DNA of 64,000 bases from an uncultured Bacteroidia bacterium (GTDB taxonomy: Bacteria > Bacteroidota > Bacteroidia > Bacteroidales > UBA932). Location of the stretch: NCBI GenBank assembly GCA_902769525.1, contig CACXPG010000004.1:62001-126000 (forward strand), in the 5' to 3' direction. Both the position numbers and the translations under genes were made by a program. This document shows, one piece after another, positions 1 through 64,000 of this stretch (the stretch's first letter is position 1; each line of letters begins with the position of its first letter). The notes below the pieces were generated by a model. It was given only the letters and a program-made list of their open reading frames with translations, searched no databases and was not told where the DNA came from.

Positions 1-1
1 T

Positions 2-466
2 CACAAAGTGCGCACCCCCGCCCCTGCTGCAGACAAAGGAGAAAAAGCCGCAAAGCCTCGCAGCAAGCGCTGCACCCCTAACTCCATCTTTGAGCTTAAG
101 CCAAACGAGGTGTTCGTATTCGGCAGCAACCTCAGAGGAGCACACGGTGGCGGAGCAGCCAGAACAGCCTACGAGAAGTTCGGAGCAGTCTGGGGAGAAG
201 GCGTCGGACACTTCGGGCAGACCTACGCAATTCCGACGATGCAAGGCGGGGTTGAAACCATCAAACCTTATGTAGACCAGTTTATTGCCTACGCAATGCA
301 ACACCCTGAACTCACCTTCCTAGTAACCCGTATCGGATGCGGCATAGCAGGTTTCACGGACAAAGAAATCGCCCCGCTTTTCAAGGTTGCAATGCTTGTT
401 GACAACATCCTCCTCCCGGGGTCCTTCGTAAAGGTTCTTGAGCAGCAAGAGCAAAAAAGCAAATAA
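2..466 (+). CDS. A1S_2505-like phage-associated protein (5' end outside or at window edge)
   Basis: The reading frame is open to the left edge, so the true start may lie outside; a GTG at base 8 is the only start codon near the edge. The hallmark is VFVFGSNLRGAHGGGAA, then a GEG...G..YAIPT stretch and a TRIGCGIAGF segment. This arrangement is typical of the A1S_2505 'phage non-structural protein' family, a small macro-domain-like fold with no established reaction. The C-terminal end is rich in Gln, Glu and Lys. The next gene begins 38 bases downstream on the same strand. Family assignment is fairly secure; the biochemical role is unknown. Confidence 0.72.
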   Translation, partial: HKVRTPAPAADKGEKAAKPRSKRCTPNSIFELKPNEVFVFGSNLRGAHGGGAARTAYEKFGAVWGEGVGHFGQTYAIPTMQGGVETIKPYVDQFIAYAMQHPELTFLVTRIGCGIAGFTDKEIAPLFKVAMLVDNILLPGSFVKVLEQQEQKSK

Positions 467-503
467 CACATTCGAGTTTAATAACACAACTATATCAATC
501 AAA

Positions 504-1124
504 ATGAAAGCCCTGCTTATTAACGGAAGCCCGCACAAAAGCGGAAACACATCCATAGCGTTGGCAGAAGTTGCCAAGACCCTCAACGCCCAAGGCATAG
601 AAACAGAAACCGTTTGGATCGGGAACAAACCCGTCAGAGGCTGCATAGCCTGTGGCAAATGCTTTGAAAACCCTGGCCGGTGCGCTTTTGACGACGATAT
701 CTGCAACCGCATAAGCGAAAAGTTCAAAGACTCCGACGCCATCGTTATCGGCTCCCCTGTCTATTACGGACAGCCTAACGGCGCCCTGCTTGCCGTATTG
801 CAGAGAGCTTTCTTCTCCTGCAGCGCCAACGTGGCAGGAAAACCGGCGGCAGCTATTGCCGTTTGCAGAAGAGGCGGAGCAACAGCTGCTTACGAAGCCA
901 TGAATCTGCCGTTCCAGATGCTCAACATGCCAATAATCACTTCCCAGTACTGGGGCATCGCCTACGGAATGAATCCGGGAGAAACCACCCAGGACGCAGA
1001 AGGTATGCAGACAATGAGAGCCATTGGCAATAACCTGGCCTGGCTGCTAAAAAAGACCGGAGGTCAACCAGCCCCAGGCATTCCTGAAGGCGAAGAGTGG
1101 ACCCCTACCAACTTCATCCGCTAG
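504..1124 (+). CDS. Flavodoxin family / NADPH-dependent FMN reductase-like protein
   Basis: The protein opens with MKALLINGSPHKSGNTS, the phosphate-binding loop for FMN in the iron-sulfur flavoprotein/FMN reductase branch. It continues with GCIACGKCFENPGRC, a cysteine-rich segment that in relatives holds an Fe-S cluster or redox cysteines, and then IVIGSPVYYGQPNG, the second FMN-contact loop. About 206 residues is normal for the family. A longer frame starts at 438, but residues before 504 do not look like the family, so the ATG at 504 is chosen. It likely acts as a cytosolic flavin-dependent electron carrier or reductase; the substrate cannot be told. Confidence 0.85.
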   Translation: MKALLINGSPHKSGNTSIALAEVAKTLNAQGIETETVWIGNKPVRGCIACGKCFENPGRCAFDDDICNRISEKFKDSDAIVIGSPVYYGQPNGALLAVLQRAFFSCSANVAGKPAAAIAVCRRGGATAAYEAMNLPFQMLNMPIITSQYWGIAYGMNPGETTQDAEGMQTMRAIGNNLAWLLKKTGGQPAPGIPEGEEWTPTNFIR

Positions 1125-1192
1125 ACCTCGCACGGTCTCATATCAAATCCTGAACACCAAGAACAAACAATAAACTATACCACATAACAACA

Positions 1193-1705
1193 ATGAAAAC
1201 TTCTCACTTATTTACCACCGTCATCAAGGCTTCAACACTCTCCATCGCGATAATAGCAGCCATGACCCTTCTTTCCTCCTGCAAGCAGAACCAGAATCGA
1301 AACGAAGCCAATCCGGAAGAAGCGATACTGGGAAAACCATCAGAGGTAAAATATACAGTCGCTGAGAATTATTTCATCAAAAACGGCGCTGTATTACCTG
1401 AGAACCATAAAATCACAGACCAGGAGACCTTCAACCAGATCTTCGGAATGGCCACCACTATGGGAGAAAACGGCAAACCGACTGAAATCGACTTCGAGAA
1501 GCAGTTCGTTTATGCGATAGAAACCGGCCCTGTCCAGAAAGAAACCACCCTTGTTCCAGGCTTACTGCTTAACCACTACGACGGCAAGCTGGTATTCCAC
1601 TATACCGTAAAACAGGGCGCAGACATCTCCTACACCATCCGCCCGGTCCTGATGATAATCCTGGACAAAGAATACGAGCATATTGATATAAAGGCCATCG
1701 ATTAA
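1193..1705 (+). CDS. Putative lipoprotein, unknown function
   Basis: The N-terminus is a signal peptide: basic start, hydrophobic stretch (about residues 12-27), then the lipobox LLSSC with Cys30 as the expected lipidated residue. The mature part (about 140 residues) is hydrophilic with alternating strands (FVYAIETGP, LVFHYTVKQG, SYTIRPVLMIIL), suggesting a small beta-rich domain. I do not recognise the family. It lies 68 bases after the flavoprotein gene on the same strand and is followed by minus-strand material. Confidence 0.75.
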   Translation: MKTSHLFTTVIKASTLSIAIIAAMTLLSSCKQNQNRNEANPEEAILGKPSEVKYTVAENYFIKNGAVLPENHKITDQETFNQIFGMATTMGENGKPTEIDFEKQFVYAIETGPVQKETTLVPGLLLNHYDGKLVFHYTVKQGADISYTIRPVLMIILDKEYEHIDIKAID

Positions 1706-1736
1706 GCAGCGGCAAGCGGCTAAAATCCAGCCTGTT

Positions 1737-1832
1737 CTATTCGTCATCAAACACCGCTTTCTCTTCGCCGAGGAAGCGGTATGACTTTACCCGCAGCAGG
1801 TCCGGCTGAACGAATTCAAACAAGCCAATAAA
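1737..1832 (-). pseudogene. 3' remnant of a paralogue of the 1875-2552 gene
   Basis: Read on the minus strand, this stretch encodes a short peptide containing GLFEFVQPDLLRVKSYRFLG and ending in a stop codon. The neighbouring gene at 1875-2552 has SLFEFRQPDLIRVKSYRLIG near its C-terminus, so about 25 residues match closely. Upstream in this frame the similarity ends and a stop codon appears within about 20 bases. It is therefore the tail of a second, deleted copy, evidence of local tandem duplication followed by loss. Confidence 0.75.
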
Positions 1833-1874
1833 GCTAGTCAGCCACAACTAATAGTAGCTTTACTCATCCCTTTT

Positions 1875-2552
1875 TCAATTCGAGTCCTCGTCAAAATCCG
1901 AGTCATCTTCGTCTTCTTCGCATGTCAGTTCCTCTTCGCCAATAAGACGATATGACTTTACTCTTATAAGATCAGGCTGACGAAACTCAAACAGAGATCT
2001 AACCCGGCGGTCTTCTTTCTTGTCACTTTTTTCGTCGGGAAACTCATAATAATCTCCCCATTGAACCATACCGGGGAACCAACCGTCACTCGGGACCAGA
2101 AGGATCCGGAAAACGCATTTCTGGAACAATCCATAATCTACTAACTCCAAGTTCAACGGCCCTTGAAGGCTAAAACAATTGAGACTATATGATCGTTGAT
2201 TCCCCCATCTATCGCAGAACTGCCAGCATACCTCATACTTGCGCCTGACGGTTCGCCGATTCTCCTTCTCCAATTTATCCCACTCAAGACCATTTAACGC
2301 TTCACCCTCGTGCAACCGGTCCAAAGCGCCATTTCTTTCCTCATAATCTGTCCATATATACGTCCTGAGCGTAAATTTCCATCCGCAACAATAGGATTTC
2401 TCATCCTCATCGTACTTTCCTGGATCATCCACCTCAAACCCGGCAAACTCCACATTGCTGAAATTCAGCTTCAACGGCAACAAAACCTTCATGCCGTTAA
2501 TGACATCAATACATCTGACATCTATATTCTTGTCGTGATAAATATCATACAT
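1875..2552 (-). CDS. Hypothetical protein, acidic C-terminus
   Basis: 225 residues, not recognised. No signal peptide or membrane segment is visible. The middle is rich in aromatic residues and Trp (YCCGWKF, CWQFCDRWGN, GWFPGMVQWGDYYEF), suggesting a compact globular domain. The last 15 residues are almost all acidic or Ser. It starts 15 bases after the stop of the gene at 2567-3511, so the two probably form one transcript. A degraded copy of its 3' end lies just downstream. Confidence 0.7.
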   Translation of the reverse strand: MYDIYHDKNIDVRCIDVINGMKVLLPLKLNFSNVEFAGFEVDDPGKYDEDEKSYCCGWKFTLRTYIWTDYEERNGALDRLHEGEALNGLEWDKLEKENRRTVRRKYEVCWQFCDRWGNQRSYSLNCFSLQGPLNLELVDYGLFQKCVFRILLVPSDGWFPGMVQWGDYYEFPDEKSDKKEDRRVRSLFEFRQPDLIRVKSYRLIGEEELTCEEDEDDSDFDEDSN

Positions 2553-2566
2553 ATCTATTTCCCTCC

Positions 2567-3511
2567 TTATTCGGCAAAATCCAGAATCTTGAGCTCTCTC
2601 CGAAGCCGATACCAGTACAAAAAGACACTCAGTGAAGCATTCTCGTGCAAAAACCTGTACGCAGCGCGCAAGACCTCTTTATCTTGACAATCGTCGTAAA
2701 TGAACCTCAGGGCCGTTTCTATTTCCTGACGAGTCAATCTCTTATGAAGCAGTTTTGCGTACAATTCGAGGTCCTTTGCTCTATCCTCCGCCTTCTGAGC
2801 CTCAGTCTTGTCCTCAGAACTTGAAGAAAAGGCCACCTTCCTATAATTTAGCATATCCTCCTTTGTACCAGGTCCCATATAAAACATCTTCGGCGGATCA
2901 TTTTCAGAATCAATATTCACAACGCTGAGATTAAGAAGTTCAAGCCAGAAAAGCCCCATCTGAAGTAACTGATACTGCTTGAACGCACGCTCCTTCACAT
3001 CTTCGCCGCTCTTGGAAATGAGCCATTTGAGATATCCGATAGAATCCTTGGCGATTTTCCCTGAAATCTCATGTCCGGACCTTATCTGCTCAACCCTCTC
3101 GTTGTATGACTGGGGATTGACTTCATCCGGGCCTACTCCCGGAGTTGTCTTCAGAATCTGCTCAACCTTATCCTCTTTAGCCTGGCATACAAGAAATGTC
3201 ATTAAACGGTTATGGCGCACATCGTCATAATACTTCTTCAGCAAAAACGCCCGGTCCAGAGAAAACGGATGGTCACCGTCTTTCCAGTCATTCTCATTAA
3301 ACTCTTCCTCAGCGCCTTTCAGCCACTCTTCCAAGCTTATTTTTCTCACGTCATAATCAGCGAAGACCGCATCGCGGAAAAAATACTTGAGCCACTTGCT
3401 CCACATCCGCGTATTCTCCAGATCGCTATCGCTGAGTTCCAGCACCTTCATTAATATCTCTTTCTGCCCGCTATCCCATTTGCCGACAGATTCTTTCGGA
3501 TCATATTTCAT
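2567..3511 (-). CDS. Hypothetical helical protein, first gene of a two-gene unit
   Basis: 314 residues, predicted mostly alpha-helical and highly charged, with no signal peptide or membrane segment. Recognisable catalytic motifs are absent. The start (MKYDPKESVGKWDSG) is the first ATG in the frame and follows an AT-rich leader. It is divergent from the WYL regulator at 3761, with about 250 bases between, and is followed closely by the 1875-2552 gene. The divergent WYL regulator suggests, as inference only, that the pair may be a regulated accessory or defence module. Confidence 0.7.
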   Translation of the reverse strand: MKYDPKESVGKWDSGQKEILMKVLELSDSDLENTRMWSKWLKYFFRDAVFADYDVRKISLEEWLKGAEEEFNENDWKDGDHPFSLDRAFLLKKYYDDVRHNRLMTFLVCQAKEDKVEQILKTTPGVGPDEVNPQSYNERVEQIRSGHEISGKIAKDSIGYLKWLISKSGEDVKERAFKQYQLLQMGLFWLELLNLSVVNIDSENDPPKMFYMGPGTKEDMLNYRKVAFSSSSEDKTEAQKAEDRAKDLELYAKLLHKRLTRQEIETALRFIYDDCQDKEVLRAAYRFLHENASLSVFLYWYRLRRELKILDFAE

Positions 3512-3701
3512 AATCTTTCTATTTCTATTATCACAATTTAAATTTACAAACTCGGCCTGTCAAACGCAACTCTCACAAGCCTTGCAATAATACTATCGGA
3601 ATGCGAATTCTATGTTCCTTTGCCCAAACAACAGCTAAAACTCGTTCATAAATAATAAACAGCTTGCATCACACCACCCGCTAGCAAATAAACCAGTATC
3701 C

Positions 3702-3736
3702 GCGAACATACTATTCGCGATAATTGTTTAAATTTG
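3702..3736 (+). promoter_or_regulatory. GCGAA-N7-TTCGC operator and -7 element upstream of WYL gene
   Basis: A perfect inverted repeat GCGAA-CATACTA-TTCGC spans 3702-3718. After 10 bases comes TAAATTTG (3729-3736), matching the Bacteroidetes -7 consensus TAnnTTTG. The WYL start codon is at 3761. The same arrangement recurs at eight other promoters in this window, so the site is probably a regulator's operator overlapping the -33 region, and may be autoregulated. Confidence 0.7.
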
Positions 3737-3760
3737 TTTTAGCAAGTAATAAGAAACGAT

Positions 3761-4978
3761 ATGCCTACAAACAAAAACGCCCTCATCAGATACACAATTC
3801 TCGACAAGCTCCTCAGCGACCGACACCACAACTACACCTGCCTCGACCTTCTCAACAAGGTTAATGAAGGCCTGGAAGATGCCGGTTTCCCTAAAATTGG
3901 CGGAGAAGGAGACGACTACCAGAAACAGATCAAAAGCGGCAAAAGAGTCATCCAGAAAGACCTTCTGGACCTCCAGGACAGCCCTTTCAGTATGGAGATA
4001 GACTCTTCCGACACTCGCGACGGCGCACCGGTCTACCGTTATGCGGACCAGACCCGCTCTCTTTTCTCCCCCCCTCTCAAGGAGGACGAGAAGAAGCTTC
4101 TCAAAGAGGTCCTTAACACCCTCGGGCAGTTCTCCGGCCTCGACAACTTCGAGTGGCTGGAAGACCTTCAGGCTAAGCTCAACGACCCGTCCGCTTTCGG
4201 TGCAAGCAAGCAAATGGCGGCTATAACCCCTATCGCCGAAGAAAACAATGCCCCTAAAAACAAGATCATCGTCTTCGACTCCAATCCCTATCTGAAGAAC
4301 TCCAACCTCCTGGGCACACTCTACACCCACATTTCCGACAAGCAGATAATCGAGGTGACCTACCAGCCGTTCGGCAAACCTCAGCGCAAATACCCTGTCG
4401 CCCCCTACCAGCTCCGCCAGTACAACAACCGCTGGTTCCTGGTCTGCACCATCATCAACACAGAAGACAGGCAGTATGTAAAAGGCTTCTACCTCAACCT
4501 CCCCCTGGACCGCATCCAGGAAGTAAAGCCGCTTGTCAAGCCCGCTAAACTGGCCCAATCCTCAAAATCCGCCAAACCCGAAGACCGCCTCTACGAATAC
4601 ATCGAGTGCGCCGACAACCTTGACGAGTACTACGAAGACTGCATCGGCATCACCCGCTATGACGACATCCCTGCCCAGGACATCATCCTTGCCGCCAACG
4701 AAACCTGCCGCAACTACATAGAAACCAAGCCTATGCATTCCAGCCAGACTGAAATCAAAGACGAAACCGCCCTTGCCAAACTCAGAGAACAATACCCAAC
4801 CATCGCCAATCATGGCTTTCTTTATTTCTACAAGCTCCACGTCATCCCCAATCCTGAGATGCGAAGATTAATTCTGAGTTATACCCCAAATCTGATACTG
4901 TTGAGTCCGGAAAATGAACGTGTGGAATTATTAAATATCCTAGGAAATGCATCAGATGTACGGAAAGGAATGAATTAA
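3761..4978 (+). CDS. WYL-domain transcriptional regulator
   Basis: 405 residues. The N-terminal 100 residues look like a winged-helix DNA-binding region (RYTILDKLLSDRH...VIQKDLLDLQ). A WYL domain follows at about residues 190-265 (IIEVTYQPFGKPQRKYPVAP, then LRQYNNRWFLVC), which in relatives senses a ligand, often a nucleotide or nucleic acid. WYL regulators are common in phage-defence islands (BrxR and CapW are relatives). The promoter carries the inverted repeat shared with both retrons, so this protein is a candidate binder of that repeat, which is inference. Codon use turns abruptly AT-rich in the last 120 bases, as if the 3' end came with the incoming AT-rich DNA. Confidence 0.87.
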   Translation: MPTNKNALIRYTILDKLLSDRHHNYTCLDLLNKVNEGLEDAGFPKIGGEGDDYQKQIKSGKRVIQKDLLDLQDSPFSMEIDSSDTRDGAPVYRYADQTRSLFSPPLKEDEKKLLKEVLNTLGQFSGLDNFEWLEDLQAKLNDPSAFGASKQMAAITPIAEENNAPKNKIIVFDSNPYLKNSNLLGTLYTHISDKQIIEVTYQPFGKPQRKYPVAPYQLRQYNNRWFLVCTIINTEDRQYVKGFYLNLPLDRIQEVKPLVKPAKLAQSSKSAKPEDRLYEYIECADNLDEYYEDCIGITRYDDIPAQDIILAANETCRNYIETKPMHSSQTEIKDETALAKLREQYPTIANHGFLYFYKLHVIPNPEMRRLILSYTPNLILLSPENERVELLNILGNASDVRKGMN

Positions 4979-5093
4979 TTCTAGCTATATTTGTTAAAGA
5001 TTTCAATTGCTGTCATTCTTCATTCAGAATTGAAGACTCTGTAAATCGGTTTTAATTATTTGATTACCAAATTAGATTTTTGATATTATCATT

Positions 5094-5336
5094 ATGGAAA
5101 AGGAATTATCCGTTCACCCACAAACAGGATTCTTAAATAGCAAATACTTTATATTCACAAGGCCCGATACTATAACTTTTCTGACAATCAGACACTTGGG
5201 AGCAGAAGCCTCTAAACATTTCGAAAGAATTAAATGTAAGGGCGCTTATTGCAGACATTTCTCAAAACCAGGAAAATACAAAGTAGAAATCGAGGGTACA
5301 TCTATTAATACAGTAATAGAAGTTAAAGATGCATAA
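5094..5336 (+). CDS. Small hypothetical protein (80 aa), possible beta-sandwich
   Basis: A short gene in the same AT-rich composition as the next gene, 66 bases before it and on the same strand, so likely co-transcribed. The sequence alternates hydrophobic residues in strand-like fashion (ITFLTIRHLG, GKYKVEIEG, INTVIEVKDA), which would fit a small Ig-like fold. It has no signal peptide and no catalytic motif. Not recognised. That it works with the 886-aa propeller protein is inferred only from adjacency. Confidence 0.6.
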   Translation: MEKELSVHPQTGFLNSKYFIFTRPDTITFLTIRHLGAEASKHFERIKCKGAYCRHFSKPGKYKVEIEGTSINTVIEVKDA

Positions 5337-5402
5337 AAATTTGGAGGTAGTCAATATAAAAATAGTTTCGTTTTTGATGATACTCCATGGTGCCTGATAG
5401 TA

Positions 5403-8063
5403 ATGAAAGATCGCACATATTTCTATAACCGTGAGACAAAAGAAGAGTATTACGAGTATATATCTCCCAAACAAGTTATATATGTCAATCGGAACTACTT
5501 GCTATTTGAGTTTTCTAATGATAGTTATCGCTCAGAGTACACATTATATGATTTAAGGAGAAAAGTACCTGTAGCGTTGTATTCAAAGTACATTTATATA
5601 TCAGATGCGTGCATCATTTTAAAGGAATCCAGCAGCCAGTCATTTCAAAAGCTAACTATAATTGATCTGAACAAAAACTTTAAAGAAACAATTGAAGAAT
5701 GTGAAAAATATGTCCTTAATAATGATGAAAAACAATTAGTATCTTATAATCAAAACATAATTAAGTTATGGGATTTATCTGCACCTCAAATCATTTGTTC
5801 GTTAGACATTTGCTCCACAGAATTAATAAAGAATTATTCTTTTGTATCTTTTACATACAACAATAATATATTATTGAAATGCGAAGAGAACTATCTAATA
5901 TATAATGTCGCAAGTAGGTCTATAAAAAAAAGAATAACAATAGCCGAAATAAAAGATATTCTTTCATCAAAAGATAATCATAACGATGGAAGAGAGAGAT
6001 CATTTACCATAGAGCAGGCTTTCATTTTCAACCACAATTCCTGCTATATAGTCCGTGAAGAGGGGAAAAACAACCCCTATCTACTATTAGGCAATAACAA
6101 ACATATAGAGATTAGCAGGTATTTTAATTATTTAATTAGCGGAAAATTATTGTATATATTAGGAGAACCAGCAATTATCATTCGCAATAACAGAGTAATA
6201 GCCACTATATCTGACAAGATTTATAGATACAATAATATTATTTTAATTGAAGAAAACACAAATGGTGAGAAAGCTATTTATTATTACAATCAGAATGGAG
6301 GAAAATTCTTTTTGAAAAAAGGAGAAATCAATCTATCATCTTTCAACGAAAAAGGTGTATTATATGATAATGATAATGACGAATACTCTGTTTTATCAAG
6401 TATTAATGGGAATTTATCACTTAAGAAAACTAATTTGAGTATTATCAACGAATATTGCCAAGAGAATCATCTTTCCTTAAAAACAACTTCTCTCAATAAA
6501 ACGTATTCTATTGCGTACAACCACACTACAAACATGTTTATAGGCTTAAAGCTAATTATCAACACAAACAATAACACACCAAATAGTTTCATAAAAGAGG
6601 ACATCCTAAAAAAAGTATATGACAAAACCACCTTTAAGAATGTATATTTTTCAAGCGATGGGAGTAGTATTTTGCATGAGCGCAATAATCAGATGATTAT
6701 GTTTGACTTAAATGGAGAAACATTAGGACGTTTCCCAAATCTTCATTTTATCAAACACAAAAATGGATATAGACCTTCTTTTATTATTGACAACAATAAG
6801 CTTCCGCGAATAATAGATCCTGTCACAAAGCAGTTTATTGAAGGTAATAACATTAATGAATATGTTTTTATCAGTCCAAATGGGCAGCTTTATGCAGATT
6901 GTGATGTGAACAAATATATAAAGTACTATAACTGCATAACTAATAAATACATAGATAACTCTGAGGCAGCTGCGATCAAAAATGATTTTGATTTTAACAG
7001 TATCACAGCACAAATAGAGAAAGAAAATATAATACGAAAGAGAAAGGATTTTATTGAAAAGAATAAAACCTTTTTTGCCAATAGGCTTTTTGACAAAAAC
7101 TCATTATTCATAAAGCATCGATTGGAGTTCACTTCTCTATTTCTAAAATATTCATATAAAGATAAAACAACAATAAATCTTATCAACAATTCTAAAATAA
7201 CTAATGACGAGTGTCTTACACTAAGAAAGCGCCTCGATGTTATTAAACCAAATAATGTTACCAAAGATATTATTGAACAACGGATCTCATTTGTTAAAGA
7301 TCATATATTGTATTTTTGTTCATTTGAAAGTGAGTATCCAAATATTTCTATAATTAATATTAATGAGTTTTCTGCTTTCATTATTGAAAAAAGAGGATTT
7401 GCTATCATTAGAGACACTAACACTAATCTAATTGTAGATGAGATAGAACTAGGCCCATGCCTATGGTTTTTAAATTATGTTTCATTTTCATTTGATAACA
7501 AATATGTAGCCATCGCGGGCCGCTTCCCATATAATACTATTTGGAAAGGAGATACAGTAGAAGGTTTGTTTCTTGTATATGATTTAATTTCAAGAAGATT
7601 AGTAATAAGAGAAACAGCAACCAATGCAGTATGGGTATCGGCCTTCTCGATTAAAGGATTAGCCGCTGCATATACTAGCAATCCAAATACTTTACTATGG
7701 GACACGAGCCCCCTATTAATGAATGGAAATACAAATAGGTGGAATGTAATTAAAACAAAAAATTTTTTAGCATTTAGTCCAGACGGAAAATATTTCGCTC
7801 TATCGAACCAAGGTTACAAGTCTTATAACTCAAACCCTGTTGGTTTTGGTCATCAGGAATCCACTTCCGTATATATTTATGAGACTCAATCACTTAAACA
7901 GGTTTTCCCAACGATTGATGATTTAGCCGTAGGAGGTATTCCTGGAGTTGCACACTCCAAAGAAAATGTCGCAACCTGTTCTTTTTCGGATGACAATAAA
8001 AGAATACTAATAGCGGGAGATGATGGGACTATCGTAGTTAGAAATCTATATTTTCCACACTAA
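5403..8063 (+). CDS. Large WD40-like beta-propeller protein
   Basis: 886 residues, strongly AT-rich. Several blocks resemble WD40/YVTN-type repeats: SYNQNIIKLWDLSAP near residue 120, VYFSSDGSSILHERNNQMIMFDLNGE in the middle, and near the C-terminus SFDNKYVAIAGR, FLAFSPDGKYFALSN and SFSDDNKRILIAGDDGTIVVRNL. A less regular, Lys-rich helical stretch lies at about 530-640. There is no signal peptide or membrane helix, so it is probably cytosolic. WD40 proteins in bacterial conflict islands often act as sensors or scaffolds; no enzymatic domain is visible here. It sits between the WYL/80-aa genes and the decayed retron. Confidence 0.72.
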   Translation: MKDRTYFYNRETKEEYYEYISPKQVIYVNRNYLLFEFSNDSYRSEYTLYDLRRKVPVALYSKYIYISDACIILKESSSQSFQKLTIIDLNKNFKETIEECEKYVLNNDEKQLVSYNQNIIKLWDLSAPQIICSLDICSTELIKNYSFVSFTYNNNILLKCEENYLIYNVASRSIKKRITIAEIKDILSSKDNHNDGRERSFTIEQAFIFNHNSCYIVREEGKNNPYLLLGNNKHIEISRYFNYLISGKLLYILGEPAIIIRNNRVIATISDKIYRYNNIILIEENTNGEKAIYYYNQNGGKFFLKKGEINLSSFNEKGVLYDNDNDEYSVLSSINGNLSLKKTNLSIINEYCQENHLSLKTTSLNKTYSIAYNHTTNMFIGLKLIINTNNNTPNSFIKEDILKKVYDKTTFKNVYFSSDGSSILHERNNQMIMFDLNGETLGRFPNLHFIKHKNGYRPSFIIDNNKLPRIIDPVTKQFIEGNNINEYVFISPNGQLYADCDVNKYIKYYNCITNKYIDNSEAAAIKNDFDFNSITAQIEKENIIRKRKDFIEKNKTFFANRLFDKNSLFIKHRLEFTSLFLKYSYKDKTTINLINNSKITNDECLTLRKRLDVIKPNNVTKDIIEQRISFVKDHILYFCSFESEYPNISIININEFSAFIIEKRGFAIIRDTNTNLIVDEIELGPCLWFLNYVSFSFDNKYVAIAGRFPYNTIWKGDTVEGLFLVYDLISRRLVIRETATNAVWVSAFSIKGLAAAYTSNPNTLLWDTSPLLMNGNTNRWNVIKTKNFLAFSPDGKYFALSNQGYKSYNSNPVGFGHQESTSVYIYETQSLKQVFPTIDDLAVGGIPGVAHSKENVATCSFSDDNKRILIAGDDGTIVVRNLYFPH

Positions 8064-8152
8064 TAATTCGTATTTAGATAGTATTCCGTATGTCAAATAA
8101 TAATAAGTTCGGTTACAGATAAGATATGTAGATTAACGATTAGTTAATAATA

Positions 8153-8187
8153 GCGAAATAGTCATTCGCTATTCAGTATTAAATTTA
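8153..8187 (+). promoter_or_regulatory. GCGAA-N7-TTCGC operator with weak -7 box upstream of retron 1
   Basis: Perfect GCGAA-ATAGTCA-TTCGC at 8153-8169, then 10 bases and TAAATTTA (8180-8187, one mismatch to TAnnTTTG). This is the same layout as at the WYL, retron 2 and other promoters. A second, better -7 box follows at 8211, so retron 1 may have two start points. Confidence 0.6.
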
Positions 8188-8210
8188 CACCTGATTTGAA
8201 AGAAATTTAT

Positions 8211-8218
8211 TATATTTG
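8211..8218 (+). promoter_or_regulatory. -7 promoter element of retron 1 ncRNA
   Basis: TATATTTG matches TAnnTTTG and lies 17 bases before the start of the ncRNA a1 arm at 8236. In retron 2 a TAACTTTG box also lies 17 bases before its a1 arm, so the spacing is conserved between the two retrons. Confidence 0.6.
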
Positions 8219-8235
8219 TAATACTTTAGTTCATT

Positions 8236-8441
8236 GACATACCGCAACATTGTTTTGACTTATGTCTGCCATGCTTGGCAGATATCCCAGGCTTTCCAGC
8301 CATCAAAGGGTTAGATGTTGTTTTGTTAGTATTCCCTGTCGGGAAAACAGTGTGACAACACCTCTCATCTGCCTTTCTTTGATAGAAAGGGCCGTACTCT
8401 TTACAAGAGTACGCATACAAAGAAAATAGTTGCGGTATGTC
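8236..8441 (+). ncRNA. Retron 1 msr-msd RNA
   Basis: The element is bounded by a perfect 13-bp inverted repeat: a1 GACATACCGCAAC at 8236-8248 and a2 GTTGCGGTATGTC at 8429-8441. It is followed 19 bases later by the reverse transcriptase start, the standard retron order. Inside are clear hairpins: TCTGCC/GGCAGA (8265-8282), CCTTTCT/AGAAAGG (8372-8390) and GTACTCTT/AGAGTAC (8394-8412). The a1/a2 sequence is nearly the same as that of retron 2. I cannot place the branching G or the exact msr/msd border by eye. The ATG at 8437 lies in a2, so it is not used as the RT start. Confidence 0.82.
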
Positions 8442-8460
8442 TGAACTATCATTAATAGAT

Positions 8461-10475
8461 ATGACAAAAGAAACTATTCTATCTGAAGCGCGAAACATCC
8501 AAACCCTACACGATTTATTAGTACTGCTTAATAAAATAAAACTAGATGAGCTTGGAACTAAAGGGCATCCATTTACAATGCCTCAATTAAACTATTTCAT
8601 AAATCCCAAACGCAACAAGAATAATTACAAAACCTTTACAATTCCAAAAAAATCCGGCGGTATTCGACATATCTATGCTCCAAATCGAATTCTCAAATCT
8701 CTTTTAACTTATACTAATAAATTACTTCAAGCTTTTTATGACGAACCTCCTTTTGTAACAGGCTTTATTCCAGGGAAGTCAATAACAGATAATGCAGAAT
8801 TCACACCAAAAGAAATTATGTCTTTAATATTGACATTAAGGATTTCTTTCCAAGTATATCGCAAGCAAGAATATGGGGATGCTTAAATACAAAACCGTTT
8901 TTGTTTCCTCAAAATATATCTAATGCTATAGCAGGTTTATGTTGCACGGAAGTATTAGAAAATGGTCAAAACAAATATGCCCTACCCCAAGGATCCCCAT
9001 GTTCCCCTATCTTAAGCAATTTTGTTTGCCATAATTTAGACAGAAGGCTTTATAAACTATCGAAACAGCACAATGTTCATTATTCAAGATATGCGGATGA
9101 TTTAACATTTAGCAGCAACTACAATGCCTTTCAAGCTAAAGGAAAGTTCATAGAAATGGTTAAAAAAATAATTTCTCAAGAACATTTCTCAATAAATTCG
9201 GCAAAAACTAGATTGCAAAAAAGAAAGGAAAGACAAGAAGCCACCGGACTTGTTGTCAATGAAAAAGTCAATGTGACTAGAGAATTATTAAAAGATTTAG
9301 ATAATATTCTTTACATATGGGAACGTTACGGAGAAAAACGAGCTTTCATTAACTACCTTAAACATCACAATCTAAAAGCAAATAAAGTTTCAACTATCAT
9401 AAACGTTCCGAAATCCATCGAAGGCAAAATTGCTTTTATAAAAATGGTAAAAGGTGATTGCAAGTTAACACAATCTCTACAAAATCGTTTTAAGCAGATA
9501 TTATCATTCTCAGACAATAATCCTCTCATTTTACCAGTAAAAGAATTCCAATCAATAACAAAATCACAAGTTAAATACCGCCTAGAGAATGGAATAATAA
9601 TACCATATATTCTTTATCCTAACGGGAAGGAAAGCAATGCATTCATAAGCAAGAATCAAGCACGATCTATGTATGGATTATTAAACAAGAATTTATTGAC
9701 AGAAGATTATTTTATAAAACACTCTAGCATACTTATTCCAAAAGACAAACCAGAACATTGCATTTTAGTAAGCAAGTATTTGAACAAACAAACAAGTGAT
9801 GATAATACTGCATTAAAAATTCGGTGGGTCTTTAAAGCATTAAGAAGCTCTATTTCTAGACTTGTTACCAGTTTTAATGATAAGATTTGCCTGTCTTCGA
9901 TTAGATCAATTTATTACCACTTAAATCATTTTAGAACTACCAATATTGTGTCTTATTCGTTTAATGAGAATAAAAATCTTATCAACATAACCTTAAAGAA
10001 CAAAAATACTATTACAAAACTTGGCTCATATTCAAAAAATGATGTTAATCGAGCATTTGTTGATTTTGTTAGTTACTTAAGCAACATCAATGTAGATCTT
10101 AAATATGGTTCTACAAAGAACGAAATAATTGCATTCACAGAAGCACTAATTATAAGCAAAGATATTTATATAGAAATCCTTATATCGTACTATAGATCTC
10201 TCAGAAATGAGCAAAATGAAATAAAACTTAATGATCTTAGACATAGTTTGGAGATAATACCTGTAAATAAACTACTAAAAGTCAAAGAAATAAAGAATTT
10301 CAAGTATGCAAAACATACCGCAAATAGTATAAAGTTATCTCAGTTAACTATGGAAAACGAATCTTTATCCAATAGAATAATTAGTCTTGAATCTGATAAC
10401 AAAAACCTTAAGAATATAATATACAACAAAGATTCTGAAATTAAAAGACTATCAAATAATAAATGGTACCACTAG
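8461..10475 (+). pseudogene. Retron-type reverse transcriptase, frameshifted
   Basis: Two frames (8461-8886 and 8901-10475 in the ORF sense) together encode one RT homologous to the intact one at 23380-24924. Near base 8800, right after DNAE, one T seems missing. Reading on in the other frame restores NYVFNIDIKDFFPSIS, the catalytic-Asp block, and then LPQGSPCSP and YADD (9090-9101). The break falls in the NAxxH motif that marks retron RTs. The C-terminal extension, about 300 residues longer than the RT core, is Lys/Asn-rich and ends in a coiled coil (LESDNKNLKNIIYNKDSEIK). The ATG at 8461 is chosen because MTKE matches the start of the intact RT. It is inactive unless the shift is recoded or a sequencing error. 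Confidence 0.85.
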
Positions 10476-10877
10476 TGTCCGGAGAAATAATCTCCGATAG
10501 GTTTTAATTTATTTAATTTTGATAACTTACAAGGCTCGGAAAATTTTTCGATTAGAACTTCGGTAATTTTGCGGTAGGCATCAAGACGCCATCCGCAAGT
10601 CATGAATAAAGGAAAAACAATCTTCGCACAAATTATGTCTCTCTTCAACGAATATGAGTTCCAGAAGTCTGTCGACCGCTACAAGGGCGACCGTCACGCC
10701 ATCAAGTTCAGTTGCCGTGACCAGTTTATGGTTATGAGCTTTGCTCAGTTTACCGACCGATCTGGTCTGAGAGATATTGAGACTACACTTAACCTCTGTG
10801 GAGACCTCTACAGATCCGGTATCAAGGTGATGCCAAAATCTACGCTTGCCGAGGCCAACGAGAAGAAGGATTGGAGG
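10476..10877 (+). mobile_element. Truncated IS4-family insertion sequence (DUF4372 transposase N-terminus)
   Basis: The frame from 10602 encodes MNKGKTIFAQIMSLFNEYEF, then FSCRDQFMVMSFAQFTDRSGLRDIE and STLAEANEKKDW. This is the N-terminal DUF4372 region of IS4-family transposases common in Bacteroidetes. Homology stops after the DW at about 10875, exactly where the left end of an IS3-family element begins, and the catalytic domain is missing. Its left end abuts the RT stop codon: TGTCCGGAGA with a CGGAGA/TCTCCG hairpin follows at once. That hairpin could be the IS end or an RT terminator. Confidence 0.75.
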
Positions 10878-10935
10878 TATACTACTGCCATAAATTTGAA
10901 CAGGTGCCTAAGTTAAATTTTAATACATTGGCGCT

Positions 10936-11193
10936 ATGAAACGTACAAGACGCACATTCGATTCAAAATTCAAGGCTCAGGTGGCAATTGAGGCAATCAG
11001 GGAACGGGCAACACTCAATGAAATCTCAGCCAAGTATGGTGTATCACCAGTGATGATCAGCCGCTGGAAGAAGGAGTTTCTGGAAAATTCCGCAGCTGCT
11101 TTCGAGACGCCCAAGACTAGTGATTCTGCATTAGAGAAAGATCGGGACAGGTATCTCCGGAAAATCGGTGATTTGGAGCTACAGTTGGATTAA
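10936..11193 (+). CDS. IS3-family transposase OrfA (HTH protein)
   Basis: 85 residues beginning MKRTRRTFDSKFKAQVAIEA, with a helix-turn-helix at about residues 20-45 (TLNEISAKYGVSPVMISRWKKE), the classic IS3/IS150 OrfA DNA-binding region. It binds the terminal repeats in intact elements. It ends at LELQLD, earlier than usual, because the coiled-coil/frameshift region that leads into OrfB seems shortened. Confidence 0.8.
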   Translation: MKRTRRTFDSKFKAQVAIEAIRERATLNEISAKYGVSPVMISRWKKEFLENSAAAFETPKTSDSALEKDRDRYLRKIGDLELQLD

Positions 11194-12013
11194 TCAATCC
11201 CCACAGCAAGATCAGCATCTCGAAGCAATGTCAGATTTTGGGCTTTAGCCGAGGTGTCCGTTATTATGTCACCAAAGGGGAAAGCGCAGAGAATGTGGAA
11301 ATTATGCGTGAGATAGACACTGCCCATCTTGAGTATCCGGCAAAAGGCGTCCTTGGCATGACGGATTATCTTAGGCTTCATAACTACAAGGTCGGAGAAA
11401 GGCGTGTAAGACGTCTGATGAGAAAAATGGGGATAGAGGCTGTCTGCCCAATGAAGACACTCAGCCGTCTTGGAAAGGCAATCTATCTCAAGCCCTATTT
11501 GCTGCGGCATCTGGACATTACACACAGGAATCAAGTATGGTGCATAGACATTACCTATATACCTATGTGAAGAAAGGCTTCCTGTACATGACTGCCATAA
11601 TAGATGTCTTCTCCAGATTCATTGTCGGATGGGAACTGCATAACAGTCTCGACGCCTCCAACTGCATCTCGGTTCTTAGGACGGCCACATCAAAATATGG
11701 TGCTCCTGAGATTATAAATTCGGACCAGGGAGGTCAGTTCACTTGCAAGGACTGGATGGCAGAATGTGCCAAATACCCTGAAATGCAGGCTAGTATGGAC
11801 GGCAGGGGAAGGGCGAAGGACAATATCTGGATTGAAAGATTTTGGAAAACGATAAAATACGAGTATATTTACATAAACCCGGAAGAGAACGGGACTGATT
11901 TATTTAACGGAATAAAAAGATTTATAGAAGATTACAATTATCACAGAACACATCAGGGTATTGAAAGGCAGATTCCAGCAAAGCTGTATTTCAGCCAGAA
12001 GATACCCGCTTAA
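11182..12013 (+). pseudogene. IS3-family transposase OrfB (rve integrase), frameshifted
   Basis: The frame upstream of 11238 reads INPHSKISISKQCQILGFSRG, the usual OrfB beginning, with no ATG. The core then shows VWCIDITYI (first Asp), NSDQGGQFT (second Asp) and NIWIERFWKTIKYEY (Glu), the DDE triad. A frameshift at about 11567-11572, within IPM/KKGFLYMTAIIDV, splits it into two frames (to 11570, and 11537-12013). Autonomous transposition is unlikely. Confidence 0.82.
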
Positions 12014-12122
12014 CTAAAAATTAATGGTAGCCTGTCTAAAAAACGATAGTAGTGTAATACCATTCACATTTAGATAATAATCCATTCTGTTTTCTCTATT
12101 TATCAATTTAAAAAGATATGTC

Positions 12123-12983
12123 ATGAAAAAAGTATTGTACATAATTGGCAATGGCTTTGACCTTGCACATAATATGAAAACTGGTTACGGGGATTTTAAG
12201 TCATTTTGCGAAAAACAGCCCAAACTATATCAAGAACTACAGAGGTTTTATGGTGATATACTTCATAGGGAAGGTATCAAATGGTGGTACCAGTTTGAAA
12301 ACAACCTTGGAAAACTTGATTATGAGTATATAATGAAATCTGATAAGACAATCCTCGCCTCTTCTAACTTGCTGACCTTCTTGACTAACCATATAAGAAT
12401 TCCCTTTGCTGAATGGCTGAAACTTATTACTATCCCAAATGTTCGAAGATTTAACCTAGAAGCTGGGGCATTGTTCTTCACTTTTAATTACACCAGTGTA
12501 TTAGAGGATCTGTATCATGTCCGCCCAGCCGATGTCTTTCATGTGCATGGCCATTTGAAGAACCCGGTTGAAGCAGACAATCTAATTATAGGGCATAACT
12601 TTTCAGAGAGAGAATTGTTTGAGGATTTCATTTCCAGATATCCCAATAGGACTGCACTTAATATGGATATTGTAGAACAATTATATGTTAGTGCTGCGAA
12701 AGGAGGGAAGAATGTAAATGGTATCATCAATCGTAACGAAGAGTATTTCAACAATCTATTAACAATCAATACAATTATCTGCATTGGATTCTCTTTCAAT
12801 GATTTCGACATGCCGTATCTAAAAAGAATCTTTGAGTCAAATGCAGATCAAACGAAATTGCAGTGGCAGGTATACTATTACGATAGGAGTGATGAGATGC
12901 GGTTTCAGAATCAACTGCAGGCCATAGGAGTAGATAAATGCAACATCATAACTCGAGATATTAGAAGCATTTATGCAGAATAG
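12123..12983 (+). CDS. AbiH family abortive-infection protein
   Basis: 286 residues. The start MKKVLYIIGNGFDLAHNMKT matches the glycine-rich N-terminal motif of AbiH. It is followed by ALFFTFNYTSVLEDLY, VFHVHGHL and LIIGHNFSE, the FNYT, HVHG and IGH blocks of the family, and near the C-terminus INTIICIGFSFNDFDMPYLKRI. AbiH gives abortive phage resistance in lactococci; its biochemical action is not settled, though the fold looks SIR2-like. No partner gene is adjacent: IS remnants lie upstream and the convergent retron 2 operon downstream. The 149-base gap to the helicase stop shows no gene. Confidence 0.85.
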   Translation: MKKVLYIIGNGFDLAHNMKTGYGDFKSFCEKQPKLYQELQRFYGDILHREGIKWWYQFENNLGKLDYEYIMKSDKTILASSNLLTFLTNHIRIPFAEWLKLITIPNVRRFNLEAGALFFTFNYTSVLEDLYHVRPADVFHVHGHLKNPVEADNLIIGHNFSERELFEDFISRYPNRTALNMDIVEQLYVSAAKGGKNVNGIINRNEEYFNNLLTINTIICIGFSFNDFDMPYLKRIFESNADQTKLQWQVYYYDRSDEMRFQNQLQAIGVDKCNIITRDIRSIYAE

Positions 12984-13132
12984 TACTCCGCTTGATACAA
13001 TTATATGCAACAATTTGTTTCACAAGAAATAATATAAAATAATGAATCTGGTAAATAAGGCACTGTCCTATAGTTTGTGTAAATGGTATATCTGGGAAAG
13101 CATAACTTTAACTAGCGAAACCAATGAGAAGA

Positions 13133-14929
13133 CTACCCCAATCTCTCACAATTAGTAATATATTGTTTTACTAAACCTTTGAATTTGTAGATTTGAGACA
13201 AATTTGTGTCTGAAATAATCAAGGTTGTACTCCGAGAACGGCTGGTAGCAACATTAAAACGGTGTTCCTCTAATGCAAATGCTGCGTAATAACTCGGTAG
13301 ATACAGAATGCAATAATCTACGGTCATGCCCTGGACTCTGTCCACAGTTTCTATTGTCAAAGAGACTTTTCTATCTGCATTTTGATATCGTCTTTGAATA
13401 GCTTTAACACTATCTTTAAAAGGACAGATGATTGCCAAATCAAAACGCTTTTCTTCGTCTTCCGGGCATGCGTTTTCTAGGTTTTTAATAACATCCCCAA
13501 TCAGCCTAGACGCCGTCTCGGTGAGAATGGGGTTTGAACTGTTATCCGTACAATAGAAGAGAGAGCCTCCTTGTGCAGGGAACAGATTCTCGGGACATCC
13601 AGGAAAAAAAGGGCGCTCAACGGGAACGGACTTGAGTTTAGTATTCCCATAGAAAATACTTGTTAAGGCTGCGCTTCTTTCGGTAAGGCGGAAAGATGTT
13701 GTCACCACAAAACTCTTTGCACCTGCCGCTATAGCAAAGGCTTCAAGGCCACGGCTTTCTCTGACCTGATCTTCCACATACAAAAGCGGATTATTTTGCC
13801 CACTTACGATAGGCGGCATTTGCCGTGGATCGCCAACTATTAGGCAGTGATTCCCGAGACGCCTAAAAGCATTGATGGTCGTATAGAATGTTTGGGACGC
13901 TTCTTCAATTACCAACAGATCGAACATTCCATCTATATCATCGTCATCTCCCTGATACTTGTCAGAGAAAACACCGGACAATAAATAATTTGTCGTACAA
14001 AGAAGGTGTCCTTTGGCCGGACAGATCTTGTTATCAGTAAACTCTACACCAGGTATTTTTTTCTTCTCATCGGCAGTTAATCGGGTCTTGTATACCACCC
14101 CACTCTCTATGCTCTCTTTAAGAGGTTCCTGTGAACATAGCTCAACAAGTCCTTTATTTGTCATTGTAGTACTACAGACCGATTTCCCTTCTTTTAGATA
14201 AGATGCTATAATTTGTGCAATGGTGTAACTCTTCCCGGTTCCGGGAGGCCCTTGAAGGATGCAGCAGTTTTCCTTCTCAAGGGTCGCCATCAAAGTGTCA
14301 GCTATCCCCGTTGGGTTTTCGGGATTGTATTCTAGGGGGACAGGATTCCAATCATCAAGAACAATGGGCTTGTCGTAATTCAACAAAGGGTCGTCTACAT
14401 TCCTCATTATAAACCGAGACATATTGAGGAAGAAATCCTTTGGCGGATAGTTCTCAAAGATGAGCAGCATAGGATGAAGGCCTTTCGCTAGAGCATCTTT
14501 AAGTGACGCGTACATCGCCAAGGAAACAGAACCGCAACAGACATAATCATATCCAGGAGCCTCCCCTCTAGTATATGAGACTGCTTGAATATCAGACGAC
14601 TGAGTGTAATAACGTGAGTCTTTAATAAACTCGTCAAATGTACATTCCCATTTATGCGCATTTGTTCCCAGTTCCTCCCTTGCTGTTTTGCGCACGACGA
14701 CGAAACTCTTCAGGTACCTTAACCTGGGAGCGCCACCTTTATCAAATCTAACGACGACTTGGCCGCGTTGTTCATCAACACGATCCGCATAACCGACATT
14801 TAAGAAGTCATCTTTGAACAGGTCTTTGACCTTACATCTGCGACTCCTCATATGGTCCCGGTCCTGGGCTCTTGCTTGTTCGCGAAAGAACTCTTTTACA
14901 TGTTCTGCTTTACTATTTCTCATTATCAA
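13133..14929 (-). CDS. UPF1/DNA2-like SF1 helicase, last gene of the retron 2 operon
   Basis: 598 residues. Motif I GPPGTGKS is at 227-234, motif II LLVIEEAS at 338-345, motif III GDPRQMPP at 366-373, an SFR segment at 412-414, motif V VDRVQGMT at 529-536 and motif VI RFNVATSRSR at 557-566. This is the AAA_11/AAA_12 (UPF1/DNA2/SMUBP-2) layout. Motif II has EE in place of DE, as in some family members. The N-terminal 200 residues are not recognised and may carry an RNA/DNA-binding domain. The ATG overlaps the TGA of the giant ATPase gene by four bases, so translation is coupled. Expected activity is ATP-driven 5'-3' nucleic-acid unwinding. Confidence 0.87.
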   Translation of the reverse strand: MIMRNSKAEHVKEFFREQARAQDRDHMRSRRCKVKDLFKDDFLNVGYADRVDEQRGQVVVRFDKGGAPRLRYLKSFVVVRKTAREELGTNAHKWECTFDEFIKDSRYYTQSSDIQAVSYTRGEAPGYDYVCCGSVSLAMYASLKDALAKGLHPMLLIFENYPPKDFFLNMSRFIMRNVDDPLLNYDKPIVLDDWNPVPLEYNPENPTGIADTLMATLEKENCCILQGPPGTGKSYTIAQIIASYLKEGKSVCSTTMTNKGLVELCSQEPLKESIESGVVYKTRLTADEKKKIPGVEFTDNKICPAKGHLLCTTNYLLSGVFSDKYQGDDDDIDGMFDLLVIEEASQTFYTTINAFRRLGNHCLIVGDPRQMPPIVSGQNNPLLYVEDQVRESRGLEAFAIAAGAKSFVVTTSFRLTERSAALTSIFYGNTKLKSVPVERPFFPGCPENLFPAQGGSLFYCTDNSSNPILTETASRLIGDVIKNLENACPEDEEKRFDLAIICPFKDSVKAIQRRYQNADRKVSLTIETVDRVQGMTVDYCILYLPSYYAAFALEEHRFNVATSRSRSTTLIISDTNLSQIYKFKGLVKQYITNCERLG

Positions 14930-17900
14930 TCAATTTCTGTCGATGCATTATCCAGATCCGCAGCAGATGTCGTAAAGAAGACATCAGATGCACCTTGAGT
15001 CTTTATTGGAATCATCGCATAGTAATCTCCTGTTCGAGACTCTAACGATCCGGAGTAAAACTTATCCATTATTTCTCCCTTGTTTTGCCCAGTAACTTGA
15101 ATAAAGATTGCAGTATTCTTCACCCAATCTAGAATCTGTTCCTGGGTGTAGAAGTACTTGAATTTACTTGCTCGTTTACCAGCATAAACACAAATAATGC
15201 AACTCCCGTTCTTTACCTTATTCCAAATAGAAGGAGATATGTACAAGATACCCTTAGCTGCACTGCAGCGGTGAATGTATCGTCCATCGTGAAGAGGGAT
15301 ATCACGACTAGCCTTACCATTTTGGCGATAATCGTTTTTTATGAAGTCTATTTCGTCCTGTTCAGTCTCAAATCCTTGAGCCCGTAAACTATCCCAAAAA
15401 CGCTTTCTGGCAAGATAGTTCTGGTCAGCAATCTCCTCTCGGTCAACATTCAAAAGGTCTGCAAGAGTCTCATATTCTGCATCACTAAAATCGGACTGTT
15501 CAAGTTGAATTGGCTTAATGGAAGGCCCTTCTGATACCCAAGCGTTGCCCAATTGATTAGGTCTTCGCCACTGGCTTGTTCCGGCTGCGCTTCCTTTTTC
15601 AGGTCGTTCTTCTCGTTTGGCAGATGTTCCTGTGCTCCTTTCGCCAGAAAATGTCCTTTGTTTTTCCGGTTCTTTGTCTCCCACACCATCTACTTCTCGA
15701 CTTGTATCTGCATTATTCTCTTTAGGTTTATTTGAAGCCTCTTCAATGCTAGTCGTAGAGTCTTCTGTTGCATCTTCTCCGTCAATAAGTTCATCCTCGC
15801 CCAATTCATCATAAAGGCCCGGTTCAGGGTATGCGCTTTCCTCTTCTGCATTAGAAAGGTCCACGGTTGTCACCGCATCATCGGCAGCATTATCCCGAAC
15901 TCCTCCAGTGAGTATTTCTGTTTTACCAGATCCAGCATAATCACGACTTCCAGACGTAGGCGCTTCATTCGTAGATGGTTGCTGTACAGGATGTTCAATC
16001 CTATCATTAGTTCTTTCCGTTGTGGGGTCCATGTCTTCTTCAGGTTCAGACGTACTACCTACTGAAGATGTAGACTCTCTTGTAATATCGCGAGTGTCTG
16101 GCTCTTCTTCATCAATACCGAATGCAACCTTTTCTCTGTACGGAACACTTTCTGTCTTTCTTTCCTTGATAACGTTCCACCCCAACTGTTCCGCAACAGA
16201 CGGATATTCATTATAGAATAGTCTTTGAAAATCAGGATCCTTGCTGTAATAAGCACAGTACTTTTTCACAAAATTTACCAACCTCTTCCCAACCAGGTTT
16301 TCATCAATAATCTTCTTGACTATTTCATAATCGTCATCACAGGGTATCCAAAGAACTTCTTTGTCACACAGTTTTTCTACCAGTCCACCGAAAACGAGTT
16401 TATCTTGCCAGCCATACAAGTAATAGAAAGATGAGGTGTCTTTATCAAAATAACTGGTAAAAACATCACTCTGACAGATGTCGTTATTCAGCGTGCACTT
16501 GATTTCTATACTGTCGCACCGATAAAAGTGCAAAGATTCGATATCTTCGTTATACTTATTATAACTCTCAACCCAAGTCATTTTAAGATCTTGGGCGCCA
16601 TCAATAGCAGTCGCCAGTAATATGCTCTTGCGTTTCAGAACAGAAATAACATTCTCGGTTTCGTCAACATAATGCTCTGGAGTAACTACTTTAAAGTCAT
16701 TTTCATGCAACACTTGAACTCCAAGAACTTCACAGGCCGCTTCATAATCCAAATCAGAGAGCAATTCGTCGTGGATTATATGACTATCTGTTTGAAAATG
16801 CCTACGGTAGTACTTATCTTTATCATCCCTTCCTATGCCATAAAGCCCTTCAATTCTTACCACTTCATTCTCGCCATTTAACCAAAGTGCGTTTTCACGC
16901 CCTCGATATTCACTAATATCTTCCTTAGTTACTGCCTTTTCTTTTTTCAAAGCAATTAACCTTGCAACTGCACTTGTCCGGTACAAGTCATCCGGCTCAG
17001 AATTCAACAACACCTCATAGCAGTGGTTTTTCTCCAAATCACTCTTTAGAGGAAGACTAAAAATCGGATTCTGTTCTTCTTTTCCGTCTTTAAATGAAAT
17101 CCTTTCAGGAATACTCTTATGAACAAACCAATCGTCTGCATCAGAGATAAAACGGTGATATTGTTGAAGGCTCTCACTATAGATACCGCTCGGAAGGTAG
17201 ACTTCATTTTCGCAAGGCACGCAATCAACATCATTTAACACCCCATCTTGCACAAATTTCTTCATGCGTTCAAAGCTATACCTAGTCTTTATGTATTCTG
17301 ACCAAATGTATACCGTGAAACGGTGATTTTCAGACAGAAGTGGAATATCTTCTTCCTGGAACTCTCTATGAACCTTCGCCTGTCTGGAAAGGAAATCTCT
17401 GAGCGTTGTTTTCTTAATCCCTAGACTAAGGTAATGATCTGAAATATAATCCAAAGAAGCGATACCGAATCTCTCAAAATCGCAAATCTCAGCACCATAT
17501 TGAGTCCCTAATGTGAGATCTGAACCATGTTTGAAATGCCCCTCCTTGTTTTTTAGCAAAAGGGATTCATAGGAAACATCTAGATCTAACTGGTTCCTTT
17601 CATCGAGGATAACGACTTCTTTAATAAATTTGTCATGAATGCTTGTTTCCTGGTTACCTAAGTACTGCTTAACTTTTCTTGTTGCCCATTCTATGTTACT
17701 GTTAATCCGGTGCATGGAATTAACGTCCTCAGCTATTCTTCTGAAGAATATACATTGAACAGTACTATATTCGTCCGAAATCTCATCATTTAGTTTGATG
17801 AAAGTCATTGGCTCAGTAAGTCCATCTCCCAGGAAGAGAACATCTGTTACAGGGAGATATTCCCCGGATCTAGTCTTGACATTAAGTTTTGAAAGCGCAG

Positions 17901-20900
17901 AGAGGACTTCTGGTTGCGTGTGGTCAAACAGCTGCTGATTCTCAAAAATAAGCTGTGGCGTAATATCATCTTTACGGCTTTCCAAAGAGGGCAGAATGCT
18001 TCGCAGAATGATATCGTCATTGCTTGACAGGAATCCACTTTTTTCCCACATCTTGAACCAAGCCGCCTTTGTTTCTTGCTCTCCATCTTGCATGTAATCG
18101 GGGCAAATTATCAATGATTCTGGGCTATAGTCCTTTAAGACGTCTTCGATGTGCGTAGCAGAGGCGAAATACTCTTTCGCAATGTAACAAGGAGTATCAG
18201 TTTCGAGTTTCTTAATGACACTCTCATCTTGTCCAGCCTCTCTACATTTAACAGGAATACTTGAAAGGATTGTCTTAATATCAGACTTCCCAAGACTGCT
18301 TCCTAGTCTTTGAACGAGCCTCCATAATTCAACATTTAAAGCCTCATCCGTAAAATCATTCTCGCCAGTAGTCAATAACTCAACTAAACGATCACTATCA
18401 ATCTGCTTGGCGCCTAATCCTTCTACCCAATACGCTTTATTGTCAGCCGCAGTTCCATCCTGGTACTCTAGGCCAATACCACCGTTCTCAAAGTTTACAT
18501 AAAGAGCCGTATTTCCCAAAATGGTTAAAACCGCGTCATTTATTAGTTCCTGACCAGCTGCTGATGGAATAAGAGTTCCATTGCTGTTTATCACAGGAGC
18601 TTTTGAAAGGCCTGCGATGGCGGCCGGTGAGAATAAACTACGGTGATCTTTAAAATACTTATGGAACGACAGATTCTTTTCTTTATCACCCAAAGAGGTC
18701 TTTAGAGAAGATTCTCCCAAGTTTGCAGTGATGACCTTGGTCAGAAAGTCTTCCGGCGAAAACTCAACCAAACCAAGTTTACCTAAAACAGTAAGGCATA
18801 CCGCAGGATTTCCAGCTGGAACATACTCATTAGAGACAACACTTATATAATCGTCAGGCAACCAATCGAGTGACTGAACAGATTCTGCTTCTTTTGAGTA
18901 CAAGTAGAATCTCTTAAAACCGGACGGACCTTCGGTAATGTTCCCTTGACTGTTCACAAACGGATATGATTTCCCTGCAAATGGATTACTGTCGTCTGCG
19001 AAAGCTGAGCTTGCGGTACTGCAAACAAAAGATATAAAATCATAGTTTGCCACCTTCCTTGAATCGCAATCTGCTTCGTTTTCTGGAGCCGAAACTTTTG
19101 ATAAGATATCATCAAGGTGCTTCTTGATTACTCGTTTGAAGAAGGTGCTTGGATTCAGAACCTTGATCCCGAACTTATCTTTCAAAAACGATTTTCTATT
19201 TTCGTCATCAGTGTCATTCTTAAAATATCCCGAGTATAAGGAGTACATCCATCCCGCCTCTGCCCAAGGCTTATTTGCATAGATATCAAAGTCTTTGGAC
19301 GCAAAGAAAACACATTCATCCTCCGGGGAGACGTATGCTATTTTTCCTGTTGAATCTATAGCAGCCAGGTGGAACTGCTTAATTTCCTTATTTTGGAGGT
19401 CTTTCTTATCCCAACGCAGAAATTCAAAGAAATCAAGAGCTATGTCTATTGAAGAAGCAATTGACGTGTTGATTCCTTCAAGATGTGATTCCTGCAAGAT
19501 AATGTCATCATATAAAGAGGTGAACGTACAGTCTTTAACACCATTCTTCTTAAAATAGGCCACCACCTTATCTTTATCAGTAGAGAGGTATTCATCTATG
19601 ACGACATTGAACCAATCCTTCTTTATGAATTGTTTTTTTCTTGCTATTTGAGCAAGATCTCCGTTAAAATACAGAAGACCTTCAGCCTTATCAATACAAC
19701 CTGTATCAACAAATATGGGAAAGGTTGATAATGGCGTATCTATCTCTGCCGTGGCAAGGAAATGGATGAATTTTATAGAGTTTTCCTTGACCTTCAGTTT
19801 TGAAATAGTTTCTTCTTTATTCTCTTCAGATAGAAGAACCGAACTCACAAACTTACTCGGACTGAATGATGCCCATTTGAAGGATGCTTTCAGGTTATCA
19901 GCGTCACCAAAAATACGAGCGTAATCTACCTCCTTTTGATTCAACCTATGTAATTTGTCATGCAAAAAACCAAGGTCATCCTTGTATTTTTCAACGTCCA
20001 AATACAGAGTCTCAGAGGTTTTTAGAGTCTTATCTGCTTCATCGATAAACATCGCACATGTGGCGAAGCTACCTTTTTCGCGGTAATCAAGAATAAAGTG
20101 AAGCCAATTACAGTTGTTATCTTCATCAGTTAACCAAGTCTTAAACGACTCATTATTAAATGCCGCTAAGAGATGTGAAACAGTGAGAGGGTTATCCTTG
20201 AAAAGACTATGGAGCTTTTTGAAAGAATCACATTCACGTAATTCTAAAACAGGGAAATACCTTCCAGTGAAACCGGTGAAACTACACAGTTCAACATCGG
20301 TCATTATTTCCTTTGCGGAAATACCGGTGGCATCATAAACTGCTTCTTTGAGAGTGATATATTCTTTCTGCTCATTCTCCTTAATTACCGGAACGACAGC
20401 TAAACTATTCAGAGCCTCGTGAAAACCATTCTCAAAGGCAGTAATAAACGCCGCATATTTATGACCTCTATTCTGGCGACAATTATCAAAATCCGGAACA
20501 AGATCAAATACCGTGGAAGGCTTATACCCTTCTACAAGCAGATCTTTTAGCCATTCAGCGAACTTAGTTCCTGCAATAGTGGCGAATTTCTCGTTGACCT
20601 TAATGTTTGTTTTGAGCTCACTTCTGTCACCAGAAGGAACCATGTCTGTATTCATCAAAAAAGGGAAGCCGAATTGTGCCTGAGTCGGGAGGTAACAATT
20701 CACAGTAGCATTTCCAACTGGCTTCAAGACCTTTTCTTCTTTCTCGCATGCAAACAGAACTTTGGTATCTTCAAAATCCTCATACTTAGGAGGTATTTCA
20801 TTGGAAGTACTAATCTCCTTATTAATCTCATCCTGCTCTTCCTGAGTAAGAATATACTCATATGGCTCGGAGATAGCCCAGTTATCAGCTTTTTCTTTTG

Positions 20901-21807
20901 TACAGTCAAAAGGGTCTTCACCGGCTATTCTTACTGTAACTGATTGAATATTCGGGATGAAAATAATGTCCCGAATTGTTCTGAAAATACTATGAAGAAG
21001 GGACTGATAATTCTTCCTTACGTCCTGACCGCCTCGCAAGATAGCCTTATCTTTGGGTCTCATCACCGTCTGGACACGGAATCGTTCAGTCCCAGATACA
21101 ACGATATCTCGTATTTCCGGATCAAGTTCATTGTCTTCTGTCCAAATTGGCATTATTTGCCATGGACGTCTACGGGGACGATGGAATGCTTCTTCGAATC
21201 TAAAATGATAATCACCGGTATTGATGTAGACAAAGTCATGGTCTCTGAAGACTGTTTTAAAACCTATGCCCTTATAGCCGATAGCATTCTTTTTTTTGCT
21301 TTTTGAACCGTCGCCAACTTTACAAACGCCAGCAATATCTCGCGCTGTAAAAAACTTGCCATTATGCCGACAAATCAAATAGTTATCAGTTAAGACAAAT
21401 TCAACGTCAACGTTCGTGTATTCGTTTATTGCGATTTCTTCAGGATAATCATTCGCATTCTGAAGAAGTTCATATATGAAAGTACCATCACTGCTTGCCG
21501 TAAGTTCATTGATGATAGTCCTCATCATCGGTGTGAGATCATCCGCATTGTCGGCCTTATCTCTTCTTTTAAAGAACCCTTCGACTTGTTTTTGGGGATT
21601 AATCTTAGTGTAATCGGAATACCTGTCAACAACGACTTTATACTTTCGAGGATTATTGCGATCATATACCAACCTCCACTTAAATTGATAATATGTATTC
21701 AGCGAGAGTCCTTCAATAGGTCCATCAAGAGGTATAATAACCTCACCGGAACCTTCTACATCAGGGTAGGTCAATTCAATAAAGCTTGGTGTCCTGAAAT
21801 CGGACAA
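14926..21807 (-). CDS. Giant sacsin-like GHKL ATPase of the retron 2 operon
   Basis: 2293 residues. The N-terminal region carries a Bergerat-fold ATPase like that of sacsin: FIYELLQNANDY (112-121, N-box), a CRHNGKFF segment (146-153) and AIGYKGIGFKTVF (175-187, G-box loop). About 1,700 residues without recognisable motifs follow, predicted mixed alpha/beta. Then comes an acidic, Ser/Thr/Pro-rich linker (roughly 1880-2085) and a distinct C-terminal domain (about 2100-2290). In related bacterial giants this C-terminal position is occupied by DUF3883 or nuclease-like domains, but I see no clear catalytic residues. It overlaps the 187-aa gene by 37 bases and the helicase gene by 4. Likely an ATP-driven sensor or effector platform, which is inference. 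Confidence 0.82.
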   Translation of the reverse strand: MSDFRTPSFIELTYPDVEGSGEVIIPLDGPIEGLSLNTYYQFKWRLVYDRNNPRKYKVVVDRYSDYTKINPQKQVEGFFKRRDKADNADDLTPMMRTIINELTASSDGTFIYELLQNANDYPEEIAINEYTNVDVEFVLTDNYLICRHNGKFFTARDIAGVCKVGDGSKSKKKNAIGYKGIGFKTVFRDHDFVYINTGDYHFRFEEAFHRPRRRPWQIMPIWTEDNELDPEIRDIVVSGTERFRVQTVMRPKDKAILRGGQDVRKNYQSLLHSIFRTIRDIIFIPNIQSVTVRIAGEDPFDCTKEKADNWAISEPYEYILTQEEQDEINKEISTSNEIPPKYEDFEDTKVLFACEKEEKVLKPVGNATVNCYLPTQAQFGFPFLMNTDMVPSGDRSELKTNIKVNEKFATIAGTKFAEWLKDLLVEGYKPSTVFDLVPDFDNCRQNRGHKYAAFITAFENGFHEALNSLAVVPVIKENEQKEYITLKEAVYDATGISAKEIMTDVELCSFTGFTGRYFPVLELRECDSFKKLHSLFKDNPLTVSHLLAAFNNESFKTWLTDEDNNCNWLHFILDYREKGSFATCAMFIDEADKTLKTSETLYLDVEKYKDDLGFLHDKLHRLNQKEVDYARIFGDADNLKASFKWASFSPSKFVSSVLLSEENKEETISKLKVKENSIKFIHFLATAEIDTPLSTFPIFVDTGCIDKAEGLLYFNGDLAQIARKKQFIKKDWFNVVIDEYLSTDKDKVVAYFKKNGVKDCTFTSLYDDIILQESHLEGINTSIASSIDIALDFFEFLRWDKKDLQNKEIKQFHLAAIDSTGKIAYVSPEDECVFFASKDFDIYANKPWAEAGWMYSLYSGYFKNDTDDENRKSFLKDKFGIKVLNPSTFFKRVIKKHLDDILSKVSAPENEADCDSRKVANYDFISFVCSTASSAFADDSNPFAGKSYPFVNSQGNITEGPSGFKRFYLYSKEAESVQSLDWLPDDYISVVSNEYVPAGNPAVCLTVLGKLGLVEFSPEDFLTKVITANLGESSLKTSLGDKEKNLSFHKYFKDHRSLFSPAAIAGLSKAPVINSNGTLIPSAAGQELINDAVLTILGNTALYVNFENGGIGLEYQDGTAADNKAYWVEGLGAKQIDSDRLVELLTTGENDFTDEALNVELWRLVQRLGSSLGKSDIKTILSSIPVKCREAGQDESVIKKLETDTPCYIAKEYFASATHIEDVLKDYSPESLIICPDYMQDGEQETKAAWFKMWEKSGFLSSNDDIILRSILPSLESRKDDITPQLIFENQQLFDHTQPEVLSALSKLNVKTRSGEYLPVTDVLFLGDGLTEPMTFIKLNDEISDEYSTVQCIFFRRIAEDVNSMHRINSNIEWATRKVKQYLGNQETSIHDKFIKEVVILDERNQLDLDVSYESLLLKNKEGHFKHGSDLTLGTQYGAEICDFERFGIASLDYISDHYLSLGIKKTTLRDFLSRQAKVHREFQEEDIPLLSENHRFTVYIWSEYIKTRYSFERMKKFVQDGVLNDVDCVPCENEVYLPSGIYSESLQQYHRFISDADDWFVHKSIPERISFKDGKEEQNPIFSLPLKSDLEKNHCYEVLLNSEPDDLYRTSAVARLIALKKEKAVTKEDISEYRGRENALWLNGENEVVRIEGLYGIGRDDKDKYYRRHFQTDSHIIHDELLSDLDYEAACEVLGVQVLHENDFKVVTPEHYVDETENVISVLKRKSILLATAIDGAQDLKMTWVESYNKYNEDIESLHFYRCDSIEIKCTLNNDICQSDVFTSYFDKDTSSFYYLYGWQDKLVFGGLVEKLCDKEVLWIPCDDDYEIVKKIIDENLVGKRLVNFVKKYCAYYSKDPDFQRLFYNEYPSVAEQLGWNVIKERKTESVPYREKVAFGIDEEEPDTRDITRESTSSVGSTSEPEEDMDPTTERTNDRIEHPVQQPSTNEAPTSGSRDYAGSGKTEILTGGVRDNAADDAVTTVDLSNAEEESAYPEPGLYDELGEDELIDGEDATEDSTTSIEEASNKPKENNADTSREVDGVGDKEPEKQRTFSGERSTGTSAKREERPEKGSAAGTSQWRRPNQLGNAWVSEGPSIKPIQLEQSDFSDAEYETLADLLNVDREEIADQNYLARKRFWDSLRAQGFETEQDEIDFIKNDYRQNGKASRDIPLHDGRYIHRCSAAKGILYISPSIWNKVKNGSCIICVYAGKRASKFKYFYTQEQILDWVKNTAIFIQVTGQNKGEIMDKFYSGSLESRTGDYYAMIPIKTQGASDVFFTTSAADLDNASTEID

Positions 21808-22334
21808 CTGATAACGTCCAAGATTATTCTTTTCATAGATGGCAATGCATTTTTGTCTTTTGGCCAGTCGGCATCAAACACCAAGTCATAGAATTTCCCA
21901 ATATCAATTCGTTCCTGGTTCTCCGTAGAAGGCGAATAATACTGCCCATACTGTTGAGCCGTTAAGAAATCCGTGCTGATATTTGAAATGGAACGTGGAA
22001 CCACATAGAAATTGAAGGGATTGTCTATACAATATCTTGCTGAATTCAATTTAATCTTGAAGCAGACCGGGCCAGGCGCAAGGTTAAGATTCCATGTACG
22101 CTTCACTCTAAAACGTTTGGGAGATGGAAAACCGAGAGGTATAGTTAGGGGCCCTCCGTCAGGAGTAGAAATATCTTTTATTTCACCACAACATTCATCG
22201 TATAAGTAATAGCTGGGAGGATATGTAGTAAATACTCCCAAGCAGGGTACTTCGGTTCCAAACCAATTATCTCGAAGATAATTCTCAACGTCCTTTCTGC
22301 TTGCTTGCAGTGCAGATGCCTGGTCGGTTATCAT
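21771..22334 (-). CDS. Hypothetical 187-aa protein of the retron 2 operon
   Basis: No family recognised. It is strand-rich with many aromatic and Pro residues (YPPSYYLYDECCG, PLTIPLGFPSP, NPFNFYVVPRS) and has no signal peptide or membrane helix. It begins 44 bases after the 341-aa gene stop and runs 37 bases into the giant ATPase gene in another frame, so its expression is tied to the operon. It may be an adaptor between the RT complex and the ATPase; nothing in the sequence proves this. Confidence 0.7.
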   Translation of the reverse strand: MITDQASALQASRKDVENYLRDNWFGTEVPCLGVFTTYPPSYYLYDECCGEIKDISTPDGGPLTIPLGFPSPKRFRVKRTWNLNLAPGPVCFKIKLNSARYCIDNPFNFYVVPRSISNISTDFLTAQQYGQYYSPSTENQERIDIGKFYDLVFDADWPKDKNALPSMKRIILDVISCPISGHQALLN

Positions 22335-22378
22335 TATGATACTGAAGTTATTATGTTATTAATGAAAGGAAAATGAGA

Positions 22379-23404
22379 TCAAACTTCTATTCTCTCAACC
22401 TTCCCTTGTTTATTAAAGAATACCTTGATAGTTTGGCCTGTGTTAATCGTCCCGGCTTTCTTGAAGATGAAGCTGGGGATTTCATATACCTCGCCATCAC
22501 CATTTTTAACGAACATTGAACTTGCCAATACGCTTGTCACCGCACATTCCTCTGCTCGTTCTCTGAAACGACTCGCGTACTTAACAAGTTCCCCTTTAGA
22601 TACACTTCCTTCTATGATCTTGTTAACGAAATAAATTAGCTCGGAAAAGAATAATGCGTAATACCTATTTTTCTGAGGAAGGATGGTGGCCAACCTTTTC
22701 TCCTGCCCCTCAGTCAATTCACCACCTCTGTGATCAGCCTGACATCTTATCACGTATATGTCATATATAAGGCTGGTATTGTATATCCATTCTCCGTAGC
22801 CCGAATACCTCAACTTTGAACCAAAGCCGGCAAAATACAGAGAGCATTTGACCTTATCGTACATCCCTAATTTGGACGGTGGCAAATCTTTTTTCTCGAC
22901 TTTATCGATTTTGTCATAATCACCGAAGATCAATCTGTTGACAGTCGTGTTCTTAGGGTCGGAGTAGCGATTCGCAATATCTCCATTATTGGCAACATAT
23001 GCAGATAGACTGGCGTGTAGAATGCGGGTATAGATCTCTTTATATTGCTCGTCAGCACATATCACATTGCAAATATTCTCAATCTGTAAGAAGAGGTGTG
23101 CGCCAAAATTATAGAAATCTCCTTTTCTTCTGAATCTTTCCATAATTACATAATCCTCTACAAGGACGTCAATAATGTTAGGGCAAGGGAAACCTTCATA
23201 TAGACCAATTGCCTGCTCCTTTGCATTTTTTTCGAGGCAGAGTTCATAAATCTCCTCGATTTTGTCCTTGTCATACGGTGCCGCATTTGAGGCGTCCTCT
23301 ATTAAACTCTGAATCCCGGCAGCAAATTCTTTGTTGTCGGGATCGTCATATAACTCTTTAACGAACTTTAGCAGCTTAGTCAGCTGCTTTTTATCTTGTC
23401 CCAT
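22379..23404 (-). CDS. Hypothetical 341-aa protein directly after the retron 2 RT
   Basis: The ATG lies inside the RT gene; the two overlap by 25 bases in different frames. The first 290 residues look all-helical and charged (LLKFVKELYDDPDNKEF, IFLQIENICNV-type segments, ALFFSELIYFVNKIIEG). The last 45 residues switch to short strands (GEVYEIPSFIFKKAGTINTG, then QTIKVFFNKQGKVERIEV), which may be a small beta-barrel. The position matches that of effector or accessory genes in other retrons, but I recognise no known retron effector in it. Confidence 0.75.
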   Translation of the reverse strand: MGQDKKQLTKLLKFVKELYDDPDNKEFAAGIQSLIEDASNAAPYDKDKIEEIYELCLEKNAKEQAIGLYEGFPCPNIIDVLVEDYVIMERFRRKGDFYNFGAHLFLQIENICNVICADEQYKEIYTRILHASLSAYVANNGDIANRYSDPKNTTVNRLIFGDYDKIDKVEKKDLPPSKLGMYDKVKCSLYFAGFGSKLRYSGYGEWIYNTSLIYDIYVIRCQADHRGGELTEGQEKRLATILPQKNRYYALFFSELIYFVNKIIEGSVSKGELVKYASRFRERAEECAVTSVLASSMFVKNGDGEVYEIPSFIFKKAGTINTGQTIKVFFNKQGKVERIEV

Positions 23405-24924
23405 TCATCAAGTGTTTTTAAATCAAAATCAGAATCTATGAGGGTGGTCAGCATCTCATCAGTTGACTTCCCAAGCGTACTGCTCGGCTCATTTAGTGCC
23501 TCAGGAATTACGGAAGAAGATAATACTACGGCTTGTGAGATTGTGTCAATCAGGTCAGAAAGGTCGGTCTTTACCCAGGTTCTCTTTCGTTCAATTCTCC
23601 AGAAGCAGGAATTATCCTGCTCATAGAAAACGAGCATGTAGGAGGTTTTGAACTTCTCGAGTACAGCAGCATTGTTCTTAGCCAGGATGTTTGATATTCT
23701 GGTCCGGACATAATGGCTGAGTGTTACAGATGTCTTCTTGCCGTTAAGGTTAAAGGAACAGAAAATGACGCCATCTTTGTTGGGCTCGAAGGCAAGGACC
23801 TGACCGATCTTCTTTTCAAAGTCAGCGATGGTATACTTGTATTTGAGTGTGGCTTCTACAGTGGATGGTTTCGCTCCGGAAAGCTTGTTAAACCGTCGTT
23901 GAAGTCGTCTCCACACCTCATTATCAGCTCCTTTGACCATCTTCATATAAAGGAGCTTCCCCTGAATCACTGCCTGCATATTTGGCTTGTTAGAGTGGAG
24001 ATTCTGCTTAGGTGTATAGTGTGTCAAGAACTTAGCATAGGCATCGGCTTCGCCATGCTTTTCCCAGATATATAGAAGGTTATCAAGTCCGCGAACATAT
24101 TCACGAGTCACGTTAACGCGGTCGCTCACAACAAGCCCGGTCACTTCCTGGCGCTGGTTCTTATTCTGAACGCGCGTTTTCTTCTCGTTGATGGAAAAGT
24201 TCTGGCCGGTGATGATCTCTACCAGTTCCTTTTGGAAATCCCCATCTTTATGGAAAACATTGCGGTTGCTGCTGAATGTAATGTCATCAGCATACCTAGA
24301 GTAACGCAGGTTGTATTTCTTGGCCAGTTTGTACAGCCTGCGATCAAGATTCCGGCACACGATGTTTGTCAGGATAGGAGATGCCGGAGAGCCCTGTGGC
24401 AACACCCAGCGCGTTTCGCCATCGATAACCATTTCCGTGCAGCATATACCAGCAATGGCATCAGCGACTGTGTCATTGAAGTTGAAAGGAGGACGCTTCA
24501 AGGTGGCCCAAACCCTCGACTTAGTAATACTGGGGAAGAAATCTTTCAGGTCAGTGTTGAACACATAGTTCATCCCAACATGACGCTCGGCGTTGTCAAC
24601 CACCGATTTCTCCGGGACGAATCCGGTCACATACTCGGGACCTTCATAGAAGGCCTGAAGAAGCTTATTAGTATAAGTAAGGAATGACTTCAGCATATTC
24701 TTAGGCGCTGAAATCATCCGGAATCCGCCGGATTTCTTGGGGATGCGGAACTCCTTGTAACTCTTCTTATTACGCGCAGGATGGATGAAGTAATTGAGAT
24801 GGGGCATAATGAAAGGATGACCCTTGCCACCTAGATCGTCCATCTTGATTTTATTCAAGATGGTCAGAAGGTCATGGGTACTCTTTACCTTGGCTGCAGC
24901 TGCTACAATTGCTTCTTTGGTCAT
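23380..24924 (-). CDS. Retron reverse transcriptase (retron 2, intact)
   Basis: 514 residues. Key blocks: IPKKSGGFR (61-69), NAERH (111-115, the retron NAxxH motif), DLKDFF (125-130, first catalytic Asp), LPQGSPASP (175-183), YADD (211-214, catalytic) and VTG (261-263, the retron motif that recognises the msr). All are intact. About 170 residues after the RT core form a C-terminal extension that I do not recognise. It makes msDNA from the RNA encoded just upstream (24951-25164); the ATG at 24924 is 26 bases after the a2 arm. It heads a five-gene operon. The frameshifted RT at 8461-10475 is a close relative. Confidence 0.93.
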   Translation of the reverse strand: MTKEAIVAAAAKVKSTHDLLTILNKIKMDDLGGKGHPFIMPHLNYFIHPARNKKSYKEFRIPKKSGGFRMISAPKNMLKSFLTYTNKLLQAFYEGPEYVTGFVPEKSVVDNAERHVGMNYVFNTDLKDFFPSITKSRVWATLKRPPFNFNDTVADAIAGICCTEMVIDGETRWVLPQGSPASPILTNIVCRNLDRRLYKLAKKYNLRYSRYADDITFSSNRNVFHKDGDFQKELVEIITGQNFSINEKKTRVQNKNQRQEVTGLVVSDRVNVTREYVRGLDNLLYIWEKHGEADAYAKFLTHYTPKQNLHSNKPNMQAVIQGKLLYMKMVKGADNEVWRRLQRRFNKLSGAKPSTVEATLKYKYTIADFEKKIGQVLAFEPNKDGVIFCSFNLNGKKTSVTLSHYVRTRISNILAKNNAAVLEKFKTSYMLVFYEQDNSCFWRIERKRTWVKTDLSDLIDTISQAVVLSSSVIPEALNEPSSTLGKSTDEMLTTLIDSDFDLKTLDEWDKIKSS

Positions 24925-24950
24925 TGGATTCTGCTCGCATAAAAGGTCGC

Positions 24951-25164
24951 GACATACCGGAGCATATTTTCTTTGTCTACGGACTCGTCAGAGATCCGGA
25001 ATATAGAATCTTCTATATTCTCTATATCTCATCACTCATATGTGCTTGCACATCTGTGGAGAAGTGTAACTTCTCGAGTAACGAGTAAACCTTTGGAAGT
25101 ATCCGATTTTACGGACATCTGTCAAACGTGACAGACGAAAGTCAAAAGTCCGCTCCGATATGTC
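24951..25164 (-). ncRNA. Retron 2 msr-msd RNA
   Basis: On the minus strand, a1 (25164-25152) reads GACATATCGGAGC and a2 (24963-24951) reads GCTCCGGTATGTC, a 13-bp stem with one G-U pair. Inside are strong hairpins: CTGTCA/TGACAG, GAGAAGT/ACTTCTC, ATGTGC/GCACAT and a 10-bp stem GAATATAGAA/TTCTATATTC (24999-25020). The last is adjacent to the a2 side, where the msd stem should lie. Order and spacing to the RT match retron 1. Exact msd ends and the branching G need experiment. Confidence 0.82.
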
Positions 25165-25181
25165 AAGAACCTAATGTTCTA

Positions 25182-25189
25182 CAAAGTTA
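25182..25189 (-). promoter_or_regulatory. -7 promoter element of retron 2 ncRNA
   Basis: TAACTTTG on the minus strand matches TAnnTTTG and sits 17 bases upstream of a1, the same spacing as TATATTTG in retron 1. No good TTTG is seen at the usual -33 distance. Confidence 0.55.
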
Positions 25190-25229
25190 ATTATTTTTGT
25201 GAGAGTTGACTTCTTTATCTGCACCTTTA

Positions 25230-25264
25230 CAAAGATATAATCTCTATGCGAAATCATTTTTCGC
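25230..25264 (-). promoter_or_regulatory. GCGAA-N7-TTCGC operator and -7 box upstream of retron 2
   Basis: On the minus strand GCGAA-AAATGAT-TTCGC (25264-25248) is followed after 10 bases by TATCTTTG (25237-25230), a good TAnnTTTG. Transcription from here would start about 60 bases before the ncRNA a1 arm. It is the same composite site as at the WYL gene and seven other promoters. Between this site and the truncated gene ending at 25407 I see only an AACACT/AGTGTT hairpin. Confidence 0.65.
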
Positions 25265-25406
25265 GATAACTGATTATTTCAAGAGGGCAACACTAGATAT
25301 GTTGAAGTGTTGTTTCAAGAGGCTTTAATCAAACTATATAACTTATATTAATTTGATGTGTTAATCATTACCAGATCCCTTGTTGTGACACCGATCCCGA
25401 TAAATG

Positions 25407-25673
25407 CTACATTATTATTTTCGCTTTAGTAGTGGCCTCTCTGTCAGTCTTCACTCTAAGGACTCTGGCGGCTCTGCCGGTTGGAGCCATCAACTGAGGA
25501 TGCAATTCCATTTTGTCCACCATTTCCAGTATAGGTGACACAAGAGTAGTCTTACCGGTACCGGCATAGCCGCGAAGGATGAAGACACGATTATCGGACT
25601 TCAGAAAAGCGCCAATCTTGTCCAGAGCCTCCTGCTGCTGGGGCGTATATGTTATTGCATTATTCTCACTCAT
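25407..25673 (-). pseudogene. 5' fragment of a RecD2-like (AAA_30) helicase gene
   Basis: 88 residues: YTPQQQEALDKIGAFLKSD, then FILRGYAGTGKTTL (Walker A) and APTGRAARVLRVKTDREATT. This is the N-terminus of a RecD/TraA-like ATP-dependent helicase, which is normally several hundred residues long. Homology ends after REATT at about 25430, and a short run-out (KAKIIM) leads to a stop. The rest of the gene is absent from the window. It lies 6 bases after the 25680-26435 gene and would share its promoter. The break marks the border where the retron 2 DNA joins the older chromosome. Confidence 0.8.
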
Positions 25674-25679
25674 AACCGG

Positions 25680-26435
25680 TTATCTTATACTGTCAATATA
25701 CTTTTGGACCTCATCCTCGGTTGCCGTTGGATGCTGCTTGATAAAGTTATCTATTTTTTCCTTCATCGGGCTGTAGAAGCCAATCTTTTTTGCCTTGCTA
25801 TCGGCCTCTTTCATGGACTTGGAGATTTCGTCGCCAGCCTTCATAAAACAACCCTGAGCATCAATCAAGAGCTTGACATTGCTTTCAAAACCCTGTTTGA
25901 ACGCCTCAAGAGAAGCAACCTTTCCCCCTACTTCAAACTTCACAACAATCTTCTTCTCATCCTTGGCGTCTGAGCACAAAATGGCCCTTACATTAGCCAT
26001 ATTCTCCATAACAGCCATGCAAGCACGCATAGATATAGCTTTTGCCTGCTCGTTTCCTGTAGTCATCATAGCAATAACCAGGCAAAGGTTATTTTCTGCC
26101 TGATTGTATGACAATTTGACTGGAATTCCTACCTCTCCTACTGTAAAGCTAAGACCCTCGTTCGATTCTGAAAACTCAAGCCCCGCCTTCTTGAGGCACT
26201 TTTTAATCCGCTCAAGAGTAAGAGGAGTAACCCTGGTCATCGACAAGCGTCTTACCAAACGCACCACACCATAGACAACAAGACCCACCGCACCGGCGGC
26301 TATAGTCATTATCTTGACATCCAGTATATTATAACTGGCAAGAACTACTATTGCCCAGAACAGGGCATAGCAGATAATTGAGGTGGTTAATACTTTGTTG
26401 TTTCTGGCGATTGTGCTTACGTTTGTGTTCTTCAT
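25680..26435 (-). CDS. Membrane protein with YbjN-like cytoplasmic domain
   Basis: 251 residues. Two hydrophobic segments (about 17-36 and 40-60) form an N-terminal membrane hairpin. Residues 70-190 (LERIKKCLKKAGLEFSES, ...LSFTVGEVGIPVKLSYNQ, ...NLCLVIAMMTTG) resemble the YbjN/type III chaperone-like fold, which binds partner proteins. The C-terminus is a helical, charged tail. It is first in a unit with the truncated RecD2-like gene. Its promoter contains the shared inverted repeat at 26504-26520. The YbjN assignment is tentative. Confidence 0.72.
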   Translation of the reverse strand: MKNTNVSTIARNNKVLTTSIICYALFWAIVVLASYNILDVKIMTIAAGAVGLVVYGVVRLVRRLSMTRVTPLTLERIKKCLKKAGLEFSESNEGLSFTVGEVGIPVKLSYNQAENNLCLVIAMMTTGNEQAKAISMRACMAVMENMANVRAILCSDAKDEKKIVVKFEVGGKVASLEAFKQGFESNVKLLIDAQGCFMKAGDEISKSMKEADSKAKKIGFYSPMKEKIDNFIKQHPTATEDEVQKYIDSIR

Positions 26436-26485
26436 ATGTTTTTTGTTTAAGTTTCTGTTCAGTTAATTCGTCCGGTTTGCGAGTG

Positions 26486-26520
26486 CAAAGGAAATCCTTA
26501 TAAGCGAACTCTATTTTCGC
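26486..26520 (-). promoter_or_regulatory. GCGAA-N7-TTCGC operator and -7 box upstream of 25680-26435
   Basis: On the minus strand GCGAA-AATAGAG-TTCGC (26520-26504), then 10 bases and TTCCTTTG (26493-26486, one mismatch to TAnnTTTG). The repeat overlaps the 3' end and stop codon of the upstream retropepsin-like gene. Confidence 0.6.
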
Positions 26521-27077
26521 TTATCTTTCTTTTTGGGTGAGCGGCCCTTCTTCTTTTTCTCTTTAACCCGGTAGAATATCATCTTGTCATAATCGATGAC
26601 AAAATGGTTATACCGGAAGAAATTGTTACCAAGTATGCCATGAATCTCAATCCCGCTTTCCTCCTTGATCTGGTTAAAAGCGCCTGTAAGATCGATAGCT
26701 CCTGCCATGTCCCTATATTTAATACCGTTGAATTCAAAAAATATTACATAGTGCCTTGTGTTAAGACTTGTACCACCGGCTCCAACGGTATTGGTAGTCT
26801 GATTCAAGTCCTTTACCCGGAAATTATCAAGATAACGGCTGTCGATATAAGAAATGTTGCTCCCCGAATCAATGAGCATATTATAGGACCTCTCGCCATT
26901 GGAAACGGTGACGAAAGGAATGCCCACTTTGTCAACATTCTCAGCGATGGAGATCACAGAGCTCCTTACGATTCTTCTGCAGAGGAAACGATTCCTTAAT
27001 ACGATGAAAGCCAGTACGCTAAAAGCGATGAAAGAGATAAGAAAAACTGAAATGATAGTGATAATCTGCTGTGTCAT
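26511..27077 (-). CDS. Membrane-anchored retropepsin-like aspartic protease
   Basis: About 188 residues from the chosen ATG at 27077 (the longer frame from 27119 adds 14 residues that would overlap the promoter region). One transmembrane helix (about 5-28) is followed by a retropepsin-type domain: MLIDSGSNISYID (the D-S/T-G active site), GAGGTSLNTRHY and GIEIHGILGNNFFRYNHFVIDY, the hydrophobic-hydrophobic-G motif with GN near the end. Single-domain proteases of this kind dimerise. The C-terminus is a very basic Lys-rich tail. It has a paralogue in the next gene upstream and its own promoter with the shared inverted repeat. Confidence 0.82.
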   Translation of the reverse strand: MTQQIITIISVFLISFIAFSVLAFIVLRNRFLCRRIVRSSVISIAENVDKVGIPFVTVSNGERSYNMLIDSGSNISYIDSRYLDNFRVKDLNQTTNTVGAGGTSLNTRHYVIFFEFNGIKYRDMAGAIDLTGAFNQIKEESGIEIHGILGNNFFRYNHFVIDYDKMIFYRVKEKKKKGRSPKKKDKRK

Positions 27078-27105
27078 ATCTATGCGTTTTTTGTTTAAGA
27101 CGCCG

Positions 27106-27140
27106 CAAAAATATGGCACATCTGCGAACGGTATGTTCGC
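27106..27140 (-). promoter_or_regulatory. GCGAA-N7-TTCGC operator and -7 box upstream of retropepsin-like gene
   Basis: On the minus strand GCGAA-CATACCG-TTCGC (27140-27124), then 10 bases and TATTTTTG (27113-27106), a full match to TAnnTTTG. The start codon at 27077 follows after 28 bases. This is one of the best copies of the composite site. Confidence 0.7.
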
Positions 27141-27146
27141 TAATTA

Positions 27147-27605
27147 TTACTCTTCAGAATTTATTGTTAGAGTGTTGTTCAGGTAGTTGATTTCTGCCTG
27201 AAGTGCCTTGAAAAGATCAGAGCCAAAGATTGCCTGAACTGCATTTTCAATCTTTTCTTGCTCTGCTATGTTCTGATTAATATGAGAAAGGTCATACAGC
27301 ATCGCATCTTTGACCTCAACACGGAACCATTTACGGCCACGATAAGTTTTGAAAAAAACAGGTGCAGCCAGTTTGATTATATGAACAGAAGTCTTTCCGA
27401 CAATACCTACCTGTTCAATCTTTTTGTCGGTTATCTCTACTTGAAACTGCTTCTTATGAGCCTTGACAAATGCCTTGTCAATCACTGATGACTCGCTTCC
27501 TGTATCTACCAATGCGGTCCCTTCTGTTCCATCGGCAAGGCGAAATGTTACAAAAGGGATTGCCAATTTCCTGTATATAAGCTTAGTAGTCTTTCTTGTT
27601 TTCAT
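27147..27605 (-). CDS. Retropepsin-like aspartic protease, soluble paralogue
   Basis: 152 residues with IPFVTFRLADGTEGTALVDTGSESSVID (N-terminal strand and DTG active site), VGIVGKTSVHIIKL and QAIFGSDLFKALQAEINYL, the same order as in the membrane-anchored paralogue at 26511-27077. There is no membrane helix or signal peptide. It starts 5 bases after the stop of the zinc-finger gene (27611-28423) and so is the third gene of the HD/zinc-finger/protease operon. Confidence 0.78.
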   Translation of the reverse strand: MKTRKTTKLIYRKLAIPFVTFRLADGTEGTALVDTGSESSVIDKAFVKAHKKQFQVEITDKKIEQVGIVGKTSVHIIKLAAPVFFKTYRGRKWFRVEVKDAMLYDLSHINQNIAEQEKIENAVQAIFGSDLFKALQAEINYLNNTLTINSEE

Positions 27606-27610
27606 TGATT

Positions 27611-28423
27611 CTATTTATTATCCTGTCTATTCGTAGCTTCGTTTTCATCCCATTCCTTGAAGCGGCGGAACGGGTTGCGTCTTTTGCGGTCTATCAGGCG
27701 GCGACGGCAGAGGTTAGCGATGCGGTTGCACTGCTCCTCGTCGGACATTCCTACATGAGTGCGGGCCTGCGGGATATGCAGTTCATCGCTGAGCCACTCG
27801 TAGATTTCGAGCCTCTGCTTTGGAGTTTTCCAAAGCTGGTCAAGGTAGTGATGGGCACGGCGCTTGGCAAGGCGGAGTTTCTCGTCTGCCAGCCGGCCCA
27901 GGGCAGTGGTAGTGCCCTTGTAGCAGCCAACGTATGCACCGCAGTCCCGGCAGATGTAGATTGGACCGTAGGAGGTGCCGCCATAGATCTCCGTACTGTC
28001 TATCAGCTCCGTAGGTTTGCCACAGTAAGGGCAGGTTTTGCCAGTGTATACCAATGACTTCTCAATGGCCTTGACGACTTCGGGATTGGGAGTAACGGTG
28101 TAGTTCTGTTCACCTCTGTCGTGCCACGATGCCCAATCCAGGTAGTTAACCTTGTCTTCCCAATCTATGAGGAAAGACATGGCAACCTCGTCAGCACGGA
28201 TCTTGGATTTCTCTTCCTGGCTCATCAGCTTTATGCACCGGCGGTATTTGCCCATTGAGCTTAGGCCGTACTCCCGCACGTTTTCGTATGCGACAGTGAG
28301 TTCTGCATTCTCGTAATAGAGATGGCACTCGTAGTAGTTGCGGGCAGCAGACAGGAAATCCCCCTCCTGCTCATAAGCTTGAGCGGCTTCGTAAGAATAA
28401 AGTACTGATGCTGTTGATGACAT
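27611..28423 (-). CDS. DUF3268-type zinc-finger protein
   Basis: About 270 residues from the ATG at 28423 (MSSTASVLYSYEAAQ). The upstream in-frame ATG at 28462 would overlap the HD gene more deeply. The N-terminal 80 residues look helical, TPR-like (AAQAYEQEGDFLSAARNYYE). The central domain has CPYCGKPTELI, then YICRDCGAYVGCYKGT and ADEKLRLAKRRAHHYLDQLW, the four-Cys zinc ribbon and RxxAHxxxDxLW signature of DUF3268, often found in phage and mobile-element genomes. Its start overlaps nothing, but the HD gene ends 14 bases before, so they are co-transcribed. Confidence 0.82.
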   Translation of the reverse strand: MSSTASVLYSYEAAQAYEQEGDFLSAARNYYECHLYYENAELTVAYENVREYGLSSMGKYRRCIKLMSQEEKSKIRADEVAMSFLIDWEDKVNYLDWASWHDRGEQNYTVTPNPEVVKAIEKSLVYTGKTCPYCGKPTELIDSTEIYGGTSYGPIYICRDCGAYVGCYKGTTTALGRLADEKLRLAKRRAHHYLDQLWKTPKQRLEIYEWLSDELHIPQARTHVGMSDEEQCNRIANLCRRRLIDRKRRNPFRRFKEWDENEATNRQDNK

Positions 28424-28436
28424 ATTTCTATCGCGA

Positions 28437-29027
28437 TTATCGTTCAACCAGGCCGCTTGCAAAACCGTCGGAAAGCTGAATCAGGGAAACCAGCGGAGTC
28501 TTTTTCTTGGCGGCGTCTAAACTGCTTTTGTGCTCAGGGCTCTGCATCGGAAGATCCCAGGCCGTCATGTGCCAGCGGATGGCGAGCATCTCCTCAGGCT
28601 TGAGCTCCAGCCCCCAGGAAAGGAGCATGATGACAGACTTCTCGCCGTGGCCAAGCGGCATTCCTGCTTCATAGTCAACAGCATAGCCCTGATACTTCTC
28701 CCAGAAGCCGGAATCGTTCTTGCGGCTATGCATTGCTTCCTTATAGATATCCGTCTTGCAAACATCGTGAAGAAGCGTGCAGATGGCGATGCTGTCCAGC
28801 GGCAGCTGAGACTCAAGCTCCGGATTAATGCGCACAGCCTGCTCACGCAGAGTAAGGCCTGCCTGGTACACATTCATTGAATGCTCCAGAAGCCCGCCTT
28901 TGTAAGAAAGATGGAATTTAGTGGATGCCGGAGCCTCGTAGAACCCTAATTCTTCGAGCTTTGCCAACACATTTTCCATACCCTTGCGGTTTGTGGACTT
29001 GAGGATTTCGATAAATTTCTGTTTCAT
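28437..29027 (-). CDS. HD-domain hydrolase
   Basis: 196 residues. The HD superfamily metal ligands are visible: KGGLLEHSMNVY (first His), ICTLLHDVCKTDIYK (HD pair), PLGHGEKSVIML (His) and AIRWHMTAWDL (His), ending with QLSDGFASG (Asp). These enzymes are phosphohydrolases, often acting on nucleotides or nucleic acids; the substrate is unknown here. It is the first gene of the unit with the DUF3268 and retropepsin-like genes. A palindrome and a TATATTTG box lie just upstream. Confidence 0.87.
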   Translation of the reverse strand: MKQKFIEILKSTNRKGMENVLAKLEELGFYEAPASTKFHLSYKGGLLEHSMNVYQAGLTLREQAVRINPELESQLPLDSIAICTLLHDVCKTDIYKEAMHSRKNDSGFWEKYQGYAVDYEAGMPLGHGEKSVIMLLSWGLELKPEEMLAIRWHMTAWDLPMQSPEHKSSLDAAKKKTPLVSLIQLSDGFASGLVER

Positions 29028-29052
29028 ATAGATTTGCTGTTTAATACAAAGT

Positions 29053-29086
29053 GACCGGTTCTGTACCGGAACCAGTCACAAATATA
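29053..29086 (-). promoter_or_regulatory. Promoter of HD-domain operon with 5'-UTR palindrome
   Basis: TATATTTG on the minus strand (29086-29079) is a full -7 match. It is followed at once by a palindrome GGTTC-CGGTACA-GAACC with extended flanks (29077-29053). The palindrome covers the likely start point, so it could be an operator or a 5' hairpin. It has the same 5-7-5 geometry as the GCGAA repeat but a different sequence. Confidence 0.5.
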
Positions 29087-29129
29087 AATCAGGTCAGCGA
29101 ATTGAATCTTCGCAATGCTAAATACATCC

Positions 29130-30542
29130 CTATTCTTTTGCGACGCCCAACTCATCGCCCGTAAAGACTGCTGATACGCTCCAGATATCACTGCAATCTG
29201 CCGTAAAGTCGAACGACACATTCTTAGAATTCAGTCGTGCCAGTTGCATAGGAGCATCATAAATGTATGGCAATGTCTCTTTCATATAATCGGTCAGGTA
29301 AGATTCTGTCATACCTGCTAATGTATGGCGGTCAAGTCCTTTTATCAGAATATCGTAATGAACTGTCTGATTGTCATTTGAAAGGAAAACCTTCTTCAAC
29401 TCACTTCCCCCGACATATTCCATCGGCAATGCACTGTTAAACAAAGACAATATCTTGCTGAATGTCTGAGGGCTGGTAGTATGGGCTTCAGGCTGGGCTG
29501 CAAGTTCATCGGAAGAATAAGCAACTGTATAAAGATATTTTCCATCGTCACCGGAATAACGCCATTCCAGCCCGTAGCCGCCTTCTTCCAAGATATCGTA
29601 GACAGGATCTTTCTCCTTCAGATACTTGAGTTCTGTCCAGGTACTCTCTTTCCCCAGCAATGACATCAGCTCAAGCTGGTCTGCAGTGTAATCCTCTGCT
29701 CTCATACTGTCTATGACGAAATGATACACAAGACTTTTACCATCAAAAGTCATGTCTGTCGCTGTCAGGTCGTCACCGACTCTCTCCGGCAAACTTGCCC
29801 TTCTCTGCTGACAGACTTCTTCTATAATATTCTCGGGCTTATTGGCGGAAACGGCCTTTGAATAAATCTCTATGAAGCCTCCGATAAACAACAGAACAGG
29901 CAGAACTATTGAAAGTATGAACAGTATCTTGTTCAGGCCACTGACTTTTCTTGTTTCCTTTGGTATTCTCTCCTTAACATCTTCTGAAACATATAGATAG
30001 ATATAGAAAGCTACATTCCAGACCAAAGAGATTGCTACTGTTGAAACAGGATAAGCAATATCAGACTCATCCGCAAAGATTGCCACCACCAAATATATCA
30101 GCTTGGAAACAAATGACAGAACGAGAACACATTTGGCAAAGAAAACAGCATCAGGTTTCCTCTTTACAAAAGCATAAATGGTGTAACCCACAAAATACAA
30201 ATAGAACAGAAGGAAAACTATGTCAAACAGCAAAAACAATTTACTCCCGACATAATTTGCCTCGTCGAATTCTCTAACAAAACGGATAAAAGTGCTTACA
30301 GCACCTACTGGCAGCAGGAAATAAACGAAAAAAGCCAAAAAACCTTTGAGAGAAGAAGACTCCTCTATCTCTCTTTTCTTCTCTGCGATAGTTTCTATTT
30401 CTTTCTCGTCTTTCTGGAAATTAGGGCATTCTCCCTCGAAATCGGCAGGCTGGCCTGTAAGCTTACAAATCAAGCCCTTTTCCCAATCCATAGTGCGGTG
30501 GGGGCAGATTTTGCAGAACTGCAGTCGTTCTTCTCTAGTCAT
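29130..30542 (-). CDS. Membrane protein with N-terminal Cys cluster, unknown function
   Basis: 470 residues. The N-terminus has CKICPHRTMDWEKGLICKLTG and a later Cys, a possible metal-binding knuckle in the cytosol. Five or so hydrophobic segments follow (about residues 65-90, 100-125, 135-155, 165-185, 205-225), reminiscent of DUF2569-like membrane domains. The C-terminal 230 residues are soluble, with two similar-looking halves (LTATDMTFDGKSLVYHFVIDS and KKVFLSNDNQTVHYDILIKG), probably extracytoplasmic. It stands alone between the HD operon and the L,D-transpeptidase-like gene. Confidence 0.75.
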   Translation of the reverse strand: MTREERLQFCKICPHRTMDWEKGLICKLTGQPADFEGECPNFQKDEKEIETIAEKKREIEESSSLKGFLAFFVYFLLPVGAVSTFIRFVREFDEANYVGSKLFLLFDIVFLLFYLYFVGYTIYAFVKRKPDAVFFAKCVLVLSFVSKLIYLVVAIFADESDIAYPVSTVAISLVWNVAFYIYLYVSEDVKERIPKETRKVSGLNKILFILSIVLPVLLFIGGFIEIYSKAVSANKPENIIEEVCQQRRASLPERVGDDLTATDMTFDGKSLVYHFVIDSMRAEDYTADQLELMSLLGKESTWTELKYLKEKDPVYDILEEGGYGLEWRYSGDDGKYLYTVAYSSDELAAQPEAHTTSPQTFSKILSLFNSALPMEYVGGSELKKVFLSNDNQTVHYDILIKGLDRHTLAGMTESYLTDYMKETLPYIYDAPMQLARLNSKNVSFDFTADCSDIWSVSAVFTGDELGVAKE

Positions 30543-30598
30543 GGGTAACTTTTTTATCCTGTTATTTGCTTATAAAGTTAATGAAGATTATTAGAAAA

Positions 30599-31234
30599 TT
30601 ACTTTTTACTGCAATAACTCCATAACAGGAGGTTCTTTTTCTCACTCTTGATAAGTTTCTCAAGGTAGTTCATGCCGCTGGAACCAACGGTTATACAGCC
30701 CTTGCAGCTTGGTCCATGAAGAGGAATGTATTTTTTAAAGCTCCAGATATCAACCCATGTGGATCGGTGAACCATTATCCCTTTAGCAAACGCATTAGAG
30801 TTTGTGGAATCATAGCCTGACATCCTAAAGCTTCTTTTTAGTTTCTTTCCGTGCTTATCCTTATGAACCTCAAATCGCCCAAGCAAGGAACAATTACTGC
30901 CTATTTTATTACTGAAAATCGGCTTTTGCTTCGTGCTTCCACCACCGTTTCCGTGCATTACATGAAACTTTCTTACTACTTTTCCTGCCTTGAAATCCCA
31001 CACGAAAAGGCGTGGTGTTCCAGAGGGTATGGAGTAGTCAACAAAAATGGCATAATTGGCGCTGAGCCCTTTCTTCTTGGCGAAAGCAAGGGCGTCGTCA
31101 GCTCGCTCGGCAATGGGTACATCGCTGTAAATCTGAGGATCCCACTGTTTTTCGGAAAAGATTATAGCTAAATACAGCGGAAGCGCAAGGCCTATGCAGC
31201 ATACTATGATTGGTATAATTCGTTTCACTTTCAT
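30599..31234 (-). CDS. L,D-transpeptidase-like (YkuD_2) membrane-anchored protein
   Basis: 211 residues with one N-terminal helix (about 5-25) acting as signal or anchor. The domain carries FHVMHGNGGGST, FSNKIGSNCSLLGRFEV, FAKGIMVHRSTWVD and LHGPSCKGCITVGSSG. His in MVHRS and Cys in CKGCITV match the catalytic HxxxxxS...SxGC pattern of L,D-transpeptidase catalytic-domain proteins. It likely acts on peptidoglycan in the periplasm. Its promoter has the shared inverted repeat. Confidence 0.83.
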   Translation of the reverse strand: MKVKRIIPIIVCCIGLALPLYLAIIFSEKQWDPQIYSDVPIAERADDALAFAKKKGLSANYAIFVDYSIPSGTPRLFVWDFKAGKVVRKFHVMHGNGGGSTKQKPIFSNKIGSNCSLLGRFEVHKDKHGKKLKRSFRMSGYDSTNSNAFAKGIMVHRSTWVDIWSFKKYIPLHGPSCKGCITVGSSGMNYLEKLIKSEKKNLLLWSYCSKK

Positions 31235-31279
31235 TTTCCTGTATGTAAAATTATTTTTCTGTTAATGTCAATTTTTTCC

Positions 31280-31314
31280 CAAAGGTAACCTCTATATGCG
31301 AACTATATCTTCGC
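31280..31314 (-). promoter_or_regulatory. GCGAA-N7-TTCGC operator and -7 box upstream of L,D-transpeptidase-like gene
   Basis: On the minus strand GCGAA-GATATAG-TTCGC (31314-31298), then 10 bases and TACCTTTG (31287-31280), a full TAnnTTTG match. The start codon follows 45 bases later. Confidence 0.68.
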
Positions 31315-31327
31315 GCATTACCTTGAC

Positions 31328-32572
31328 TTATTCCACGAACAAGTCCTCCCCGAGAGCAGATGGCTGAAGCATAAAGCTCAAAGGATAGTAGTATGTAAGA
31401 GAAATGCACTCGTTGCCATAGTCTGAGCCCATCCTGTCGAGACACTCGGTAATGATGAGATTCTTTGCCACCATCAGATCCCTGGAGTAATCCCCGTCCG
31501 GATTCTTCTGGATATGTCTAAGCAATGAATTAATGCACAGCGCCTTGACCTGACTGTAGTAGTTGTCGGGAATAATGCTGAATGAAGAACATCCACCATA
31601 CTCGAACTGACAGTATGCCCTCCAGACATTCCAGACTTCAAACAAGTACTTTGTATAAATGCCAGATTCCATGATTTCTCCCAAGTACAGAAGGCCGTAA
31701 CTAGGCGCATGGTATGTGAGCTCAATGGCAAGAATTGCCCGTCTGTCTATGTCTTTCTCACGTTCAACAGCCCGCATCAAGTGAGCCACCTCCTCTTCTG
31801 AAAAATCTTGCTCTCTCATCTTGAACAATACGTCAAACTCGGGGACATAGGCCTTTTTGTTGTACCATTCCCAGAAATCAACGCTGTTGTTGACTACAGT
31901 ATAGTCCGTCAATTTCGGAAAGAGGATAAAGTTGTCTTTGTAGTCTTTCACTGACTTCCAGATAGGATTTTCATCCTCCAGGCCACCGTCATAATCGCGA
32001 TAGGCATCAAGAAGCAATTGTGCCGAAGAGAGGGCCTGCTTGTCAGGAATAGCTCTTTCCAGAACATCCGCAGGCACATTAGGCATATCCTCAGCGATTA
32101 TCTTCCGCTTTTCTTTCAGCTTTTCGGCATCGCTTTTTACGCTATTGTCATTGTATTTTCTGAGATAGAGCTGAACTGCATGATTCACCAGGTTTCCTAC
32201 AGTCACGTAGTTGAACATGCTCTGGACATTTTTGACCATAGCTGTCTGCTTTATATCCTTGTCAGGAAAGAAGAAGGCCTTTTCATCAGGTGTAAACTTG
32301 TAGTCTAGCCTGTAATCCCGCGGCGTTTCCGGCTGGAGTTTGCTCATATACTCGTCAGAAGTGAGTTTCTGCTCGCAAAGCCTGTACGGTTCCCCGGAAA
32401 ACTTCAGGTCCGTAATCTTGAAGTCTTTGAACCTCAAGGTATCTGCCACCATCGCTGAAGATACCGGTCCTGTATGTTTTGTGCTCTGGCCGCTTGATTT
32501 ACAGCTAATTGAACTGATAGCAAAGATTGTTGCAACGGCCAGTGTCATTACTGAAGACAGTTTGTTTCTCAT
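31328..32572 (-). CDS. Putative lipoprotein, unknown function
   Basis: About 414 residues from ATG 32572 (MRNKLSSVMTLAVATIFAISSISC); the frame extends 13 residues further upstream, but that overlaps the promoter. The lipobox ISSISC predicts a lipidated, surface or periplasmic protein. The mature part is helical and acidic, with regular Tyr/Asp-rich stretches, and I do not recognise it. Its promoter carries the shared inverted repeat. The gene sits between the L,D-transpeptidase-like gene and a secreted 767-aa protein, both on the same strand. Confidence 0.75.
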   Translation of the reverse strand: MRNKLSSVMTLAVATIFAISSISCKSSGQSTKHTGPVSSAMVADTLRFKDFKITDLKFSGEPYRLCEQKLTSDEYMSKLQPETPRDYRLDYKFTPDEKAFFFPDKDIKQTAMVKNVQSMFNYVTVGNLVNHAVQLYLRKYNDNSVKSDAEKLKEKRKIIAEDMPNVPADVLERAIPDKQALSSAQLLLDAYRDYDGGLEDENPIWKSVKDYKDNFILFPKLTDYTVVNNSVDFWEWYNKKAYVPEFDVLFKMREQDFSEEEVAHLMRAVEREKDIDRRAILAIELTYHAPSYGLLYLGEIMESGIYTKYLFEVWNVWRAYCQFEYGGCSSFSIIPDNYYSQVKALCINSLLRHIQKNPDGDYSRDLMVAKNLIITECLDRMGSDYGNECISLTYYYPLSFMLQPSALGEDLFVE

Positions 32573-32613
32573 ATACTCCTCGATATTTGTCGTTATTGTT
32601 ATCATTTTCATCG

Positions 32614-32648
32614 CAAAGGTAAATGCTATGCCCGAATCCTATCTTCGC
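32614..32648 (-). promoter_or_regulatory. GCGAA-N7-TTCGC operator and -7 box upstream of lipoprotein gene
   Basis: On the minus strand GCGAA-GATAGGA-TTCGG (32648-32632, last base degenerate), then 10 bases and TACCTTTG (32621-32614). The chosen start codon at 32572 is 41 bases further on. Confidence 0.62.
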
Positions 32649-32659
32649 TTACAATCCTA

Positions 32660-34963
32660 TCAAAAAGTATGTACAAAACTTTGCATATGTTGCAGGTATC
32701 TGCCCTGCCAGTTGACGGAAGGCTTTTCATAATGATAGTCCTTCCAGGTGTCACAGTGGGATTCTATGTAATCAGACGCCTGGGTGCCTTTAAACTGCTC
32801 TACAACGTATGAATGGTTGCCATGGAAAAACTCCAGAGAGGCCTTTATGTTGTCGTCGTCGCATATCTGGAGAGCCTGGGAATACAGTTCTTCCGCCCTT
32901 GCAAAGGCCTTCTGCTGTGCTTTGAAAAGTGTTGAGGTGGTGTCGGTATCATCTCCAGCGTGTATTCCGTAAAAGGCAAGAGCCCAGGAGTTACCCATAG
33001 AATTGCGCATTCCTGTGGCGTATTCTGTCATCAGCAAAGCCTTGCGGCCAGGGTCTTTGCATTTCTGGATATCCTTTTCCAGCGAAGCCATCTTCCGGGC
33101 GAAACTGTACTTGACGTCATAAACCGGAGGGTTAGACTCTTTCTCTGCCGAGAAAGGGGCACGGAAAAGATATTCATTAGTGTTAAGGCGCAACTGGTAG
33201 TTTGCAGGAACAGATTCCAGATACTTTTCTGCCTCAGCATAACGAAGATCCCTTATCAGCTTGGTGCCAACTATGTCATACAGGTAATCTTTGCCATAAT
33301 ACCCCTTTTCCCTGGCCATTCTGTAGAGCAGACTCTGCGATTTTTCCATGTTTCGCACATAATCAATCACATAGCTGGTCTGAATGCTGTCCATAATCAT
33401 AAAAGAAGTGGTCTGGAAATCCATGCCATTATCCTGCAGCAGGGCATAAGGATTGTCATCCTTACTGCGGGCGGCCTCAGAAACGCTAAGGCGTCTGGCC
33501 CTTACAGATTCAAGATTCCCAATTTTTCCAATTACCGAGCCTGAAGCATCCAGCATATTAAGGAAGGCATAGTTGGAAAGGTTGGCAAACGCTATCGCTG
33601 AGGAATACTTGCCTTTAGAAAGAAGGGTCGGGCAGACCTTGGCCTGAAGTATCTTGACAAGCATCTTATTGAGATACCCCGCCTTGTATTCTTTTATCGG
33701 CAGGTCCTGTTCGCCATCCCAGGCCCAGGCCATAGACCTGATATCCAGAATCCCGTTAAGTTCCCAGGAATCTTTCAAAGATTCAGGCAGAGCTTTTTGC
33801 ATTTGACCAATAAGCCAGGATGTGTGCTGTGCCATATTATTCTCATACGACTGAGAATATGGCTTTGAGGCCTCCATCCAGAACCTGAAAATGTGTATCT
33901 GGTCTTTAATGAACTGGGAACCACGGCTTTTGGCGGCCTTGGCAAGAAGCGATTCGGCCTTTGATGAGTCTCCCAGAAGATAGCTGATGTAAGAAGCCGT
34001 GTAAAGCCAGAAATCAGTGTCGTGAACGCTTTTATCCGCCGCATACTTCTGGCAGACAGGAAGGTATTTCCTCAGGAGGCCTTCATCGTATTCATCAAGT
34101 GTTATTGTTCCATCCTTATTCCAGCACCTGTCATCAATCATATAGATATCGCCTTCTATTACGTCCCTTAGAAAAAGAGAATATTCGCTGAACATTTCAT
34201 CGGTGTTGCCACCCATACGGCTATAGTTTCTGCAATCGTTGGCCTTTGCGTAATACTTGAGTGCATTAGGAGTGTCGGCCAGGCTCTCGTACGCGCCAGC
34301 AACATATCCGTAGCATAGCTGACGGATAATGTCGTCATTCATTGCCGGGCTGAGGCGTTTCCACTCAGAAACACACTCATCATACTCTTGAAGAGAAATC
34401 AAAGCCCTCATTTCCTGCAATATATACCTGTTATAGTATAACCCGCCCTTATTTGTTTCAGCCTTGCATTTCTCAACGATTTCTTTAAGGGACAAATAAT
34501 CTTCATCATCTTCTGACGGGTAGAACCATACAGAAGACATATTGAGCCTGGTTATTTCGCACTTTTTTGCCAGAAGCAGAAATTCCAGGGCTTCCCGGTC
34601 GCTGAGAAGATGAATAGAAAAGAAATTCGTGCCGTTATATGGATCCTTCCCGGAGGCTATCATCCTTAATGTATCCAAGCTGCACTTGTATACTACTTCA
34701 TATATTTCACTTACAGAAGCATCAGTCCCTGTCTGCACCTTCCATAGAAGGCAGTTGTCATCGGCTCCAGCATTATAATTGAACTTGAAGCACATATGGT
34801 CCCTGTCAAACGGGGTAGACCAGTTTTTAAGGTCAGGCCGGCCACGGTACATTGAGTATTCTCGGGGGCTTATGTAAGGCCCCCAGCAAGCCTCTGCCGG
34901 GGTGCTTAACACTAAAGCTAAAAGGCTAGTTAATGCTGCAATTGTATATGCTATCGATTTCAT
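32660..34963 (-). CDS. Secreted TPR-like helical protein, unknown function
   Basis: About 767 residues. The signal peptide MKSIAYTIAALTSLLALVL ends near AEACWGPYISPREY. The rest is a long helical-repeat protein of TPR/SEL1 type: SVSEIYEVVYKCSLDTLRM, YESLADTPNALKYYAKANDC, SKAESLLAKAAKSRG, YAEAEKYLESVPANYQ and FARAEELYSQALQICDD are visible repeat-like helices. Family not recognised. The start overlaps the preceding lipoprotein gene (34926-36026) by 38 bases, so the two are co-expressed. An alternative ATG is two codons upstream. Confidence 0.75.
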   Translation of the reverse strand: MKSIAYTIAALTSLLALVLSTPAEACWGPYISPREYSMYRGRPDLKNWSTPFDRDHMCFKFNYNAGADDNCLLWKVQTGTDASVSEIYEVVYKCSLDTLRMIASGKDPYNGTNFFSIHLLSDREALEFLLLAKKCEITRLNMSSVWFYPSEDDEDYLSLKEIVEKCKAETNKGGLYYNRYILQEMRALISLQEYDECVSEWKRLSPAMNDDIIRQLCYGYVAGAYESLADTPNALKYYAKANDCRNYSRMGGNTDEMFSEYSLFLRDVIEGDIYMIDDRCWNKDGTITLDEYDEGLLRKYLPVCQKYAADKSVHDTDFWLYTASYISYLLGDSSKAESLLAKAAKSRGSQFIKDQIHIFRFWMEASKPYSQSYENNMAQHTSWLIGQMQKALPESLKDSWELNGILDIRSMAWAWDGEQDLPIKEYKAGYLNKMLVKILQAKVCPTLLSKGKYSSAIAFANLSNYAFLNMLDASGSVIGKIGNLESVRARRLSVSEAARSKDDNPYALLQDNGMDFQTTSFMIMDSIQTSYVIDYVRNMEKSQSLLYRMAREKGYYGKDYLYDIVGTKLIRDLRYAEAEKYLESVPANYQLRLNTNEYLFRAPFSAEKESNPPVYDVKYSFARKMASLEKDIQKCKDPGRKALLMTEYATGMRNSMGNSWALAFYGIHAGDDTDTTSTLFKAQQKAFARAEELYSQALQICDDDNIKASLEFFHGNHSYVVEQFKGTQASDYIESHCDTWKDYHYEKPSVNWQGRYLQHMQSFVHTF

Positions 34964-36026
34964 TGGCATTGAATTGGTTAAGTTGTGCAGAATCCAGATG
35001 GAAGAGAATAATGTCGCGGCAATTGTCTTTCAAGGCATTGAAAACAAGCTTCTTGGTTTTCATTATTTCATTATAGTCCGATACCTCGGGACGAATCTTG
35101 TCGCCTTTTCTGATATGCTGGCCGTCTACAAAATGATCTTTATTCACCGACAGGCGGTTAGTGCCATTTATCGCCGAGTAAAGAGTTGTATCGGAGAAAT
35201 CGCTTGTATGCAGAATGGCATTGAACGTGTTCAGACCGTCAAACCAGAGCCCCCATCTGTAAGCCGGGAAAGCCAAGTCTAGTGGCAGGCCGAATTCCCC
35301 GGAATCTTTCAGATACAGCTCCACGTCTTCACTGGACAGAATGGAATTCTTGCTGTAGTAATTCTTGAAAGAGCCTGTATTGTAAAGCATTAGCACTCCA
35401 CGGTCAACAGGCGGCAGAGACGATGTGTTTTTCAGTTGAGAAACCCTGATTGTGGCGCTCAACACAACGCTGTCGCCGATGAGCTTTCTGACCTCATTGC
35501 ACAAATTGTTAAATGCCCCGGCATCTCGCCAGGAATAGTCGCAGTCCAACTGAAGTTCCTTTACCTCTCCCAGATTGTTGTATGAAGCCATATTACGCAC
35601 CCTTTTCACGATTTTCTCGGCTCCTCCGCCGATATCTGCCATTCTTCTTACGGCTTCCGTAGAAATGAAAACCACCGGCACAATTTCAACGCCATCCGGC
35701 TTCGGGGAGTCAAACCTTACTGTAGCCACCGGCGCGATGTAATCATCTTCCCCCGAATACGGAACCACATCAAAAAACTTCACATAAACCCTCTTTATGG
35801 AATGCTGTTTCAGGAACTCCAGCTCGTTCCTGTTCGGGTTGAAGACAGTTTTCCACCAATAGATTCCGTTCCCGTGTCTTGCCCCTGGCTTGACAGTCTT
35901 GTTTTCAGCCGGAGTATCTTTCTTTGCCCCGGAGCAGCCAACCGCCGCTGCCAGAAGACATAACATCAAAAGCATATTGACAAACAAAACCCTGTTTTTT
36001 AATTTATTAAATACAATAGACGACAT
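34926..36026 (-). CDS. Lipoprotein with DUF3142-like TIM-barrel region
   Basis: 366 residues. The N-terminal hydrophobic stretch ends in the lipobox AAAVGC, with Cys31 lipidated. The mature domain reads GIYWWKTVFNPNRNELEFLKQHSIKRVYVKFFDV, then VKELQLDCDYSWRDAG and MLYNTGSFKNYY, and later LDLAFPAYRWGLWFDG. These strand-helix units, with a conserved D-D pair on a strand, resemble DUF3142/glycoside-hydrolase-like barrels, suggesting carbohydrate binding or cleavage at the cell surface. It overlaps the 767-aa secreted protein gene downstream. The assignment is tentative. Confidence 0.72.
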   Translation of the reverse strand: MSSIVFNKLKNRVLFVNMLLMLCLLAAAVGCSGAKKDTPAENKTVKPGARHGNGIYWWKTVFNPNRNELEFLKQHSIKRVYVKFFDVVPYSGEDDYIAPVATVRFDSPKPDGVEIVPVVFISTEAVRRMADIGGGAEKIVKRVRNMASYNNLGEVKELQLDCDYSWRDAGAFNNLCNEVRKLIGDSVVLSATIRVSQLKNTSSLPPVDRGVLMLYNTGSFKNYYSKNSILSSEDVELYLKDSGEFGLPLDLAFPAYRWGLWFDGLNTFNAILHTSDFSDTTLYSAINGTNRLSVNKDHFVDGQHIRKGDKIRPEVSDYNEIMKTKKLVFNALKDNCRDIILFHLDSAQLNQFNANEIDSIYNCSIN

Positions 36027-36147
36027 AAAATACAGAATAGTATAACCGATTACTTTACTATACGAAATTCACATTTATCTTGATATTTGTCAAGTGCGTT
36101 TCGGTGGCAATGTACCAACTGAAAGCGGGCTGTATGAAATGAAGGGG

Positions 36148-36184
36148 GCGAAGATACCCATCGCGATAATTATTGCTATTTTTG
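36148..36184 (+). promoter_or_regulatory. GCGAA-N7-ATCGC operator variant and -7 box upstream of LytTR gene
   Basis: GCGAA-GATACCC-ATCGC (36148-36164, one mismatch), 12 bases, then TATTTTTG (36177-36184). The spacer is two bases longer than in most copies. The box ends only 4 bases before the GTG start, so the transcript would be nearly leaderless. Confidence 0.5.
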
Positions 36185-36188
36185 CATC

Positions 36189-36560
36189 GTGGCAACGCAT
36201 CTGGTCATATCAAAAGGAACGGAACTGTACAGGTTCCCGCTGGACTGCCTGGTCTGCATTGAGGCAGACGGCAACTATTCGTATGCCACAACCCGGGACG
36301 GAAAAAGGTCTCTGATATGCGAGCAGCTTGGCAAGATTGAGGAGCTTATAGCCCAGCAGATGGGAGGCGAAAACTCCATTTTCATACGAATTGGCCGGAG
36401 CCTGATTATCAACAAGGAATACATTTACCACATAGATATATCCAGGAAAGTTCTTGTAATGTCGGACTGCAAAGGTCTGAGCAAGGAACTTTCGGCTTCC
36501 CGCGAGGCCCTGATTCAGCTCAAGGAGTTCGTGGAGAAGTCTGTAAACCCAAACACTTGA
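36189..36560 (+). CDS. Single-domain LytTR DNA-binding regulator
   Basis: 123 residues, almost all a LytTR domain: LYRFPLDCLVCIEADGNYSYATT, FIRIGRSLIINKEYIYHIDISRKVLVMSD, and then an amphipathic C-terminal helix. There is no receiver domain or membrane segment, so it is not a classic response regulator. The start is the GTG at 36189; no ATG fits upstream in frame. A 313-aa membrane protein gene begins 4 bases after it. Its promoter carries a variant of the inverted repeat, so it may belong to the same regulon or control it. Confidence 0.85.
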   Translation: MATHLVISKGTELYRFPLDCLVCIEADGNYSYATTRDGKRSLICEQLGKIEELIAQQMGGENSIFIRIGRSLIINKEYIYHIDISRKVLVMSDCKGLSKELSASREALIQLKEFVEKSVNPNT

Positions 36561-36564
36561 TTTT

Positions 36565-37506
36565 ATGGGAAATGAAATGAACATAAAAGACAGCGAGATA
36601 AGGATCATCGGAGCAACAGAACCGGTGACGGGCAATGGTCCGGACCCGGGAAATGGCTCTGACGGCAAAAAACCGTCCGGCAAAGGCTGGAAGAAGGCTG
36701 CGGCATGGATTGCTCTTGGCATTCTGGCTGTTGCCGGAATCCTTCTGCTTGTCCTCCATTACGGCGGCAAAGAGCCCGAAAACGTGCCTGGAGTCTTTGA
36801 ACCGGTACCTTCAGACAGCACCATCGTGGAGAACACCACGCCTGTACAGGCTCTGGACAGTCTCGGCGACTATTCCGACACCACGGGCAAAGCCTATACT
36901 GAGGTAATCGCCAAGACCATCAACGATGTTCCGCTGACAATCCTGATACCGCATAATGCTACGGCTGAGCTCTTTATGGGAGTGCCTGACACTCGCGACA
37001 AGAGTATAGTACTTGCAACACACGCAGCCGATATCCGGCGCGACAACAAGAAAATCGTGGGAGCTTTTGTTCTCAAGGGTGAGCCGCTGGCTTGGGGCCT
37101 TTCCAAGAAGGGCTACTGCGGCATCATAGACGGCAAGATTACAGTTGGCGTGGCTGATAACTCCCCTCTCTTCGAGGAAGCAACTGAAAAAGGTGGTTAC
37201 TTCTTCCGCCAGTACCCGCTGGTGGACAATGGTCAACTCGTTGAAAACGAGCCAAAGAACAAGTCTTACCGAAAAGCCCTCTGCGAAAGGGCCGGAGAAA
37301 TCTTCATCGTAAAGAGCGAGACCGAGGAATCGTTCCACGACTTTGCACAGGCCCTGGTGGATCTTGGCTGCAACAACGCAATCTATCTAATAGGAAGCAC
37401 GGCTTACGGATACTACTACGACAAGGAAAGCAACCTGACCGAATTCTTCCCGAGAGTCGGCGCCAGGTACAGATTCGAGAATTTCATCATCTGGAGAGCA
37501 AATTAA
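36565..37506 (+). CDS. Membrane-anchored NAGPA-like (phosphodiester glycosidase-type) protein
   Basis: 313 residues. A Gly/Asn/Pro-rich cytosolic head (about 1-35) leads to one transmembrane helix (AAAWIALGILAVAGILLLVL, about 44-63). The outer domain contains LTILIPHNATAELFMG, VGAFVLKGEPLAWGLSKKGYCGIIDG, VDNGQLVENEPKNKSYRKALCERAGEIFIVKSE and DLGCNNAIYLIGS. This order resembles the phosphodiester glycosidase (NAGPA/DUF2233) fold. It is co-transcribed with the LytTR gene, and such pairs often put a membrane partner beside the regulator. An in-frame ATG at 36577 is an alternative start. Confidence 0.68.
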   Translation: MGNEMNIKDSEIRIIGATEPVTGNGPDPGNGSDGKKPSGKGWKKAAAWIALGILAVAGILLLVLHYGGKEPENVPGVFEPVPSDSTIVENTTPVQALDSLGDYSDTTGKAYTEVIAKTINDVPLTILIPHNATAELFMGVPDTRDKSIVLATHAADIRRDNKKIVGAFVLKGEPLAWGLSKKGYCGIIDGKITVGVADNSPLFEEATEKGGYFFRQYPLVDNGQLVENEPKNKSYRKALCERAGEIFIVKSETEESFHDFAQALVDLGCNNAIYLIGSTAYGYYYDKESNLTEFFPRVGARYRFENFIIWRAN

Positions 37507-37526
37507 CTACTTCTCCTCCCGCTGGA

Positions 37527-37745
37527 TCAGAACAGCGCATTGAACAGCCAGACGACTGCCGCAATTGTCAATCCTGCCACAAGGATCTCAAAAAGGCAGG
37601 AAGCACCGAGAGACAGCCCCATAAACGCACCAGTTGCCGCTCCGGCCCCGGCACTGGAGTCAGGATCATCTCTTTTTGATGCAATTGCCCCGATGATGGC
37701 TCCCAGAACCACGCAAACAATCAGAACCCAAACCCAAGCTTTCAT
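37527..37745 (-). CDS. Small two-helix membrane protein
   Basis: 72 residues: WVWVLIVCVVLGAIIGAIAS, a short charged turn with KRDD, then a Gly/Ala-rich second half (GAGAATGAFMGLSLG, VAGLTIAAVVWLF). The Gly-zipper pattern fits a small inner-membrane oligomer. No family recognised. It is convergent with the gene ending at 37506, and its promoter carries the shared inverted repeat with a full -7 box. Confidence 0.7.
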   Translation of the reverse strand: MKAWVWVLIVCVVLGAIIGAIASKRDDPDSSAGAGAATGAFMGLSLGASCLFEILVAGLTIAAVVWLFNALF

Positions 37746-37788
37746 ATTCTTCAGTCTTTACTAGAACAACACTATGTTAAAAGCATTG

Positions 37789-37824
37789 CAAAAATAGAGT
37801 TCAACCCGCGAAACGAATGTTCTC
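37789..37824 (-). promoter_or_regulatory. GCGAA-N7-TTCGC operator variant and -7 box upstream of small membrane gene
   Basis: On the minus strand GAGAA-CATTCGT-TTCGC (37824-37808, one mismatch in the left arm), then 11 bases and TATTTTTG (37796-37789). The start codon is 43 bases further. Confidence 0.55.
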
Positions 37825-37829
37825 AGGCC

Positions 37830-38690
37830 CTATTTGCTGGTTGCTTTCTTGCGGAAAGCCAGCATCAGAAGGTTGATGATGATATAGGTTGTGATAACTG
37901 CAACAAGCAGGGCCGGGAAGCTGTAGCCCCCTATCAAAGCCATAGCAATCTCAACGGCCACTATCAGAAGAAAGATAAATCTGTCACGATTATCTGCCCA
38001 GGAAAGGTTCCTGAACTTCATCGAGAACATAGGAATCTCGCTTACCAGCAGCCAGCACAGCATCGGCACAACAATAGCAGGCAACCAGTAGATCCAGTCA
38101 AAAGCTGGATTTTGAGCCCCGTCATGCATCCACTCCAATTCACGCGATAAAAGTGATATTCGAAGGATAGCAACCAAAGAAATGTATAACAATGCGCACG
38201 CCGGAGTGGCCAAACCCCTAAAGTTCTCTGTCTGGCGCTTGTCGTTATTGAACTTGGCCAGACGCAACGCAGAAAATACCGCAATCAGCAAAGGAATCAG
38301 CCAGCATATTATTGCCAAGGCAAAATTGCCGCCAGTAAGAGGAGCCGCGTTAGTCGACTTAACCTCAGGAAGTTCTTCGCTATAAAAAAATCTTGCAATC
38401 CAATAAATATCACCAAAATAAGTGGTAAATACCTTTGACATAAAGCCTAATCCGACAAAAGCGGGAGCTACGCCGAAGCTCACCATATCGGCCAGGGAAT
38501 CAAGATCCTTACCTATCGCTGAATACGCTTTAAGACTTCTGGCTGCCAGGCCGTCAAAGAAATCGAAGAAAGCAGCCAGCAAAACAAAGATCAGAGCGAC
38601 AAGAGGGTCTGTTGAACATAAAATAGCCATACAGCCGCAGAGCAGGTTGCAGCAGGTAATGGCGTTTGGTATGTGCTTTTTGATTCCCAT
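37830..38690 (-). CDS. pssA: CDP-diacylglycerol--serine O-phosphatidyltransferase
   Basis: 286 residues, polytopic. The CDP-alcohol phosphotransferase signature DGLAAR-N8-G-N3-D-N3-D is present: FFDFFDGLAARSLKAYSAIG, followed by KDLDSLADMVSFGVAP. The enzyme joins serine to CDP-diacylglycerol to make phosphatidylserine, the precursor of phosphatidylethanolamine. About seven hydrophobic helices follow the motif. A -7 box TAACTTTG lies just upstream of the start at 38690. In Bacteroidetes it often pairs with psd, which is not adjacent here. Confidence 0.92.
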   Translation of the reverse strand: MGIKKHIPNAITCCNLLCGCMAILCSTDPLVALIFVLLAAFFDFFDGLAARSLKAYSAIGKDLDSLADMVSFGVAPAFVGLGFMSKVFTTYFGDIYWIARFFYSEELPEVKSTNAAPLTGGNFALAIICWLIPLLIAVFSALRLAKFNNDKRQTENFRGLATPACALLYISLVAILRISLLSRELEWMHDGAQNPAFDWIYWLPAIVVPMLCWLLVSEIPMFSMKFRNLSWADNRDRFIFLLIVAVEIAMALIGGYSFPALLVAVITTYIIINLLMLAFRKKATSK

Positions 38691-38780
38691 CGTACTGCAA
38701 AGTTAATAAAAGGATAACAGTTTACGTTATTTGCCGACAATGAATGTTGTGATCATCATCCCAAAAGGCCTCGTCTTGTC

Positions 38781-38890
38781 CGTGCCCGATTATTGCTTGT
38801 ATATCAACACATTAAGCAAAGACCTGTATGCGTTTTTACATACAGGTCTTTAAACATTTAGCTGATCCTCAGCGATTTAACGGGCACGCG
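38781..38890. repeat. Dispersed ~110-bp intergenic repeat, copy A
   Basis: The outer ends CGTGCCCG and CGGGCACG are complementary. Inside is a 13-bp hairpin AAAGACCTGTATG/CATACAGGTCTTT (38818-38830 and 38839-38851). A second copy lies at 44516-44624 with shared blocks ATTAAGCAAA, CTGTATGCGTTTTTACATA and TCAGCGATTTA. It sits between pssA and a C1B peptidase gene, both on the minus strand. It may be a small non-coding mobile element or structured RNA, and the inner hairpin could also end transcription. Confidence 0.7.
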
Positions 38891-38891
38891 C

Positions 38892-40019
38892 CTACTTGAT
38901 ACCAAGTTTCTTGCGTACATTCTTGCTCAGTGATTCCTTTGGAACCATGATCTGGATGGTCTTTGCCTTGAAGTAGCTTTCGGACACGTAGATGTAGCCG
39001 TCTCCGTTGTCCGGACCCCAGGAGTTCTTAACGATGTAGAACTTGGTGCCGTCCTGGTCCTTTGCGATACCGGTGATGTGCATCAGGTGGTCGTCGGAGG
39101 TAGTGAAGTCGGTCCACATAGCCTGACGGATTTCAGGATCGATAGGACTCTCCTCGTACTTCTTCTCAACGGCCTTCATTCCACGGAGGTTTACATCAGG
39201 GGTAAACAGAGCCAGATGCTTGTTCTGGGCGAAGTAGATTTCGCTCATATCAGCATCCCAGGCAACAGTGTAGCCGTGCATCAGAGCCCTGGTGCAGATC
39301 TCGTCCAGCTCGTCCAGAGGAACGTTGTAGGACTTGGCCATATCCCAGTTGTCAGGGATCTCGATGATGAACTCCTCGTAGAAAGGATGATGGAGGAAGC
39401 TTGTAATCTCCACATAGTCACTCTCCTTGAGTTTCAGAGACTCCTTGAAGGACCATGGGGTGTACTCCTTGCCCTTGTAGGTGAAAGTATCAGGAACCTT
39501 GCCCAGATACTTGTCCAGAATCTCGTTCATCTGGTCGTATGGAACGCCTTGCTTCTTGGCCACAGCGCTGTCCAGAAGGTCGTCGATTTCCCTCTGCAGC
39601 TTTCCGTGGTTGTGAGTCTCGGAGTCATAGTTGATGCCGTGGTAGGCTTCTTCTGGCATAAGGCCCATCTTCTCCATCTGGTATGTTGCCTGATGGCAGA
39701 TTCCGCCAGGTCCCCTGCGGCCTTTTCCTCTGCGGTAATAGTAGTCAGCGCCCCTTCTGAGGTACTCCTGCCTTACGGTATACATCTCGGAGATGTCCAG
39801 AGAGGTGTCGGCAGCACCCTTGCGGATAGCCTCGCTCTCGAGGAATGAAGTGGTGGCAAAGCACCAGCAGGTGCCGGTAGCAGCCTGGTTCTTGACTGCG
39901 GTGGCAGGGTTGTTCTTCACGATGGTAAACTCATAGAACGGGAAGCTGGTCTGCAATTCCTGTGCAAACAATCCGGTTCCAAGGAACAGAGCCGCTGCTG
40001 CGATGAATAATCTCTTCAT
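38892..40019 (-). CDS. Secreted C1B (bleomycin hydrolase/aminopeptidase C-like) cysteine peptidase
   Basis: 375 residues with signal peptide (MKRLFIAAAALFLGTGLFAQ). The catalytic Cys lies in NQAATGTCWCFATTSFLESE; His is in DDHLMHITGIAKDQDG and Asn in FYIVKNSWGPDNG, the papain-like C-H-N order with the C1B spacing. Family members trim peptides from the N-terminus; a signal peptide places this one in the periplasm or outside. A paralogue with about the same length lies 34 bases upstream on the same strand, so this is a tandem duplication. Confidence 0.88.
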   Translation of the reverse strand: MKRLFIAAAALFLGTGLFAQELQTSFPFYEFTIVKNNPATAVKNQAATGTCWCFATTSFLESEAIRKGAADTSLDISEMYTVRQEYLRRGADYYYRRGKGRRGPGGICHQATYQMEKMGLMPEEAYHGINYDSETHNHGKLQREIDDLLDSAVAKKQGVPYDQMNEILDKYLGKVPDTFTYKGKEYTPWSFKESLKLKESDYVEITSFLHHPFYEEFIIEIPDNWDMAKSYNVPLDELDEICTRALMHGYTVAWDADMSEIYFAQNKHLALFTPDVNLRGMKAVEKKYEESPIDPEIRQAMWTDFTTSDDHLMHITGIAKDQDGTKFYIVKNSWGPDNGDGYIYVSESYFKAKTIQIMVPKESLSKNVRKKLGIK

Positions 40020-40053
40020 ATTGTGTTTGTTTTTGATTGATTATCAGATTTGT

Positions 40054-41256
40054 TTAGATACCCATCTTCTTGCGGATGTCCTTAGGGATGGAGTTCTTGT
40101 TCACGAGGATGTTCATGGTCTTGTATCTTACGAAAGCCTCTGATACATACCAGATTCCCTTGTACTTGCCGGTAGGTCCCCAAGAGTTCTTCACCATATA
40201 GTACTTGGTGCCGTTCTGGTCCTTTGCGATACCGAAGATCTGCATTCCGTGGTCGTCAGTGGTGCTCTTGTTGTCATATCCTTCCTGACGCATCTCCTGG
40301 GTGATGACCATTTCCTTAACTGGCTCTACGATCTGAGGTCTTGCCTGAGGGTTGTTGCCGCCTACCCATCTTGCCTGGTCAGATCCAATTGCGCTTTCCA
40401 GAGCCTTCATGTCAGGAACAATGCCAATACCATCACGAGTAAAGCCAACCTCGCTTACGTCTGAACCCCAAGCGATTGTGTAGCCCTTCTCAATGGCGTT
40501 GTCCATAATCGCGATAAGGTCGTCGATGGTAACGTTGTAGCTCAGGTCCCATCTCCAGTTATCCGGAACCTCTATGGCGAACTGGGTGTAGAAAGGATAG
40601 TGAGTGAAGGAAGTAACTGAAACATAGTCAGCCATATTCAGGCCCAGACCCTTGGTCACGAAATCCTTAGGGCTGTAAACAACTCCCTTGTAGGTAGTAG
40701 TCTCAGGGCACTTACCAAGGTAGGTCTCGAGAATGTTCCTGTAGGTCTCCATAAATCTCGGCGATACCTTTCCGCCAGCCTTCTTTGCGCCCTCGGCCAG
40801 ACCGGTGCTGATAGCGGTCAGTTCACGGAAGTTGATTCTCTTCTCGCCTGGAAGCAGGTTAGGCATATCCTTCTCCAGGACAACGCCGTAATCCTCATAT
40901 GAGTGTGAAACATCCTCAAAGGAGCCACCCTCTGCAAAGCAAAGATAACCGTCTACGCGGATGAACTTGCGCATCTTCTCGATGTAGTTCTTTGTAACTG
41001 TGTACATTACTGAAAGATTCAGCGATGTGTCTGCGTGACCGTTGCGGATAGCCTCGCTCTCGAAGAAAGATGTTGTAGAGAAAGCCCAGCAAGTACCGCT
41101 GCTTCCCTGGTTGCGGATACCGGTGATAGGATTAGCCTTTACGGTAGTGAACTCAAAGCCCTTCCTCTGCTCCTTTTCAGGAACGTTAGGCTGAGCATAA
41201 GCAGCTGTCATGCAGAACAAGGCAGCAGCTGCAAAGAAATACTTCAATGATCTCAT
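40054..41256 (-). CDS. Secreted C1B cysteine peptidase, paralogue
   Basis: 400 residues, signal peptide MRSLKYFFAAAALFCMTAAYAQ. Catalytic Cys is in NQGSSGTCWAFSTTSFFESE, His in TTDDHGMQIFGIAKDQNG and Asn in YYMVKNSWGPTGKY. It differs from its neighbour at 38892-40019 by an insertion with YLCFAEGGSFEDVSHSYED and a longer C-terminal segment. It is the upstream gene of the pair. Confidence 0.88.
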   Translation of the reverse strand: MRSLKYFFAAAALFCMTAAYAQPNVPEKEQRKGFEFTTVKANPITGIRNQGSSGTCWAFSTTSFFESEAIRNGHADTSLNLSVMYTVTKNYIEKMRKFIRVDGYLCFAEGGSFEDVSHSYEDYGVVLEKDMPNLLPGEKRINFRELTAISTGLAEGAKKAGGKVSPRFMETYRNILETYLGKCPETTTYKGVVYSPKDFVTKGLGLNMADYVSVTSFTHYPFYTQFAIEVPDNWRWDLSYNVTIDDLIAIMDNAIEKGYTIAWGSDVSEVGFTRDGIGIVPDMKALESAIGSDQARWVGGNNPQARPQIVEPVKEMVITQEMRQEGYDNKSTTDDHGMQIFGIAKDQNGTKYYMVKNSWGPTGKYKGIWYVSEAFVRYKTMNILVNKNSIPKDIRKKMGI

Positions 41257-41303
41257 AATGTGTTAATTAATATTTGTATACGTTTCTTTCAACAATTATT
41301 CTT

Positions 41304-41948
41304 CTATGGAATATGCAGGAACTTGTGCGCCTGAATGGAAATGTTCCACTCAGGATGCTCCTTGACATACTCTATTATATAAGGTGCAACGGTTTTCATT
41401 CTGCTCCACTCTGGCTGAAGGTAGAAAAGGCAGCGGCCCTGCACCTCAAGCACTTTACGGCGGTTTTGTTCAGCCCACTCAAAGTCTGAAACATCTTCTA
41501 TGATAACCTTCAGCTCGTCGGCCAGAGGATAGAACTCGTCTCTTGGCGGCTTGCTCTTCTTGGGGCTGAGGCATATCCAGTCGAAATGCCCGCTCATAGG
41601 ACTGCTTCCGCTGGTCTCTAGGAAAATCTCCAGACCATAAGACTTCAGAAGGCCGCAAAGAGGATCAAGCGGGTAGTTCATCGGCTCGCCGCCTGTTATC
41701 ACGATAGACTTGGCCGGAGTGGCGGCGGCCTGGCTGACTATTGTCTCGATATCAACCGGCGGGAAACGGTCCGGATTCCAGCTCTCCTTGCTGTCACACC
41801 ATCTGCAACCTACGTCACAACCGCCCAAACGTATGAAAAACGCCGGTTTGCCCGAATGGAAACCCTCTCCCTGGATGGTGTAGAAACTCTCCACCAGCGG
41901 CAGTAGCCTGCCCCCTTCAAGCGACGGATATGTTCTCTTTACGGTCAT
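41304..41948 (-). CDS. queE: 7-carboxy-7-deazaguanine synthase
   Basis: 214 residues. The radical SAM cluster motif is CDVGCRWCDSKESW, with QueE-type spacing; upstream is ESFYTIQGEGFHSGKPAFFIRLGG, which is highly characteristic, and SIVITGGEPMNYPL binds SAM. The enzyme converts 6-carboxytetrahydropterin to 7-carboxy-7-deazaguanine on the queuosine path. No other queuosine gene is adjacent. It is transcribed away from clpB, with 270 bases of shared upstream DNA. Confidence 0.93.
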   Translation of the reverse strand: MTVKRTYPSLEGGRLLPLVESFYTIQGEGFHSGKPAFFIRLGGCDVGCRWCDSKESWNPDRFPPVDIETIVSQAAATPAKSIVITGGEPMNYPLDPLCGLLKSYGLEIFLETSGSSPMSGHFDWICLSPKKSKPPRDEFYPLADELKVIIEDVSDFEWAEQNRRKVLEVQGRCLFYLQPEWSRMKTVAPYIIEYVKEHPEWNISIQAHKFLHIP

Positions 41949-42217
41949 TTATCCTTACAATACACTTATCTACAAATATACTAAATAATTCCTAGTTCTG
42001 ATATTAAGACTTTGCTATTCGGCGATGGTGTCCTGCAAACAACGTCTTTGAATGCTGACTTTCTGGCAGATGGGAAACGGGGAATCACCTCCTGAGGCCC
42101 ATCCACGCTGACATTATGGCACATAAGGAGGCTTTTTTTCTCCGGAAACGAAGTGGCGGGCAAGTTGCATAGAACATCGCGGAGAAAAAACAGAAAAGAA
42201 AACAAGGAGGAATAAAT

Positions 42218-44449
42218 ATGGTAATGAACAACAATCAGGCACAAGGAAAGATGCTGGAGAAGTATGCCATCAACCTCAACGAGAGGGCTGAAAAAGGCAA
42301 GCTGGATCCTGTTATCGGAAGAGACGACGAGATCAGGCGTGTTCTCCAGATTCTGAGCCGCCGTACAAAGAACAACCCTATTCTCGTGGGAGAAGCCGGA
42401 GTGGGAAAGACTGCCATCGCAGAAGGACTCGCCCAGAGGATTGTTCACGGCGATGTAGCGCAGATGCTGAAGGGTAAGGTAATCTACTCTCTGGATATGG
42501 GAGCTTTGATTGCAGGTGCCAAGTATCAGGGAGAATTTGAGGAAAGACTCAAGGGAGTTGTAAAAGAAGTTGTGGAGAGCGACGGAGAAATCATACTCTA
42601 CATAGATGAAATTCACACACTTGTAGGTGCTGGACAGACAAGCGGCGCTATGGATGCCGCCAACATTCTGAAACCGGCCCTGAGCCGTGGAGAGCTCCGC
42701 TGCGTAGGTTCCACGACTCTGGACGAGTACCAGAAATACTTTGAGAAGGACAAGGCTCTGGAGCGCCGTTTCCAGATGGTTATGGTGGACGAGCCTTCTC
42801 CGGCAGAGAGCATTTCAATACTCAGGGGCCTCAAGCCTAAGTACGAGAACCACCATAAGGTAAAGATCGAGGACGATGCCATCATAGCCGCCGTCGAGCT
42901 CAGCCACAGGTACATCACCAACCGTCATCTCCCGGACAAGGCCATCGACCTTATAGACGAAGCAGCGGCAAAGCTCCGTCTGGAGATGAACTCCGTTCCG
43001 GAGGAGATTGACGAGCTCCAGAGAAAGATCCGCCAGCTGGAAATCGAGAGGGAGGCCATCCGCAGGGAAGGCGATTCTCCTAAGCTGACCGATATCGTCA
43101 ACCATCTCGAGCAGCAGAAAAAGCAGCTTGAGGTGCTCAACACCCAGTGGAGGGAAGAAAAGTCCGTCTACGACAGCATCCAGGCCAAAAGGCAGGAGAT
43201 AGACAACCTCAAGTTCCAGGCAGACAACGCAGAACGCAACGGAGACTACGCCAAGGTGGCCGAGCTCCGCTACGGCAAGATTGCCGGCCTTCAGAAGGAA
43301 ATCGAGGAGCTGAACAAGAAGATAGAGGCCAACGACCACCGGCTGATAGACGAGCAGGTAGGCCCTGAGGACATCGCCGAAGTGGTTGCAAAATGGACCG
43401 GTATTCCTGTAACCAAGATGATGCAGAGCGAGAAGGACAAGCTCCTCCACCTGGAAGCAGAGCTTCACAAGAGAGTCATCGGCCAGGACGAGGCTATCAA
43501 GGCAGTCGCAGATGCCGTAAGGCGTTCAAGGGCCGGCCTTCAGAGCGAGAAGCGCCCTATAGGGTCGTTCCTTTTCCTGGGAACCACCGGCGTGGGAAAG
43601 ACCGAACTGGCAAAGGCTCTGGCCGAGTTCCTGTTCGACGACGAGAACATGATGACTCGTATCGACATGAGCGAATACCAGGAGAGATTTGCCGCCACAC
43701 GTCTTGTGGGAGCGCCTCCAGGATATGTAGGCTATGAGGAAGGCGGTCAGCTGACCGAGGCCGTAAGGCGTAAACCGTACTCGGTAGTGCTGTTCGACGA
43801 GATAGAGAAAGCCCATCCTGACGTGTTCAACATCCTGCTGCAGGTTCTGGACGACGGAAGGCTTACAGACGGCAAGGGCCGCACTGTAAACTTCAAGAAC
43901 ACCATACTGATTATGACCAGCAATGTGGGCAGCGACATCATCCAGAGCTATATGTCCAAGATGAAAGGTCTCGACAACGTCAAGTTCACGGACAAGGACG
44001 GGGACGGCATTCCAGACCCTAAGGACAACGCAGAGTACGCAGAGATGACCATCAGCCAGGCTCATAACGAGCAGCTTCTGGACGAGTGCAAGGAGAAGGT
44101 CCTGGCTCTTATGAAGCATACCGTGCGCCCTGAGTTCCTCAACCGAATAGACGAGATCATAATGTTCCGTCCACTTGGAAAGGCCGAGATCCGCGGTATC
44201 CTGAAACTCCAGATAGACCAGGCGGAGAAGATGCTGGAACCTCAGAACATCACCCTGAACTTCACCGAGAAGGCTCTGGACTACCTTGCAGACAAGGGCT
44301 TCGATGTAGCCTACGGTGCAAGGCCTATAAAAAGGCTGCTCCAGAAAGAGGTTATCAACAACGTAGCCAAGGCTATTATCGCCGGCAAGATCGCCAAGGG
44401 CAGCACCGTCAACATAGACTGCATAGACGGCGGACTTGTCATCAGCTGA
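42218..44449 (+). CDS. clpB: ClpB-type disaggregase lacking the N-terminal domain
   Basis: 743 residues, against about 860 for full ClpB. It begins at [24 protein letters not shown], directly before NBD1 (GEAGVGKT at about 68), so the mobile Clp_N domain is missing. A strong AAGGAGG ribosome-binding site 7 bases before the ATG supports this start, and I see no N-domain remnant upstream. The coiled-coil M domain is at about 280-400, and NBD2 has GTTGVGKTE and an FDEIEKAH Walker B. NBD2 carries an unusual insert with [15 protein letters not shown], a Ca-loop-like acidic sequence. It rescues aggregated proteins with DnaK. A terminator follows at 44479. Confidence 0.92.
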
Positions 44450-44478
44450 CAGGCATCCCAGACATAGAATTCATTGAA

Positions 44479-44514
44479 GCAGCCTTCCGCCAGTCGCGGA
44501 GGGCTGCTTTTTTT
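44479..44514 (+). terminator. Rho-independent terminator after clpB
   Basis: A 12-bp stem GCAGCCTTCCGC/GCGGAGGGCTGC with a 5-base loop is followed by seven T residues. It lies 30 bases after the clpB stop codon. Confidence 0.9.
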
Positions 44515-44515
44515 G

Positions 44516-44624
44516 CGTGCCCGACAAGATGCTGATTGTCTGCGTATTAAGCAAACAACTGTATGCGTTTTTACATATAGACATTTACTTATATGCCTAT
44601 TTATCAGCGATTTATCAGGCACGC
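44516..44624. repeat. Dispersed ~110-bp intergenic repeat, copy B
   Basis: The second copy of the element at 38781-38890 begins CGTGCCCGA and ends GGCACG. Shared blocks in the same order are ATTAAGCAAA, CTGTATGCGTTTTTACATA and TCAGCGATTTA. The inner hairpin arms are less well paired here. It lies directly after the clpB terminator and before the TPR gene promoter. Confidence 0.7.
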
Positions 44625-44645
44625 CATCAATTCAAAATAAATTCG

Positions 44646-44653
44646 TATTTTTG
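44646..44653 (+). promoter_or_regulatory. -7 promoter element of TPR gene
   Basis: TATTTTTG fully matches TAnnTTTG and ends 6 bases before the ATG at 44660. Transcription would begin at or next to the start codon, so the mRNA may be leaderless. Confidence 0.55.
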
Positions 44654-44659
44654 CACCCT

Positions 44660-45898
44660 ATGGAACAAGAGAGGGAAGAACAGCAATTTGAAAGGGAAGA
44701 AAACGACCGTCTGAGGGCGGCATTTAACATATTCGATTCCTTGTACAACAAAGGCAGGGAAAGGAATTCCGTTGTATCCAGAAAATACCCATATATCGCT
44801 GAGGATGACACTATTGGCAATTCGCCAGAAGTTTCAAAGTCTAAGGACCAGCTCTCTGATGAAGCAATTCTGGATGCCGAGCAGGCGCGGCTGAAGGATT
44901 TCAGTCCGGAAGAAACCCCTTCTTTTGAAGAGGACGAGTACGAGTACATCACGGACAGATATATAGATCTTTTCAACGACAGGATGGCCCGCGTGGCCGC
45001 CGAGATGGGATTCAAGGCTTACCCCTACTCGTCTGCGCTTCTGGTCAAGTACTGCGACGCGATGATCATAGGCAAGGAACTGGGCAAGGCCCTGCTGATT
45101 CTTGACGAGTACAAGGACAGTTTTCCGCCTAACTCAGACATATACCTGTCATACAGCCGTGTATATATCGGGATGAAAGACCTGGAAAACGCCCGCAGAT
45201 ACTACAATATGGCTATGGAAGTGGAGGCGTCGCCTGAGGATATCTGCGATTCCATCCACACCCTGGCTCAGGACTGCATGGAGATCGAGATGTGGAACGA
45301 GGCTCTTTTCTATCTCGACAGGACAAGGGAGCTCACTTCCATCTGGAACAAAAAGCACCACGAGACCGAGAAAGCCGAGAACGTGGCTTCTTTCTACTTT
45401 GACTACGCTTTCTGCTCCGAAAAGACCGGCAACGAAGACAAGGCGGCAGAACTCTACAAGAAGTGTCTGGACATAGACCCGTTCAACGACATTGTATGGC
45501 ATAATCTGGGCATAATCTACAGCAAGAAGAGCATGTTCAAACACGCCTACGAGGCGTTTGACTTTGCAATTGCCCTTAACCCGAAGAATGTCAACGCCCT
45601 GTTCAACATGGGCCACCTCTGCATAGAGTGCAACCTTCTGGACCAGGGCCAGCAGTATTTCGAAGACTGCTGCAAGATCGAGAAGGACAACCCTGACTCC
45701 ATCTCATCCCTCGCCCTGACGTATTTCCTCAAGGGAAATTTGGAACAGGCCGAGATCCTCTACCGTAAGGCACTGATTTTCTGCCCAGACCACCAGGCAT
45801 CTCTCAAAGGCCTTACGGAAGTCCAGGCAGAAAAGAAACTCAGGGAAAAATACAAGTCAAGACATCGCGACAACAAGGGCAACAGCCCTAAGAATTAA
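44660..45898 (+). CDS. TPR-repeat protein
   Basis: 412 residues from ATG 44660; the longer frame from 44474 covers the repeat element and terminator, so it is rejected. The N-terminal 100 residues are acidic and charged. TPR motifs follow: IYLSYSRVYIGMKDLENARRYYNMAME, ADKAAELYKKCLDIDPFND, HAYEAFDFAIALNPKN, LDQGQQYFEDCCKIEKDNPD and LEQAEILYRKALIFCPDHQ. There is no signal peptide. It likely acts as a cytosolic scaffold. The DUF368 gene starts 12 bases after it and is probably co-transcribed. Confidence 0.87.
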   Translation: MEQEREEQQFEREENDRLRAAFNIFDSLYNKGRERNSVVSRKYPYIAEDDTIGNSPEVSKSKDQLSDEAILDAEQARLKDFSPEETPSFEEDEYEYITDRYIDLFNDRMARVAAEMGFKAYPYSSALLVKYCDAMIIGKELGKALLILDEYKDSFPPNSDIYLSYSRVYIGMKDLENARRYYNMAMEVEASPEDICDSIHTLAQDCMEIEMWNEALFYLDRTRELTSIWNKKHHETEKAENVASFYFDYAFCSEKTGNEDKAAELYKKCLDIDPFNDIVWHNLGIIYSKKSMFKHAYEAFDFAIALNPKNVNALFNMGHLCIECNLLDQGQQYFEDCCKIEKDNPDSISSLALTYFLKGNLEQAEILYRKALIFCPDHQASLKGLTEVQAEKKLREKYKSRHRDNKGNSPKN

Positions 45899-45910
45899 TA
45901 ACATCGACCA

Positions 45911-46837
45911 ATGGGAAAGATTAGAGACTACATACTTTGGACGCTTAAAGGCATCGGCATCGGGGCCGCTAACGTGATTCCTGGCGTAAGCGGCGGCACA
46001 ATCGCCTTCCTGACCGGCATTTTCGAAAGACTGATAAACAGCCTCAAGTCGTTCAACTTCAGGACCACCAAACTCCTGTTCCAGGGCAAGTTCAAGCAGT
46101 GGGCCAAGGAAACAGACATCGTGTTCCTGCTTTTTATCATTCTGGGCATCGCGATAAGCGCCTTCTCCCTTGCCAAGCTTATGCTCTACCTTCTCCACAA
46201 CCATCCGGTTGCCACCTGGGCTTTCTTCTTTGGCCTGGTTCTGGTTTCCTGCTGGTATGTCACCAAAGAAATAAAGGTCTGGAACATAGGCACTTTTATA
46301 AGCCTTGCGTTGGGTATCGCCATTGCCGTATGGGTATCTCTGACTTCTCCTACCGAGACTCCTGACACCTGGTGGTTCATTCTGATTGCCGGTGCTGCCA
46401 GCATCTGCGGCATGATTCTGCCTGGCATCTCTGGCAGTTTCCTTCTGGTTCTGATGGTCAAATACGAGGATCTTATGCACAGCATCAGCTCCCTTAACCT
46501 TCCTCGCCTGGCTCTCTACCTGGTTGGTGCGGTAGCCGGCCTTCTGGCCTTCTCCCACTTCCTTGCCTGGCTTCTCAAGCACTGGTACAACCAGACCATA
46601 GCCCTTCTGACTGGCTTTATGGTCGGTTCTCTGGTCAAGATCTGGCCTTGGCAGCAAATCCTTATGGGCGAGGGCGACAAGGCTGTCACCCACCCTATCC
46701 TTCCTGCCAAATATGCCGAGCTTTACGGCCAGGACCCCAAGATTCTGACCGCCATAATAATGGCAATTGTGGGCATCGCGATAGTTGTCATCCTTGAAAC
46801 CTGGGCCAATAAAGAGAAAAAAGCTCAGCCAGAATAG
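45911..46837 (+). CDS. DUF368 (PopT-type) undecaprenyl-phosphate translocase-like membrane protein
   Basis: 308 residues, about nine hydrophobic helices. The signature GIGIGAANVIPGVSGGTIAFLTG appears near the N-terminus and a second, inverted-repeat-like copy SICGMILPGISGSFLLVLMV appears in the middle, as in DUF368 proteins. Members of this family recycle undecaprenyl phosphate across the inner membrane for cell-wall and polysaccharide synthesis. It follows the TPR gene closely. Confidence 0.88.
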   Translation: MGKIRDYILWTLKGIGIGAANVIPGVSGGTIAFLTGIFERLINSLKSFNFRTTKLLFQGKFKQWAKETDIVFLLFIILGIAISAFSLAKLMLYLLHNHPVATWAFFFGLVLVSCWYVTKEIKVWNIGTFISLALGIAIAVWVSLTSPTETPDTWWFILIAGAASICGMILPGISGSFLLVLMVKYEDLMHSISSLNLPRLALYLVGAVAGLLAFSHFLAWLLKHWYNQTIALLTGFMVGSLVKIWPWQQILMGEGDKAVTHPILPAKYAELYGQDPKILTAIIMAIVGIAIVVILETWANKEKKAQPE

Positions 46838-46908
46838 GAAGATTGAGAAATTTTGCTACATTTGCACTCCCAATGCCAAAGCATTGAACGTGTAGCACAC
46901 ACGGGACT

Positions 46909-46982
46909 GGTTCGGTAGCTCAGCTGGATAGAGCAACAGCCTTCTAAGCTGTGGGTCTTGGGTTCGAATCCCAACCGAATCA
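46909..46982 (+). tRNA. tRNA-Arg (anticodon TCT)
   Basis: A full cloverleaf can be drawn. Acceptor stem is GGTTCGG/CCGAATC (one G-T pair), D-arm GCTC...GAGC, anticodon stem CAGC/GCTG with loop CTTCTAA (anticodon TCT) and T-arm TTGGG-TTCGAAT-CCCAA. The discriminator is A, and CCA is not encoded. An AT-rich accessory region begins just downstream, but no duplicated tRNA 3' end was found that would prove integration here. Confidence 0.95.
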
Positions 46983-46989
46983 CAAAATT

Positions 46990-47028
46990 AAGTTGCTAAC
47001 TGAATATCTTACAATCAGTTGGCAACTT
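46990..47028 (+). terminator. Hairpin terminator after tRNA-Arg
   Basis: The 14-base arms AAGTTGCTAACTGA and TCAGTTGGCAACTT pair with one mismatch around an 11-base loop, and a T-rich run follows. It lies just after the tRNA. Confidence 0.75.
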
Positions 47029-47118
47029 TTCTTTTATATTCTACTGAAACATTCCAATCTTTTTCTTAAATTTGGGATGTTCTTAGGAACAAACATACAG
47101 ATGAAAGTGTTTTCGCTG

Positions 47119-47294
47119 TATCCTTGAATGGAAAATCTGGTAAATTTTCAATTGCGCAAGGATAAGCAAAACCAAACATCACCTTGTCTGATATTCTGTG
47201 CATTGCACGGTTATCATACGGTGTGTGGGGTATTGTTTATTTGCGCAAAAGGTTTACCAGAGCCTCCATTCAGATAAACGAATAAAGCCCCACA
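47119..47294 (+). other. Long imperfect inverted repeat of unknown function
   Basis: Within the 365-base gene-free stretch between the tRNA and the TerB-like gene, TGAATGGA (47125-47132), TCTGGTAAA (47136-47144) and TTGCGCAA (47152-47159) reappear in reverse complement at 47265-47272, 47253-47261 and 47241-47248. The internal loops are short and nearly symmetric and the central loop is 81 bases. GTGTGGGG near 47223 is also complementary to CCCCACAC at 47287-47294, so two alternative folds are possible. It may be a structured RNA leader for the GTPase operon or a DNA element. No RT is nearby. Confidence 0.55.
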
Positions 47295-47347
47295 CTTTCT
47301 TTTTATAAACCCTCCTTTGGGGCAAGGGAACAAATTTAATATTCAAA

Positions 47348-47725
47348 ATGTTACCAACTTTTAGTCTTAATGAAAAAACAGCAATATATAAAGTTGCCAA
47401 AATGATGGCTGAAATTGATGGGGTTGTTCTTCATGAGGAAATAAAAAGTATTGAAGATGCAATGGCTAATTTAAATGTTGCTAGGGATGAGTATGATAAA
47501 TTGAAAATTGAAGGAGAGAAAACCGAATGCATCGATGCTCTTGTAATTATTTACAAGATGTCTAAAGATAAAAAGAAATATCTTTCTGCATTTCTTGGGT
47601 ATATTATTTCAGTAGACGATGATATTAATGATGCAGAATTGGCTCTTTGGTCATTCATTATTAAGGTCTGCACTCTTCCTAAAATGAATATTCGCCAAGC
47701 TGTTGATATTTATAGACGTTTTTAA
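47348..47725 (+). CDS. TerB-like protein
   Basis: 125 residues, all helical. VAKMMAEIDGVVLHEEIKSIEDAM and LSAFLGYIISVDDDINDAELALWSFI are the two acidic helix-loop units of TerB-like domains, which bind metal or membrane partners in tellurite-resistance and stress systems. It is first in an AT-rich operon, and the next gene begins 1 base after its stop. The context with GTPases suggests a stress or defence module. Confidence 0.75.
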   Translation: MLPTFSLNEKTAIYKVAKMMAEIDGVVLHEEIKSIEDAMANLNVARDEYDKLKIEGEKTECIDALVIIYKMSKDKKKYLSAFLGYIISVDDDINDAELALWSFIIKVCTLPKMNIRQAVDIYRRF

Positions 47726-47726
47726 T

Positions 47727-48968
47727 ATGAAGCCTCAGGTCGTTTTTATCGGTGGTATTGAATCCGGCAAAACATCTACCATAGAAAGTTTGTGGTCTAA
47801 TAATGTCGTTGACTATCAGTCAAACAAGGGAGTATTAAGTTTCAGGGTTTCTGAAATGATTGATGGGAGAGAAGTTGTAGATTTTGAAGTAAAAGAACTT
47901 CCTAGAATCAATTATACTTCAGTAGATTGGATTGATAAACCAAATATCAGAGAAACTCTTGAGTCAGCAGATGTGATAGTATTTGTGTTGGGTTGCGATG
48001 ATTCTCTTATTAACATTCGAAAGCAGTATCTAGATAGAGTACTTTCGTCCATTAGATTAAAAGATGATGTTGTATTCATTATCGCTTATAGTATGGCTGA
48101 TTGGATTCTTAATCCTGTTGCTTCGAGAAATCTGGAGACGGTAAAGAATCGGCAAGTTGGCTTGGCCGCGGTGTCAAATTTGATAAAAAAGACAAATATT
48201 GTTTTTTCAGAGTTTTCTTCATTTAACAAATATGATTCAACTTTCTCTATTGAATCTGTCATTCCTTATTCAAATACTCTTAATTGGAATATTGATGTTC
48301 TTAAATATCAAATTTGGAATGGATTAGTATTGGCTATTAATAACTATGTCTTTGAAGAAGGAATACCCACTCTTGTTATTTCCGGCAAAACGGGTTGCGG
48401 GAAAACTTCTACGATTAATGCATTGTGGAATTTAAACTTAGCAACTGGACGTGTTGTATCTTGCACAAAGTTTCCAGCCGTGGTACATATCTTGGATAAT
48501 TTTGAAGGGCAAAATGTATCCTTTAATTTGGTGGATTTGCCTGGAATCGCAGAGAGTATGGATGCAAATTCCGTTTACCGAAAATTCTACTATAGATTTA
48601 TTGCTAAGGCCTCTGTATTACTTTGTCTTTCTCAAGCAGATAGGCGTGCTTACAAGCAAGACCAAATTTTTTATTCTGATTTAATAGAGCATGGTATTTT
48701 ATCTCATACTCAAAATATAATTCTTGGTATAAACCAAGCAGATCTCCTCTTTAAAGATAAAGAGCACCCAGATGGTATAGATCTACATACTATAGATGGG
48801 GACAATATTATTATACAAGAGAAATCGGAGGATTACTACAAGAGTATCTCATGTGTTCTCACTGGGTTTGAGAAAGTTTCATCCAATTCTGTTTCTATTT
48901 ATTCAGTTCTACAAAAATGGAATCTTGATAACCTGAAAAGAAAAATCTATAAACTGTTATTATTATGA
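47727..48968 (+). CDS. Tandem GTPase-domain protein
   Basis: About 413 residues from ATG 47727. The first P-loop GGIESGKTST lies near the N-terminus; this domain lacks a clear DxxG or NKxD and looks degenerate. The second P-loop SGKTGCGKTSTINALW (about 220) is followed by VDLPGIAES (G3), IILGINQADLL (G4, NQAD) and SCVLTG (G5-like). The second domain resembles YfjP/Era-type GTPases. It overlaps the next GTPase gene by 4 bases. Confidence 0.8.
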   Translation: MKPQVVFIGGIESGKTSTIESLWSNNVVDYQSNKGVLSFRVSEMIDGREVVDFEVKELPRINYTSVDWIDKPNIRETLESADVIVFVLGCDDSLINIRKQYLDRVLSSIRLKDDVVFIIAYSMADWILNPVASRNLETVKNRQVGLAAVSNLIKKTNIVFSEFSSFNKYDSTFSIESVIPYSNTLNWNIDVLKYQIWNGLVLAINNYVFEEGIPTLVISGKTGCGKTSTINALWNLNLATGRVVSCTKFPAVVHILDNFEGQNVSFNLVDLPGIAESMDANSVYRKFYYRFIAKASVLLCLSQADRRAYKQDQIFYSDLIEHGILSHTQNIILGINQADLLFKDKEHPDGIDLHTIDGDNIIIQEKSEDYYKSISCVLTGFEKVSSNSVSIYSVLQKWNLDNLKRKIYKLLLL

Positions 48969-50131
48969 GTATTTTCGACACTTTAAAAAAATCTAAGAAA
49001 GGGACTAAGGGTATCCCTAAACTTGTTATTGGTATTAATCAAGTTGATAATCTAGGGGAATGGGACAATAGTATTAATCAACCTACTCCAGAGACTGAAG
49101 AAAAGATAAAAGCTAGAGCAAATGACATTATAGAAAAACTAACTTCTGGGACGCATGGTGCTTCCAAAGAACAAATTGAATATTTTTCAGCTTTAAGAGC
49201 TTACAGACTTCCTCAGGTAATCAATAAAATTATTCACTGTACAGGAATAATAACGACATTCAAACCTAAAGAAATAACAGATCCTGCTTGTTCGGAAGGA
49301 ATGCCGGATGATAATCGCCATGAAATAGATGAAATGATTAAATCCCGTCGAGCAAAAGCCAAGAAAATGGGAATTGATGATTTTATAGCTCAAGTAATGG
49401 AGAAGCTTGATGATAAGCAAAAAGCCGAGTTCCGAAAAGTCATTCAGGCAAAAAAAGCTAAACCAATTAATGTTGCAATAATCGGACAATCAGGCGTTGG
49501 AAAGTCAACAACCGTTAACAACCTCTTTGGGGCAAAAGAGCGAGTAAGCAGAACCGGAGAAGGTACAACAACTGATAACTATGGTGGATATAAGGAATAC
49601 TCACTTGATGATGGAAGTATTATGAGAGTTGCAGATTTACCTGGTTATGGACGTGGACTTAACGAAGAAGAATTAAAGGACAGTAAAGAAAAAAATCCTC
49701 GCCTAGTAGACATTTTGAATGATGAAAAATATAAGACATTATATATAAATACTCTCAAGGAGTGTGATGTCATTCTACTTATAATTCAGGCAAACGACAA
49801 GGCAATAGCCGATGACCAATATATGGTTGAATGTCTATATGAATGGAGTAAAGAAGGATTCTTAACTGATGATGGTACATATTATGGGCAAGATACTGGC
49901 TTAGAGGAGTATTTCGCGATTAAAAAGAACGAAAATGATAAATGTAAAAAGGAGCCCGAAGAGGATGCTCCTAAAGAACAAGTTACAATAACCTCCGAAA
50001 AGCTAGCTGTTATTGGGAGCGGTAAAGATTATCTTCAAAAGATTGAGGATATCTGCATTGAAGCTATGAGTTCTTTGGACAAGAGTAGCTCTGAATACGA
50101 AAAAGTTAAAAACATTTTTAAATTGCTTTAA
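48965..50131 (+). CDS. YfjP-like GTPase with apparent circular permutation
   Basis: 388 residues. Near the N-terminus LVIGINQVDNLGEWD gives G4, and EYFSALRAYRLPQVINKI looks like G5. A charged helical linker (about 115-165) follows, and only then the P-loop AIIGQSGVGKSTTVNNLF (G1, about 170-190), TRTGEGTTT-like G2 and VADLPGYGRG (G3), ending after VILLIIQANDKAIADDQYM. No G4 follows. In YfjP-type GTPases the order is G1-G2-G3-G4-G5, so here the halves are swapped (G4-G5-G1-G2-G3), as in RsgA/YlqF-type permuted GTPases. The C-terminal 70 residues are acidic and helical. It overlaps the previous gene by 4 bases. Confidence 0.8.
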   Translation: MSIFDTLKKSKKGTKGIPKLVIGINQVDNLGEWDNSINQPTPETEEKIKARANDIIEKLTSGTHGASKEQIEYFSALRAYRLPQVINKIIHCTGIITTFKPKEITDPACSEGMPDDNRHEIDEMIKSRRAKAKKMGIDDFIAQVMEKLDDKQKAEFRKVIQAKKAKPINVAIIGQSGVGKSTTVNNLFGAKERVSRTGEGTTTDNYGGYKEYSLDDGSIMRVADLPGYGRGLNEEELKDSKEKNPRLVDILNDEKYKTLYINTLKECDVILLIIQANDKAIADDQYMVECLYEWSKEGFLTDDGTYYGQDTGLEEYFAIKKNENDKCKKEPEEDAPKEQVTITSEKLAVIGSGKDYLQKIEDICIEAMSSLDKSSSEYEKVKNIFKLL

Positions 50132-50132
50132 T

Positions 50133-50327
50133 ATGGCACTTACTGATGAACAAAAGGAACGACTAATCAAGATCCTTGACCAACAGACAGAAGCAGAAAA
50201 CGATGCTATTTTGCGTTCCATTGACAATTTTACTCATTTCCTCTATTATGCTTGCAGAGACATATTCAATGCTATTCACTATATTCTTCAGTCAACATGG
50301 AGTTGGATAAAATCAATTTTTAAATAA
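50133..50327 (+). CDS. Small protein (64 aa), MALT family copy 1
   Basis: It begins 1 base after the GTPase gene stop. MALTDEQKERLIKIL is charged; the C-terminal half is hydrophobic and ends YILQSTWSWIKSIFK, an amphipathic tail likely to touch the membrane. It is paralogous to the next gene. YfjP-like GTPases end in a similar W-W-I-F tail, so these small proteins may be detached tails; that is inference. Confidence 0.7.
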   Translation: MALTDEQKERLIKILDQQTEAENDAILRSIDNFTHFLYYACRDIFNAIHYILQSTWSWIKSIFK

Positions 50328-50331
50328 GATT

Positions 50332-50616
50332 ATGGCACTAACAGAATATCAGAAAAATCAATTGAACTCTTATTTTAAAGAGTTAAGTTCCACCGAATTA
50401 AATCAAACTTTAGAAAGCCAGAGTAATTTACGCAATTGGCTTTATCGAGAACATTATAGTTTTTATATGCAGGTTAAGGATGTTCTTGATGAAGTATGGG
50501 AAATATCAAAAAAGCTAGCAAAGGGTGTTCTAACAGCAATTGGAGTAACGGTTGGAGTTGGGGTAGGTTTACCATTGTATATATTAGGAAAAATATTCGG
50601 AGTCATCGACGATTAA
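50332..50616 (+). CDS. Small protein (94 aa), MALT family copy 2, with membrane helix
   Basis: MALTEYQKNQLNSYF and the pattern ExN..L.S..N.R.WLYRE align with copy 1 at 50133-50327. It has an added C-terminal Gly/Val-rich helix (LTAIGVTVGVGVGLPLYILG), probably transmembrane. It is 4 bases from copy 1. Confidence 0.7.
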   Translation: MALTEYQKNQLNSYFKELSSTELNQTLESQSNLRNWLYREHYSFYMQVKDVLDEVWEISKKLAKGVLTAIGVTVGVGVGLPLYILGKIFGVIDD

Positions 50617-50633
50617 AAGATTTTATTATTACA

Positions 50634-51035
50634 ATGGCTTTTATCCTAATCATAGGCCTTATAATAGTTATTATAGCGAAATCAAGTTATAACGCTTCAC
50701 ATAAATCATATAGAAGATATATGCAAGATGTAGACAAGATACATGGAGGTTATTCTCCAAGATCAAACTCTTTAAAAGAACAATTGGTTTCTACTATTAA
50801 CCAGACTAATAGTATCATTGAAAGGGCCAATGAAATAAGAAACTCTGCTAATAATAGTCCTTTAAATGTGTCCTATCCGAACAAGAACCTCTTAAAGGGC
50901 TATGTTCATCAAATCCTCTATAACCTACAAATAATCAGCACTATTATTGACCGGAATCAGTCTCTGATGATGGAAAACATACGAGGCCCCTATGGACAAA
51001 GTACCAATGTAATTTCATGGATGAGGTGGGTATAG
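50634..51035 (+). CDS. Single-helix membrane protein
   Basis: 133 residues from ATG 50634. A longer frame from 50496 runs through the previous gene in another frame and is rejected. One N-terminal helix (AFILIIGLIIVIIAK) is followed by a soluble helical domain with LKEQLVSTINQTNSIIERANEI. Not recognised. Same AT-rich composition and strand as the GTPase genes. Confidence 0.65.
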   Translation: MAFILIIGLIIVIIAKSSYNASHKSYRRYMQDVDKIHGGYSPRSNSLKEQLVSTINQTNSIIERANEIRNSANNSPLNVSYPNKNLLKGYVHQILYNLQIISTIIDRNQSLMMENIRGPYGQSTNVISWMRWV

Positions 51036-51081
51036 CAGTGGTTTGACAGTTATGAATCTTTTGTAAAAACATTTTAAGATA

Positions 51082-51378
51082 ATGATTGTAAAGTATAATC
51101 AATCAGGACGATTCCTGGAATACTGGGATGGCGACAAGCTGGTTTCTGATACTCATATTGATCAGGTATATAGAGAGAATTTCAATGGAGAAAACATTTG
51201 CGATTGGGAAGTCGTTTTAAGAATGGGACTAAGATATCATCAAGAAAAAGTGGAAGTGTGGGCGTATAACCCAGACTTCAATAAATGGTTTCTTTATGAG
51301 TATCTTTATACCAAGAAGGTTGATAACAAGTATCATTTTGAACCTACGGGTGAATGGGGAGGACCTTATAAGATATAG
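51082..51378 (+). CDS. Hypothetical protein (98 aa)
   Basis: Strand-rich and aromatic (FLEYWDGDKLVSD, KVEVWAYNPDFNKWFLYEYL, FEPTGEWGGPYKI). No signal or membrane helix. Not recognised. It ends the strongly AT-rich part of the island. Confidence 0.65.
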   Translation: MIVKYNQSGRFLEYWDGDKLVSDTHIDQVYRENFNGENICDWEVVLRMGLRYHQEKVEVWAYNPDFNKWFLYEYLYTKKVDNKYHFEPTGEWGGPYKI

Positions 51379-51415
51379 TTTGTTATAGAATGAACATTAA
51401 ACAATTCTCGTTTTT

Positions 51416-52300
51416 ATGGTTAGCATAATACTAGCAATTGACGGTTTCTCTTCAATTATATGGATAATCGTTATCATAGCGGCTATCTTGATAGCAGCAA
51501 CAGCCAGAGCGTTCTATAGTCCTAAAGAAATCGAAGAGCAGGAAAAAGCAGAAAAGGAAGCCGAAAAAGAAGAAGAACTGGAAAGACAAGGGCTAAAAGT
51601 CAAGCCTGAATTTGAACCAGAGGACGGGAATGCACCTGTTCCGGAAGAATTTGTCGCGGAGGAAAATGTAATAGAGGGGAAGGATACTCTAGGGAATCTG
51701 TTCAACAGGACGTGGAATTATCTGGGCTTCCTTGGCAAAGAGGATGCGGGTATGGTGACAATTGCCGTGAGAAACTATCAGTTTGATATCCGCCTTTTTC
51801 ACAATGAAAAACTTCATGTTGAAACAGGCTGGCATTTAAAAATGGAATCGCTGAGAAAGTCGCTTCTAATGAGTGGATATCAGCAGGTTGACTATGTTTC
51901 AAAGAAATATCAGTTTGCTGTGAGAGGGGGTATTATGGACATCTTTACATCCTCGTCCAAGTATCCATACAGGATAGATTTCTTTGGAGATAACGTGGAA
52001 AGCATTCATCATTTTGACCCGAGCGGGCAAGATCTGGATTGTGGGACTGTGGGAGGCAAAGCGGATATTCCACTAAGCGAATTTATAGAAGTAACCTACT
52101 GGAAATTAGTGGATGAAAACTTGGAAGACATCAATCTCATTGAGATCACTGGTGATTTTTCTCTCGGATACCAGTTTATAGGCCCAGCCGCACAGCAAGA
52201 ATGCGAGGACTTCATTCTGAAAACATTTGAACTTGACAAAGAGGAAGAAGCGATGTTCTCTCTTGGACCGCTTTCAGGACCTGTCAGGGAAAGTTTTTAA
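51416..52300 (+). CDS. Membrane-anchored protein with UvrB/Mfd-like interaction module
   Basis: 294 residues. One N-terminal helix (about 12-30) is followed by a charged coil (EEQEKAEKEAEKEEELE). Residues about 143-205 read SGYQQVDYVSKKYQFAVRGG, IMDIFTSSSKYPYRIDFFGD and NVESIHHFDPSGQ. This matches the UvrA-interacting domain of UvrB and Mfd (GY.RVD.V...GEFAVRGGI.DIF...PYRIDFFGDEVESIR.FD...Q). No helicase motifs are present, so it is a free-standing module. The last 85 residues are unrecognised. It may tether or mimic a repair factor; function unknown. Confidence 0.75.
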   Translation: MVSIILAIDGFSSIIWIIVIIAAILIAATARAFYSPKEIEEQEKAEKEAEKEEELERQGLKVKPEFEPEDGNAPVPEEFVAEENVIEGKDTLGNLFNRTWNYLGFLGKEDAGMVTIAVRNYQFDIRLFHNEKLHVETGWHLKMESLRKSLLMSGYQQVDYVSKKYQFAVRGGIMDIFTSSSKYPYRIDFFGDNVESIHHFDPSGQDLDCGTVGGKADIPLSEFIEVTYWKLVDENLEDINLIEITGDFSLGYQFIGPAAQQECEDFILKTFELDKEEEAMFSLGPLSGPVRESF

Positions 52301-52307
52301 GATTCCA

Positions 52308-53033
52308 TTATTCCACCCACGAATCTTCCTGTGTCATAGTCTTCATGTCTTTGTCGACTATGGCTGTTTCACCTGTCCACCAGCTTGTACGCATAGATAG
52401 TTCATACCTTTCTGGAGTGATGTTGATAACATAGACCATCGGCATTGACTGAAGATGCCAGTAACCACCCCAATGCCCCTCGTGGACCGGAATGTAGCCA
52501 GCCAGTGTATAAACTCCTCCTTCATTCACCGGAGAACGCTTGAGATGTGATCTTCTTGCTTTATTCAGTCTAAGCCTGCCAAGAAAGCTGGAAACACGTT
52601 TATGAATGTCAGGCGTAATGTACAAAACCTTCCTGTCAGGCTCGTTCTTGCTAGTTTTCATGTAGCGCGGAAACATGTAGGTCGTATCACTTCCGTACCT
52701 GCTATCAATTACCGGCACTGCAAATGGCAGAACGATATATTCGCTAATGTCACTCTCCAGATCTTTTTGATAATGATGGAACACCTTGGCAAACAGTATA
52801 GTAAGGCTGTCTGACTTAGGCATGGATGACTCGATATTCTTGGACCAGGAATACCAGTCTTCCATAAATGCGGCTAACTTGTCGTTTGCAAGAGGCCTAT
52901 ATTTGTCCAGAAAGACGGGTGGCACCGGAGGCTCAGGAGGATTATTCACGGTCCCCGACTCTATATTGCGTGAAGTGGCGCAGGAGAGGGCTGTCAGACA
53001 GACGATGCAGGCTATGAAAAGTTTCTTACACAT
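52308..53033 (-). CDS. Putative lipoprotein, unknown function
   Basis: About 241 residues from ATG 53033 (MCKKLFIACIVCLTALSC); the lipobox TALSC predicts lipidation. The upstream frame to 53126 lies inside the glycosylase gene. Mature part: PPEPPVPP linker, then a domain with WYSWSKNIESSMPKSD, YIVLPFAVPVIDSRYG and GYIPVHEGHWGGYWHLQSMP. It overlaps the glycosylase-like gene by 8 bases. Confidence 0.72.
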   Translation of the reverse strand: MCKKLFIACIVCLTALSCATSRNIESGTVNNPPEPPVPPVFLDKYRPLANDKLAAFMEDWYSWSKNIESSMPKSDSLTILFAKVFHHYQKDLESDISEYIVLPFAVPVIDSRYGSDTTYMFPRYMKTSKNEPDRKVLYITPDIHKRVSSFLGRLRLNKARRSHLKRSPVNEGGVYTLAGYIPVHEGHWGGYWHLQSMPMVYVINITPERYELSMRTSWWTGETAIVDKDMKTMTQEDSWVE

Positions 53034-53691
53034 AAGCAAAGAGTTTACGATAACACTCAGCCTTTTTCTCCAATGACAGGGGATAGGCCCTGGAGGTAGA
53101 AGGCATACGGAAAAGCAGGAGTTCACGGTTTGCGGGCATTAAAGATTTTCCGGCTGGAATCTTTATCGCGACAGGTTCCCCTATCCTGATGTCCTTTACA
53201 TTAATGGGCACACCGTTCGATATCGGGCGGTTGGCCTCGATGAAGGTCTCAAGGGCTTTCTGGCCGGTAACGGCAATGGCCTTGCAGCCAGGCATCTGGG
53301 CCAGCAAGGCAGATATATCAGTCGGGCGGGCAACCTCCAGAAACTTGTCGGAAGCGTTGCCTTTGAGACGTCTGACGGCGGAAGCCGTGTCGAACATAGC
53401 AATCCCCCTTTCCCGGCAGAAGGCAATGATTCTTTCTCTGTCAAAGCGCTTCAGAAGCGTAGGTTTCGGGGCTTGAGGATTAGAATTGTGGAGTTCATCT
53501 GAAGCCTTTGCAATGAAGTGATCCTTGTCGCTGAAGAAGACAAGGCCGCAGATTCTCCAGAAGTCGTTGATGAAGTTAGGGTAAAAAAAATCCATGCTCC
53601 AGCGGGCCCGGGGAGGTGGAAAGCTCCCCAGAACCAGGAGTTTTGCGCCATCAGGGATAAAGGGCTGAAGCGGATGCTCTATTACATTCAT
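53026..53691 (-). CDS. Uracil-DNA glycosylase superfamily protein
   Basis: 221 residues from ATG 53691. KLLVLGSFPPPRARWSMDFF followed by YPNFINDFWRI resembles the first motif of the UDG fold (as in Mug/family 6 relatives). FDTASAVRRLKGNASDKFL and CKAIAVTGQKALETF follow, and RELLLFRMPSTSRAY matches the C-terminal PSxS/LPSTS motif of family members. Likely base-excision repair of deaminated bases; exact substrate unknown. Confidence 0.82.
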   Translation of the reverse strand: MNVIEHPLQPFIPDGAKLLVLGSFPPPRARWSMDFFYPNFINDFWRICGLVFFSDKDHFIAKASDELHNSNPQAPKPTLLKRFDRERIIAFCRERGIAMFDTASAVRRLKGNASDKFLEVARPTDISALLAQMPGCKAIAVTGQKALETFIEANRPISNGVPINVKDIRIGEPVAIKIPAGKSLMPANRELLLFRMPSTSRAYPLSLEKKAECYRKLFAYV

Positions 53692-53725
53692 CTTCAAAAG
53701 AGGGAGCTGGGCAATGGCAGAAGCT

Positions 53726-54478
53726 CTAGAGAAGCATCGTGACGGCAGCCTCAACCTTGTCAAGAGAGCAGGTAGGCTCAAAACGGGCCACAACCTCACC
53801 GTTACGGTTGATCAGGAACTTGGTGAAGTTCCACTTGATGTCGCTGGTCTCTCTCCATCCAGGAGCGTTTTCGTCGAACATCTTCTCCAGAATCGGAGTG
53901 AGCTTGTTGTCGGCGTCAAAGCCCTCGAAGCCTTTCTGGCTCTTGAGCCAGGTGTAGAGAGGAAGCTCGTTAGCGCCGTTTACGTCGCTCTTTTTGAACT
54001 GAGGGAAGTCTGTGCCGAACTTTACCTGGCAGAACTCGGTGATCTCCTCGTCAGTTCCGGGAGTCTGGTTGCCAAACTGGTTGCAAGGCACGTCCAGAAT
54101 CTCGAAGCCCTTGTCCTTGAGCTTTCTGTACATTGCCTCAAGTTCCTCGTACTGAGGGGTGAAGCCACAGCCTGTGGCGGTATTTACTATCAGAAGAACC
54201 TTGCCCTTGTATTCTGCAAGGCTGATTTCCTGGCCGTTCTTGCCTATCAGGGAGAAATCTGTTACTGTTTTCATATCATTGGTTTTTAATGTGTTTTCCG
54301 TGTTAGTCGAAGGCTGGTCCTTCTTGTTCTGGGCTGCAAACCTGGACAGATAGATCAATACGCCAATCAAAATAAGCAGCAGCACTATCAAAGTTACTGT
54401 GCTCTTCTTGTTTTTGGCCTTGCGCCTTTCCAGGCTGCTTCTGTCGAACTGGATTCTCTTGTTTGGCTGGTTTTCCAT
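53726..54478 (-). CDS. Glutathione peroxidase with N-terminal membrane anchor
   Basis: 250 residues. Residues about 26-46 (STVTLIVLLLILIGVLIYL) form a membrane anchor after a basic head. The peroxidase domain starts near residue 69: VTDFSLIGKNGQEISLAEYK, VNTATGCGFTPQYEEL (catalytic Cys), DVPCNQFGNQTPG and WNFTKFLINRNG. Bacterial members usually use thioredoxin. Most family proteins are about 160-180 residues without an anchor; an internal ATG just before the domain (MKTVTDFSLIG) could give a soluble form. A -7-like TAAATTTG lies upstream of 54478. Confidence 0.9.
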   Translation of the reverse strand: MENQPNKRIQFDRSSLERRKAKNKKSTVTLIVLLLILIGVLIYLSRFAAQNKKDQPSTNTENTLKTNDMKTVTDFSLIGKNGQEISLAEYKGKVLLIVNTATGCGFTPQYEELEAMYRKLKDKGFEILDVPCNQFGNQTPGTDEEITEFCQVKFGTDFPQFKKSDVNGANELPLYTWLKSQKGFEGFDADNKLTPILEKMFDENAPGWRETSDIKWNFTKFLINRNGEVVARFEPTCSLDKVEAAVTMLL

Positions 54479-54520
54479 ATCGCGATAATTATAATTACTT
54501 GCTCACAAATTTAACAAATT

Positions 54521-57500
54521 CTAGAACGGGAGAAGGTATTCATACAGAATCTCTATTGGATGAACGGCTTTGACTCCGGTATTCTGGAGTATGTGCTGGC
54601 GGCAGGAAGTGCCCGGAGCGGCAACATACAATACTCTGCCTTTCTCGCGTTTATCTTCATAGGCTGCTTTCATTACAGTTGGAAAGAGAACCGACCACCC
54701 TATGCTGACGGCCGTTTTTCTCGTTGCCTTTTCATAGCCGAAACTGCCGGCCATGCCGCAGCATCCGCTCGGAATTGTATGAACCGTAGCGCCCGGGAGA
54801 AGTTTCTTCAGCATCTGTTCCGTCTTGCCGATTCCAACAAGGGATTTCTGATGACAGTGGCCGTGAAGATAAATGTCACAAGATGCGTAGCCCATGCAAT
54901 TCTTGATGTTGCCTTTCTCCATCTCCCTGACAATGAACTCGTCATAGAGCAGGCAGTTCTTGGCAAGGGCTTTGGCCTTGTCTCGCATTTCAGGAGGGAC
55001 AAGATCAGGATACTCGTCCCTGAAAGTGAGAATGCAGCTCGGTTCAATGCCTACAAGAGGAGTGTCTTCAGAGATTATGTCGCCGAGAAGATTTACATTC
55101 TTGAGGGCAAACTTCTTGGCCAGAGTCAGGCAACCCTTTGAAATGGCGGCCCTTCCGCTTTCCACGTGGCGAGGAATCTGGACATCGTAGCCCAAATCCA
55201 TCAGCAGTTTAGCAAACGTATGCCCAAGCTCGGCTTCCTGATAATTGGTGAATTCATCGGCGAAAAGATAAACCTTACGCCTCTCGTCTGGCTTGAGATG
55301 CGGATGCTTCTTCAGATAGAGTTTCTTTTGAGCAAGGTCTCTTGCAACGAGCTGGCGCATAGACCACCGGCTTAGAGTCGGGATGCTAACTTCGCTGGAG
55401 AACTTGACTATCTTTTTCAGAAGACGGGCGGAAGGCTTCCACCTCGCAAAGAAATTGTAGAGAGGACGGACGTGGTGCCCCATTCTCTCGAACCAGGCCA
55501 TGCGGGCTATCATCCAGACATTCAGCGGTGTGCCTTGCACTTTCCACTTGTGCTGGAGAAGCTCGGCCTTGATCCTGGTCATATCCACGTTGGAAGGACA
55601 TTCGCTGCGGCATCCCTTGCAGGAAAGGCAGGTTGAGAGAATCTTCTCGACTTCCGGACTGCAGACAATGTCCCTGAAGGATGCTTTAAGTGATGGGTTG
55701 GCGCCGTATGTAAGCAGTTCGCGGAGAACATTGCAGCGGGCGCGCGTACTCCACAGCTCGTCATGTGAGACCTTGAATGCAGGACACATCGTGCCGCCCA
55801 TCTGGTTGGACCGGCGGCAGACTCCGGCGCCATTGCACTGCTCTATGCTGCAGAGCATTGCGTAAGGATTGCTCTCGCCGTGCGAGAACTCCCCGTTCCA
55901 GGTGTAATATGTATTCTGAGGAAGATTGTAAGCCTTCGGGTTTTCGTCAAGAAGATATCGCAGATATTCGTCCATTGGCGGGGTATCCACGATTTTACCC
56001 TTGTTGAACACGCCGTCAGGGTCCCAGGTTTTCTTGACCTGACGCATAAGTTCATAAACCTCAGGGCCGTACATAAGCGGAATAAACTCTCCCCTGAGCC
56101 TGCCGTCGCCGTGCTCGCCGGAGAGGCTTCCCTTGTGCTTGCGGACAAGTTTTGCTGTCTCTATGGCAACCTGGCGGAATTTCTTGCGGTCAGAAGGGTC
56201 TTTGAGGTTGAGAATAGGCCGAAGATGAAGTTCGCCTGTGCTGATATGCCCGTAGTAAACGCAGGAAAGACCAAGATTCGCGAGCATCTGCCCAAAATCA
56301 GCGATATAAGCCGGAAGCCTGGCGGGAGCGACTGCAGTGTCTTCAATGACCCCTACCGGCTTGGCATCGCCCTTCATTCCGCTCAGAACGCCCAGACCAG
56401 CTTTCCTCAAATCCCACACTCGGCTTATATCCTGATTGTAAACCCTTGTGCAGCAATATGCCAGAGCTTTGCCGGTATCAGCACCTGGGGTAAGAACCTC
56501 CTTTTCAAACTCCGCAGCAAGCTTCTCTATATCATCCCCCTGGAACTCGGCGATGATAAGGGCGGCAGGATCCCCTTTGATGAAGAAACGGTTGCGCTGC
56601 TGCTCCAGGTTATTTGCGCTAAGGTCAAGAATCTGGCCGTCCATCAGCTCAACTGCCACCGGATTGTGTCTCAAGGCGACAAGATTTGCCTGAAGGCTGT
56701 CTTCCAGGCTGTTGCAGTGAGCGCAAACTACCACTCTGTCCTTCAGCGGAACACGGTCAAGAGAAACCTTTATCTCGGTGATGAAAGCCAGGGTGCCCTC
56801 GCTTCCGCAAAGCAGCTTGCAGAGATTTATCTTTTCAGGAAGATCCTCTATGACCTCATCAATGGCGTAGCCGCAGCTTCGGCGGCGAAGAGTCCTGTCG
56901 GGATAATTATCGCGTATCAGACTGACTGGCTGAGGATCAAGAGAGAATCTGACCAGCTGGGCGTAAATCCTCTCTATAAGAGAATCGCCACCGTTTTCCT
57001 TTTCCCAGAAACGATGGCCGAAACGCTCCTCAAGCTCTGCCAGAGAATAGTCTTTGAATACTTCTACGGTCCCGTCGCTGAGAACTCCGGTTGCCTCAAG
57101 AACGTGATGACGGGTAGAGCCATATACCAGAGAATGAGTGCCGCAAGAGTTGTTGCCCATCATTCCGCCTATGCAGCAACGGTTGCTGGTGGAAGTCTCG
57201 GGACTGAAGAAAAGCAAATGTTTTTTCAGGGCAAGGTTCAATTCGTCTCTCACCACTCCGGGCTGTACTCTTGCCCACTGCTCTGAAGTGTTGATTTCCA
57301 GAATACTGCCCCAATTGTCAGATACGTCGCAAACTATTCCGCCGCCTACTACCTGGCCGCAGATGGATGTTCCGCCGGCACGGGGAATAATGTCAAGATG
57401 ATGCTCCCTGGCATACCGGATCAATTCCTGCACGTCCTCCACAGATGACGGATGTGCCACGCCATAAGGCTTTTCCCGATACACCGAAGCGTCGGAAGAA

Positions 57501-57538
57501 TATGCTATCCTGGAGAGATTGTCCTGGTATATTTTCAC
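54521..57538 (-). CDS. FAD-linked oxidase / Fe-S oxidoreductase fusion (YdiJ-like)
   Basis: 1005 residues. The N-terminal FAD-binding part shows VQELIRYAREHHLDIIPRAGGTSICGQ and GNNSCGTHSLVYGSTRHHV. The FAD-oxidase C-terminal domain follows. Then two Fe-S motif regions are seen, CSIEQCNGAGVCRRSN...CPAF and CLSCKGCRSECPSNVDM, and a GlcF-like CCG part with GIEPSCILTFRDEYPD and SGCCGMAGSFGYE. This is the GlcD-GlcF type fusion of YdiJ (D-2-hydroxyacid or D-lactate dehydrogenases). It would feed electrons from a 2-hydroxyacid to a quinone. The substrate is not decidable here. Confidence 0.88.
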   Translation of the reverse strand: MKIYQDNLSRIAYSSDASVYREKPYGVAHPSSVEDVQELIRYAREHHLDIIPRAGGTSICGQVVGGGIVCDVSDNWGSILEINTSEQWARVQPGVVRDELNLALKKHLLFFSPETSTSNRCCIGGMMGNNSCGTHSLVYGSTRHHVLEATGVLSDGTVEVFKDYSLAELEERFGHRFWEKENGGDSLIERIYAQLVRFSLDPQPVSLIRDNYPDRTLRRRSCGYAIDEVIEDLPEKINLCKLLCGSEGTLAFITEIKVSLDRVPLKDRVVVCAHCNSLEDSLQANLVALRHNPVAVELMDGQILDLSANNLEQQRNRFFIKGDPAALIIAEFQGDDIEKLAAEFEKEVLTPGADTGKALAYCCTRVYNQDISRVWDLRKAGLGVLSGMKGDAKPVGVIEDTAVAPARLPAYIADFGQMLANLGLSCVYYGHISTGELHLRPILNLKDPSDRKKFRQVAIETAKLVRKHKGSLSGEHGDGRLRGEFIPLMYGPEVYELMRQVKKTWDPDGVFNKGKIVDTPPMDEYLRYLLDENPKAYNLPQNTYYTWNGEFSHGESNPYAMLCSIEQCNGAGVCRRSNQMGGTMCPAFKVSHDELWSTRARCNVLRELLTYGANPSLKASFRDIVCSPEVEKILSTCLSCKGCRSECPSNVDMTRIKAELLQHKWKVQGTPLNVWMIARMAWFERMGHHVRPLYNFFARWKPSARLLKKIVKFSSEVSIPTLSRWSMRQLVARDLAQKKLYLKKHPHLKPDERRKVYLFADEFTNYQEAELGHTFAKLLMDLGYDVQIPRHVESGRAAISKGCLTLAKKFALKNVNLLGDIISEDTPLVGIEPSCILTFRDEYPDLVPPEMRDKAKALAKNCLLYDEFIVREMEKGNIKNCMGYASCDIYLHGHCHQKSLVGIGKTEQMLKKLLPGATVHTIPSGCCGMAGSFGYEKATRKTAVSIGWSVLFPTVMKAAYEDKREKGRVLYVAAPGTSCRQHILQNTGVKAVHPIEILYEYLLPF

Positions 57539-57553
57539 TTAACTGTGCTCTTC

Positions 57554-58531
57554 TTAACGAGTCTCGTCCCAACCGAAAGGATGCCTTGCAAGCGGAAGTT
57601 TTGCCAGCGGATGATAGTCCCCTACCAGGCCTATCGGCTTGGAGGAGCGGATCTGGCTGACTATCTCTATGCACGGACGGGCTTCGGATATCCTGAAGCC
57701 TTCTCCCGAGAGAATCCTCCGGTAGCTTTCCGTATGCAGTTCCGTGAATCCCTGGCTGAACTCGAACTGTTCACCGTCTATGCTGAGAGTCCTGTAGGTG
57801 CGCTTTTCACCCTGGACAGCATTCTCAGGAAGACATTCCGAGTTGATAGACAGGAAGTAACGCACTCTTGCACGCTTTAGCAAGAGGAAACCGGCCACCC
57901 TGTCGAAACTCATCACGTGGACGATGTTCTTTTCAACCGGACCGAAAATCCACTGGAGCATATCGTAGAAATGAACTCCTATGTTGGTTGCCACGCCGCC
58001 GCTCTTGTGCACATCGCCTTTCCAGGATGCGTAATACCACTTTCCCCTGGATGTAATGTATGTGAGGTCAACGTCGTATATCTTGTCCTCAGGACCCTCG
58101 TCCACCTTCTTTTTAAGCGCACAGATTGCATCGTGGAGCCTAAGCTGGAGAATTGTATAAGCCTTGTGCCCGGTCTCGTTCTCCATTTCCTGGAGATTGT
58201 CTATGTTGTAAGGGTTAAGCACCAGAGGCTTTTCGCAGATCACATCCACGCCCAGACGAAGACCATAGCGGATAAAGGCATCGTGAGTATAGTTGGGAGT
58301 GCATATACTAAGCCAGTTGAGAGGATCTTCAGTGCGCATTCTCTTTGAACAGAAACGGTCGAACTGCTCGTTTTCAGTAAAGAAAGAACAGTCCGGAAAA
58401 GAGCTGTCCAGACGCCCCACGCTGTCAAACTTGTCATAAGCCACAACCAGGTTGTTTCCGGTATCTGCGATGGCCTTAATATGTCTTGGAGCAATGTATC
58501 CAGCAGCTCCGATAAGCGCAAAATTCTGCAT
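57554..58531 (-). CDS. WlbA/WbpB-like Gfo/Idh/MocA family dehydrogenase
   Basis: 325 residues. N-terminal Rossmann motif FALIGAAGYIAPRHIKAI, EKPLVLNPYNIDNLQ (catalytic Lys region) and KSGGVATNIGVHFYDMLQWIFG (catalytic His). This is the pattern of WlbA/WbpB, which oxidise UDP-GlcNAcA at C3 in the synthesis of 2,3-diamino-2,3-dideoxy uronic acids. The DegT aminotransferase gene upstream on the same strand would supply the next step. Both belong to the surface polysaccharide cluster at 57.5-64 kb. Confidence 0.85.
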   Translation of the reverse strand: MQNFALIGAAGYIAPRHIKAIADTGNNLVVAYDKFDSVGRLDSSFPDCSFFTENEQFDRFCSKRMRTEDPLNWLSICTPNYTHDAFIRYGLRLGVDVICEKPLVLNPYNIDNLQEMENETGHKAYTILQLRLHDAICALKKKVDEGPEDKIYDVDLTYITSRGKWYYASWKGDVHKSGGVATNIGVHFYDMLQWIFGPVEKNIVHVMSFDRVAGFLLLKRARVRYFLSINSECLPENAVQGEKRTYRTLSIDGEQFEFSQGFTELHTESYRRILSGEGFRISEARPCIEIVSQIRSSKPIGLVGDYHPLAKLPLARHPFGWDETR

Positions 58532-58568
58532 ATTCTCTGTCTTTATCTCTATATCAAAACTAAGCCCC

Positions 58569-59822
58569 CTATTTTACAATCGCGGCCTTAATGGTATCCA
58601 CGATGTACTTCACGTCATCATCCGACACGTAAGGGCCGGCAGGAAGGCACATTCCAACCTTGAACAGCGCCTCTGAAACTCCGTTTACATAAGCCGGGGC
58701 GTTCCTGTAGACAGGCTGCTTGTGCATAGGCTTCCAGAGTGGACGGGCTTCAATTCCGGCGGCATCCATAAACACACGCAGAGCCTCTACGTTATCGTTT
58801 GGCTGACAGTCTGTTGTAGCAGACTCTGCAACGTGGATCACACCGGCCGCTCCGCCAACTGCTCCGGTAACCACTGTCTTGTAAGCGTTCTCCTGGCCCC
58901 TTATCCTCAGCGACGGGTCTAACGTAATGGTACACAACCAGTAGTTGCTGTCATACTCTCCGGTAGCGGGCTGCGAGTGAACCTGTATGCCCTCAATACC
59001 GGATAGAAGCTCCTCGTACATCTTCTGCACGTGCCTGTGATGGGCGATATGATCGTTGACAATCGTCATCTGCCCCCTGCCTATTCCAGCGCAAATGTTA
59101 CTCATACGGTAGTTGAAACCAATCTTCTCGTGCTGATAGTAAGGATAGCTTTCGCGATACTGGGTGGCATACATCATTATCTCCCGCCACTGGTCTTCAT
59201 TGGCCGTAACAAGAGCCCCGCCTCCGGATGTGGTAATCATCTTGTTTCCGTTGAAACTCAGCACACCGTACTTGCCGAACGTTCCAAGCACCTGGCCGTT
59301 GAATCTGGAGCCAAAGCCTTCTGCCGCATCCTCGATAACAGGAATGCCGTATTTCCCGGCGACAGCCATAATCCTGTCGATCTTGTAAGGCATGCCGTAC
59401 AGGGCAACCGGGACGATGGCCTTAGGCTTCTTTCCCGTCACCTTTATACGGTCTGCAATCGCCTTTTCCAGAAGGTCCGGATCCATATTCCAGGTATCGG
59501 CCTCCGAATCCACAAATACCGGCGTAGCCCCGACATAAGTTACAGGATGAGACGACGCGCAGAAGGTAAAGCTCTGAACCATAACCTCATCGCCGAGACC
59601 TACTCCACAGGCGATCAGGGACAGATGCACAGCAGCTGTGCCTGAAGAAAGAGCCACAATCCTCTTGTCCTGTCCGCAGAACTCTTCCAGGTCTTTCTCA
59701 AAGCCGTTCACGTTCGGCCCGAGCGGGACAACCCAGTTGGTATCGAACGCTTCCTGAATATACTTCTGTTCAAGACCTGCTTCGCTCATGTGAGCCAGGC
59801 ACAAGTAAATACGCTTTCCCAT
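58569..59822 (-). CDS. DegT/DnrJ/EryC1/StrS sugar aminotransferase
   Basis: 417 residues, PLP-dependent. ALSSGTAAVHLSLIACG binds PLP phosphate, VIEDAAEGFGSRFNGQ holds the ring-contact Asp, and SFNGNKMITTSGGGALVT contains the Schiff-base Lys. It transfers an amino group to a keto-sugar nucleotide. Next to a WlbA-like dehydrogenase, its likely substrate is the 3-keto sugar acid, which is inference. Confidence 0.9.
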   Translation of the reverse strand: MGKRIYLCLAHMSEAGLEQKYIQEAFDTNWVVPLGPNVNGFEKDLEEFCGQDKRIVALSSGTAAVHLSLIACGVGLGDEVMVQSFTFCASSHPVTYVGATPVFVDSEADTWNMDPDLLEKAIADRIKVTGKKPKAIVPVALYGMPYKIDRIMAVAGKYGIPVIEDAAEGFGSRFNGQVLGTFGKYGVLSFNGNKMITTSGGGALVTANEDQWREIMMYATQYRESYPYYQHEKIGFNYRMSNICAGIGRGQMTIVNDHIAHHRHVQKMYEELLSGIEGIQVHSQPATGEYDSNYWLCTITLDPSLRIRGQENAYKTVVTGAVGGAAGVIHVAESATTDCQPNDNVEALRVFMDAAGIEARPLWKPMHKQPVYRNAPAYVNGVSEALFKVGMCLPAGPYVSDDDVKYIVDTIKAAIVK

Positions 59823-59859
59823 TGTTCAATTATTTAATATGCTGTTCTTCCTTGTAATA

Positions 59860-60984
59860 TCATTCAGCCTTCAAGGCTATAACCTTCACATATTCCAGCA
59901 CCCGTCCTTTTGATCCGCCCTGAGAGTCGGCGATAAGAACCAGCGTCTGCCTCCCGTCTGGAAGTACAGGACCAAGACACATTCCCTCATAGTTAGCCAG
60001 TCCCAAGGCACCGGTCATAAAGCTGCAAAGCAGAGTCTTTGGCAACTCTCCATTCAATCCAGGGCCATATATGGCATCCTGAGGATCAACCAGATAGAGT
60101 TTTGTCATGGAAAAAGATTCAAGTGCCATCTTGAGAATACCGCCCTTCGGCACGTAAGCCTCCCTTTCTAGCACTACTAGCTTTCCGTCATTCAAAGCTG
60201 CCAGAGCAGAAATCCCGTGAACGTATGCCTGAGCATTCTTGCTCTCAGACTGAGACTTGATAGGCTCATCCATATAATAGAGATACTGGATCCAAGGTTT
60301 CAGCGAAGCGTCAAAACTCTGGAATCGGTGAAGCAGGGAATATTCGCCGTCAGACTTCAGTGGAGCCTCGGTGGTTGTCCAGAAAAGGCTTGTTGACGAA
60401 CTGTATGTCAGCGCCTCGAACCCGCGGTTTGGATAGATATTGTCCCATCCGAACTCAGAAGGGATTTCCAGCGCCCTACCCGTAGGGTTTCCATCAATAT
60501 CATACTCAGTGATACTCTGGTCGCTCTCTGCACTGATATACAAAGTATTGCCTTTAATCGTAGGAATTGAATCAGCCATCCCCAAAGCAGCCTTCCACTC
60601 TCTTATCAGCGAATCCGCAAAATCCGTCAGAGACACGTATGCAATTCCTTCACAGTCTTTGCTCTTGACCTCTGATTCTGAAGTACAGTCAGGCACTTGC
60701 ATCTCCACAGACTGGACCTGCCCCAGGTCGTTGATGTCTATGTTGAAGAAAACCAGCCCGCTACCGTTCAGCTTGTCATCAACTACGGCATAGGCGGAAC
60801 CTCCCAGGTATGCAATCCCGGAGTAATGTCCAGGCGGCACTTCTTCAGGCAGCGGAGCAAACAGCCCCGTCTCCTGCGCCACATATTTTATCTTCTCCTG
60901 CCTGACGGTATCCTGGCTTTGGCCATAACCGGACAGATGGATGGCAAAAAGAAAAAGCAACACCCAAAGGAGCCTCATTCTCAT
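59860..60984 (-). CDS. Secreted phytase-like (esterase-like activity of phytase) protein
   Basis: 374 residues. Signal peptide MRMRLLWVLLFLFAIHLSGYGQ. GHYSGIAYLGGSAYAVVDDK, KDCEGIAYVS, NRGFEALTYSSSTSLFWTTTEA and LANYEGMCLGP are repeated strand motifs of the phytase-like esterase beta-propeller. It is probably periplasmic or outer-surface. The substrate is unknown. It starts 5 bases after the NTP-transferase gene stop, so it is co-transcribed. Confidence 0.82.
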   Translation of the reverse strand: MRMRLLWVLLFLFAIHLSGYGQSQDTVRQEKIKYVAQETGLFAPLPEEVPPGHYSGIAYLGGSAYAVVDDKLNGSGLVFFNIDINDLGQVQSVEMQVPDCTSESEVKSKDCEGIAYVSLTDFADSLIREWKAALGMADSIPTIKGNTLYISAESDQSITEYDIDGNPTGRALEIPSEFGWDNIYPNRGFEALTYSSSTSLFWTTTEAPLKSDGEYSLLHRFQSFDASLKPWIQYLYYMDEPIKSQSESKNAQAYVHGISALAALNDGKLVVLEREAYVPKGGILKMALESFSMTKLYLVDPQDAIYGPGLNGELPKTLLCSFMTGALGLANYEGMCLGPVLPDGRQTLVLIADSQGGSKGRVLEYVKVIALKAE

Positions 60985-60989
60985 ATAAA

Positions 60990-62117
60990 TCAGATGCTGT
61001 CAGGCTTCAGAACATGAGCCCAGACACTCTTCCAGAAAGACAGAAAACGGCTGTCGTTATAGCAAAGCTTCTGCTTCCAGGCATTTGCCTGCCAGCGGCG
61101 GTACTTGAACGCCACACGGGAGAAAACTCCCTTCTTTGCCGGCTCTTCTTCCGCGAATTCAGGAAAGATTATATCGCCCAGCACTCTCTGCTTCAGAGCT
61201 TTGTCTATGTTCCAGGCAGAAGGGAAAAGGCCCCTCTCAAAGCCAAGGTCCTCTATGCAGACTGCGTTCAGATAGTTGAAGAAATCCGTCATCCGGAACT
61301 TCTCCATAACTCCGGCAAGATACTTCCAGTCTATCTCTGAGGAATGTTTTTCCACAAAAAGCCCCCAGTCAAGAACTTGCCTGAGATTGATTTCGGAAGA
61401 CGCAAAATGCAGCATGCAGTGCCTTATCTGGAACAGGGCGTGAAGGTTGGCTGATGGAAGATAAACCTTATGGCCGCCTGCTTCCGTATAATTGGAATCC
61501 TCTTCGGCCAATGATTTGAAGACCTTCTCCAGCTCTCTGTTCCCGTGACCGTAATGAACGTTGACAAAATCGTAATGGTTCTCCACCAGAAATCCTCCCA
61601 GACGGAAGGTTGTATGATGGTGATGGCTGTCGTCTATTTTTATGCCCAGCTCCTTGCCAAGAGCCTGGTCGGCTTCTTTGTACTTGCCAAACTGGTAGAT
61701 GTCTATGTCGCCGCAAGGCCTGTGGGACGGAACCGGGTAATTAAGGCTGAGACCATAACCCTTGAGAATCATCATCTTGTAGCCTCTGGTGCCATAGAAT
61801 TCCGCCATCTTGGAAATGACCTTCTTATATTTCTCGTACCTCTGCTCGTAGATAACCAGATTCTCTCCCACCCATTTAAGCTTAAGCCCCGGGGCCATCC
61901 GCTTCAAAGAGTCAGAGGCTTTGCGAGAGTCTTCGGAGCTTGAGTCAGAAGCACTGTCTGTCAGATACTTGACCCCATCAAGAACAATAGCCGCCATCCC
62001 TTGCCTGGATGCAAGGTGCTTGACGGCTTCCCAGTCTTCGACTTCCGGGATTTCGGCTTTATGGCCGATGCCCAGCTTTACAAGGGACAGATATGCTTCA
62101 ATCAGAGCGCTGCTCAT
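60990..62117 (-). CDS. Nucleotidyltransferase-fold family protein (NTP_transf_5)
   Basis: 375 residues. MMILKGYGLSLNYPVPSHRP followed by CGDIDIYQ is the diagnostic LKG...YP....R..GDIDI block, with the Asp pair as metal ligands. HYDFVNVHYG follows as a third acidic region. Members are often linked to polysaccharide clusters; their target is not established. The start overlaps the CapG-like gene stop by 4 bases. Confidence 0.82.
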   Translation of the reverse strand: MSSALIEAYLSLVKLGIGHKAEIPEVEDWEAVKHLASRQGMAAIVLDGVKYLTDSASDSSSEDSRKASDSLKRMAPGLKLKWVGENLVIYEQRYEKYKKVISKMAEFYGTRGYKMMILKGYGLSLNYPVPSHRPCGDIDIYQFGKYKEADQALGKELGIKIDDSHHHHTTFRLGGFLVENHYDFVNVHYGHGNRELEKVFKSLAEEDSNYTEAGGHKVYLPSANLHALFQIRHCMLHFASSEINLRQVLDWGLFVEKHSSEIDWKYLAGVMEKFRMTDFFNYLNAVCIEDLGFERGLFPSAWNIDKALKQRVLGDIIFPEFAEEEPAKKGVFSRVAFKYRRWQANAWKQKLCYNDSRFLSFWKSVWAHVLKPDSI

Positions 62118-63283
62118 TTTCTCCAGACCATCTTGTTCACGACTCCCGTATATGACTGGATTATCTTCACGACCTTGGTGGAGACATTCTCGTCCAGATA
62201 GTCAGGAACCGGAATGCCATAGTCTCCGGCCTTGTTCATCTCAACTGCGGTTTCCACGGCCTGAAGCAAAGATTTCTCGTCGATTCCGGCAAGGATGAAG
62301 CAAGCCTTGTCCAGAGCCTCCGGCCTCTCGGTCGAGGTACGTATACAGATGGCCGGGAACGGATGTCCGACAGATGTGAAGAAAGAACTCTCCTCAGGCA
62401 GAGTGCCAGAGTCAGAAACCACGGCAAAAGCATTCATCTGAAGGCAGTTGTAATCGTGGAAGCCGAGCGGCTCGTGCTGGATTACCCTCCTGTCAAGCTT
62501 GAAGCCAGAAGCCTCCAGTCTTTTCCTGGAACGCGGATGGCAGGAGTAGAGAATCGGCATGTCATACTTCTCAGCCATAGCGTTAATCGCGGAAAAAAGG
62601 CTCAGGAAGTTTTTCTCGGTGTCAATATTCTCTTCGCGATGGGCGGACAGCAGTATGTATTTCCCCTTCTCCAGTCCAAGACGAGAGTGTATGTCAGAAG
62701 CCTCTATCTCAGCAAGATTGGCCCTGAGAACCTCGGCCATCGGGCTGCCTGTCACGTATGTCCTTTCCTTAGGAAGCCCGCATTCCGCCAGATAGCGGCG
62801 GGCGTGCTCGGAGTAGGCCATGTTAACATCGCTGATGATGTCCACTATCCGGCGGTTTGTCTCTTCCGGCAGACACTCGTCCTTGCAGCGGTTTCCGGCT
62901 TCCATGTGGAAGATCGGGATATGAAGCCTCTTGGCCCCTATAACGCTCAGGCAGGAATTGGTGTCTCCCAAAACCAGCACGGCATCAGGCTTAATAGCAA
63001 CCATAAGCTTATAGCTCTCGGCGATGATATTGCCCATCGTAGAACCCAGGTCTTCCCCTACGGCATCCATGTAAACCTCAGGGGCGGCAAGTTTCAAGTC
63101 TTTGAAGAACACGCCGTTAAGGTTATAGTCATAGTTCTGGCCAGTATGGGCGAGAATGGTGTCAAAATATCCGCGGCACTTGTTTATCACCGCCGCCAGA
63201 CGGATAATCTCAGGCCTTGTGCCTACAATAATCAGGAGCTTGAGTTTGCCGTTGCAGGCAAAAGAAACATTGCTGTAATCCAT
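62114..63283 (-). CDS. UDP-N-acetylglucosamine 2-epimerase family, CapG/FnlC-like
   Basis: 389 residues. LLIIVGTRPEIIRLAAVINK and ILAHTGQNYDYNLNGVFF lead, then VLVLGDTNSCLSVIGAKR, HMEAGNRCKDECLPEETNRRIVD and ILLSAHREENIDT. A CapF-like gene lies 14 bases upstream, so this enzyme probably makes UDP-N-acetyl-L-fucosamine (CapG/FnlC step) rather than acting as WecB. CapE, the first enzyme, would lie outside the window. Confidence 0.88.
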   Translation of the reverse strand: MDYSNVSFACNGKLKLLIIVGTRPEIIRLAAVINKCRGYFDTILAHTGQNYDYNLNGVFFKDLKLAAPEVYMDAVGEDLGSTMGNIIAESYKLMVAIKPDAVLVLGDTNSCLSVIGAKRLHIPIFHMEAGNRCKDECLPEETNRRIVDIISDVNMAYSEHARRYLAECGLPKERTYVTGSPMAEVLRANLAEIEASDIHSRLGLEKGKYILLSAHREENIDTEKNFLSLFSAINAMAEKYDMPILYSCHPRSRKRLEASGFKLDRRVIQHEPLGFHDYNCLQMNAFAVVSDSGTLPEESSFFTSVGHPFPAICIRTSTERPEALDKACFILAGIDEKSLLQAVETAVEMNKAGDYGIPVPDYLDENVSTKVVKIIQSYTGVVNKMVWRK

Positions 63284-63297
63284 ATCGTGAAAAACTT

Positions 63298-64000
63298 TTA
63301 TTCTACAGGTTCAAAATAAGTGTCAGGACGGGAAGGGTTAAACTGCTCGTTAGCCCACATAAGCGTTACAAGCGGTTCTGTATCAGACAGGTTTATGATG
63401 TTGTGGGTATAGCCGGGAAGCATGTGGACAGCCTGGATCTTCTCCCCTGACACCTCAAAGTTCAGAACTTCGGAAGAGTCTATCTTCCTTTCCTGAATCA
63501 GAGCCTTGCCCGATACCACAATGAAAAACTCCCACTTTGAATTATGCCAGTGTTGCCCTTTTGTGATGCCTGGCTTTGAGACATTTACGCTAAACTGCCC
63601 ACAGTTTAGGGTCTTCAGCAGCTCAGTGAAGCTGCCTCTGTCATCCACGTTCATCTTAAGGTCAAAGACTGTCTTCCTCTGTGGCAGGTATGAAAGGAAT
63701 GTGCTGTAAAGCTTCTTCGCAAAGCTACCGTCCGGAATCTCCGGAACGACAAGAGTCTTCCTCTGCTCCTCAAACCTCTGCAGAAGGTCCACAATCTCTC
63801 CCAGCCTGACTTTATGAGTCACAGGCACATAGCAGTATCTCCCCTTTTCTGTCGGGAACACTCCCAGCCCGTCGAATTCGCAGCGGTGCTCCTGCCCCTT
63901 CAGGCAGCCGATCATCTCGTCCACCAGGTCGTCTATGTAGAGAAGTTCCAGCTCCACCGTAGGATCGTTTACCGTGAACGGCAAATCGTTGGCAAAGGCG
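63298..64000 (-). CDS. CapF-like UDP-FucNAc synthesis enzyme, 5' end outside window
   Basis: About 234 residues of the C-terminal part are visible. The frame is open to the window edge (ending ...ANDLPFTVNDPTVELELLYI), so the N-terminal Rossmann part is cut off. The visible SDR tail is followed by a cupin: GSFTELLKTLNCGQFSVNVS, GITKGQHWHNSKWEFFIVVSG and VHMLPGYTHNIINLSD, with zinc-binding His residues. CapF epimerises and reduces the 4-keto sugar on the way to UDP-N-acetyl-L-fucosamine. The full protein is about 370 residues. Confidence 0.88.
   Translation of the reverse strand, partial: AFANDLPFTVNDPTVELELLYIDDLVDEMIGCLKGQEHRCEFDGLGVFPTEKGRYCYVPVTHKVRLGEIVDLLQRFEEQRKTLVVPEIPDGSFAKKLYSTFLSYLPQRKTVFDLKMNVDDRGSFTELLKTLNCGQFSVNVSKPGITKGQHWHNSKWEFFIVVSGKALIQERKIDSSEVLNFEVSGEKIQAVHMLPGYTHNIINLSDTEPLVTLMWANEQFNPSRPDTYFEPVE

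Follow-up and report, generated by a model that had tools for sequence, protein, structure and literature searches.

A Bacteroidales retron with a new candidate partner protein and a variable slot holding a sacsin-like ATPase and a helicase

We analysed a stretch of 64,000 nucleotides (the window) from an uncultured Bacteroidia bacterium, in which five genes follow one another behind a retron. We consider it probable that the locus is a retron with a new partner protein, here called g2, and with a cassette slot behind g2 that has twice captured a module of a giant sacsin-like ATPase and an SF1 helicase. The initial annotation had described a retron ncRNA and an intact reverse transcriptase (RT) heading five genes, and this layout was borne out with exact coordinates (Table 1). 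All five genes lie on the - strand of the window in the order RT, g2, g3, ATPase and helicase, with overlaps of exactly 25 bases (RT/g2), 37 bases (g3/ATPase) and 4 bases (ATPase/helicase) and a gap of 44 bases between g2 and g3.

A second retron, absent from the earlier account, occupies about 8211-10475 of the + strand, its RT being in two frames, and the same region holds an AbiH gene and, by eye, IS3-like transposase ORFs. Plasmid searches returned no match for the operon DNA, g2 or g3 and only 12 partial matches for the ATPase; among viral contigs, g2 was matched at one locus and g3 at none.

Table 1. Features of the retron operon in the window
Feature	Position	Strand	Basis or remark
Candidate -7 element TAACTTTG	25182..25189	-	17 nt upstream of the ncRNA
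Retron ncRNA (msr-msd)	about 25164-24951	-	a1 25164-25152, a2 24963-24951; fold and covarying arms
Retron RT, 514 aa, intact	24924-23380	-	RVT_1, PADLOC retron RT models
g2, 341 aa	23404-22379	-	constant partner of RT; no known family
g2 constant N-terminal segment, first 32 codons	23309..23404	-	comparison with close relatives
g3, 187 aa	22334-21771	-	perhaps N-terminal ATPase domain split off (weak similarity)
Giant sacsin-like (Bergerat) ATPase, 2293 aa, TTG start	21807-14926	-	ATPase domain near N-terminus
SF1 (UPF1/IGHMBP2-like) helicase, 598 aa	14929-13133	-	AAA_11, AAA_12 matches

The retron

The RT matches Pfam RVT_1 (2.3e-23), the PADLOC models that fit it best are those of retron RTs (6.4e-107), and it carries NAERH, YADD and VTG, thereby combining the NAxxH and VTG motifs with membership of the retron RT family. 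Its closest relative found is the RT of locus L064, with 90% identity. Directly 5' of the RT gene lies a structured ncRNA with paired a1/a2 ends: the predicted fold of 25170-24946 has an energy of -86.4 kcal/mol (z -7.2 relative to 200 shuffled sequences), the end arms pair over 13 bp including one G-U pair, and the five relatives compared have changes on both sides at four of these pairs, with a mean column identity of 70%. Rfam gave no match for the ncRNA. g2 is a conserved accessory protein linked to the RT and may serve as the effector. Judged from sequence, the operon begins with a genuine retron, which presumably synthesizes msDNA.

The -7 element of Bacteroidota is TAnnTTTG. TAACTTTG fits this pattern and the transcript may start there; a similar motif precedes the ncRNAs of the second retron and of L062, L062b and L064. 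With 57 occurrences in the window where 48 are expected, the motif is not above chance by count, and the complete -33/-7 pattern is absent from the site upstream of the ncRNA. A TAnnTTTG motif also lies inside g2 (23104-23111).

Retron types have so far been sorted by effector function and operon structure. The RT part scores 6e-107, 2e-100 and 1e-92 against the PADLOC models of types XI (RT-protease), XII (RT-TIR) and I-C (RT-Toprim), which have an a1/a2-armed ncRNA in common with the window retron. The effectors of these types are fused, whereas Pfam shows no protease, TIR or Toprim behind the RT domain in the window, and the partner g2 is a separate protein. Type XI was rejected in the absence of a protease: the match stops at model position 380 of 506 and protein residue 420 of 514, and Pfam recognizes only RVT_1. 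Nor does type IX, with its HEPN and winged-helix proteins, describe the locus: the RT_IX model scores only 4.5e-52, far weaker than type XI, and the stretch from the ncRNA to g2 leaves no ORF that could encode a winged-helix protein. The type IX retron-Kva2 (PMC13405049) has a HEPN protein and a winged-helix protein beside the RT and shares separate partner proteins with the window. It offers a possible analogy, a helical RNase held by RT-msDNA, but in the g2 system a single protein of about 270-340 aa takes this place, and that of the window bears an OB-like barrel. Retron-Sda1 adjoins a predicted functional system, HipA-DUF3037 (PMC12548924); there the usual effector is replaced, whereas in the window g2 stays and a module is added behind it.

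The constant partner g2

An RT lies directly 5' of g2 in 32 of 33 loci, the remaining one being cut by a contig end; L044 (g2 match 7e-4, frame with six stops) had been left out before this count. Twenty-two residues, including R220 and H225, are invariant among 28 g2 members. Neither Pfam nor PADLOC offers a convincing family for g2: CPG4 scores weakly in five of the 28 members (best 0.0089) and DUF4840 in one (0.0027), and PADLOC Cas13a touches one at 0.016. The best reading, as judged against PADLOC models and Pfam, is that g2 is a new partner.

The predicted structure of g2 consists of a helical body and a C-terminal OB-like barrel. With two AlphaFold models and three Foldseek searches, no match reached E <= 0.001. 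The full model came closest to OB folds (E 0.009 and above), and the helical body matched nothing; Csm6 appeared as an insignificant entry at E 2.2, and a profile search found no solved structure. An invariant arginine and histidine are present in 28 of 28 members, spaced R-x4-H in 4 and R-x3-H in 24, so that 24 of 28 deviate from the canonical HEPN spacing R-x4-6-H. With this spacing and no significant fold match, a HEPN-like RNase is a weak suggestion for the g2 body.

Exchange of g2 bodies and downstream genes

The window and L064 share 89% DNA identity over 25191-23310, covering the ncRNA, the RT and 32 codons of g2; past 23310 the identity falls to 31-55% in most steps. Informative sites in the g2 body group the window with L062, L063 and L064 in the ratio 57:2:1, and those in the RT in the ratio 0:2:6. 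As read from these alignments, the g2 body has been exchanged behind a constant 32-residue N-terminus among close relatives. L074 and L082, whose RTs are 96% identical when compared up to residue 420 at most, differ en bloc, at a site common to both, in the g2 body and the next gene, as if the two had moved together, whereas L080/L083 and L084/L079 keep g2 while their downstream genes differ. One joint exchange of g2 body and third gene, beside two whose break falls at the g2 stop or close to it, is too small a tally to establish joint exchange beyond chance. A broader reading, in which the ncRNA, the RT and the g2 N-terminal tag form a fixed sensor and the g2 body and whatever comes next (ATPase with helicase, PLD nuclease, beta-propeller and others) can be exchanged as cassettes, appears to us possible at a rather low probability.

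In 16 of 27 loci a codirectional ORF follows g2 at a distance of no more than 120 nt; L063, L064, L077 and L086 keep RT-g2 and have the next ORF on the opposite strand. PLD-like proteins, 56-72% identical to one another, stand behind g2 in five loci (Pfam scores two of the five), and the five corresponding RTs form one clade. By eye, L081-like g2 bodies precede an ATPase in L081 and a propeller in L082.

The ATPase and helicase

The sacsin-like Bergerat ATPase recognized in the initial annotation is confirmed by matches to SACS (1.9e-9), an NCBIfam sacsin-like domain (1.7e-18) and PADLOC TmtA (3.4e-82, residues 74-790 only). The sacsin-like ATPase region is shared with Tiamat, a single-gene system; the TmtA model, however, has 1302 positions against the 2293 aa of the window protein, and a helicase gene adjoins the ATPase in the window, in L081 and in ten other loci. 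The helicase matches AAA_11 and AAA_12 and an IGHMBP2-family model at 1.5e-17, below the cut-off of that model. Mokosh is defined by MkoA/MkoB or MkoC. It has an SF1 helicase in common with the window (PADLOC MkoA 1.9e-21), but the five genes give only short partial MkoA/MkoC matches, and the window helicase adjoins a sacsin-like ATPase.

All five ORFs annotated initially are present, but g3 might not be a separate gene. Its scores against the ATPase N-terminus are near chance for single sequences, and its score against the N-terminal profile is exceeded by 32 of 2000 shuffles; its place and this weak similarity suggest that g3 is perhaps an N-terminal ATPase domain split off by a frame change. 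The operon could be decaying, the frame change and the missing PIN domain having made the module inert, which would be compatible with any other reading of the locus. The ATPase frame has, by eye, no ATG before about residue 94, the nearest helicase relatives, L032 and L033, carry a C-terminal PIN domain that the window helicase lacks, and the RT of the second retron is also in two frames. We nevertheless regard decay as very doubtful, with both long frames (2293 and 598 aa) open throughout, with helicases of 589-643 aa in five other pairs too, and with assembly errors as a possible source of the frame changes.

The association of the module with the retron

The initial annotation proposed that the ATPase and helicase might mark a new retron type; as defining partners of the retron they found no support. 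The ATPase searches found ten pairs besides that of the window, and all ten are without RT in the DNA fetched, so that 10 of 11 pairs show the outcome named initially as speaking against the linkage. Among the 33 RT-g2 loci the pair occurs in two, the window and L081, with only 0.6-1.1 kb visible behind g2 in L062, L067, L068 and L087. We rejected g3, the ATPase and the helicase as core retron genes; L064, the nearest retron, lacks the ATPase-helicase pair. The module itself is not universal: 29 of the 39 loci matched by the ATPase have no such helicase.

Part of the proposed link nevertheless stands: the pair arose next to RT-g2 a second, independent time in L081, and in L074 the slot is taken by another sacsin-like ATPase, the three loci lying on separate RT branches. 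In the helicase tree the window groups with L032/L033 (100/99) and L081 with L094 (100/100), and these neighbours are without RT in the DNA fetched. The tree requires two independent arrivals of the pair behind RT-g2. Since the pair stands behind a retron here and elsewhere was found RT-free, the downstream genes of the window's retron seem to be swapped like cassettes.

These genes could instead be plain defence-island neighbours, their common strand and short distances being coincidental and implying no joint regulation or function. The second retron, AbiH gene and transposase ORFs nearby would suit such an island, as would the RT-free occurrence of the module and the wide variation of downstream genes. 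We find this improbable in view of the recurrence in L081 and L074 and of the 37- and 4-base overlaps and 44-base gap, which look operonic. A sacsin-like profile, built with L081 itself, found two ATPases among 452 ORFs of 27 g2 loci, both right behind g2, while the rest of the flanks had none. A random island would hardly look like this, and the finding also weighs against the explanation preferred here.

It is also conceivable, though we think it unlikely, that msDNA gates the giant ATPase. The gene behind g2 would then be an exchangeable effector (ATPase-helicase, PLD nuclease, beta-propeller, AlbA protein and others) and g2 an adaptor, with its N-terminus on RT-msDNA and its body on the effector. 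The block-wise difference between L074 and L082, the three sacsin-like ATPases on separate RT branches, the five PLD-like proteins with RTs of one clade and the frequent close codirectional ORF, including that of the window, would follow naturally, but the ten RT-free pairs and the several RT-g2 loci without a close codirectional gene would not. Moreover, g2 body and third gene seem unmatched in L081 and L082, and L080/L083 and L084/L079 keep g2 while the following genes change.

Proposed mechanism and implications

The explanation we regard as probable is a retron whose partner is new and whose slot captures other genes. In the first module, consisting of ncRNA, RT and g2, the RT would copy part of the ncRNA into msDNA, and the RT-msDNA complex would grip g2 by its constant 32-residue N-terminus, keeping the helical body inactive. 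A phage product disturbing msDNA or RT would free the g2 body, perhaps acting as a HEPN-like RNase, and growth would stop. The second module, presumably self-sufficient, consists of a sacsin-like ATPase and an SF1 helicase, the latter fused to a PIN domain in some cases, and was captured here into the variable slot behind g2. It is probably read from the retron promoter and would act as a second defence line rather than as an msDNA-gated effector, although msDNA might gate it. No TAnnTTTG occurs in the 44 bases that precede g3, though one lies inside g2, so the module may depend on the retron transcript.

In the literature searched, no paper combines 'retron' and 'sacsin', in agreement with the novelty suggested initially. 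Set apart from the retron, the ATPase-helicase module merits testing as a separate defence system. The g2 tag provides a testable model of how a retron holds its partner. Closely related RT-ncRNA units (the window and L064; L074 and L082) share the g2 N-terminus and have quite different partner bodies, a testable case in which new retron types may arise when sequence is swapped within g2 or at its stop. If the sensor is fixed and the cassettes are exchangeable, one msDNA sensor would be plugged into many outputs, including a giant chaperone-like ATPase known elsewhere in free-standing form.

Retron 1 and its constant partner

The initial annotation described the five open reading frames (ORFs) of the retron 1 operon, their overlaps and their gap accurately. 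Family models of Pfam and PADLOC identify the reverse transcriptase (RT) as a retron RT, the ncRNA fold has a z of -7.2 against shuffles, and the ncRNA end arms covary across five relatives, namely both retrons of the window, two from locus L062 and one from L064. A TAnnTTTG element lies immediately upstream of the ncRNA, a motif whose count is not above chance. Retron 1 is a genuine retron, and its partner g2, the gene directly behind the RT, is named by neither Pfam nor PADLOC, nor by NCBIfam for the window protein. A short RecD-like ORF adjoins retron 1 with its end (see the table); by eye, longer ORFs that start similarly are neighbours of RTs in L090, L146 and L150.

A first g2 search of 393 genomes of the window's order returned two other matches, each immediately downstream of an RT and neither with the ATPase or helicase within 16-19 kb. 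These two and the window g2 were aligned, and a scan of species genomes with that alignment gave 27 loci, including, to judge by their contigs, both again (L084 and L088). An RT of the same clade stands directly before g2 in 26 of them (cut by the contig end in L063 and L077), and in the remaining one, L076, the DNA begins just 144 bases upstream of g2. Six further loci, namely the window, L143 and L149 from an RT search of the order, L089 and L090 from a phylum search with the g2 alignment, and the viral contig L156 with its RT in two frames, bring the total to 33, with an RT in 32. The converse fails: g2 stands beside the RT in five of the 17 order genomes whose RT matches reach E <= 1e-40 (the window's own, G111, G349, G021 and G156), and several of those lacking g2 have longer, possibly fused RTs or different partner genes, some flanks being short. 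L062 carries a tandem pair of retron RTs, with g2 directly behind the second only. Related RTs in L142, L145, L148, L150, L151 and L153 are followed, by eye, by a small receiver-like ORF and an ORF of 531-681 aa, a gene set that looks like another unexplained operon type.

Neighbours of the retrons

In 21 of the 27 g2 loci the RT is preceded, mostly on its own strand, by a WYL-domain regulator related to the window gene. The other six (L063, L070, L076, L077, L080, L088) have less than 2 kb of DNA before the RT or lack the RT start; every one of the 27 with enough upstream DNA has the regulator. In the window it precedes retron 2, not retron 1. By eye, similar ORFs occur near many other RTs of this retron clade. 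The retron 2 RT has a frame break near 8797 and a long C-terminal extension, and g2 is absent there, the sole g2 match in the genome being that of retron 1. The third genes behind g2 in L078 and L082 are relatives of the propeller protein before retron 2, at 24-34% in separate pieces, and such WD40-like propellers appear to be recurrent retron neighbours on either side.

Features in the window and in locus L062
Feature	Position	Strand	Content
WYL-domain regulator	3761-4978	+	
WD40-like propeller protein	5403-8063	+	886 aa; immediately before retron 2
Retron 2	8211-10475	+	promoter-like TATATTTG, ncRNA, then RT in two frames
Retron 2 ncRNA	8236-8441		z -7.7; perfect 13-bp a1/a2 arms
Genes between both retrons	10602-12983	+	IS3-like transposase ORFs (by eye) and AbiH gene
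RecD-like ORF	25407-25673	-	88 aa; resembles start of RecD-like helicase
Tandem retron RTs	L062:6222-11032		own ncRNA each

The ATPase-helicase pair

The sacsin-like ATPase and the helicase had been proposed to define a new retron type in which msDNA gates their complex. By tblastn, the pair is present in only one of the 27 g2 loci, L081, directly behind g2; L074 has a different sacsin-like ATPase behind g2, split over two ORFs. Against the 452 ORFs of these loci, our in-house profiles, which include L081 among their rows, matched in L081 and L074 only (ATPase) or strongly in L081 and weakly in three other ORFs (helicase; 3e-7 to 2e-6). The ATPase profile had no match in L143, L149, L089, L090 or L156.

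ATPase searches matched 22 of 393 order genomes and 17 of 395 phylum genomes, the window's own included in both, many matches being restricted to the N-terminal ATPase part. Among 39 loci covering all the other matched genomes, a helicase of the window's kind adjoins the ATPase in ten, and none was found in 29. Two of the ten, L033 and L097, belong to the same genome; the 7.3-kb contig of L033 contains only part of the ATPase, and its upstream side is thinly covered. The helicases of L032, L033, L092 and L097, like that of L081, have 742-784 aa, with PIN_4 in all three given a Pfam scan (L032, L033, L081); the other paired helicases have 589-643 aa (five) or 703 aa (L094). Compared with its nearest kin, the helicase of the window, at 598 aa, is missing the PIN part. 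In L040 and L095 the pair sits within a longer gene run, whose large neighbours look alike by eye.

The helicase tree groups the window with L032/L033 and L081 with L094, and therefore two arrivals are required; the RT tree likewise places the window apart from L081. By these comparisons the pair, found elsewhere without an RT, was captured twice independently. As a defining association the proposal fails, because neither the window RT nor g2 has a match at E <= 1e-5 in any of the 39 ATPase loci; gating of the ATPase and helicase by msDNA is conceivable, though we regard it as unlikely. The literature searched, with subscription papers mostly outside it, contained no paper combining 'retron' and 'sacsin', and among titles and abstract openings found with related terms none had this gene set.

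The g2 protein and exchange behind the retron

Across 28 g2 members, 22 residues are invariant. Structure models (pLDDT 87 and 88) have a helical body, for which family models and fold searches gave neither a family nor a significant fold match; the window model ends in a C-terminal barrel, whose top fold matches are OB folds at E 0.009 and above. The invariant R220 and H225 lie at a helix end, spaced by x3 in 24 of the 28 members and x4 in four. The protein might be a HEPN-like RNase; the analogies are the type IX retron (PMC13405049) and AbiA, which is an RT that carries a HEPN tail (PMC3710099).

The window and L064 share 89% identity from 25191 to 23310, that is, over the ncRNA, the RT and 32 codons of g2; past 23310, 75-column steps fall at 31-55%, with one step at 73%. 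Residues 1-32 of g2 are 88-100% identical among the window, L062, L063 and L064, and the bodies 32-74%. In the g2 body, 57 sites group the window with L062 and L063 with L064, versus 2 and 1 for the alternatives; in the RT, 6 sites, a small number, favour the window with L064, versus 2 and 0. In L074 and L082 the RTs are 96% identical and the g2 bodies 36%. Their DNA is shared at 88% up to about g2 codon 83, diverges over about 4.05 and 4.26 kb spanning the g2 body and the third gene, and resumes homology at 85-89%; the third gene encodes a WD40-like propeller in L082 and, in L074, an ATPase whose C-terminus weakly matches NO VEIN. At only 67% identity, their first 32 g2 columns give a less clean picture than those of the window group. 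Homology ends near the g2 stop in L080/L083 and at it in L084/L079. A codirectional ORF, called mechanically, starts within 120 nt past the g2 stop in 16 of the 27 loci, by itself no striking excess. By these alignments, the slot downstream of the RT and g2 is variable.
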